The notes below the pieces were generated by a model. The model searched no databases. It saw only the letters and a program-made list of their open reading frames with translations, and was not told the origin of the DNA. 30,281 nucleotides of DNA, taken from the IMG/VR virus record IMGVR_UViG_3300030419_005552, positions 1 to 30,281 of that record; one strand, written 5' to 3'. Positions 1 to 30,281 of the stretch are shown here, one piece after another (the first letter of the stretch is position 1; each line of letters opens with the position of its first letter). The translations under genes and the position numbers were made by a program. The DNA is from a virus.

Positions 1-1653
1 GATACCCGCTTGGAATATCTGTCCTTCGTGACCTTCGGCAGCCATGGTCCAGCCAAACTTAGTCGGCTTCTGAACCATTGAATTAACGTGAACTGCAGAG
101 CCGGTCACGAGATTGTGCTTAATTCCATATGCGCGATCATAGAAGTTAGCGGAACCAGAAAGCAAAGAGAAGCCTCTCGGGCGGATTGGGCCCTCATAAC
201 CAAATGGTACGGCTGTCTTGTTGACTGGGGTTGCATCAGAATACATTTCTACACGTATATATCTAGAGCGGTTTGGGTTCTCTCCATATCTAACCATGAT
301 TTCGTTAGTTTTGTCATATTCGTAGTAGTAGTCACCAATTACTCTGCCAACAAACTTGTTGGAGTTTCTGTCCAAGTTACATCCTTGGAAGTACTCAAGT
401 CGACCAGTTGTGGACAGCTTTGAGTCCAAACTTCCCATGGTACGAACCTCAACATCGAAAGTTGCGTATCCGCCATCATATGTGGCCGGAGTAATGTTGG
501 AAATAGATACCTTGATGTTCTTTTGAATATACTCTCCGGCATCTGTGGCGCAGAACCTAAACAGTCTTTCGCATCTTGAAGTATCTGCCGCGTCAAACGT
601 TGAAGAGTCTCCATCAAGATCCTGAGAGAAGATCCAGCCAGTTTTTGCATATTGGAAATCAGACTGCATTCTGTGATTTCCTTCCGCGGAGCTGGCGGTG
701 CTACCGGACGAAAGACACATAATTACACCAAATTGAGCACCTGCAGATGTATCGAGACCGGGGATTGAAGCCACGGCTTCCTCGTAGGTCTCGCCAAGCC
801 AATACTTTTGTGTGTTGGCCGAAGAGTTTAGGGCTCCATTACATGAAATCGGGTCTACGTTTAAAGATTCGCGAATATAATTTGTTGAGGTCCTAGTGAA
901 ATCAACAACTGCGGTTTTATATGTTGCGTTATCGCGATCCTTAAATACTAACTTGAACGAGCTTGCATTCACACCAGTAACATCGTCTGATTGCAAAGAA
1001 CTGATCATCATATAGTTGCTCGCTGTCTGAACTGTGCCATACGCATTATCGATCATAGCACTCCCACTAAGAAGGACTGTTCCTTCTGAGAGGTAAAAGA
1101 CCGCACCAAGGGTGCCGCTTATAGTGTACTTGCCAGTTGCTTTTGGTCCGGGCAGAGCGGATGAAGAATTGAATACGAACAAGCCCCATGCGCCGGCGTT
1201 ATTGCTGAGCAGAGTGCCCGGGTTTGCGGCGGCGCCACCGGTTGTCTGAGTATACCAACCTGCTTTAGCAGAGTCAGTAGATGCATTCGAAGGGCTCATG
1301 CCCAAAAGACGAACAGTTGTGGCAGGCGAAGCTTGCGATTTTAAGTATGACTCGGCACCATAAGCTGCGTATGTTGGACCTTGATAATTTCCGAGTCTCC
1401 AGACATCGACTTTTCCGCCAGTTCTGGTCTTCGATACTTCACTCGGCGGTTTTCCAGTTCCGTCAATTGGGTTTCCGAAAAATGTAGTCCAATCGCTCCA
1501 GTTATCCACGGCGACCGGTCGCATCGCGGGTCCATGCTCTGTTCGACCAATAATAATCGGCCCGTCAGCAGGACGAGGGTTTTCTCTAATAGATTCATCC
1601 ACTTCCGCGATAAAAACGCCGGGGGATAAAAATTTGAATTTTTCAACTGCCAT
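1..1653 (-). CDS. Tail sheath protein, gp18-like (3' end outside window)
   Basis: This gene would encode the contractile tail sheath subunit that polymerises around the tail tube. The frame is open for 551 codons from an ATG at 1653 to the window edge with no stop; I read the in-frame triplets over most of its length to check this. The N-terminus, MAVEKFKFLSPGVFIAEVDES, has the FLSPGV start that is characteristic of phage tail sheath proteins. T4 gp18 is about 660 aa, so roughly the last sixth is probably missing. A GGAG ribosome site (aaggagccacaaaacc) precedes the ATG. It follows neck and sheath-terminator candidates, matching T4 order 13-14-15-(16-17)-18. The middle part is Ser/Thr/Ala rich, as expected for the variable outer domains of sheath proteins. 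A tail tube gene probably lies just beyond the left edge. Confidence 0.85.
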   Translation of the reverse strand, partial: MAVEKFKFLSPGVFIAEVDESIRENPRPADGPIIIGRTEHGPAMRPVAVDNWSDWTTFFGNPIDGTGKPPSEVSKTRTGGKVDVWRLGNYQGPTYAAYGAESYLKSQASPATTVRLLGMSPSNASTDSAKAGWYTQTTGGAAANPGTLLSNNAGAWGLFVFNSSSALPGPKATGKYTISGTLGAVFYLSEGTVLLSGSAMIDNAYGTVQTASNYMMISSLQSDDVTGVNASSFKLVFKDRDNATYKTAVVDFTRTSTNYIRESLNVDPISCNGALNSSANTQKYWLGETYEEAVASIPGLDTSAGAQFGVIMCLSSGSTASSAEGNHRMQSDFQYAKTGWIFSQDLDGDSSTFDAADTSRCERLFRFCATDAGEYIQKNIKVSISNITPATYDGGYATFDVEVRTMGSLDSKLSTTGRLEYFQGCNLDRNSNKFVGRVIGDYYYEYDKTNEIMVRYGENPNRSRYIRVEMYSDATPVNKTAVPFGYEGPIRPRGFSLLSGSANFYDRAYGIKHNLVTGSAVHVNSMVQKPTKFGWTMAAEGHEGQIFQAGI

Positions 1654-1690
1654 GGTTTTGTGGCTCCTTCGTAACAGTAAATCTCACTAT

Positions 1691-1700
1691 CTAAGTAGTT
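1691..1700. promoter_or_regulatory. Recurrent intergenic motif (AAGTAGT variant) upstream of sheath gene
   Basis: Plus-strand ctaagtagtt, 38 nt from the sheath start. It is a variant of the AARTAGT motif found in eight other intergenic gaps of this window. Promoter function is inference. Confidence 0.35.
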
Positions 1701-1722
1701 ACAATATAATCTAAAAGACACT

Positions 1723-2568
1723 TCACTCTTTATAAAATCTTCCGTCGTCTTCGTTGGGGTGCTTATCTCCAATCAATATTCTTTCTCGCGGCATTCTAAC
1801 CTCGACCACTGATTGCTTTTTCTCCACCTCTAAGTACTCCGAGTTTTTGTCGTCATTCAGCAAATAACCCAACACTCTAATTTCAATAGAAGTTTCATAC
1901 ATCTTCTCATCGTCGCCCATGCTCGTTATATTATTATTTGCAGTATAATCTGTTGATATAAATGCTTCATACTTGTGCGGCTCGGCGCCTATCATAAAGC
2001 CGTTTATCTGGCCCGGATGTTTAAGTATGGGCGTGAGAATTTCATTTATTTGCTGTTGATATTGTGCTTTTATGAGGATCTTATACTGAACATTAACGTG
2101 TATCGGTGGCGGCATCGTATATGTCTCATAAACCACCTTGTTGTTATTTTTTCGAATGTAGTATGGCGATTTTGTATTTTCAATGCTATTTTTAGCTGCT
2201 GAATACTTTGTGGTCTCAAGCGGGCTGATCTTTTTTGCTAAAATAAACGCGTTGGAGGTGCCCCCTTTGGTGTCAGCAGTAATATTGCTGTAATAAGCAC
2301 CTCTTTTCTCTTTATTGACCGATGTTCTCTCCACAGTCATGACTGGAAGATTGATATTTCCGTTGCTGTCTCTGAGATTGACGTCGTTTTTTGATTGAAA
2401 CGTTCTTTCGGCTCCAGCCCAAAGGACGGGTACTTGCTTCCATCCATCCGGATAGGTTGCAAAAATCTCCATACTCTCCGTAACCCACCTATAGAGCGCT
2501 CGATCGATCGTCTCAAGGGTCGACTTAGGGATCAATATAGGATCGTGTCTTGAATTATCAACTGGCAT
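1723..2568 (-). CDS. Tail sheath terminator/stabiliser candidate, gp15-like
   Basis: This is probably the tail-completion protein that caps the sheath and tube at the head-proximal end. The 281-aa product starts MPVDNSRHDPILIPKS. I chose the ATG at 2568 over an upstream ATG at 2634 because an AGAGGAAG site precedes it and it overlaps the previous gene by only 11 nt. The segments VPVLWAGAERTF, LPVMTVERTS and YKILIKAQYQQQINEILTPIL resemble the layout of T4 gp15 (a VPITYAS-like strand, LPRINL, then YELSIFTRYEDDMFQIVEQILPYF). That resemblance was judged by eye. Position between a gp14-like gene and the sheath gene supports the call. The protein is hydrophilic, with a charged C-terminus. Confidence 0.6.
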   Translation of the reverse strand: MPVDNSRHDPILIPKSTLETIDRALYRWVTESMEIFATYPDGWKQVPVLWAGAERTFQSKNDVNLRDSNGNINLPVMTVERTSVNKEKRGAYYSNITADTKGGTSNAFILAKKISPLETTKYSAAKNSIENTKSPYYIRKNNNKVVYETYTMPPPIHVNVQYKILIKAQYQQQINEILTPILKHPGQINGFMIGAEPHKYEAFISTDYTANNNITSMGDDEKMYETSIEIRVLGYLLNDDKNSEYLEVEKKQSVVEVRMPRERILIGDKHPNEDDGRFYKE

Positions 2569-3058
2569 CGAAATAGCTTCCTCTTGATCTAGTGCATACT
2601 GCGGTAATCTCAAATGATTGATCAACTTGACCAAATAGCGGTTTTGGTTCCTTCAAGGTTGTGATCTCATAGTACTGATCACCATAATAAACGAAATCAC
2701 CCACCCTTGTGTAGAGGTTTTGATCCTCCGATAAACGCCTTTTGTGGAAATGGACAACGATTTGAGAGCTAAAATCAACGTGCAGTCCTTCAACATATCC
2801 AAAAGTAGACGCACTCTCGTCCCAATCAACCAGAACATATACTCTTATAGGCGATAAAAATGTCTTTTGAATCGATTCCCCATAAACATCATGAAAATTT
2901 GTCCTATCCATGTCAATAGGATAGTAAAGGATCTGCTGGCCAATGACTTTTTCAATTAATTCGTCATTTACCTGCTTTACAAGGTCTCTTTCTTTCTTCC
3001 CCAAAAATAAGGGAGGGGGCGGATTTTTTGGTCGGGACCATTCGTCATCAAATGCCAT
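2558..3058 (-). CDS. Neck protein candidate, gp14-like
   Basis: The 166-aa product starts MAFDDEWSRPKNPPPPLF and contains GQQILYYPIDMDRTNFHDVY followed by beta-rich segments (PIRVYVLVDWDE, VGDFVYYGDQYYEITTL). The pattern GQxxxYYPI...TNFHxxYGE is one I associate with neck or head-closure proteins of marine T4-like phages. T4 gp14 joins the head to the tail and is longer (256 aa). The gene starts 5 nt after the stop of the gp13-like gene and overlaps the gp15-like gene by 11 nt, so the three are probably co-translated. A head-tail joining role follows mainly from position and length. A generic adaptor or head-closure protein is the alternative. Confidence 0.5.
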   Translation of the reverse strand: MAFDDEWSRPKNPPPPLFLGKKERDLVKQVNDELIEKVIGQQILYYPIDMDRTNFHDVYGESIQKTFLSPIRVYVLVDWDESASTFGYVEGLHVDFSSQIVVHFHKRRLSEDQNLYTRVGDFVYYGDQYYEITTLKEPKPLFGQVDQSFEITAVCTRSRGSYFDAS

Positions 3059-3063
3059 CTATA

Positions 3064-4341
3064 TTACCCCACATAAATCGGCAGCGGTGATCTACGTATA
3101 GTTTCTTCTACCGCGGCGACCTTTTCTGAATCTGTTTTCGCCAGTTCTGCGTACTCCGTGCTTTGCAGCATCTCTGATAGTTTGTCTTTCAATTGTTGTT
3201 GCTCTTCTTTCGCTTGGGAGAGCAAATCCGTTGCATTTAATGTAACACTGTCTCCCGGAATAGGAATGGAGGCAAATTTTCCTCTAATTTGACCCAGCAT
3301 CTCTTTGCAAAGAGCTAAGGCGAACTTTCTAATCCACTGCTTGCCTATTGCATTAATGTTGGCATATGGCACGTTGTCAAAGGGAAGTGTGTTTAGATTG
3401 TTAACCCCCTCAACGCCATCGTCATATGTATTGTCGCTCTCAAAGGCGTCCGTGTCAACCCTAAATCTCACCCATATCCGATCTAGATGCCCTGTATAGA
3501 ACTGATGTGCGGTTGGGGTCGGATACAGCCTAATTTTATTGTTCATGATCTCATAAGAATAATGTGACGTTCTGGTATACAGTGAATCTTCGTACATTAT
3601 TGCTTGCATCTTGTTTTGCCACGTTGGAATCACCTCAAAAGTAGAATCATCCGCATATTGTCCATATGTCGAATAGTTTCCAACAACGCCAATACCGCCA
3701 TAATATCCATAAAATCTCCACATGGCAACTGGAGACTTATAAAACACTTTATCGATGATAATTCTGTTATCTTTTACTTTTCCGGAGTAATCGACGGCTG
3801 AACCTTCATCATTTACGCCAGAAGCCGATGAACTGGATATTATAGACTGGATATCGTAATCTTGTTGATCTGTAACGGTTTTAAACGAAGCGGAATAGAA
3901 CGGGGTCACGCCTCCTTGGCCGGCCATGGTTGATAACCCATCACCAACCCTGTTGGCATACGCTAATTTAAATTTCGAGAATTTTAAATTCGCAGAAGTA
4001 GGACCCTCGGTAAGATCTCCCTTATGGTCAAACGTACCAGTGGTATTCCCAAGAGCATCCGATAAGATGTTCTTTCCTTGGTGAAGGTTGACAATATACG
4101 AGTATTCCAACACCGCTTCTTCATATGCAGCATACACATTCGCGGTCGTGATCTCGATATCCACAACATCGCCGCCCAATTTTCTATATACGTATCCTAC
4201 TTGGGCTGTGGCTCCTGACAAAAAGTCAGAAGAGCCGGTGTAAATGCCAAAAGGCACCGATCCGGATACATCACCATATGTTCCAGTTGATGGAAGTATT
4301 ACCGCACTTGTTTGCGATATGGGTTTTAAATTGGCTGGCAC
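3064..4341 (-). CDS. Neck/head-completion structural protein candidate, gp13-like
   Basis: The 425-aa product begins at a GTG (MPANLKPISQTSAVILPSTG) preceded by a strong AGGAGG site, and no ATG fits better. The central part is aromatic and beta-rich (VAMWRFYGYYGG, YSYEIMNNKIRLYPTPT). The C-terminal part is helical, with IRKFALALCKEMLGQIRGKF, SIPIPGDSVTLNATDLL and a coiled-coil-like Gln/Glu stretch, ending SPLPIYVG. The helical C-terminus with the IP.PG motif resembles proteins annotated as gp13 neck proteins in marine T4-like phages. It is longer than T4 gp13 (309 aa). Its place at the head of a 13-14-15-18-like series supports a neck role. The exact T4 equivalence is uncertain. Confidence 0.5.
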   Translation of the reverse strand: MPANLKPISQTSAVILPSTGTYGDVSGSVPFGIYTGSSDFLSGATAQVGYVYRKLGGDVVDIEITTANVYAAYEEAVLEYSYIVNLHQGKNILSDALGNTTGTFDHKGDLTEGPTSANLKFSKFKLAYANRVGDGLSTMAGQGGVTPFYSASFKTVTDQQDYDIQSIISSSSASGVNDEGSAVDYSGKVKDNRIIIDKVFYKSPVAMWRFYGYYGGIGVVGNYSTYGQYADDSTFEVIPTWQNKMQAIMYEDSLYTRTSHYSYEIMNNKIRLYPTPTAHQFYTGHLDRIWVRFRVDTDAFESDNTYDDGVEGVNNLNTLPFDNVPYANINAIGKQWIRKFALALCKEMLGQIRGKFASIPIPGDSVTLNATDLLSQAKEEQQQLKDKLSEMLQSTEYAELAKTDSEKVAAVEETIRRSPLPIYVG

Positions 4342-4359
4342 GCACAGATCCTCCTACTA

Positions 4360-4371
4360 AATAAATAGTTA
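4360..4371. promoter_or_regulatory. Recurrent intergenic motif upstream of gp13-like gene
   Basis: Plus-strand aataaatagtta, about 20 nt from the GTG start of the gp13-like gene, just upstream of its AGGAGG site. It is one of nine related intergenic sites with core AARTAGT. Its function is inferred. Confidence 0.4.
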
Positions 4372-4402
4372 GCAAAACACAAAGCCCAAGTCTTATACTG
4401 TT

Positions 4403-4747
4403 TTATGAAGACTTATTAGTGGAGCTTTTGGTTTTTCGTGCGGTAGTGCGTGTGCTTTTTGTCGTTTTTGGCGTCTTTGCGCTATTTTTTACCACATTTT
4501 TATTAGTTGTAGTTTTTGTGGTTTTTGTGGCCTTGGTTTCGATCTCGGAGGTCGTTCCAGTGCTAGCCGTAGCTGCAACAGTTTCTGTTACTGGTGGCTC
4601 AATTTCCACAACATTAGTTTGGATTGGAGTGGTCACATCAACAGTTGGGGTGACCACTGTGTTTATCTGTGCTCCACCATATGCCGGATGGCTGCTATAC
4701 TTGCTGTTAAATTTTTGACTGGTGTTCAGTCTGCGTTTCTTACCCAT
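4403..4747 (-). CDS. Small Thr/Lys-rich protein, unknown function
   Basis: The 114-aa product starts MGKKRRLNTSQKFNSKYSS after a clear AGGAG site. It has three parts: a basic N-terminus with a short Tyr/His/Pro patch (residues 1-27), a Val/Thr/Pro-rich middle, and a tail from about residue 70 made almost only of Thr, Lys, Ser and Asn (TKATKTTKTTTNKN and similar). The tail resembles histone H1-like or linker sequences and is probably disordered. I do not recognise a family. It lies between the candidate decoration protein (behind a terminator) and the neck genes and has its own upstream AAATAGT motif. DNA binding or a virion linker role is possible, but neither can be shown here. Confidence 0.7.
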   Translation of the reverse strand: MGKKRRLNTSQKFNSKYSSHPAYGGAQINTVVTPTVDVTTPIQTNVVEIEPPVTETVAATASTGTTSEIETKATKTTKTTTNKNVVKNSAKTPKTTKSTRTTARKTKSSTNKSS

Positions 4748-4766
4748 GGGTATCTCCTGTGTATGT

Positions 4767-4777
4767 AATAAATAGTT
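4767..4777. promoter_or_regulatory. Recurrent intergenic motif upstream of Thr/Lys-rich gene
   Basis: Plus-strand aataaatagtt, 20 nt from the ATG at 4747 and between the terminator at 4847-4879 and the gene. Placement right after a terminator fits a promoter restarting transcription, but this is inferred. Confidence 0.45.
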
Positions 4778-4846
4778 CTCTTTTCACAAAACGAAAAATC
4801 TCAAAAAATTGCCGGCGGTATTTTTCAGGGGATCGCCATTTTCAAT

Positions 4847-4879
4847 AAAAACCCCCCAATCCAAAAAGGAAAGGGGGGC
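4847..4879 (-). terminator. Intrinsic terminator after the candidate decoration gene
   Basis: Read on the minus strand, GCCCCCC pairs with GGGGGG across a 15-nt loop region that itself contains a possible TCC/GGA pairing, and it is followed directly by TTTTT. It sits about 33 nt after the stop of the gene at 4912-5388. Confidence 0.7.
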
Positions 4880-4911
4880 AAAACATAAAGATATATTTTA
4901 ATTATTTTAGT

Positions 4912-5388
4912 TTAGCTAGTTACCCAAGCAACACCAGACCACGCTGAAATAATGTGCCAGTTGGTTCCGTCACAAATTATCTCGCACTGGTCTCCAACCA
5001 GATGGTTGTCACCAAATCCAAGAATACGATTTGAATGTGCCGCTCTAGTCACAGAACCAGCGCTGACATCTTTCAAATACGTTGCGCCTGTAATAGTGAC
5101 ACCTGATCCAGAATCGACGAGAAGCGATTTCGCGCCAGCGCCGACACAAAGAAATTTGAAAGTCAAGCCAGCACTGGCTGACGGAAGTGTCACCGTAACA
5201 TCGCTAGAAGCGATGTCAAAGCGAATCACTTTGTTGCTGTCTGCAGCAGTCAAAGTGGTATCTTCCGTAACTGTGCTTGGTAAGCCGACTTTCACTCCGT
5301 TGAGTGTGGAATTTGTTAATGATAATTCTCTTTTTAAGTTTTCGAGCAGAGCCTCGGTTCTCGCGAGGCCAATTCTTTTACTTCCCAT
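4912..5388 (-). CDS. Small virion protein candidate (capsid decoration or fibre), fibre-type C-terminal module
   Basis: The 158-aa product starts MGSKRIGLARTEALLENLKR after a GGAGGG site. The first 33 residues look helical. The rest is beta-rich: VTVTLPSASAG, FKFLCVGAG, then GDQCEIICDGTNWHIISAW near the end. This LPSAS...DGTNW layout matches the C-terminal module of four fibre-like genes between 12.8 and 17.3 kb. The gene follows the major capsid protein gene and is set apart by terminators on both sides and its own AAATAGT motif, which suggests strong independent expression. T4 places no hoc/soc gene here, so a decoration role is inferred from position only. A short fibre or capsid-attached spike is the alternative. 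Confidence 0.7.
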   Translation of the reverse strand: MGSKRIGLARTEALLENLKRELSLTNSTLNGVKVGLPSTVTEDTTLTAADSNKVIRFDIASSDVTVTLPSASAGLTFKFLCVGAGAKSLLVDSGSGVTITGATYLKDVSAGSVTRAAHSNRILGFGDNHLVGDQCEIICDGTNWHIISAWSGVAWVTS

Positions 5389-5431
5389 AGTTTAAAACCC
5401 TCCATTTATAATCATGTCAAAAACATTAGGA

Positions 5432-5447
5432 TGAACCTTTCGGTTCC
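5432..5447 (-). promoter_or_regulatory. Short GNRA hairpin in the leader of the gene at 4912-5388
   Basis: On the minus strand GAACC-GAAA-GGTTC forms a 5-bp stem with a GAAA tetraloop. It lies just downstream of the motif at 5450-5460 and about 45 nt before the start codon, so it would be near the 5' end of a transcript starting there. A role in mRNA stability is conjecture. Confidence 0.35.
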
Positions 5448-5449
5448 TT

Positions 5450-5460
5450 TATAAATAGTT
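5450..5460. promoter_or_regulatory. Recurrent intergenic motif (TATAAATAGTT)
   Basis: Plus-strand tataaatagtt, 62 nt from the ATG at 5388. Read on the plus strand it contains TATAAATA, the T4 late promoter -10 sequence. On the gene strand it reads AACTATTTATA. Confidence 0.45.
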
Positions 5461-5564
5461 GTATGGATGTTTATAAATTTTGCCAACAGGCTCGATGTGC
5501 GCGTTTTTCAGCTATTTGTAGAGTGTTTATATCAATTGTTTATTTATTCTATTGCAGAAACAGG

Positions 5565-5592
5565 AAAGCCCCCGTTAAAAAACGAGGGCTTT
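5565..5592 (-). terminator. Hairpin terminator after the major capsid gene
   Basis: A 12-bp stem (AAAGCCCTCGTT / AACGGGGGCTTT on the minus strand, one G-U wobble) with a 4-nt loop of T, 25 nt after the major capsid stop. The run of T after the stem is poor (CCTGTTT), so termination or mRNA 3' protection are both possible. Confidence 0.65.
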
Positions 5593-5617
5593 GCACTGTA
5601 GTTTACTATGCTAATGT

Positions 5618-7420
5618 TTAGCTAGTGGCACCAGAGGAGCCAACGAGACCACGCACAACGACTAGACCGTACATATCTGGACGAACCATCTTCTTCGCGT
5701 AACGGGTCATGACACCCTTACGTGGCACGAAGTCTTCAGGTCCGAAGATCGTAGGTGTAGTTTGCAGCGGCACGTATGGCGCGTACACATATCCACTTTC
5801 AAGGAAAGAGGATCCGCGACGTCCGACAAGGACAACGTTGCGAAGGAAGTAAGGATCAACAATAACGTCGAACTTCTTACTCAGCGCACCGACCTTAACG
5901 GCACCAACGGAACCGGACTCATCGTCAGCAGTGACGGAAGCGCGGAATCCAGCGGTGAACTCAAGGACGTTAGCAATCTCCGGTCCGCAGACGATGAAGT
6001 TTGCTCCGCCGCGAAGAGTCTTGCGGTGGATTGCAGCGGAAACATCGTTAATTGTCTCAACGAGTGTCTCATACCATTCACTAACCGTACCGGTGAAGTC
6101 AGGGGCAGCAGAGCTAGCACCAACCTCATTACCAGTGGTACGATCAAGGAATTGGCCCGGGTTACGTGACCAGTAGTAAGTACCTGCTGTAGCACCGCCG
6201 ACAAGGTCAGCAAGGATCTCGCGATCAATCTCAAGAGCAATCTGCTCAGAGAGGATGCTTGTCAACTCAACCTCTGCATCAAGGTTGTGGTAGGCGTTAA
6301 GGTCTTGACCTAACTCCGGAGTCCACTTAGCCTTGAGCTTCTTGGTTTGAGCGGTAACAGCAATACTGTCTACCTTGATGTCGATCTCTGGGATGAATTC
6401 ACTTCCCTCAAGACCCCATTGGGATGCACCAACAACGGCGCCGAGAGTATCGGCCTTCGAGATGTTATCATCAATTGGGTAATCCAATAGACAAGTTACA
6501 CTAGCACCAACATCGAAGCTAATGCTACTCAAATCAACCGACGACAAGAAGTAGTACTGAAGATTTGGCTCACCAGAACCGGTTGTCTTGGTCAGTCGAC
6601 GAATCTGTCGAGTATCATTCGACGTCAAGGTCGCACCATTAACGAGACCGGGAACACCGCCGTCTGCGGAACCACTATCACAAGATGCAGAGAAGGCTGC
6701 AAGGTTAAGGTAGTCAGCTTGAGTGCTGATAGCAGAACGAGCAACGTCCAAACGCAAAACCCAGCGCGCGGTGGCAGAAGTACTCAACGAAATGAGATCG
6801 GGATCCCAATCAATTGATTTCTTTTGTGCATCAGTTGCACCGGTCAAACTGAATTGAGTGATGCTAATAGAACTAGCGGTCAATGCTGTGGAACCCGTTG
6901 GGGAACCATAGTTATAACCGCGCGCTCCAGCGGTACGAGGACCGCTGAGATCTTCCTTGAGAGACCCAAGAAGATCAACACCACCGGTGATCTGTGCGCC
7001 AACCTGATTAGTACCATAAATGGACTTGTCAGCACCATTGCCTGAACGAGATGCCTTATCCGCTTCGGTACCAATGTTTGGTGAATACACAAAGTCAAGG
7101 AAGAAGATAAGTCCCGAGGGGAGACTCATCGGTTGAACACTAACGAGATCGTTTGCGATCAAACCCGCGAAAACACGACGAACGATTGGGAATGCGACGG
7201 CAGCGAAGCCCTCAACATCACCAGCACTCATCGATGTGCTCTCACGAAGAAGTTCCTTGGCTTGGTTTTCGAGAAGTCTAGACATCGCCTGCTTGTTGCG
7301 ATCGGACTCAAGACCTTCGAGAAGTCCGGTTTTTTCCCACTTAGAAAGTAGGGCGTGACCTTCGGCACGCATATCACGATTGACAACACCTTCGGTCAAT
7401 CTATCGATAATACCAGCCAT
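5618..7420 (-). CDS. Major capsid protein, gp23-like
   Basis: This is the main shell subunit of the head. The 600-aa product begins MAGIIDRLTEGVVNRD after an AAGGAG site. The first 60 residues are charged and helical, and LLENQAKELLRE ends at Glu60 with an L-x-E, so Glu60 is a likely cut site for the gp21-type protease (T4 gp23 is cut after Glu65). The HK97-like fold region follows, with FAAVAFPIVRRVFAGLIAND, then PSGLIFFLDFVY, KWTPELGQDLNAY and LEIDREILADL, all typical of gp23 proteins. It is about 80 aa longer than T4 gp23. The extra length is probably in the Ser/Thr-rich region at residues 170-290. It lies directly after the scaffold gene, as in T4. Confidence 0.93.
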   Translation of the reverse strand: MAGIIDRLTEGVVNRDMRAEGHALLSKWEKTGLLEGLESDRNKQAMSRLLENQAKELLRESTSMSAGDVEGFAAVAFPIVRRVFAGLIANDLVSVQPMSLPSGLIFFLDFVYSPNIGTEADKASRSGNGADKSIYGTNQVGAQITGGVDLLGSLKEDLSGPRTAGARGYNYGSPTGSTALTASSISITQFSLTGATDAQKKSIDWDPDLISLSTSATARWVLRLDVARSAISTQADYLNLAAFSASCDSGSADGGVPGLVNGATLTSNDTRQIRRLTKTTGSGEPNLQYYFLSSVDLSSISFDVGASVTCLLDYPIDDNISKADTLGAVVGASQWGLEGSEFIPEIDIKVDSIAVTAQTKKLKAKWTPELGQDLNAYHNLDAEVELTSILSEQIALEIDREILADLVGGATAGTYYWSRNPGQFLDRTTGNEVGASSAAPDFTGTVSEWYETLVETINDVSAAIHRKTLRGGANFIVCGPEIANVLEFTAGFRASVTADDESGSVGAVKVGALSKKFDVIVDPYFLRNVVLVGRRGSSFLESGYVYAPYVPLQTTPTIFGPEDFVPRKGVMTRYAKKMVRPDMYGLVVVRGLVGSSGATS

Positions 7421-7441
7421 TTTTAATTTCTCCTTTAATTA

Positions 7442-8650
7442 TTAAATTATACCTGCTAGTTTTTTCATTCTTTCTGCTATTGGATCGGCGCGCGTTTCGC
7501 TTGCCTTTCTACTAGCTCGAATGACGGAAGACGGGCTTCTGATTGCTTCGCCCAGTGTTTCTGGTCGTCGCTTAGGCTTCGACTCCACTGTGCTTTGAAG
7601 AGTATCAAAAATAGTCTTCGCTTCGTTAACAGAACCAGCTTTGGAAATTGCATCGACAATTTTATCTTTTTGTCGCTCATTCAAGGAGTTGTTCCTAAGA
7701 ACACGGTTCGTGTATAACAAACGAGCATTTGAAAGATTCACGTCATAGACGGTCTCTTTCAGTTGCTCAACTACGTTTTCGTAGTTTTGAACTTTCTCGT
7801 TAAGTTGGTTATTCTCAAAAACCAACTCTTCTTGAGCTTGTTTCAAATCTTTTAATTCGTCTTGAAGATCGGTGCTGCGGCGGTGTGCAATCTCCTTCTC
7901 CATCTCGAATTTCTTTTCATCAGAGGAGCGGCCGGCCCAGCCGGATAAATCTGCTCCCATATCAACTGTAAGTTTTTCTGCGATTGCATCCGCAAGAGAG
8001 TCAATGTTGCTCTCGTTTGTTGCTTGGCCTTCTTCGCCGGCGTAAGACCCAGGATCGTCATCGCTATCTCCGGCAGAAGCTTCTCCTTCCTCTGACTCTA
8101 GAGCCTCTTTGTCGGCAACTTCGGCTGCGGCTGAGCCGGCTAGCTCTGCGCCGCCGGCTTCTTCAATTGGCTCTTCCATTTCGGAAAGCTTTTCCATAAT
8201 TGCATCGACCAAGGAATCCATTTTGTTCTCATTTGTAGATTCTTCGTCTTCGTCAGCGGCTGCATCTTTCATTGGCTCTTCCTTGTCGCCATCTTTATCA
8301 AGATCTAAGAAATCAGGCTTTGAGGATTCCTCATTTAAGGTGCGCAAAGCTTCGGCCAATTCATCAAAATTAATTTCAACTTCGGTTTCCTCGCCTTCAT
8401 CTGGACAAGGACAAAGCTCCTCTCCTTCTGCGGCCCCTAAAGGCACATCAAGATCTGCATCTGGGGCTGTTGCGGGGGCGCCCAGATCGCCCATGGGCGG
8501 AAGGCCCAATTCATCTTGTTCTAAAATACGATCAAGATTCTTTTTTACTTCGTCAGAATACTTTTCAATAACGGAAGCTTCGGCATTTTTCAAGGCCGCT
8601 TCTTTAAGAGCGCTCGCGTCCACGATTGCTTGCTCTAATAGAGATGACAT
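7442..8650 (-). CDS. Prohead scaffold core protein, gp22-like
   Basis: This is probably the internal core protein on which the prohead assembles and which the protease later degrades. The 402-aa product is highly acidic. An N-terminal helix (1-45) is followed by an acidic Pro/Gly-rich linker with LCPCPDEGEE (79-88), a DLDKDGDKEE loop (116-125) and two copies of an N-x-DSLxDAIxEKL motif about 72 residues apart (139-157 and 211-229). A long coiled coil covers roughly 245-305. The basic C-terminus has RRPETLGEAIRSPSSVIRAS. Coiled coil, acidity and the position directly before the major capsid gene match T4 gp22 (269 aa), but this protein is longer. Many L-x-E and I-x-E sites fit destruction by the protease. 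Confidence 0.82.
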   Translation of the reverse strand: MSSLLEQAIVDASALKEAALKNAEASVIEKYSDEVKKNLDRILEQDELGLPPMGDLGAPATAPDADLDVPLGAAEGEELCPCPDEGEETEVEINFDELAEALRTLNEESSKPDFLDLDKDGDKEEPMKDAAADEDEESTNENKMDSLVDAIMEKLSEMEEPIEEAGGAELAGSAAAEVADKEALESEEGEASAGDSDDDPGSYAGEEGQATNESNIDSLADAIAEKLTVDMGADLSGWAGRSSDEKKFEMEKEIAHRRSTDLQDELKDLKQAQEELVFENNQLNEKVQNYENVVEQLKETVYDVNLSNARLLYTNRVLRNNSLNERQKDKIVDAISKAGSVNEAKTIFDTLQSTVESKPKRRPETLGEAIRSPSSVIRASRKASETRADPIAERMKKLAGII

Positions 8651-8682
8651 TTATTAAACTCCTATAAAAACAGTTTTTCAAT

Positions 8683-8692
8683 GTAAATAGTG
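8683..8692. promoter_or_regulatory. Recurrent intergenic motif upstream of scaffold gene
   Basis: Plus-strand gtaaatagtg in the 77-nt gap before the scaffold start, 33 nt from the ATG. It is one of nine related sites. Confidence 0.4.
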
Positions 8693-8727
8693 TTGACGTC
8701 TGCCAAAATCCATTTTTAATGTTATGT

Positions 8728-11700
8728 CTACCATGTGCTAATTGCTACTCTCTTCCAAGTGTCGGTTGCAACACAAATATAAATATAGTTTGCATCCCAT
8801 CGAATCTCGCCAGCGGCACCTATCGCGCTAGCGTTGGCTGGCGTACTGGCCGTCCTAATTCGAATAGCGTCTCCACTAATATCTAGTGGCACCAACGGTT
8901 CAGGCGTTGCAATACCAATATTGCCCGAGATAAAGAGATCTCCACTACCGCTCACATAGAACGCGGGGCTGACGGTATCGCTTTTAGCGGAAATTAACTT
9001 GTCAATGTCAGACCCACTTACATTAAACTTGGCGTCGAGATGGGCCCCGCCAACAACGACTTGGCCGTCCATGGCTCCCGTGGCAGCCATCACAAGTGCA
9101 CTAGTGGAAGAGGCGACCTTAAATAACAATTCGTCATTTTCTGCATTGACCTCAAAGGTGCCCTTAGTGGAAGAAGCAGAAATATCTTCACCTAACGCCA
9201 GCGTGTCGAAATTGGCATGACTGGAGCCTGAAACCTTACCTGAAACTACAAGGTTATGGGAACTGGTGATGTCTCCGACAACATACAAGTCTTGTGAGGC
9301 CGTTATGGCCCTATCGCCGGCGTTATATCTAAGAAACTCAGTGCTAGCGCCTCCGGGCTTGGCTTTAAAGATCATATCTCCGCCGGATGCATCTTGAACA
9401 ATTGAGAGATTTCCTCCGGATCCTAATTTAACATATGATTTCTCAACGCCATTTGTGGCAAACTTCAAGTAAGCATCCGATGAGGAGCCGCCGTCTATGG
9501 TGGCCACTGTAACTCCTGCTCCGTTTATATGTAGATCATATCCGGGAGTGCCGGTTCCAATCCCGACGCGTCCAGTAGTAGTCAGGGCGCCAGCCACACT
9601 GCATGTGTTGACAGTCAGTGCTAAAAGATCTGTATCTCCCGTACATCCAATTGTGCCGGCAGCATCGATAACCAAAGTCTTGACTATAGTGTCTCCATCA
9701 GAATCTACTTGAAATCTACGGCCGGCAGCTTCAAGTTTGCCGCCCCAGTATGCATAGCCAGATCCAGAAACATCTCCATCGTTTTGTACTGTAAACTGTC
9801 CGCCCCCAGCTTCTAGTTTGTCTCCAAAATAAGCATACCCAGAGCTGCTAAGATCTGCATCGTCTTGGACAATAAACTGTTTTCCGGCCATTTCTAATTT
9901 GCCGTACATGGTTATATCACCGGAGCCACTAATCGTAGCGCACTGCTGTATGCCACCGCCGCCCATGTAGATCATGCCGCCTAAGTTTATACCACCATTT
10001 CTGACGCGAAGATCACCACCTACGTCTAAGTGTGAAGACCCGCTAATTGTGCCAGAAGTAAAAATATTGCCGGAAGAACCCTCGACGAAGAACTGGTTTA
10101 AACTAGACGTTAAGCCTTCGGTACCAGCAATTATACCGGCAGAACAAGAAAGAGGCCCATCGATAGTCAGGCCTTTTATGGAGCCTGTACTGTCGATCGT
10201 AACTAAGTTATTTTCTAGCTTAATCAAGCTTGGTTTAACTTGAGGCCCAATATAACTGGCTGTTACTGCATGAGCAACCACCGCAGAAGCTGAGAGTGCT
10301 TGGCCACCAAGATTTAAAGAACCGAATGAGCCAACTGCGGAATAAACATAATCATCAAACCAGCCGTGTGACGCCGTGATGTGATGGGATGCTGAGATGG
10401 CACCATTAACTGTGAGTTGGTTTGGCGACGTGCTATCTGCCAAAACAAGCAGATCGGAGTCAGAACCAACGCCTATTTGATAAAATCTGGCTTCGGAGCC
10501 GCTAAAGCTAGAGCCGGAAATTGTTGATGCATTCAAATCGACGATACCGCCGATCGTTCCAAAATTACCCACGGGAGACCAAACATAATCTTCAAACCTA
10601 CCAATTGTTCCCGAAACATACCCAGAAGAAGAAACCGGTGTTGTAAACTGAGTTACATTGACGCCGGCGGGCCTTAGAATCATTACGTCCGGATCTGTGC
10701 CGGCACCAATTTGATAAAACTTCGCGGCGTCAGCTTCAACATTGGAGCCCGAAATAGCGCCCGTGGAAGTTAAACTTTTTACAGACGTGTCTCCGTCTGC
10801 ATCAACTGAGAATCTTTCGCCGGCGGCCTTGAGGGTTCCATATATGTCAATGCGATTAGAACCAGAAATAACTCCGTCATTTGTTATCGTGACTGTTCCT
10901 TCGTCAAATGATGCTGGGCCGGCCCAATGGAAAGAGTTACCGTAGTTAGAGCCTGTAATATTTTCGCTGATTACGATCGCACTAGGTGTCAAAGCTATTT
11001 GTGAAACATCCGTATCTGTCCCGATCTCATTAGCTGTGAGCCTGTTGGTTTGGACGGTTGAGCCCGAGACAGTTGGGGCAGCAAAGGCGCCGACCTGAGA
11101 AATAGTTGCCATTCCTTCGCCAAACGAGGCAGATCCGGGCCAATCAAGGCCATAGCCCGCAGCAGAGCCCGAAAGCCCTCTGGCAAATTTTACCCCATCA
11201 GCGTCTAAAGTTATGTTAGTTGCAAGTGTGTCGGTACCAATTGTGTGAAGCTTAGCGCTATTGGCGGTGACGGTTGAACCAGAAACACTCGGGGCGGCGA
11301 AGGCACCTTCAGAAGAGACGGTTGCCATTCCTTCGCCAAACGAAGCCGATCCGGGCCAATCAAAGCCATAGCCCGCAGAAGAGCCTGAAAGTCCTCTGGC
11401 AATTTTTACCCCATCAGCGTCTAAAGTTATAGTGGTTGCAGCTGCGTCGGAGCCAATTGTATGAAATTTGGCGCTATTGGCGGTGACGGTTGAGCCAGAT
11501 AAGCTTTTTGCAAATGTATCTCCATCGGCATCTACCGTGAATCCAGAGTTTGCCGCGGCCAGTGTGCCTCCGAAACTAGCACCTGCAGATGCTGAAACAA
11601 CTCCATTTGAAGCCACCGTAAAGCTTCCACTACTTGCGTAAATAGCGCCGTTGGAGTCTATATGGAATCGGCCTTGGCTAGATGTTAATGAGCCACCAAA

Positions 11701-12783
11701 AGAAGCATGGTCAGAGTTTGTTGAACTAGTGAGCACTGCGCCATCAATAAGAATTTGATTATTAGTTAATTTGATTTGTGCGGTATCGGTATCGGTTCCA
11801 ATTTCACCAACTGTGAGTCTGTTAACTGTGGCAGTTGTACCAGAAACAATTCCTGTAGAGGTTAAACTTTTGACATTGGTGTCTCCATCGGAATCAACCG
11901 AGAATCCAGTCATTGTGATTGTGCCGGCAGTAAGATCCCCCTCCGCATCAATTGTTGTTGCTGATAATACAGCGCCCTCATTGCTAACAGTGAAAGCACC
12001 TTGGCCAACATTGAGGCCGAACAAAGTAGCAGTGCTTGAGCCCGACAGAACGGTGCCAGAGATGCTGCCAGAACTGGCGACGGCACCTTCTTTGCTTACG
12101 GTGAATGTTCCTTCACCGACATCAAGAGCGTTCATTGTTGGAGTTTGGGATGCTGACAGTAAGCCGCTTGTGGAGACGTAGATCCTTTGGTCGGTATCTT
12201 CGATGATACCGGCATGGAGTTGCCGGAATACCCCATAATGGCCATAGCTGAAGGTGCCGGAAACTTCCAATGCATTCACCTCGCGATCGGCGTAAAACGA
12301 AGAGCCAGTAATTCCAAGCGAAGCGGAGATTACGGCGCTGCTAGAAAGACTACCAGAACAGAGAACAGTGCCTTCGTTGTTGACCATGAAAGCTCCCTCA
12401 CCAATATCAAGAGCATGCATTTTTGTCGTTGCAGATGATGAAATCTCGCCATCAGTGCCAACCAGCATGCGTGCGTTTGCATCAGAGATGTCGTTGCCAA
12501 TGATGAGATCTGCGAAAACGCCTCGGCCGCCGTAGGAAACTGCAGAGGCGGAAACCGTGTAGCCGACGAACGAAGCGCCTTCAATTCCAAGTGAAGAAGA
12601 AATTGTACCAACAGTTATATACGAGCCTGTAACTGATAAACCCCCATTAGTGAAAGAACCTCTAACAGTTCCCCCCGTTCTAAATTTGATCTCGTTTTGT
12701 TCGAAATCTATCTGTGTGTCCGTATCCTTATCATAGATTACGTCACCATGTTTTTGTTTACCCTTAGATTTATTGTAGGCCAT
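8728..12783 (-). CDS. Large repetitive fibre-like protein (1351 aa)
   Basis: This is a probable tail or head fibre. It starts MAYNKSKGKQKHGDVIYD after GGAGGGG. Residues 1-60 (with TQIDFEQNEIKFRTGGTV) look like a fibre head region. Nearly all the rest is Ser/Gly/Thr/Ala-rich beta repeats with recurring FxVDxDGDTxxKSL, ISGSG and IGTDTD units. A 72-residue tandem repeat covers about residues 430-630. Further on come VGIGTGTPGYDLHINGAG and LRYNAGDRAITAS units, common in phage fibres, and the C-terminus ends RWDANYIYICVATDTWKRVA. I see no intramolecular chaperone (S74) domain. It is the largest of five adjacent fibre-like genes. Receptor binding is likely but inferred from composition. Confidence 0.78.
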   Translation of the reverse strand: MAYNKSKGKQKHGDVIYDKDTDTQIDFEQNEIKFRTGGTVRGSFTNGGLSVTGSYITVGTISSSLGIEGASFVGYTVSASAVSYGGRGVFADLIIGNDISDANARMLVGTDGEISSSATTKMHALDIGEGAFMVNNEGTVLCSGSLSSSAVISASLGITGSSFYADREVNALEVSGTFSYGHYGVFRQLHAGIIEDTDQRIYVSTSGLLSASQTPTMNALDVGEGTFTVSKEGAVASSGSISGTVLSGSSTATLFGLNVGQGAFTVSNEGAVLSATTIDAEGDLTAGTITMTGFSVDSDGDTNVKSLTSTGIVSGTTATVNRLTVGEIGTDTDTAQIKLTNNQILIDGAVLTSSTNSDHASFGGSLTSSQGRFHIDSNGAIYASSGSFTVASNGVVSASAGASFGGTLAAANSGFTVDADGDTFAKSLSGSTVTANSAKFHTIGSDAAATTITLDADGVKIARGLSGSSAGYGFDWPGSASFGEGMATVSSEGAFAAPSVSGSTVTANSAKLHTIGTDTLATNITLDADGVKFARGLSGSAAGYGLDWPGSASFGEGMATISQVGAFAAPTVSGSTVQTNRLTANEIGTDTDVSQIALTPSAIVISENITGSNYGNSFHWAGPASFDEGTVTITNDGVISGSNRIDIYGTLKAAGERFSVDADGDTSVKSLTSTGAISGSNVEADAAKFYQIGAGTDPDVMILRPAGVNVTQFTTPVSSSGYVSGTIGRFEDYVWSPVGNFGTIGGIVDLNASTISGSSFSGSEARFYQIGVGSDSDLLVLADSTSPNQLTVNGAISASHHITASHGWFDDYVYSAVGSFGSLNLGGQALSASAVVAHAVTASYIGPQVKPSLIKLENNLVTIDSTGSIKGLTIDGPLSCSAGIIAGTEGLTSSLNQFFVEGSSGNIFTSGTISGSSHLDVGGDLRVRNGGINLGGMIYMGGGGIQQCATISGSGDITMYGKLEMAGKQFIVQDDADLSSSGYAYFGDKLEAGGGQFTVQNDGDVSGSGYAYWGGKLEAAGRRFQVDSDGDTIVKTLVIDAAGTIGCTGDTDLLALTVNTCSVAGALTTTGRVGIGTGTPGYDLHINGAGVTVATIDGGSSSDAYLKFATNGVEKSYVKLGSGGNLSIVQDASGGDMIFKAKPGGASTEFLRYNAGDRAITASQDLYVVGDITSSHNLVVSGKVSGSSHANFDTLALGEDISASSTKGTFEVNAENDELLFKVASSTSALVMAATGAMDGQVVVGGAHLDAKFNVSGSDIDKLISAKSDTVSPAFYVSGSGDLFISGNIGIATPEPLVPLDISGDAIRIRTASTPANASAIGAAGEIRWDANYIYICVATDTWKRVAISTW
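10889..11497 (-). repeat. 216-bp tandem repeat inside the large fibre gene
   Basis: Three copies with an exact 216-bp (72-codon) register. For example, plus-strand gttgccattcc occurs at 11105 and 11321 and a related gtgactgttcc at 10889, while gcgctattggcggtgacgg occurs at 11255 and 11471. The two copies from 11105 to about 11497 are nearly identical by eye; the copy at 10889-11104 is diverged. Each copy encodes GLSGSxAGYGxDWPGSASF-like sequence. Confidence 0.85.
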
Positions 12784-12801
12784 TTATACTGCCCCTCCGT
12801 C

Positions 12802-12811
12802 GTAAATAGTT
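12802..12811. promoter_or_regulatory. Recurrent intergenic motif upstream of the large fibre gene
   Basis: Plus-strand gtaaatagtt in the 40-nt gap before the ATG at 12783, next to the GGAGGGG site. It is one of nine related sites. Confidence 0.4.
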
Positions 12812-12823
12812 CTTTATATCTTA

Positions 12824-13951
12824 TTAGGTTCCGGATATTCCTATTGTCCACCAATTTTCGCCATCAGACTGTATCATTCGTGAGGAGTAGTTCATTTTTA
12901 TTGTCATGACGTCGCTCCTATCGATTACTGATTCTTTTGCGACAATTTCTACAACATTGGATTTAATATTATACTTGTCTGTATTTGCTTTTTTAATTAC
13001 AAGCACTCTTCCTTCGTTGTTGCATGCTGGCGGTAGATTAACAGTTATCTTGTTTTTAATTGTATCACAAACTATGGTGTAGTCAGACTCGGATACGGTG
13101 TATGCCTCTTCGGAGATCCTTACTATATTCTTATATACGGCGCCTTCGCACCTTAAGCTCCCTTCGGTTGTTATCCTGTCCGCCACAACAATTCCATCAA
13201 TGTTTAATTTATTTTTGGTTGCATCAAATGTTAAATTTGGTGATGCGGAAAATCCATTGTCAGCTTTTATTTGAATTTGATTTCTGGCACCGGCAGATTT
13301 AGGGATTTTAACGTCGATATAATTCTGGTATAAATTTTTCAAGGTTGTGTTCTGGAGCGAACCCCTCGAAACGTCACCTACCAATAGTAAATCCTGATCG
13401 CTTAAATTTTGACCACCTTGAGTTATGTTTTGAGCCTTAGATGGATCCACATGCAGCTGACTAGATTTAATTGATAGTCCGCTTTTTAAATTTAAATTAA
13501 TATCTACGTTTCCGTCTTCTACTCTTATGCCGGATCCGGGATTTACCTGTAGTACTCCTTCAACATTCCTTAAACCCAAGCCGTGTTTAATAAAATTGGC
13601 AGGAATATCTCCGGCAAATTTATTGACAGGGATATTATAGATGCCAGAAGCAGAACCGGTAATGCTTGACGCTGCAATGTTTCTTACATCTAGTGTTTTT
13701 CCGTCATAAACTAAATTATGATTTGCTTTGGCAACGCCATCGCCGTCATAACTTAATATTGCATGCTTTCTACTTCCTTCTACTTTTTTAATGCCAACAT
13801 CTTTTAAAGTTGCGCACGGAGATTCAGCATCGGTGTCATAAAACACGCTAGCACTTATTGTGCTTTTGAATACTTTTACTCCTTCGATTTGTTGATCGCC
13901 GTATTGATCTACAGAGCCCTCGACAAGACCCTTTAAGACATTGTAAGCCAT
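12824..13951 (-). CDS. Fibre-like structural protein (375 aa)
   Basis: The product starts MAYNVLKGLVEGSVDQYG after GAGGG. The N-terminal region carries VDQYGDQQIEGVKVF, followed by beta-rich segments with few clear repeats, including RKHAILSYDGDGVAKAN and LNIDGIVVADRITTEGSLR. The last 95 residues match the shared C-terminal module: KITVNLPPA, RVLVIKKANT, and SDGENWWTIGISGT at the end. The gene uses more Asn, Lys and Ile and AT-rich codons than the two repetitive fibre genes on either side, which suggests a different history. It has an AAGTAGT motif upstream. A tail fibre, hinge or base-plate-associated fibre subunit is likely; the precise role is unknown. Confidence 0.7.
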   Translation of the reverse strand: MAYNVLKGLVEGSVDQYGDQQIEGVKVFKSTISASVFYDTDAESPCATLKDVGIKKVEGSRKHAILSYDGDGVAKANHNLVYDGKTLDVRNIAASSITGSASGIYNIPVNKFAGDIPANFIKHGLGLRNVEGVLQVNPGSGIRVEDGNVDINLNLKSGLSIKSSQLHVDPSKAQNITQGGQNLSDQDLLLVGDVSRGSLQNTTLKNLYQNYIDVKIPKSAGARNQIQIKADNGFSASPNLTFDATKNKLNIDGIVVADRITTEGSLRCEGAVYKNIVRISEEAYTVSESDYTIVCDTIKNKITVNLPPACNNEGRVLVIKKANTDKYNIKSNVVEIVAKESVIDRSDVMTIKMNYSSRMIQSDGENWWTIGISGT

Positions 13952-13991
13952 ATTAAACTGTATCCCTCTTATAACTAGATCGTTTATCCGT

Positions 13992-14002
13992 TAATAAGTA
14001 GT
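13992..14002. promoter_or_regulatory. Recurrent intergenic motif (AAGTAGT variant)
   Basis: Plus-strand taataagtagt, 41 nt from the ATG at 13951 and directly after the terminator at 14006-14037. The terminator-then-motif order repeats that seen at 4847/4767 and 5565/5450. Confidence 0.4.
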
Positions 14003-14005
14003 AAC

Positions 14006-14037
14006 AAAAAAAGGATGCCCCCCAAAGAGGGGCACCC
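14006..14037 (-). terminator. Intrinsic terminator after the 516-aa fibre gene
   Basis: On the minus strand, GGGTGCCCC and GGGGCATCC form a 9-bp stem (one G-U) with a 7-nt loop, followed by seven T. It lies 36 nt after the stop at 14074. It is the clearest intrinsic terminator in the window. Confidence 0.85.
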
Positions 14038-14073
14038 AAAAGAAAAGAGAAACCAAATAATTGGTTTAACTGA

Positions 14074-15624
14074 TTATACAAGTCTCCAGTCGTTAGCAAC
14101 AACATACACAAGTGTAACAGCAGCATAAGGCGACTCAAGGTGAATGTTGGTAGCATCACCATCAATCAAGTGCGAACCTGCGCAGTTGATTGTGATGTTC
14201 TGACCAGCGGTAGTGTTGCCTGCCTTAACAACGACAACATCACCAACACTTGGTGAGCCCGGAAGAGTACAAGTTGCGTTTACAGTACCAGTGAAATAGT
14301 TGTAACCTTCGGAAAGAGTTACGCCATCACCGCAGACTGCAACAGAACCAGCATCAGTTGAAAGAACACCGTTGGTGGCGGTGAGACCACCACCAGCCAT
14401 TGCAGCCACGAGGTCAGCGATGGTTTCTTTCTTAGGAATGTTACCATCATTTGCATCGACAAAAACAATGCTATCGTTGGCAACGGCAACATCAGCAGCA
14501 GCGCAGCTGTTCGGATCGAATTGAATCTTACCGCCCGAAGAAGCGAAACCCGGCTCCGAATTAACGAGTGCCGCGGCATAATCAGCCATTGATTCGCGCT
14601 TCATCAGCTTATCAGTATCATCAAAAAAGTAGAAACTATCACTAGCAACAGCAGCAGTAGCATCAGCAACACCATCTAACCTTACAGTACTACCGATTTC
14701 CAGAGTACTAGAGCCGGAGATAGCACCACCAACGGTCGCAGCACCATCAGCAGCGAAACTAGCACCAGTAACAGCACCAGAACCAGAGATCGTACTTGTC
14801 GAAACAAGCGACTTGGCTGAAGTATCACCATCAGCGTCGACCGAGAAGCCGGTCATTGTGACTGTACCCATGGTAAGGTCGCCAGAACCGTCAATGCTAG
14901 TGGCGCCGGCGATTGAACCAGCGTTGGTAATTCCACCAACCTGAAGGTTGAGAGCACCCGCTAAGGTAGCGCCCGCTCCAATGCTAAGGGCACCAGAACC
15001 AGAGATGGTTGTTGCGCCAGCAATTGAGCCAGCATTGGTGATTCCACCGTTACTGTTATTTAAGCTAGCTGCAACGACAGCACCAGCGTTGGATACTGTG
15101 AATCCTTCATTTCCAGCGTTTAATCCACCAGCGGCAGAAAATAAGCCAGAACCAGAAACAGTAGTAGCACCAGCAATTGCGCCAGCATTACTAATGCCAG
15201 CAGACTTGGCGTTCAAGCCATAAGCCTCTAGTGAAAGTGCAGTTAAAGCACCAGAACCAGAGATCGTGGTTGCACCAGCAATTGCGTTGGCAGTTGTGAC
15301 ACCACCAGAAAAGACTGCTCCTGCCTGAAAGGTAGGAACACCTTCAACATTTAAAGTACCATCGATATCAGTATTACCGTTTGCGGCAACAGTGAACTCA
15401 GCCATTGTGATTGACCCAACCGTTAAGTCACCAGAACCGTCAATTGAGGTAGCACCAGCGATGGCGCCAGCTGCACTAATCGAGAAGGCAGCACTCCCAA
15501 GGGTAAGCGACGAACCAGAAATAACTCCACCCGTTGCAGTAAGATTACCGACGACCTCAGTAGCACCTTCTTGAACCAAAGTACCGCTCATAATCGCGTC
15601 ATCTAATTGAAATTTGTAAGCCAT
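14074..15624 (-). CDS. Repetitive fibre-like protein (516 aa)
   Basis: The product starts MAYKFQLDDAIMSGTLVQ after GGAGGG. Residues 1-300 are degenerate repeats of about 30-40 aa built on ITNAGSIAGATTISGSGAL. A GDLTMGTVTMTGFSVDADGD segment matches a segment of the 1351-aa fibre (GDLTAGTITMTGFSVDSDGD) in protein and DNA. DKLMKRESMADYAAALVN and GNIPKKETIADLVAAMAG form a second repeated unit. The C-terminus has the shared module (CTLPGSPSVG, DVVVVKAGNT, HLIDGDATN, then LVYVVANDWRLV). It has its own motif upstream and a strong terminator downstream. It is probably a trimeric fibre part. Confidence 0.75.
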   Translation of the reverse strand: MAYKFQLDDAIMSGTLVQEGATEVVGNLTATGGVISGSSLTLGSAAFSISAAGAIAGATSIDGSGDLTVGSITMAEFTVAANGNTDIDGTLNVEGVPTFQAGAVFSGGVTTANAIAGATTISGSGALTALSLEAYGLNAKSAGISNAGAIAGATTVSGSGLFSAAGGLNAGNEGFTVSNAGAVVAASLNNSNGGITNAGSIAGATTISGSGALSIGAGATLAGALNLQVGGITNAGSIAGATSIDGSGDLTMGTVTMTGFSVDADGDTSAKSLVSTSTISGSGAVTGASFAADGAATVGGAISGSSTLEIGSTVRLDGVADATAAVASDSFYFFDDTDKLMKRESMADYAAALVNSEPGFASSGGKIQFDPNSCAAADVAVANDSIVFVDANDGNIPKKETIADLVAAMAGGGLTATNGVLSTDAGSVAVCGDGVTLSEGYNYFTGTVNATCTLPGSPSVGDVVVVKAGNTTAGQNITINCAGSHLIDGDATNIHLESPYAAVTLVYVVANDWRLV

Positions 15625-15723
15625 ATTATAAAACCCTCCATTATTATAGTTTTTTTATGGAATAAGCAAAGCACACCAATCCAAATTTGATCTAAATCAG
15701 TTAAATCGACGCACTCGCTCGCT

Positions 15724-15733
15724 TATAAATAGT
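15724..15733. promoter_or_regulatory. Recurrent intergenic motif (TATAAATAGT)
   Basis: Plus-strand tataaatagt in the 130-nt gap upstream of the 516-aa fibre gene, about 100 nt from the ATG. The rest of the gap shows no gene and no further clear structure. Confidence 0.4.
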
Positions 15734-15754
15734 ATACCTAAACGTTGTATGCAA

Positions 15755-16516
15755 TTAGCAAATGTAGTACTTTGTCGCCCCATCACAATAAAGCTGGACA
15801 GATGCATGGGGTGACTCTAAAACTATAAATTTTTGACCATCAATTCGATCGGCATTTCCGCTTGATGAGATCGTAATATTGTTACTGTTCGCATTACCGC
15901 CTTCGTCTTTAATAATGAAAGTCTGACCCTCTGCTGCTGCGGAGGCTGTCGGTAAATTCAATAAAACCACATTAGAGGTTGTGTCTACTCCAACGTAATA
16001 ATCGGATACAGTGATTATATAGTTTGCGGCTGTTGCATGTCGCTTGTGAACTATGGCCCCGCTCAAGAAAGAGGTGCCGGCCACCGACAAAGTGTGCGAT
16101 GGAGCAGAAGCCGCGCCGACCTGAATGCTGCTTGTGGTGGCTGCCGTATTGACAGACAGTTCCGTGAATATCCCAGCGCCGGATCCGCCACTCGCCGTTA
16201 TTCCCGTTAAGAAGCTGCCGTCTCCGTAAAAGAAAGACGCGGACATGCTAATGCTGGCAGTGACGTGACCTGTGACGCTTAGTGTGTTGGTTGCTGCGTT
16301 AAACTTTAGGTTTGATTCGCAGGTTAAGCTGTTTGCATCTCCGCCAACATTGGTTATAATTGAGTTATCTGTGGCGTTTGATACACGGGGAACATTTATA
16401 ACCTCTGCCGCATCAGACGTACTTAGGTTTCCGGAGAGAATATTGGTTCCCTCTGATATACCCGGACCAAAGTACTTGGGCGCAATTACGGTTCCAGTTA
16501 GTTTGTTGTGGGCCAT
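15755..16516 (-). CDS. Fibre-like structural protein (253 aa)
   Basis: The product starts MAHNKLTGTVIAPKYFGPG after a GGGAG site. It contains NILSGNLSTSDAAEVINVPR and SLTCESNLKFNAATNTLSVT, segments that recur in fibre-like proteins of marine phages as far as I recall. The last 90 residues are the shared module: VVLLNLPTASAAAEGQ, FIIKDEGG, DRIDGQKFIVLESPHASV and LYCDGATKYYIC. It lies between two other fibre-like genes with gaps of 39 and 130 nt. It is short and probably represents a tip or adaptor of a fibre, although this cannot be tested here. Confidence 0.7.
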   Translation of the reverse strand: MAHNKLTGTVIAPKYFGPGISEGTNILSGNLSTSDAAEVINVPRVSNATDNSIITNVGGDANSLTCESNLKFNAATNTLSVTGHVTASISMSASFFYGDGSFLTGITASGGSGAGIFTELSVNTAATTSSIQVGAASAPSHTLSVAGTSFLSGAIVHKRHATAANYIITVSDYYVGVDTTSNVVLLNLPTASAAAEGQTFIIKDEGGNANSNNITISSSGNADRIDGQKFIVLESPHASVQLYCDGATKYYIC

Positions 16517-16555
16517 TCACTATTGTCTCCCATGTTTAATTAGAAGACACAAATA

Positions 16556-17266
16556 TTAATAGACAAACCAATTGCTTCCATTTGTATAGAGGTTAATTGC
16601 CGGCATTGTTCCAGATAGCTCGTAACTAGTCTCCCCATCGATAGTTCCGCCGGCTGTAACCGTTATAGAGATCGAGCCTGTCCTATATAACACCTCGTCT
16701 TTTATCACCATTACCTTGCAGCCATCCCAACTATTACCGCGCGGAAGGACAACAGCGATGGTCCCAGTAGACTGAATTCCTATAATATGTTCTGTCGATC
16801 CAACGGTTATGGTTGCGGTGCCTCCAAGTTGTCCTGATGCCGAGTAGTGAGGCATAAAGGAAGCGCTGCGAAGTTCGAGAGCCTTATTGCCGCTAATGCT
16901 TTTGGCTCTGGGATTTGCAAAGATGTATGGCTCCGAACCGAGGGTGCCATCATACATACGGAGACTGCCGGTGCGTGCATGAACATCATCGACAGTATCA
17001 CCAAAGAAAGTCGAGCCAGTACCGTCGATCTGGGCGATCTCTTTGATCGTATAACTACTAGCGCTAATGTTTCCGGTAACAATTAAAGTACCGGACAAGA
17101 CCATCGTGCTAGCCGGAAGACCACCGACTGCTGCAGTATGATACAAAAGATTGGTCGAGCCGCTGGTGGCATTGGCGCCAGTTAAAAATTGAACAGAACC
17201 AGTCGGGCCGGCGGCTTGGCCGCCTCCTGAGTCACTACAGTCTACATATGCCCATCCAGAACCCAT
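16556..17266 (-). CDS. Fibre-like structural protein (236 aa)
   Basis: The product starts MGSGWAYVDCSDSGGGQAAG after GGGAG. An N-terminal Gly-rich stretch leads to SVQFLTGANATSGSTNLLYH, followed by an ISASSYTIKEIAQIDGTG unit. A middle part contains RMYDGTLGSEPYIFANPRAK. The last 90 residues are the shared C-terminal module: IAVVLPRGNSWDGCKVMVIKD, then GGTIDGETSYELSG and NLYTNGSNWFVY at the end. It starts 6 nt after the stop of the gene before it, so the two are co-transcribed. It is probably a short fibre or spike component. Confidence 0.7.
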   Translation of the reverse strand: MGSGWAYVDCSDSGGGQAAGPTGSVQFLTGANATSGSTNLLYHTAAVGGLPASTMVLSGTLIVTGNISASSYTIKEIAQIDGTGSTFFGDTVDDVHARTGSLRMYDGTLGSEPYIFANPRAKSISGNKALELRSASFMPHYSASGQLGGTATITVGSTEHIIGIQSTGTIAVVLPRGNSWDGCKVMVIKDEVLYRTGSISITVTAGGTIDGETSYELSGTMPAINLYTNGSNWFVY

Positions 17267-17272
17267 GAGTTA

Positions 17273-17704
17273 TTAAACTCCCGTATATGAACCGGTAAAG
17301 TTCTTATCTGTTCTTCTTGCGTCAATCGAGGTAAGGCCGGCTACTACGTCAAATGGGTTGCGACCATGAGTGGCGCCAGATCTAAGGCACCAGATACTGG
17401 AAACCTTCATCTCAAAACGTTCTGATTTGCCATATCCGTTGGAGCCGCTCGCGTCAACTGTAAAATTAAACGCTTCGCTTCCTGTGCCAGCTACGTCTAA
17501 TCCTTCGTGCGAAAACGCCACTTTGAGGGGCGAGCCGGCTTTGTTAATAATCTGAAACCATCTTGTCACATATGGAAAACTAACTTCTATTGCGGTGTTT
17601 GCCTCAACGCTGCCGGTTGCCCATGGGCGGCCACTAACTTGATAGGAGCCTACGTTATTAATGCCGACTTGTACCGGGAAGCCTGCAGGGTTGTGATTAG
17701 CCAT
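17273..17704 (-). CDS. Probable virion protein of unknown role (143 aa)
   Basis: The product starts MANHNPAGFPVQVGINNVGS. I chose the ATG at 17704, 9 nt after GGAG, over an in-frame TTG at 17719. The sequence is compact and beta-rich with VSGRPWATGSVEANTAIEVS, FPYVTRWFQIINKAGS, FEMKVSSIWCLRSG and VVAGLTSIDARR. It has no repeats, signal peptide or TM segment. I do not recognise a named family, although similar short proteins next to fibre genes are familiar from marine phages. It heads the fibre block and has a TATAAATAGT motif 32 nt upstream, so it probably marks the start of a separate late transcription unit. A capsid decoration or fibre-anchor role is possible. Confidence 0.7.
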   Translation of the reverse strand: MANHNPAGFPVQVGINNVGSYQVSGRPWATGSVEANTAIEVSFPYVTRWFQIINKAGSPLKVAFSHEGLDVAGTGSEAFNFTVDASGSNGYGKSERFEMKVSSIWCLRSGATHGRNPFDVVAGLTSIDARRTDKNFTGSYTGV

Positions 17705-17735
17705 TTCTAAAATCTCCAAATTCTAAAGTATTCAT

Positions 17736-17745
17736 TATAAATAGT
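17736..17745. promoter_or_regulatory. Recurrent intergenic motif (TATAAATAGT)
   Basis: Plus-strand tataaatagt, 32 nt from the ATG at 17704, in the first real gap after the long overlapping run of genes to the right. It probably marks the boundary between two transcription units. Confidence 0.45.
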
Positions 17746-17747
17746 CA

Positions 17748-17996
17748 TTATTTTTTTCTTCGGCGCTTTTCTTGCGCCCTCTTTCTTTTTAATTCTCTAC
17801 GGGCTCGATCTCGGAGCGCGCGGATGTGTTTTTCCTTTTTAGCAACTGATGGTTTTTTATACCTACTCCTCTCTCTATATTTCTCTACGATTCTTTCTTT
17901 TTTACATTTCTTGATAAATCTTCTAATCATTCTTTCATGATTTCCACGACACTCTCTAGAAGTAACAAGTACGTGGGCGCCCTTTTTGTTTTTCAT
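17748..17996 (-). CDS. rpsU: Phage-encoded ribosomal protein bS21-like
   Basis: The 82-aa, very basic product matches the small-subunit ribosomal protein bS21. The core RMIRRFIKKCKKERIVEKY, then RERSRYKKPSVAKKEKHI, lines up with the E. coli bS21 core ([20 protein letters not shown], then REFYEKPTTERKRAK). The C-terminus is an Arg/Lys tail, and the length compares with 71 aa in E. coli. bS21 sits near the mRNA 5' end and anti-Shine-Dalgarno region of the 30S subunit, and phage copies are known in marine viruses. An AAGGA site precedes the ATG, 8 nt after the preceding gene stop. It is the last gene of the overlapping run. Binding to host ribosomes to favour phage mRNA is the usual proposal and is inference here. 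Confidence 0.82.
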   Translation of the reverse strand: MKNKKGAHVLVTSRECRGNHERMIRRFIKKCKKERIVEKYRERSRYKKPSVAKKEKHIRALRDRARRELKRKRAQEKRRRKK

Positions 17997-18004
17997 CTTA
18001 TTCC

Positions 18005-18406
18005 TTATTTAATTGCCTGCCAAATTTGTGACGCATTGCCGACCAGCGAACTAATATCTACGCCAGCATCCGAAGCGCTACCCAGATCGACAGATCCCGC
18101 AGAAGCTTGTGATGATTGTGGGCCAGCCATGGGGGTTGTATCTTCAAACAAGTCAACACCGTTGTAGGCATCTGCCCCTATTGCGCTCATCAATTTCTCT
18201 CTTTGTTCTCTAAGTTTCTTCGTGTTCACCGCAGGTTGTGACACGGGGGCTCTTTGTGGCCTCGACACCTCGGTAACTACACTCCCTTGCATGCCCGCTA
18301 CAACCTCAGAGACAACATTGGATAGAACACCCTCTTCCAACAAGACCTCGTTTACGCACTCTTTTATAAGCGGCTTAAGCAAGCTCTTTAATTCATTCTT
18401 TTTCAT
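18005..18406 (-). CDS. Small protein with capsid-targeting-like N-terminus
   Basis: The 133-aa product starts MKKNELKSLLKPLIKECVNE and continues VLLEEGVLSN, a Lys/Glu helix with L-x-E and I-x-E sites. The rest is Ser/Ala/Gln/Val-rich and probably mostly disordered, with one charged helix (TKKLREQREKLMSAIGADAY) near residues 63-82. It overlaps the end of the prohead protease gene by 14 nt. The N-terminal helix resembles the tags on genes at 24837, 25634, 27716 and 28401. By place and tag it could be a small core or internal head protein like T4 gp67/gp68, but no sequence similarity to those can be claimed. Confidence 0.7.
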   Translation of the reverse strand: MKKNELKSLLKPLIKECVNEVLLEEGVLSNVVSEVVAGMQGSVVTEVSRPQRAPVSQPAVNTKKLREQREKLMSAIGADAYNGVDLFEDTTPMAGPQSSQASAGSVDLGSASDAGVDISSLVGNASQIWQAIK

Positions 18407-19004
18407 TCAAAACCTCATTTAAAAGTCTATTAATTCTATCAGCTTTTGTAAAAATATTTGGGGTGCTCATGTCTTTTGCTTCTTTCATCATAAAAGCACC
18501 GGGGGTGGATGGTTCAGAAACAAAATCAAAACAAATCAATTGAAAATCGTCCTCCACCACTGTGTTGCCCTGGGATTCTGACACTGAACCCATGCCTCTA
18601 GATGAGATGCCAAGTTTAACACCAGACTCAACTAAAGATCTTAAAATATTTCCAGACGGCGTGTTTAAGACTTGGACTTTGCCCATAACATCATTACCTT
18701 CAGTCCATATATCAGTGACCATGTGCGATGCATTCTTAAGATTAATAACAGAATCATCCGGATGATCTAATTCTCCGAGGGCGCGCCGTTCGTTTACTAG
18801 CTTTTTGTAAGTCTCAACTTCTCTCATTAAGACTCTTGCTGGATAAACTCGGCCATTACCATTGCGCGTATCTGCCTTTTGCATGATGCCTGACAGGATC
18901 ATGCCGCCTTCTGCAACAAATCTTTTTTCGGCTTCAGTGAGCAAATCTTGGCAAACGCCGCCCTCACAAAGCTCAAAATATTCTCTTAAAAGTACCTTTC
19001 CCAT
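18393..19004 (-). CDS. Prohead core protease, gp21-like (peptidase S80 type)
   Basis: This serine protease sits in the prohead core and, after shell assembly, cuts scaffold, capsid protein and internal proteins at (L/I)-x-E sites. The 203-aa product (T4 gp21 is 212 aa) has the expected GIMQKADTRNGNGRVYP segment (39-55), GELDHP with the probable catalytic His81, and LGISSRGMGSV with the probable catalytic Ser134 or Ser135. FDFVSEPSTPGAFM (159-172) is also typical. The C-terminus, RLLNEVLNEKE, has two L-x-E sites and may be trimmed by self-cleavage. An AGGATC site precedes the ATG. It lies downstream of the portal as in T4, but a fibre block separates it from the scaffold. Confidence 0.92.
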   Translation of the reverse strand: MGKVLLREYFELCEGGVCQDLLTEAEKRFVAEGGMILSGIMQKADTRNGNGRVYPARVLMREVETYKKLVNERRALGELDHPDDSVINLKNASHMVTDIWTEGNDVMGKVQVLNTPSGNILRSLVESGVKLGISSRGMGSVSESQGNTVVEDDFQLICFDFVSEPSTPGAFMMKEAKDMSTPNIFTKADRINRLLNEVLNEKE

Positions 19005-19028
19005 AGCTAAGATCCTTTACAGCAGTGC

Positions 19029-19358
19029 CTAACTGGCTGAAGCATCCACTTTTGTGTCCAGATGTTTGTGTTCATGTTTAATTCCTTCATCTCCAAATAC
19101 CATGTTTAAAATATATGACGTGCCCGAAGACAACCAACCTAAAAGAAAGAAATTTGCAACAGTTACGTCATAGCTAAATAGTTCTGTAAACGGAGAAAGT
19201 AGCATTAAAAACCAGCCTACATGGAATCCCATGCACATTGGACACTTAAATAACTCTCCGAGCCTTCCATTGGACGGCCTTATTTTATTGAATAGTTTGC
19301 CGTATACTATAATTTGTGTGAGGCCATAGGCACTCAATATAAATGTTAATAATTCCAT
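19029..19358 (-). CDS. DUF1360-like membrane protein
   Basis: The 109-aa product starts MELLTFILSAYGLTQIIVYG. The ATG at 19358 has an AGGAG site 6-7 nt upstream and avoids a long overlap, so I prefer it to the longer frame. Hydrophobic segments at about 3-20, 45-60 and 64-88 suggest three membrane helices. Between the first and second lies ELFKCPMCMGFHVGWF with Cys39 and Cys42, the CPxCxGF signature I associate with DUF1360. The hydrophilic C-terminus is His/Lys/Asp-rich. It is an inner membrane protein of unknown function, and it is odd to find it between head genes. A role in lysis control or in prohead assembly on the membrane is speculation. Confidence 0.7.
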   Translation of the reverse strand: MELLTFILSAYGLTQIIVYGKLFNKIRPSNGRLGELFKCPMCMGFHVGWFLMLLSPFTELFSYDVTVANFFLLGWLSSGTSYILNMVFGDEGIKHEHKHLDTKVDASAS

Positions 19359-19365
19359 TATTCTC

Positions 19366-19875
19366 CTAATTAATTCCGGTTCTATCGTCAAACACTGTAG
19401 CGATTGCATCTGCTGCCAACCCTGTTTCCAATGAGCCCTGATTGGCCAATTTCACCATAGCCTTTAAATCAGCCGATGAAGCCGGCGGATCTTGAATTTT
19501 TAAAGCCAGCAAAGCCATTGCTAATACAGGACCGCCATATTTTGCCACTTTTTGTCCTGCGGGTGTGCTAAAAAATTTTTGTACCGCAATATCTCCTTGG
19601 ATATATGTTTGCAGCATTTTATCTGCAAGCGCTCCTTCACTAATGTTTTCTTCAAGTGCGGCGCCTTTGAGTGCTTTTACCGTCGCTGAGATCTCTGGAT
19701 CTTTTAAAAGACTCTGGAGCAGCGCCTGTAGTTGATTACTATTGGCCGATGCCGCCTTTTTGATCAAATCGGTGGCCTCTTCAGGTTCATCTTTTATCTT
19801 CTCTATTGTTTCTTGTTCTTCAGAGTTATTTTGCTCATCAAGAAACTTGCTCCAATTTTCAAATATAGTTTCCAT
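19366..19875 (-). CDS. Unknown protein with FENW-type N-terminal tag
   Basis: The 169-aa product starts METIFENWSKFLDEQNN. I prefer the ATG at 19875 to a GTG at 19881 because it places FENW at residues 5-8, as in two other genes (29481 and 29915). After the tag comes an acidic linker (SEEQETIEKIKDEPEEA), then helical Ala/Leu-rich sequence (SANSNQLQALLQSLLKDPEI, AALEENISEGALADKM) and a hydrophobic stretch PVLAMALLALKIQ at about 122-134 that may be membrane-associated or buried. L-D-E14 would be a cut site for the gp21-type protease 20 bp-scale genes downstream. I do not recognise a family. It may be an internal head protein. Confidence 0.7.
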   Translation of the reverse strand: METIFENWSKFLDEQNNSEEQETIEKIKDEPEEATDLIKKAASANSNQLQALLQSLLKDPEISATVKALKGAALEENISEGALADKMLQTYIQGDIAVQKFFSTPAGQKVAKYGGPVLAMALLALKIQDPPASSADLKAMVKLANQGSLETGLAADAIATVFDDRTGIN

Positions 19876-19877
19876 AA

Positions 19878-20456
19878 TCACATTGTAAACATATAAGACA
19901 TTGAATATGGGTCTCTTAAATAGCCCGGGCGGATTGAGCCTTGCTTAGTCTTCTCTGGCACCTCTCCGAGTTCTGTGGAGTCCGCCTTATCTGGTTCGAG
20001 CAGTTCGTCTTCCGTGCCGGCTATGTGAGCCTCAAGGTGCTCAAAGTAGGGACGTTCCTCGTCGATAAATTTAGAAATATTCAATAAAGCCATTTTAGTG
20101 GAATTTATTTTATCGCTATAAGATTCCTCAAGCATTCCTTCAATAGCGCCATGGAAAGAGCCGCCTTGAATTGATTCAGCAACAATAATTCCCTTTTTTC
20201 TTAAAAAAGAAAACAATCTATTTTGAGCACCGTATACCATGTCAGTCATGGTTTCTTTTGGAAATGCTGTAACTTTGTTGTTTTTTGACGACAGCACAAT
20301 ATCAATATCTGCGTGATCAAAAATCATTAAATCCCCGTTAAGGCTTTTGCGAATATTAAGCTCCAGTCTTATCGTCGGAATAGGCTTGCGCGCAGCATCT
20401 CCAACTTTAATCTTAATAGGTTCATTTTTTGGTATTAATCTAACCAACACTGACAT
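19878..20456 (-). CDS. Conserved-looking protein of unknown function (192 aa)
   Basis: The product starts MSVLVRLIPKNEPIKIKVGD. The N-terminal half is mixed alpha/beta: PTIRLELNIRKSLNGDLMIF, HADIDIVLSSKNNKVTAFPK. The middle is helical and contains YGAQNRLFSFLRKKGIIVAE and GGSFHGAIEGMLEESY, and the C-terminus is acidic, ending RDPYSMSYMFTM. It overlaps the preceding gene by 17 nt, and its stop overlaps a GTG of the next gene (GTGA), so it is translationally coupled. I do not recognise the family. In T4 the genes between portal and protease are 67 and 68 (small core proteins). This one occupies that region but shows no visible resemblance. Confidence 0.75.
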   Translation of the reverse strand: MSVLVRLIPKNEPIKIKVGDAARKPIPTIRLELNIRKSLNGDLMIFDHADIDIVLSSKNNKVTAFPKETMTDMVYGAQNRLFSFLRKKGIIVAESIQGGSFHGAIEGMLEESYSDKINSTKMALLNISKFIDEERPYFEHLEAHIAGTEDELLEPDKADSTELGEVPEKTKQGSIRPGYLRDPYSMSYMFTM

Positions 20457-21270
20457 CAGAATATATTTCCTTTACTAATTTTTGGGTCTTTAAGACAGTC
20501 AGCAGCAATGTCTCGCTGACGGTCTCCTTAGAATAACTATCAAGTTTGGAAATAACGTTATCAGTTTTTTCCATCATAGATTCATCTGATTTAATCTCTT
20601 GTGTATTTTTGGCTTCTTTCAATTTATGTTTTAGTCTGCCGATTTCTTCGTTTAAAAACATTTTTAATTCGATAGAGTTATCAACAAATGAAGTGATGTA
20701 GTGCATTAAAAGTTGTTTTTGCTCTTTAAGCAGATCGTCTCCATACTTTTCGTTAAACTTTTTAACGAAAGAATTGTAAACAATATTATCAATTGGCACC
20801 ATCTCTTTTTGCTCTTGCTCTTTTGAAACCATAAACTCTATCATTTGATTTTCAAGAACTATTTGCTGTTTAGGAGAAACTTCACCAAACATCTGAGATA
20901 TTGTGGCTAAAGTCTTGTAATTTGGTACAAAATTATTAAACGTTTCAGGGCCCAAATCTTTATTTATATCTTTTATTAAGCTAGATTGCTGCTTAAACAG
21001 CCCTTCTGGATCAATCAATCTCTTAGATAGCTTTACTTCTTTCATTATCTTTTCGCTAGTTTCCTTTGTGGCGCCACGAGTTTCATACAAAGAACGATAG
21101 CAATCTAGATCTTTCTTTAAAGCAGAAAATGGTTCAAAATATTGTTTTATAATTTTAACTATTTTGTCTTTTCTTTCTATATCATTCTTAATGATTGCGT
21201 TTGTCGCTTCCTTGATAAGCGCCTCATAAACAAAAGCGGTATTTCTTTTTTTATTATGTTTAATTTTCAT
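20440..21270 (-). CDS. Helical protein of unknown function after portal (276 aa)
   Basis: The product starts MKIKHNKKRNTAFVYEALIK and is almost wholly helical and charged, with Lys/Glu-rich stretches throughout (KIIKQYFEPFSALKKDLDCY, RLKHKLKEAKNTQEIKSDES). A start of the type KHNKKRNTAFxYEAL is familiar from marine T4-like phages next to the portal, but I know no function for it. It overlaps the portal gene by 11 nt and the next gene by 17 nt. There is no signal peptide or TM segment. The position between portal and protease suggests a role in head assembly, such as portal-core contact, but this is inference. Confidence 0.75.
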   Translation of the reverse strand: MKIKHNKKRNTAFVYEALIKEATNAIIKNDIERKDKIVKIIKQYFEPFSALKKDLDCYRSLYETRGATKETSEKIMKEVKLSKRLIDPEGLFKQQSSLIKDINKDLGPETFNNFVPNYKTLATISQMFGEVSPKQQIVLENQMIEFMVSKEQEQKEMVPIDNIVYNSFVKKFNEKYGDDLLKEQKQLLMHYITSFVDNSIELKMFLNEEIGRLKHKLKEAKNTQEIKSDESMMEKTDNVISKLDSYSKETVSETLLLTVLKTQKLVKEIYSDVSVG

Positions 21271-23248
21271 TACTTTGCTCCGTTATAAGATCTTTATCTT
21301 TAGATTCCAAATCTCTAATTAAATCCGTGATTGATTCATCTATGGCGATAAGATTATTTTCCTCTTGTTGTTCGTTCAATGAATAAGTAGGTTGCTCAGT
21401 TGGATAAATACTTTCTGAAGTTGGCACAAACGCTTTCGATAAGCTCTTTAGGCCATCGGCGTAGCCCGGGAATGTTGTTCTGGGCGTGTTTCTGGACTTC
21501 TCAGAGTTATATTGCGAGGCATTTGAGCGCTTGCGAGCGCCAGCATCTCGACGGTCGACTTTCTTTGGTTTGTAGACCTTTCCTTTAGAGCCGGGCGTGA
21601 GTCTAGGCGAGAATCTAGATCCGGGTGGAGCAGTAAGCAGCGCTGATTCATCTTCTGGTGGTGCTTCTTCCGCGCCTTCGGGCCCCTCATCGGGCAATTC
21701 AAGATCACCGCCCAAGTCGTCGCCAAGATCTCCGCCGAGATCTCCACCCAAATCTCCACCGAGGCCACCGGTTTCGCCGGCGGCCGCCTGTTCTGCAACT
21801 TGTTGTAGGGAAGCATCTTGCTTGCGGTCATAGAACATCTCTCTTTGGTTGCGTACAAAGTCTTCGTGTGAAATACCAAAAATATTTTCAGCAACCCAGC
21901 GACGTGAGAAGTAGCCCTCCGTGGCCGCTGCAGCGATATCGAACTTAGTCTTCCAATGTTCAATTTCTTGCATTTCAGCAATCTTGGAAGGGTTATTAAG
22001 GGAAAGTTTAAAATTAATTAAATCATCGCCACGAAAGCCAAGAGTGTAAAGATGAATGATTCCAATTTTCTCTAACTCATGTATAACCGTTCTTTGCAAT
22101 CTTTGAATTGTTCGCGCAAAACGAATATCCTTTTGTGCAAGAGTTGTCTTGTCCTCCATTGCTCCTTCGCCCATAGTTAGATACGATTGGGGAATTTTTA
22201 ATGCAGAAAAAAGCTTGTCACGCAAATACTTGATATCATCAATTGCCGTAATGTTTTGGGCTCCGGCTAGTGACTCAATTGAAGTGGCAGAGCCAGCACG
22301 AACAGGCAAGAAATAATCCTCTTCAATTGACATCGGATTATATCGCAAATCAATTCTGCCTGAATCTGGATCAACCACTGTGTGTCTCTTTAGTTGGGAC
22401 ACAATTTTCTGCATATATTGCTCTACATCTTGAGGCGGGATTGCCCCTACGTCAATCTTAAAAACGCGGCGTTCAGAAGATCTAATAACTCGATAAGCCA
22501 TCATGGCATCTTCCATAAGAGTAAGCTGTCTCCAGATTCTTCTAGCTGCCTCAAGAACTGATGTACCATACGGGGAATACTTATCGTTACCTAAGACACG
22601 AAAATGTGCAACCTGCCAATTTTCAAATGTCATTCCGGCTGAATTCCATTGATATTGAATATAGTTTGGGTTTGTTGCGTCTAATCCCTCAAGGCGCTCA
22701 ACTTCCTGTATGGGCAGCGCTATTGAAGACTGTACTCCATGCTTGTCGTCAATATCTAAATATAATATGAAGTCTCCATATTTACAAAGTGTTCTGCACC
22801 ACCCAAATAAGTTGTATTCAACATTAAGCACATTTGAGTAAAGCAAGTCCAGAACGGCCTTAATCTCCTCATTGGAACACTTAATGTTAAGCATGGGGCG
22901 CAAGTCCGAAAACGTTGTCATTTCATCTGCATAAATGTCTAGGGAAGATGCAATCTCCGGCATATACTCCATCTGATCAAAATCAACATATCGCTCAGAG
23001 CGACGTTGATTGGCGATAGCGTTGGCGGCAATATTGTCTAGCGGATTATAACTCTGCTTTTTAAACTGCTGTCCGGATGGGTTTTTAAATCTGGATGAAA
23101 ACTTATCCAGATGCTGACGCCTAATTCTTCTTCCCGATTGAGAACGATAGTTAATAATCGGACCAGAGAACAGCCTTGTGAGTGCTTTGAACAACTCAGA
23201 CTGTCTATTGATTGGGTTTTTTCCTTGTCTTGGGTTTTTTGGTGCCAT
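21260..23248 (-). CDS. Portal vertex protein, gp20-like
   Basis: This is the dodecameric portal through which DNA enters the head. The 662-aa product starts MAPKNPRQGKNPINRQSELF. Characteristic segments are RYVDFDQMEYMPEIASSLDI and YADEMTTFSDLRPM in the N-terminal third, DKYSPYGTSVLEAARRIWRQ and LTLMEDAMMAYRVIRSSERR in the middle (clip and stem), and LFSALKIPQSYLTMGEGAME with DKTTLAQKDIRFARTIQRLQ after it. These match gp20 proteins of T4-like phages. It is longer than T4 gp20 (524 aa) because of a C-terminal tail from about residue 485: a GGDLGG repeat, an acidic Pro-rich stretch and a Lys/Arg-rich stretch. It lies 8 nt after the terminase gene, as in many T4-like phages. Confidence 0.93.
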   Translation of the reverse strand: MAPKNPRQGKNPINRQSELFKALTRLFSGPIINYRSQSGRRIRRQHLDKFSSRFKNPSGQQFKKQSYNPLDNIAANAIANQRRSERYVDFDQMEYMPEIASSLDIYADEMTTFSDLRPMLNIKCSNEEIKAVLDLLYSNVLNVEYNLFGWCRTLCKYGDFILYLDIDDKHGVQSSIALPIQEVERLEGLDATNPNYIQYQWNSAGMTFENWQVAHFRVLGNDKYSPYGTSVLEAARRIWRQLTLMEDAMMAYRVIRSSERRVFKIDVGAIPPQDVEQYMQKIVSQLKRHTVVDPDSGRIDLRYNPMSIEEDYFLPVRAGSATSIESLAGAQNITAIDDIKYLRDKLFSALKIPQSYLTMGEGAMEDKTTLAQKDIRFARTIQRLQRTVIHELEKIGIIHLYTLGFRGDDLINFKLSLNNPSKIAEMQEIEHWKTKFDIAAAATEGYFSRRWVAENIFGISHEDFVRNQREMFYDRKQDASLQQVAEQAAAGETGGLGGDLGGDLGGDLGDDLGGDLELPDEGPEGAEEAPPEDESALLTAPPGSRFSPRLTPGSKGKVYKPKKVDRRDAGARKRSNASQYNSEKSRNTPRTTFPGYADGLKSLSKAFVPTSESIYPTEQPTYSLNEQQEENNLIAIDESITDLIRDLESKDKDLITEQSNEN
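21700..21785 (-). repeat. Short tandem repeat in portal C-terminal tail (GGDL units)
   Basis: Plus-strand units of about 12 nt such as ccgagatctcca, ccaagatctccg and cccaaatctcca repeat five to six times and encode GGDLGGDLGGDLGDDL. The register is 4 codons. Slippage could change copy number. Confidence 0.75.
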
Positions 23249-23256
23249 TTATAATC

Positions 23257-24840
23257 TCACTTTATAATCCACATGAACTCGTCATAGGTTTTTTTAGCTT
23301 CATCTATTTTATCAAGAATATTATCCTTTTTGTAGCCTATTTGTCCTTTAACTTGTGTGTTCATTGTTGTTCTTGTTGTCATGATTGCATCGACAAAGGC
23401 CTTTTGATAATTCAAATCTCTCGCATTTGCCTGCAGTGCTGTGTCTCTTACCCAACAGGCGATAGCTAACGACATGATGAGGTCATCATTATATCCTTTC
23501 ATCGCCTGTGGCTTTCCGTTTCTCCAAATAAAAGTTTTCATCTCGTTGATAGTGCGAGAAGAATATACTTTAATTAGTTTATTTCTGATAAACTCTTCCA
23601 ATTTCGCTACGATAAGGGGTCGAGTCTTCATGGTAGTAGTAAACCCGGGCACAGCCGACGTTCTATTTTCTGCCTGATACTGTTCGATGTATTCATGAGT
23701 CGACTTTATAGAGAAGTAAATATTTGGATATGCGTGATCAACTAATTTGTCTAATACAGAATAACCTATATTGTTGTTTTCTACAACAAGCATAGCATTT
23801 CCAAATTCTCTACCCACTTGGTTAAGCATGTTGGCGTACATATCGAGTGTTGGTTTACCCTGATACTCTCCGATAATCTCTAAGGTCTCTAATTTTACAA
23901 TATGAAAAGCCGAATTATCAGCACCGTCGCCGCGGGCAACATCAGCAACCATCAAATAGTTGCACGTTGGATCATATTCTTCCCAAATCCAAAAATTACG
24001 ATCGAACCCTGTTCTATATTTTGGCTCGCGGATGCTACCTAATAGCCATTCCATATCGTCTGGATCTATGACAGTCTCGCCGGAAGTATTGAAATTACAT
24101 GCAAGCTCTTGAGCAATTTGTCGCTTTGACATGTTCTTGGTTTCTTTCTTGTACCACTCCTCGTCTCGATCTGGATGCACATCCCACGGGAGAGTTGTTA
24201 TGTTAAAGTTATTGGCGCCTGATTGAGCATCTACACAAGTTTTGTGAAACCAATTACCAACACCGTTTGGAGTAGACAATGCAATGCAGCGACCACCGGT
24301 TGATAGCGTGGGGTATAGACCGGTCCATAATTCTTCCAAGCCTTCGATATGTGCGGCCTCGTCAAGCACCAAAAGAGACAGCGCTTCTGAACGACCAGCA
24401 TCACCCGATGTGGATGCGGCCTTAATAGAAGAACCATTCGACAACTCAAAAGAAGTTCGGTTATCGACTGAAATCTCGGCAATCTTTATCCAATCTGGCA
24501 AGTTTCTCATGATGCTTTTAACTTTTTTAACCAAGTTTCCGGCAGTCGCAAATTTAGTTGCCATTACCAAAATTGCTTTATCACGATGGAATAGCATCAT
24601 CCACACAATATATCCAGCAGTAATCGTTGATATGCCAAGCTGGCGGGCCTTTAAAATGACATTAAATCGATAATCATTGAAGTCCGTTAAGAGATCGTCT
24701 TGAAAATCATACGTATCAAAAGGTATTAAGCCGTGTAGTGGGTGGGATATTCTAGCGTAGTTTTTAAGAAAATAAGCGGGATCTCTCCCGCATTTGACTA
24801 TCTCTTTAACTTGCTGTTTTTTATCTAATTGAAAACTCAT
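23257..24840 (-). CDS. Terminase large subunit, gp17-like (ATPase and nuclease)
   Basis: This is the DNA-packaging motor, with an N-terminal ATPase and a C-terminal RNase H-fold nuclease. The 527-aa product has a Walker A-like KARQLGIST (64-72), Walker B LLVLDEAA (156-163) and a coupling LSTPNG (189-194). Nuclease acids are Asp300 in MVADVARGDGAD, Glu354 in VVENNNIGYSV and Asp452/453 in GYNDDLIMSLAIA. The Walker A lacks the usual GK[ST] lysine; Lys64 or Arg66 may serve. Length is close to T4 gp17 (610 aa, whose extra length is terminal). Its ATG overlaps the stop of a small tagged gene (ATGA). No obvious small terminase is visible in the window. Confidence 0.95.
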   Translation of the reverse strand: MSFQLDKKQQVKEIVKCGRDPAYFLKNYARISHPLHGLIPFDTYDFQDDLLTDFNDYRFNVILKARQLGISTITAGYIVWMMLFHRDKAILVMATKFATAGNLVKKVKSIMRNLPDWIKIAEISVDNRTSFELSNGSSIKAASTSGDAGRSEALSLLVLDEAAHIEGLEELWTGLYPTLSTGGRCIALSTPNGVGNWFHKTCVDAQSGANNFNITTLPWDVHPDRDEEWYKKETKNMSKRQIAQELACNFNTSGETVIDPDDMEWLLGSIREPKYRTGFDRNFWIWEEYDPTCNYLMVADVARGDGADNSAFHIVKLETLEIIGEYQGKPTLDMYANMLNQVGREFGNAMLVVENNNIGYSVLDKLVDHAYPNIYFSIKSTHEYIEQYQAENRTSAVPGFTTTMKTRPLIVAKLEEFIRNKLIKVYSSRTINEMKTFIWRNGKPQAMKGYNDDLIMSLAIACWVRDTALQANARDLNYQKAFVDAIMTTRTTMNTQVKGQIGYKKDNILDKIDEAKKTYDEFMWIIK

Positions 24841-25091
24841 ACATCTTTCAAGGCCGCTATCACTTCTTCTCTGTTGGCCAAGTCGCCTTCGCCATCCAGC
24901 ACAATCATCTCTTCCATGCCATCTGCATGCATCATGTCAATTAATTCTGAATCTGACATTTTCTCAAAACCGTGAGGATCTAATACATTATACATCTCGT
25001 CTTCACCGCCCATATCGTGGTAGTGCCCCTCAAGGGCAGCAGCAACCTCTTCTTTGATAATTTGCTTTAAACGGGCGGTAGAGATCTTCAC
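24837..25091 (-). CDS. Small acidic protein with capsid-targeting-like N-terminus
   Basis: The 84-aa product starts at GTG 25091: VKISTARLKQIIKEEVAAAL. I prefer this to a longer frame from 25163 because GTGA overlaps the stop of the preceding gene and the N-terminus then matches the tags of the genes at 28401, 27716 and 25634. After the tag come acidic, Met-rich segments (HYHDMGGEDEMYNVLDPHGF, LIDMMHADGMEEMIVLDGEG), with no known domain. Its stop overlaps the terminase start. Its place directly before the large terminase is where T4 has the small terminase gene 16, but size and composition do not support that identity. Confidence 0.65.
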   Translation of the reverse strand: MKISTARLKQIIKEEVAAALEGHYHDMGGEDEMYNVLDPHGFEKMSDSELIDMMHADGMEEMIVLDGEGDLANREEVIAALKDV

Positions 25092-25627
25092 TGTGACTTC
25101 TTCCTTGTGTCGTTCTGAGGTCTCTTTCCTCCAAGATCTCCTTGAGAAATAAAGTCTCTCCATTTTGAATCCAGCCTATCTCCCGATTCGGCACCCACAG
25201 CCATATCTTCATCTAATCCGGAAATCTTATAATGCATCTTAGCTGTTACCCAAGACCTTACTCTGGAGGAATTTTCGACCCGCACATCGACCTCACCTTC
25301 CTTGGTTAGAGTCACGGACGAGCCTGTGATCTTTTTGTATTCTTTTTTCAAGAAGGAGGCAATGTCGGCAATCCTTTGTTCAACTTCTGCTTCGAAGCCG
25401 TTTGCATAAACTTCTTTTAGCTGAACCTCTGAGTGATATCCAACACACATCATGTTTCCGTAAAATTTGACGTTAAACCCGTCTGCAACTCTCTTATCGA
25501 GAAGGGGATTGCCCTCTTCTCTTTGCAGTCCAGCAGTGACCGGTTCTCCATTTTCGTCAAGGGCACCGTCATAAGCGTTGGCAGCTGCCTGCGATAAACC
25601 TTGAATTATTTCATATACTGTAGCCAT
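25088..25627 (-). CDS. Unknown protein, probably virion- or packaging-associated (179 aa)
   Basis: The product starts MATVYEIIQGLSQAAANAYD after AAGGA. It continues GALDENGEPVTAGLQREEG and then a mixed alpha/beta domain with VADGFNVKFYGNMMCVGYHS, EVYANGFEAEVEQRIADIAS, FLKKEYKKITGSSVTLTKEG and WVTAKMHYKISGLDEDM. It has no signal, TM or repeat. The sequence style is familiar from marine phages, where it lies near terminase and portal, but I know no function. The C-terminus (QNDTRKKSQ) is hydrophilic. The gene sits 6 nt after the preceding stop and is coupled to the next by GTGA. Confidence 0.75.
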   Translation of the reverse strand: MATVYEIIQGLSQAAANAYDGALDENGEPVTAGLQREEGNPLLDKRVADGFNVKFYGNMMCVGYHSEVQLKEVYANGFEAEVEQRIADIASFLKKEYKKITGSSVTLTKEGEVDVRVENSSRVRSWVTAKMHYKISGLDEDMAVGAESGDRLDSKWRDFISQGDLGGKRPQNDTRKKSQ

Positions 25628-25633
25628 TTTTAT

Positions 25634-26224
25634 TTATCCTTTAATTTTTTTATATTCTAAGTGGTGCTTCACGGAAGATAGGTAGTCGGCAGCTTTTGTT
25701 ATTTTAGCCTGCACCCACCCATCAAGCTGTTCGCCATCTTGAATCATTTGCTCTAGTTCGGTCGCATAGTTTGCGGCCTTATATAAATCTGATTTTGCCA
25801 TTGATGCTTCGTGATCGTCTGCGCAGCCATGGCCTTGGTCGATAGGCATTGGGGCGGCGCCGCATGCCTCTTGTACTGCTTGAGCTTGCTGGGCTTGTTG
25901 GGCAGCCTGAGTCACCTGAGAAGCTGTTGATTTTTGTAATATGACTAAAACCCTTTGCAGTAAAGCTCGATTTCTCATCAAATCAACGCCGGGAGTTGCC
26001 GCCAAGTCGGAAAGAAATTTCTCGAATTGATCAACCAGATTTTTTTCAGCATTAGTCAACTCATCTCCAGCAGACCTAATTCTCTTAACTGCGTCAGTGG
26101 CACGTTGGGCGGTTGACTTTGAGCCAGATTTAAGCGTTGGGGCGCCGGAAGTGTCCATTTGCTGATCTTGTTCGCGCAAAACTTCTAAAACTACATCTTT
26201 AAACTTTTGTTTTGTTATCTTCAT
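25634..26224 (-). CDS. Unknown helical protein with N-terminal tag (196 aa)
   Basis: The product starts MKITKQKFKDVVLEVLREQD. I prefer the ATG at 26224, 6 nt after GGAG, to the longer frame from 26320, whose extra N-terminus lies in the preceding gene. After the tag comes a linker (TSGAPTLKSGSKST), a helical domain and a Gln/Ala-rich helix (QVTQAAQQAQQAQAVQEACG). The C-terminal KAANYATELEQMIQDGEQLD plus GWVQAKITKAADYLSSVKHH is a segment I have seen recur at the end of unrelated marine phage proteins. LREQ or VLEV could be protease sites. The function is unknown; an internal head protein is possible. Confidence 0.7.
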   Translation of the reverse strand: MKITKQKFKDVVLEVLREQDQQMDTSGAPTLKSGSKSTAQRATDAVKRIRSAGDELTNAEKNLVDQFEKFLSDLAATPGVDLMRNRALLQRVLVILQKSTASQVTQAAQQAQQAQAVQEACGAAPMPIDQGHGCADDHEASMAKSDLYKAANYATELEQMIQDGEQLDGWVQAKITKAADYLSSVKHHLEYKKIKG

Positions 26225-26597
26225 TTGGTCTCCAGCCTCCCAGCCATCTCTCTTCTCTCCCCTCAACATGTTGAATGTAACACTTACTGCAACAATCAAA
26301 CTTGATGAGACAAACATCATCCATGGATTTCTTTGGAAAATTTCCGCAGATAGGACAACTTTTTAAAGATTCTCTATTAAGTAGTTTTTTTGCTACCTTT
26401 ATACCATTTAAATCAATTTTCTCGTTTGAGGCGCTAGCTTTATTTTGTTTCTCATACAGTGCTTGCATTTGTTCAAGATAAATTCGCTCTTTAGATTCGT
26501 CCCAATTCGACTTAGGATTTACTATTGCTTCTTCTCCATATTTTTCAGATATGGCCTTCTCAAACGCGGCTATTTTATTTAGTTCTTTGTTTTTCAT
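26199..26597 (-). CDS. Small zinc-ribbon-like protein (132 aa)
   Basis: The product starts MKNKELNKIAAFEKAISEKY. The N-terminal half is a charged helix. The C-terminal half has LLNRESLKSCPICGNF (Cys81, Cys84) and FDCCSKCYIQHVEGREERW (Cys102/103, Cys106), followed by LGGWRPNED, so one zinc ribbon with CxxC...CxxC spacing is likely. Proteins with this CYIQxVEGREERW ending are familiar from marine T4-like phages but have no assigned function to my knowledge. It overlaps the gene before by 23 nt and the gene after by 26 nt. Confidence 0.72.
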   Translation of the reverse strand: MKNKELNKIAAFEKAISEKYGEEAIVNPKSNWDESKERIYLEQMQALYEKQNKASASNEKIDLNGIKVAKKLLNRESLKSCPICGNFPKKSMDDVCLIKFDCCSKCYIQHVEGREERWLGGWRPNEDNKTKV

Positions 26598-27009
26598 TTA
26601 TGGCCTTATATACCCCATATGAGCCAGCAGTACCAAGAACAATTCCGCCGGCAAAATACAACCACTTGTATCGAGGTGATGTTTTCTTTAAAGCATTTGC
26701 TAAAAGATCAATTTCCTTATCCTTTTGCATTATAAACAAATCGTACTCATCTGTTAAGGCCTTGTGTTCTATTTTCAAATTTTCTATCTCAAACCGATGC
26801 TTTTCTTGAAGCTTATGTGTCTCGTAATCAATTCTTATCTGACAAGCATAGGCCGCAATGTCATAGTTTGATAAGACTGTCGAGATCGCATACTCGTCGA
26901 ACAAGACCCCCTCAAACGGTGCTGGCTGTTTATACTCCAAAAAAGTAAACTTAGCAGGCTCAGTAGCGTTTGCAGACAAGGATGCCATAAGTAAAAATTT
27001 AAGGAACAT
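26575..27009 (-). CDS. Exported coiled-coil protein with C-terminal membrane anchor (spanin-like candidate)
   Basis: The 144-aa product has a signal peptide at 1-15 (MFLKFLLMASLSANA, probable cut after ANA), a periplasmic region with a charged coiled coil (about 60-108: HKLQEKHRFEIENLKIEHKA) and a C-terminal membrane helix KWLYFAGGIVLGTAGSYGVY (115-134) with a basic cytoplasmic tail. There is no lipobox cysteine, so it is not a standard outer-membrane o-spanin. It overlaps the i-spanin-like gene by 11 nt, which places it in a membrane/lysis block. It may be an inner-membrane partner of that protein. The role is inferred. Confidence 0.65.
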   Translation of the reverse strand: MFLKFLLMASLSANATEPAKFTFLEYKQPAPFEGVLFDEYAISTVLSNYDIAAYACQIRIDYETHKLQEKHRFEIENLKIEHKALTDEYDLFIMQKDKEIDLLANALKKTSPRYKWLYFAGGIVLGTAGSYGVYKAINEKQRTK

Positions 27010-27382
27010 ATTGAATCCCGAAAGTTTCTTCTATATCTTTAATTAGAGCCTCTCTATCTCGGTTAAACTTATTAGAGTACTCTCCCTTTTTGTCTCTTCT
27101 TAATTGGTCGATCATTTCAAGAGCATCTTCATAATCTTCTTCAATGGCCGCAAGAGACTCTAAATGACTCTCCATTAATAAGCGCTTTTCTTGTATCTCT
27201 TGTTTGTGTATTTCTTTAAGCCCCTCAATTTGTGCTTCGTGAGATTGCGCCTGTGTCTCATATGCTTTTTGCATTAACTTGTAGTCATGTCTACTCTTCA
27301 TGGCCACAACGACTAAAAGCAATATTATTAATATTGCCTTCCAGTTCTTCAATGCAAATTGTAATATCTTCTGTTTAAGCAT
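26999..27382 (-). CDS. Inner-membrane coiled-coil protein, i-spanin-like
   Basis: The 127-aa product starts MLKQKILQFALKNWKAILII. I take the ATG at 27382, which overlaps the holin-like gene by 8 nt. One N-terminal membrane helix (about 15-32: AILIILLLVVVAM) is followed by a long charged coiled coil (38-112) and a C-terminus ending TFGIQYVP. This topology (N-in, periplasmic coiled coil) is that of Rz-type i-spanins, which disrupt the outer membrane in Gram-negative lysis. No sequence motif proves it. Context supports it: a holin-like gene precedes and an exported coiled-coil protein follows. Confidence 0.6.
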   Translation of the reverse strand: MLKQKILQFALKNWKAILIILLLVVVAMKSRHDYKLMQKAYETQAQSHEAQIEGLKEIHKQEIQEKRLLMESHLESLAAIEEDYEDALEMIDQLRRDKKGEYSNKFNRDREALIKDIEETFGIQYVP

Positions 27383-27575
27383 TGTGCCCCCGCAATCTAG
27401 CGATGCCATCAATAACGGTTTGTCCGCCTATGTAGATTGCCGAGATAATCACCCAATCTTCGCTGGTAACATGACCAGCTAAGGTGAGGCCAGTTGCTGT
27501 AAGCCATACCATTAGCTTGCGTGAAGTAAGTTTCGATAGCCATGTATCCAAAAACGCTTGTGCTTTTTCCATCAT
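27375..27575 (-). CDS. Holin-like small membrane protein (66 aa)
   Basis: The product starts MMEKAQAFLDTWLSKLTSRK, with an amphipathic N-terminal helix, two hydrophobic segments (about 20-35 and 41-58: WLTATGLTLAGHV and WVIISAIYIGGQTVIDGIA) and a short charged tail. Size, topology and the GGQTVIDGIARL ending fit small phage holins that make lesions in the inner membrane. The ATG overlaps the TGA of the reading frame before it (ATGA), 6-7 nt after GGGAG. It is followed by the spanin-like gene. No endolysin is visible in the window, so the lysis set would be completed elsewhere. Confidence 0.65.
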   Translation of the reverse strand: MMEKAQAFLDTWLSKLTSRKLMVWLTATGLTLAGHVTSEDWVIISAIYIGGQTVIDGIARLRGHNA

Positions 27576-27715
27576 TCTTTACTCCCATTTTGTCTCTTTA
27601 CGCTTTTAACGCATTTTTCATATTTCTCTTTATCTTCTCGACCAACAGATGCTGTGCAAATTGCCCAAGGATTGTTTTCTTTCTCCTCAAGCTCACCTGA
27701 GCCCTCTTTGTCTGG
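27572..27715 (-). other. Open frame beyond an in-frame TGA, carrying a conserved-looking NNPWAICTASVGRED module
   Basis: Reading on in the same frame after the TGA (27716-27718) of the preceding gene gives 47 more codons and a TGA that overlaps the holin-like ATG. The peptide has an acidic linker (PDKEGSGELEEKE) and then NNPWAICTASVGREDKEKYE plus KCVKSVKRQNGSKE. I recognise the PWAICTASVGRED..KYEKCV module from the C-termini of other marine phage proteins. No ATG, GTG or TTG lies in this frame after the TGA, so it has no ordinary start of its own. It is a readthrough extension, a recent nonsense mutation or sequence error, or a decaying remnant. The ATGA coupling argues that this frame was translated up to its end. 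Confidence 0.6.
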
Positions 27716-28411
27716 TCAAGTTTCTTCTTCGTTCATCCTAAGTGCACGACGAAGATCATCTTGGTTGTTTAAGTGTTTGTATTTTTCCCAGACATCGGTT
27801 TGTTCTCCGGGAGATAGCTGCGGTAGTAGCTCTTTCACATCGTCGATCGTCAGGTTTCCCTCGCCATACCTTGGGCGTGGGCGCCCCATAAATTCTTGCA
27901 GCTCTTCTCTAATAATCTCCATCAACTCTTCTCTAAAGCCCACCTGTGGGCGTCCTTCTGCGCCGGGGGAATACAGCGTCTCTGGTGGTTCTTCTTCAGG
28001 CTCACCCAATTCAACACCCGGGATCTTCTCAAATACTGCCTGAAATAAGTCGGCCACCTCTTCTGGCGGCAACCCTTGAATCAGGTCCATAAGTTGATCT
28101 TCCAAAGGTGGGCCTGCGCGATCTTGGAAGCCACTAACATCTCGCTCTGGAGCGTCATCTGACGGGATATCCGAAGGTCCAAATGGCATTGTATCATCAG
28201 CGCCAGTATGTGGTTTTTTCATGGGGGCAGTGTCACCACCCTTAGTTATGTGGCGAGTGGCGCCTCTTTCTTCGGGAGATTGATATTTGTCTCCCAGTAT
28301 CTTCTTGAGCAACTCTTCTGCAGCATCGTCGCCGCGGTGGTCCCAATAGCCTTCAGATATCAGGTATTCCTCAACAATAAGGCGATATAGCTCATTTTGA
28401 TCAATTTTCAT
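27716..28411 (-). CDS. Acidic protein with N-terminal tag, ends at an in-frame TGA
   Basis: The 231-aa product starts MKIDQNELYRLIVEEYLISE (ATG at 28411, AGGAG upstream, 11-nt overlap with the preceding gene). The longer frame from 28516 lies inside the preceding gene and is not needed. After the tag come GYWDHRGDDAAEELLKKILG, a disordered Pro/Asp/Glu-rich middle (FGPSDIPSDDAPERDVSGFQ), helical acidic segments (LEDQLMDLIQGLPPEEVADL, REELMEIIREELQEFMGR) and RRALRMNEEET before TGA. The frame continues 47 codons beyond the stop. I do not recognise a domain. The tag resembles those at 28401 and 24837. Confidence 0.7.
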   Translation of the reverse strand: MKIDQNELYRLIVEEYLISEGYWDHRGDDAAEELLKKILGDKYQSPEERGATRHITKGGDTAPMKKPHTGADDTMPFGPSDIPSDDAPERDVSGFQDRAGPPLEDQLMDLIQGLPPEEVADLFQAVFEKIPGVELGEPEEEPPETLYSPGAEGRPQVGFREELMEIIREELQEFMGRPRPRYGEGNLTIDDVKELLPQLSPGEQTDVWEKYKHLNNQDDLRRALRMNEEET

Positions 28412-28661
28412 TTTCTGTTTCTCCTGAATCATTTTCATCAACAGTAATTCTAGTCGGAGTCGTTTGCATCCTTCCGGTCGCTTTCTGGCTAAGGCCGATC
28501 GAGAATGCGTCTTCACCAGTTATTGCAGACGTAAGATAGTCAATACTTACATCTAGACTGTCAATCTTAGATGCAAGATTATCAATTGCTGATCTTAGAG
28601 CGGGATCTGCTGCTATCTCCTCTTTGATAATTTGTTTAAGTTGTGACTTGGTGACCTTCAT
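28401..28661 (-). CDS. Small protein with capsid-targeting-like N-terminus (86 aa)
   Basis: The product starts MKVTKSQLKQIIKEEIAADP. This N-terminus is nearly the same as that of the gene at 24837 (VKISTARLKQIIKEEVAAAL). A helical stretch follows (ALRSAIDNLASKIDSLDVSI) and the C-terminus is acidic and disordered (TVDENDSGETENEN). It is joined to the preceding gene by ATGA and overlaps the next by 11 nt. The function is unknown. I-K-E14 or I-K-E-E15 would be a cut site for the gp21-type protease if it is packaged in the prohead. Confidence 0.7.
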   Translation of the reverse strand: MKVTKSQLKQIIKEEIAADPALRSAIDNLASKIDSLDVSIDYLTSAITGEDAFSIGLSQKATGRMQTTPTRITVDENDSGETENEN

Positions 28662-28966
28662 TTTACGAACCTCTGAAATTTAGCGTTAAGGGCGCCATCG
28701 ATCTTAACAAATTGTTCCATAGAATCTGACACAGATTCCTTGTTTGCTGGGCCGGTATACCAGTCTTCAAATTTTTCAAGAGCATCGGTGCTGTCTATGA
28801 GTTTAGCGCCGATTCCAAGATCGCCACACACCTCAAGGAAAAGCTCTTCAATCGAACGTTCTTCTTCGACCACACACGGCGTTGGCTCTTCTTCAACCAA
28901 AGTAAGCTTGGGAGAAGTGGACGTTTTTCCTACTAGCCAATTCCAAAGTATTCTTAACCAATTCAT
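28658..28966 (-). CDS. Small unknown protein (102 aa)
   Basis: The product starts MNWLRILWNWLVGKTSTSPK. The N-terminal 14 residues are Trp/Leu-rich and could be an amphipathic membrane-binding or packing helix. An acidic stretch follows (VEEEPTPCVVEEERSIEELF) and then a mixed domain with LEVCGDLGIGAKLIDSTDAL and EKFEDWYTGPANKESVSDSM. It is coupled on both sides by ATGA overlaps (28963-28966 and 28658-28661). It lacks the two common N-terminal tags. I do not recognise a family. Confidence 0.7.
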   Translation of the reverse strand: MNWLRILWNWLVGKTSTSPKLTLVEEEPTPCVVEEERSIEELFLEVCGDLGIGAKLIDSTDALEKFEDWYTGPANKESVSDSMEQFVKIDGALNAKFQRFVK

Positions 28967-29481
28967 TGTTCACTGTTCTCCTTTAATGCTTGGTGTAATG
29001 CTTGTATAACTCCACCGTCAAGGTGGGAATATTGTGGAGGATCTTTTGCGGCATCCTCGGCTGCCTCTTGCAGCATTTGTGCCAGCTTTCTTTTAATTTG
29101 GCTGATCATCATGCTACCGTATCCGGGGATCATAACTTCTACATCGTCCGGTGGTGTTACGTTGCCCGGGCGCTCCCATGCGGGGAGGCGGGCTTCACTC
29201 ATTTCTTGTCTGCGTGCTAAATCTTGATACATTTCTTCTTCATCTATATAGCCCATGGTTTCACCATTTTCAAGAGTGACAACAGCGATATGTTTGCCGT
29301 CTGTAGTTTTAGCAAACATCACTTGCACATTGAATTTATCGGCTAAGTCTTCCATAGCTTCTTTTTCAGCCATTTCAGGCTCTACATAATCTTCACCAGT
29401 ATCAATATCTGCAACAGCGCGGCCGGGAACGTATTCTGCTTCGTTTAAAGACTTTCGCCAATTTTCAAATAGTTTCTTCAT
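28963..29481 (-). CDS. Unknown protein with FENW-type N-terminal tag (172 aa)
   Basis: The product starts MKKLFENWRKSLNEAEYVPG. The ATG at 29481 overlaps the stop of the gene before it (ATGA), so the longer frame from 29550 is rejected. After the tag come an acidic linker and a small beta domain (KFNVQVMFAKTTDGKHIAVV, TLENGETMGYIDEEEMYQDL), followed by a helical C-terminus (SQIKRKLAQMLQEAAEDAAK). L-N-E14|A would be a good site for the gp21-type protease. The first 8 residues are identical to the next gene upstream in the operon, and the DNA at this junction is a 48-bp repeat. Confidence 0.72.
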   Translation of the reverse strand: MKKLFENWRKSLNEAEYVPGRAVADIDTGEDYVEPEMAEKEAMEDLADKFNVQVMFAKTTDGKHIAVVTLENGETMGYIDEEEMYQDLARRQEMSEARLPAWERPGNVTPPDDVEVMIPGYGSMMISQIKRKLAQMLQEAAEDAAKDPPQYSHLDGGVIQALHQALKENSEQ

Positions 29482-29505
29482 GTTGCTAAACCATTCATGC
29501 TTAGT
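29458..29505. repeat. 48-bp direct repeat, copy A, at a gene junction
   Basis: This copy spans the 3' end of the gene at 29478-29915 and the 5' end of the gene at 28963-29481. It matches copy B (29892-29939) at 46 of 48 positions, with differences at plus-strand a/t (29490/29924) and g/a (29499/29933). The shared part encodes LSMNGLAT-stop and, in the other frame, MKKLFENW. Confidence 0.9.
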
Positions 29506-29915
29506 TCTGCTATTGCTCTGTTTCCGTGGCCGGCTTTCATTTGGATCCAAGCATTATTAATAAACACATTCTTTTCTTCGTGGGATCTGTTATTAAATTT
29601 TCCTATTAAGTTTCTTATTCTGCGAAAACTTCTTCCGGGGAAAAGCTCATTAAGTGTTGCAACTAGCTCAGATTTCTCCATCTCATCGTTGGCCAAACCA
29701 GATAACAGAGCTATTACATCTTGTGCTTGTTCGTTAGGCAAGTGACCCAATCTTCCGTGAAATTCTCTCTCAAATTTACGATAGTCGTCCGACAGGTGTG
29801 CCGATGGGTGAACCCATTTTGGCTTCGGTGGATCTGGGCGCTCAAACTGTTCATCGCCCCCAATGTCATCTTGAGCGCTCAAATATTTATTCCAATTTTC
29901 AAATAGTTTCTTCAT
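29478..29915 (-). CDS. Unknown protein with FENW-type N-terminal tag (145 aa)
   Basis: The product starts MKKLFENWNKYLSAQDDIGG. The ATG at 29915 overlaps the stop of the preceding gene (ATGA). The N-terminal tag is followed by an acidic Pro-rich linker (EQFERPDPPKPKWVHPSAHL) and a helical domain (SDDYRKFEREFHGRLGHLPN, DEMEKSELVATLNELFPGRS, FRRIRNLIGKFNNRSHEEKN). It ends with AIAELSMNGLAT, almost the same end (IAILSMNGLAT) as the gene before it, although the rest of the two proteins differs. The function is unknown. The gene lies exactly between the two copies of a 48-bp repeat. Confidence 0.72.
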   Translation of the reverse strand: MKKLFENWNKYLSAQDDIGGDEQFERPDPPKPKWVHPSAHLSDDYRKFEREFHGRLGHLPNEQAQDVIALLSGLANDEMEKSELVATLNELFPGRSFRRIRNLIGKFNNRSHEEKNVFINNAWIQMKAGHGNRAIAELSMNGLAT

Positions 29916-29939
29916 GTTGCTAATCCATTCATACTTAGT
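29892..29939. repeat. 48-bp direct repeat, copy B, at a gene junction
   Basis: Second copy of the junction repeat, spanning the 3' end of the gene at 29912-30281 and the 5' end of the gene at 29478-29915. The copies are 434 bp apart, start to start, so recombination between them would remove one gene and keep an intact junction. Confidence 0.9.
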
Positions 29940-30281
29940 ATCGCAATCAATCCGGGCACGTTCTTCCGGACATAAACGCCAGAGAATAGTGTCTCGCATC
30001 GACCGCCGACATAAGCGATTGCCGACTCAATATTCTTGCTGACTTTAGGGTCAGCTACCATCTCTTCTGACACAACCAACACTAACGAACCTGCAGCGGC
30101 TTTGCCTTTCGGCGGAGGACATGCAGAACGATTCATGCAGTTATGAAGGATCACCGATCCAAGCTTAGCAGTGTTTGGGTCCTTTATCATAGTCGAACCC
30201 ATAAAAGCACGACCGTCATTGCCCAAACATGTTTCCAAATCTTTGCTATCAAAAGATTGGATCGGTGAATCCTCAGTGGAG
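29912..30281 (-). CDS. Unknown protein, 5' end outside window
   Basis: The frame is open to the right edge; 122 residues are visible. Reading from the edge it contains STEDSPIQSFDSKDLETCLG, DPNTAKLGSVILHNCMNRSA, CPPPKGKAAAGSLVLVVSEE and IESAIAYVGGRCETLFSGVY, and ends IAILSMNGLAT. A TTG at 30238 is in frame but is not needed as a start. Four Cys are spread through the sequence with no zinc-finger spacing. I do not recognise a family. Its end is in the 48-bp repeat and its stop overlaps the next ATG (ATGA). Confidence 0.65.
   Translation of the reverse strand, partial: STEDSPIQSFDSKDLETCLGNDGRAFMGSTMIKDPNTAKLGSVILHNCMNRSACPPPKGKAAAGSLVLVVSEEMVADPKVSKNIESAIAYVGGRCETLFSGVYVRKNVPGLIAILSMNGLAT

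Follow-up and report, generated by a model that had tools for sequence, protein, structure and literature searches.

Two short N-terminal tags on diverse proteins of a T4-like phage as probable capsid-targeting sequences

The window, a 30,281-nucleotide stretch of IMG/VR record IMGVR_UViG_3300030419_005552, is a fragment of a T4-like phage and carries two kinds of short N-terminal protein tag, which are very probably capsid-targeting sequences (CTSs) of this phage. Tag B reads MKLLLENWRKYLNE and tag A reads MKITKSQLKQIIKEE, and both are found again at residue 1 in uncultured T4-like phages, in front of 111 (tag B) and 193 (tag A) downstream clusters in the sample, 298 overall. Judging from sequence, we conclude that they represent two new CTS classes with a very diverse repertoire: the N-terminal exclusivity of tag B, the fixed register, the modular and interchangeable cargo, and the co-occurrence with a protease are seen directly, and from sequence we infer packaging, cleavage, and injection. 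The 14-residue amphipathic N-terminus would dock the protein on the prohead's scaffold core, the S77 protease would then cut after Glu14 (hydrophobic12-x13-Glu14), as the motif and the example of T4 suggest, freeing the mature protein in the head, and the cargo, like T4 internal proteins, would stay with the DNA and be delivered into the next cell.

The position of the tags is highly regular. In viral contigs, the tag-B motif LxENWRx[FY]xxE lies exactly three codons past the start codon in 104 of 112 matches, a start codon not being demanded by the search. The tag-A core KQIIKEE stands eight codons after an ATG or GTG in 76 of 112 matches, the remainder being mostly N-terminal as well, and tag-A matches are N-terminal in about nine in ten cases. 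Among 102 tag-B representatives, conservation is confined to residues 1–14 and W8 is invariant; L or I occupies position 12 in 180 of 200 instances and E14 is present in 199 of 200, with the search pattern allowing E or A at this position. In a cellular control of 84,980 bacterial and archaeal genomes (257 Gb), tag B was hit 30 times, only three times at an N-terminus, and two of these three matches are on one contig that has seven tagged genes. The tag-A core KQIIKEE also begins the large terminase (TerL) of another phage clade (L281, L294, L303, and L317), and the string alone is therefore unspecific. Untagged homologues of tag-A "cargo" that turned out to be terminases or members of the family of gene 18005–18406 (see below) were set aside because the motif had picked them up falsely. 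A cultured tag-bearing example is Flavobacterium phage immuto (host Flavobacterium sp. LMO8), in which MKKSQLRQIIKEA is encoded, with similar starts reading MADNFNLRSFLTENKL and MENFDLKKFLVENKL. A tblastn search of 20-residue tags against named phages gave nothing useful, queries so short being insensitive and possibly masked as low complexity, and a literature search returned no paper with the strings LKQIIKEE, MKTFKQF, MKTFKEF, or MKTYQEF and, for LENWR or FENWR combined with "phage", unrelated text only.

The head genes of the window, all on the minus strand, include a gp21-type prohead protease of the Peptidase_S77 family at 18393–19004 (Pfam S77, 3.8e-31; phrog_207, 4e-56), which scores 108.6 bits against the S77 family profile with its cut-off of 27. 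Its N-terminus, MGKVLLREYFELCEGGVCQDLLTE, is similar to tag B and near-invariant in relatives, and the LLTE therein is a possible autocleavage site by sequence. The gp23-like major capsid protein (5618–7420; phrog_138, 5e-70) has a propeptide reading ...ALLSKWEKTGLLEG...RLLENQAKELLRE followed by S, with the propeptide motifs kept in relatives, and the end of the propeptide before this S is a candidate LxE cleavage site. A scaffold-like protein (7442–8650) is encoded directly before the capsid gene on its upstream side, in the position of gp22; it obtained no family assignment of its own, has an N-terminus conserved in relatives, and is presumably what the tags dock on. The portal protein (gp20-like; 21260–23248; phrog_213, 2e-70) and the terminase large subunit (23257–24840; phrog_2, 3e-52) are encoded in the window as well. 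Microcystis phage Mel-JY01, whose protease is the most similar of those from named phages (55% identity), has the same head-gene order; no A or B tag was scored in its first 30.7 kb, the part examined. Beyond the window, an S77 prohead protease is encoded by 16 of 16 tag-bearing contigs of at least 140 kb compared with 2 of 5 random contigs, some contigs sharing ancestry. In contigs below 140 kb, S77 is often missing, for which fragmentation may account.

To score individual tags, position-specific matrices (PSSMs) were trained on other contigs only, and 187,517 internal positions served as the null. The eight N-terminal strings that the first-pass annotation had regarded as tags are all encoded on the minus strand at the places claimed for them, and seven are upheld by matrix scores and tagged relatives. 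The exception is the 133-residue head-cluster protein at 18005–18406, starting MKKNELKSLLKPLIKE, which was dropped because of a background-level PSSM score and conservation along its full length in relatives (N-terminus MKKxDLKxLIKPLVKECIHEVLLEEGLLSNVVSEV); its start is the ordinary N-terminus of a fully conserved protein. While the window itself thus has seven tagged proteins, the original estimate of at least eight holds for the phage type, because four near-complete related genomes have 8–11 scored tag hits each.

Scores of 20.6, 37.0, and 27.6 were obtained for the three tag-B starts, compared with a best null score of 8.3. The first belongs to a 169-residue protein (19366–19875, tag at 19834–19875; METIFENWSKFLDE) whose tag is kept in orthologues only 27–51% identical, for example, MKTIMGRWDVFLTE and MKLILERWDSYLIFEE. 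Its gene is located between those for the portal and the protease, the place occupied in T4 by gp67/gp68, and given this position the product is probably a head-core protein and not cargo, so that of the two roles suggested earlier for the block of small genes, effectors or core proteins, the latter is the probable one here. The second, a 172-residue protein (28963–29481; MKKLFENWRKSLNE; PSSM 37.0), has a C-terminal domain that is found behind tag A in L325 and L261. The third, of 145 residues (29478–29915; MKKLFENWNKYLSA; PSSM 27.6), has LSA in place of LxE, Ala14 being present in 1 of 200 register-8 tag-B instances; because the tag lacks the cleavage Glu, this protein may, on sequence grounds, be imported but left uncut, an outcome reported for T4 with Asp at position 10.

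For the tag-A matrix, the best null scores are 24.5, 16.6, and 11.5. The 84-residue protein at 24837–25091, with a GTG start directly upstream of the terminase gene, reads VKISTARLKQIIKEE and scores 39.3; its EGHYHDMGG domain recurs as the C-terminal portion of further tagged proteins, such as L011 and L272. The 86-residue protein at 28401–28661 (MKVTKSQLKQIIKEE) is an almost exact match to the consensus, and its family is present in at least 10 relatives, most with tag-A starts; the gene, which overlaps another, was skipped by the gene caller. Two further tags are divergent. That of the 196-residue protein at 25634–26224 (MKITKQKFKDVVLEVLRE) scores 9.7 (p about 3e-5), its relatives start MKISKQKLKQIILEEFEILE and MKINKDKLKQIILEEFEMLE, and its C-terminal domain is homologous to a protein of cyanophage S-H9-1 that starts MKTFKQLREE. 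The 231-residue protein at 27716–28411 (start MKIDQNELYRLIVEE, tag MKIDQNELYRLIVEEY) has a score of −0.1 (p about 1e-4) that is marginal alone, with relatives reading MNITAARLKQIIVEEY and MKISRDKLYRLIVEEY.

At the DNA level, a 26-bp junction repeat, ACTAAGTATGAATGGATTAGCAACAT, lies on the minus strand at 29915–29940 and ends at the start codon of the tag, and a second copy, identical at 24 of 26 positions, is found at 29481–29506; the two genes that follow are not independent, because about 25 bp in front of the tag are common to both. The repeat is found in front of several genes, tagged and untagged; as a genome-wide promoter it was rejected, since only scattered weak matches (at most three mismatches in a 16-bp core) occur outside the cargo array. 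These repeats raise the alternative that the tags are DNA-level leaders, that is, shared 5′ sequences spread by cassette recombination that act on expression and not on the protein. Codons 2 and 4–6 of tag B are indeed conserved above the prediction from codon usage, and part of the conservation of tag B may therefore reflect spread of DNA. At codons 3, 7, and 9–14, however, unrelated families share codons about as often as codon usage predicts while the amino acids are fixed, the DNA upstream of the tags is in general not conserved, E14 and the register are kept, and tags A, B, and the T4-type tag differ in DNA yet share cargo families, all of which makes a leader acting on expression very unlikely.

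The exchange of cargo argues that tags A and B are, as far as sequence can tell, variants serving a single function, since they and the T4-type tag head the same cargo domains. Single families are found with tag A or tag B (L213/L112, L359/L137, L216/L126, and L256/L200). The T4-type tag MKTFKQFIxE, N-terminal in 125 of 133 cases in viral contigs, heads cargo of which 15.5% has homologues among A/B cargo, whereas the share is 2.8% among untagged genes on these contigs and 0.4% in random contigs, and a nucleotidyltransferase is common to L573 (MKTFKEFFTE) and L138 (MRKLFENWRRFLTE; 1e-27). Tagged cargo domains include kinase, zeta toxin, NUDIX, GNAT (acetyltransferase), HAD, nucleotidyltransferase, amidase, and HNH, which are suited to early host takeover; sequence searches of the PDB with three cargo proteins gave no significant match. 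It is this sharing, of families between A and B and between A and T4-type tags, together with E14 in 211 of 211 register-14 tag-A instances (partly by construction of the pattern) and S77 in 8 of 8 tag-A contigs of at least 140 kb, that renders it unlikely that only tag B targets and that tag A is a lysine-rich start helix common among small phage proteins and grouped with it by coincidence, as the terminase starts, the spacer length of tag A, which varies between phage groups, and the two weak tag-A instances in the window might suggest.

In T4, targeting has been mapped to residues 4 and 7 of the CTS and processing to residues 8 and 10 (PMC9026906). The spacing of Y4-F7-I8-E10 in IPII/IPIII is matched by W8-[FY]11-[LI]12-E14 in tag B and by L8-I11-I12-E14 in tag A, the latter with aliphatic residues where T4 has aromatic ones. 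As amphipathic, lysine-rich N-terminal helices, A and B could also be membrane anchors, and the tags might target the host membrane, the tail, or some assembly compartment outside the head core; this is highly improbable in view of the LxE conserved at a fixed position, the T4 CTS spacing, the cargo common to T4-type CTSs, the protease co-occurrence, and the tag on a protein encoded between portal and protease. Like the tags, the CTSs of T4 (IPI, IPII, IPIII, and Alt) are short N-terminal peptides on unrelated proteins that end in hydrophobic-x-Glu in a genome encoding the S77 protease gp21, but they read MKTYQEFIAE and not MKLLLENWRKYLNE or MKITKSQLKQIIKEE; the tags, equal to them in spacing, unlike them in residues, and too short to prove common descent, are four residues longer and have hundreds of cargo clusters in the sample. 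At least 10 internal proteins have been reported in T-even phages (PMC12373910). T4-type CTSs of other phages (MKTFKQFIxE), with variants in the cultured cyanophages S-SM2 (MKTLKQFLKE) and S-H9-1 (MKTFKQLREE), share position, register, and overlapping cargo families with A and B but have distinct residues, and none was found in the window. The first-pass view that two versions of a T4-type tag occur on otherwise unrelated proteins along with a gp21-type protease is thus strongly supported at the sequence level by position, register, protease co-occurrence, and A/B/T4-type cargo exchange.

Head propeptides of phiKZ and SPN3US are likewise N-terminal and cut by a gp21-type protease after x-x-Glu, but they often exceed 100 residues, the phiKZ cleavage motif is S/A-x-E, and, although SPN3US has two diverged paralogues with identical N-termini (PMC5694885), a single tag shared widely by unrelated domains is not reported. 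MuF- and portal-fused effectors and polyvalent proteins bring enzymes into heads, among them ADP-ribosyltransferases, Nudix, and 2H phosphoesterases (PMC9503650); such effectors are fused to large structural domains, in contrast to the tags, which are 14 residues long and removable.

It is possible, albeit somewhat short of probable, that a head-import code, hydrophobic-x-x-hydrophobic-[LIV]-x-Glu near residue 1, exists in at least three interchangeable classes and that T4-like phages load and swap hundreds of effector families as cassettes, with the 26-bp junctions and the tag DNA as exchange points; if so, the injected repertoire of a phage would be readable from its genome. Proteins injected by tailed phages are usually identified through proteomics or deduced where they are fused to head proteins. 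If the tags are targeting sequences, a 14-residue pattern would pick candidate injected proteins from metagenomic genomes and, as the tags occur on hundreds of families in uncultured phages, sequence alone would yield a list of candidates, including kinase, zeta-toxin, Nudix, acetyltransferase, nucleotidyltransferase, and nuclease domains; new tags would also become available for packing proteins into phage heads.

The two-tag observation is real and far larger than the first-pass annotation reported. The FENW-type N-terminal tag (tag B), searched as L-x-E-N-W-R-x-[FY]-x-x-E with no start codon required, gave at least 112 matches in sampled viral contigs, lying exactly three codons past ATG or GTG in 104 of the 112 listed, and none in a random sample of viral contigs. 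Across 84,980 genomes of bacteria and archaea it matched 30 times, three times N-terminally: two of these matches share a contig with seven tagged genes, plainly of phage type, and the third is accompanied by a second tag on a contig of 7 kb. The Lys-rich tag A is weaker than tag B, as its KQIIKEE string also starts the terminase in another clade; this string sits eight codons past the start in 76 of the 112 matches listed from viral contigs, and six or ten past it in other phage groups. Four long relatives of 195–203 kb (G001–G004), found via the gp21-type prohead protease (Peptidase_S77), carry 8–11 scored tag matches each, mostly in arrays.

In the window, the main genes, called with a simple gene caller of our own, lie on the − strand and encode terminase, portal, S77 protease (18393–19004), a scaffold-like protein and a gp23-type capsid protein. 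Adjacent to the protease gene lies a small basic protein (17748–17996, −) with a weak bS21 ribosomal protein match (Pfam 5e-4, below the cut-off), and an RpsU is annotated at the matching position in Microcystis phage Mel-JY01. Unlike T4, the window has its protease cluster set apart from the scaffold and capsid genes by repetitive fibre-like proteins rich in SGS, over about 9 kb (8728–17719, −). The record is otherwise densely coding, but positions 1–1720 hold no long coherent reading frame and are possibly an assembly error or non-coding.

All eight N-termini previously listed as tags are encoded in the 30,281 bases. Chance was assessed with a scoring matrix per motif, trained on contigs other than the window and its close relatives, against 187,517 internal positions. 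The three FENW starts score 20.6–37.0 (best null, 8.3), and the tag A starts VKISTARLKQIIKEE and MKITKQKFKDVVLEV score 39.3 and 9.7; MKIDQNELYRLIVEE is marginal alone, with clearer versions in relatives, such as MNITAARLKQIIVEEY, and MKVTKSQLKQIIKEE is a consensus tag whose family is present in relatives. MKKNELKSLLKPLIKE is rejected, as relatives conserve the whole protein; therefore, seven of the eight stand. The 19366–19875 protein is probably a core component rather than cargo, and the tag of the 29478–29915 (−) gene lacks Glu14. Within the cargo array, three small proteins (26575–27575, −) resemble a lysis cassette, and two of them contain membrane-type stretches; likewise, T4 ipII and ipIII adjoin the lysozyme gene e.

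By the sequence downstream of their tags, at least 474 reading frames sort into 298 clusters (tag B, 111; tag A, 193), some families being joined through short or low-complexity matches. Across 102 aligned tag-B representatives, conservation is confined to the first 14 residues. Most cargo families have no Pfam name; those named include protein kinase, zeta toxin, NUDIX, amidase, GNAT, HAD, cytidylyltransferase-like, nucleotidyltransferase, DUF192, DnaJ, HNH and tRNA-ligase phosphodiesterase behind tag B, and pentapeptide repeats and Clp protease behind tag A.

Exchange of cargo between tags is the strongest evidence for capsid targeting. The same cargo families occur behind either tag. The C-terminal domain of window 28963–29481 follows tag A in two other loci (L325 and L261). 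In addition, the protein at 24837–25091 has an EGHYHDMGG domain that forms the tail of other tagged proteins elsewhere. When KTFK[QE]F-x-x-E, the T4-type tag, was searched for, 125 of 133 matches stood directly past a start codon, and 15.5% of its cargo proteins have homologues among tag A or B cargo, compared with 2.8% of untagged genes on the same contigs and 0.4% on random contigs; thus, domains that follow a recognisable T4-type tag in one phage follow tag A or B in a different one. The C-terminal domain of 25634–26224 also occurs in a cyanophage S-H9-1 protein starting MKTFKQLREE. Variant tags (MKKSQLRQIIKEA, MADNFNLRSFLTENKL, MENFDLKKFLVENKL, MKTLKQFLKE and MKSFNQFLSE) lie near the terminase in cultured phages, namely Flavobacterium phage immuto (L513) and cyanophages (L514–L516), and a tag-B HAD cargo has a homologue in the 5'-nucleotidase of immuto.

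For T4 IPIII, the ten N-terminal residues are enough for import, with substitutions at residues 4 and 7 affecting targeting and those at 8 and 10 affecting processing, and gp21 cleaves after L/I-x-E (PMC9026906). MKTYQEFIAE starts both T4 ipII and ipIII, and this capsid-targeting sequence has the same spacing as tag B (W8, [FY]11, [LIV]12, E14) and tag A (L8, I11, I12, E14), in both of which the positions are shifted by four. Because the instances were pattern-selected, the pattern itself accounts for part of the invariance at the positions it specifies; match positions and cargo exchange are the unselected evidence. The window capsid propeptide has an L-x-E site at its end, KELLRE before S; MGKVLLREYFELCEGGVCQDLLTE starts the S77 protease itself. 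The tags keep company with this protease, which is encoded in every one of the 16 contigs of 140 kb or more that bear tags and in two of five random contigs of that size (hand-worked Fisher estimate about 0.008, softer given relatedness among contigs).

It is unlikely that the tags are leaders acting at the DNA level alone, since at most tag codons unrelated families agree in synonymous choice about as often as codon usage predicts, even though codons 2 and 4–6 are more conserved than that. In tag B, choice at these codons is far more uniform than genome usage predicts, which does not hold for its other codons, and codons 5–6 read CTT GAA in many loci. At the DNA level, a 26-bp repeat, ACTAAGTATGAATGGATTAGCAACAT (29481–29506 and 29915–29940, −), corresponds to the 3' terminus of a conserved gene (29912–30238), recurs in 12 other loci (L012, L016, L034, L054, L056, L059, L064, L112, L213, L272, L275 and L287) and precedes later cargo-array genes regardless of tag, often with stops just upstream; it looks like an exchange junction.

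Although the tagged proteins may conceivably be bound for another destination, under capsid targeting they would be imported into the head, cleaved and injected. At least 10 internal proteins have been reported in T4-related phages (PMC12373910), and the tag concept is already known from T4; what appears to be new within the literature searched is this pair of tag classes, together with how widely they are spread and their interchangeability.
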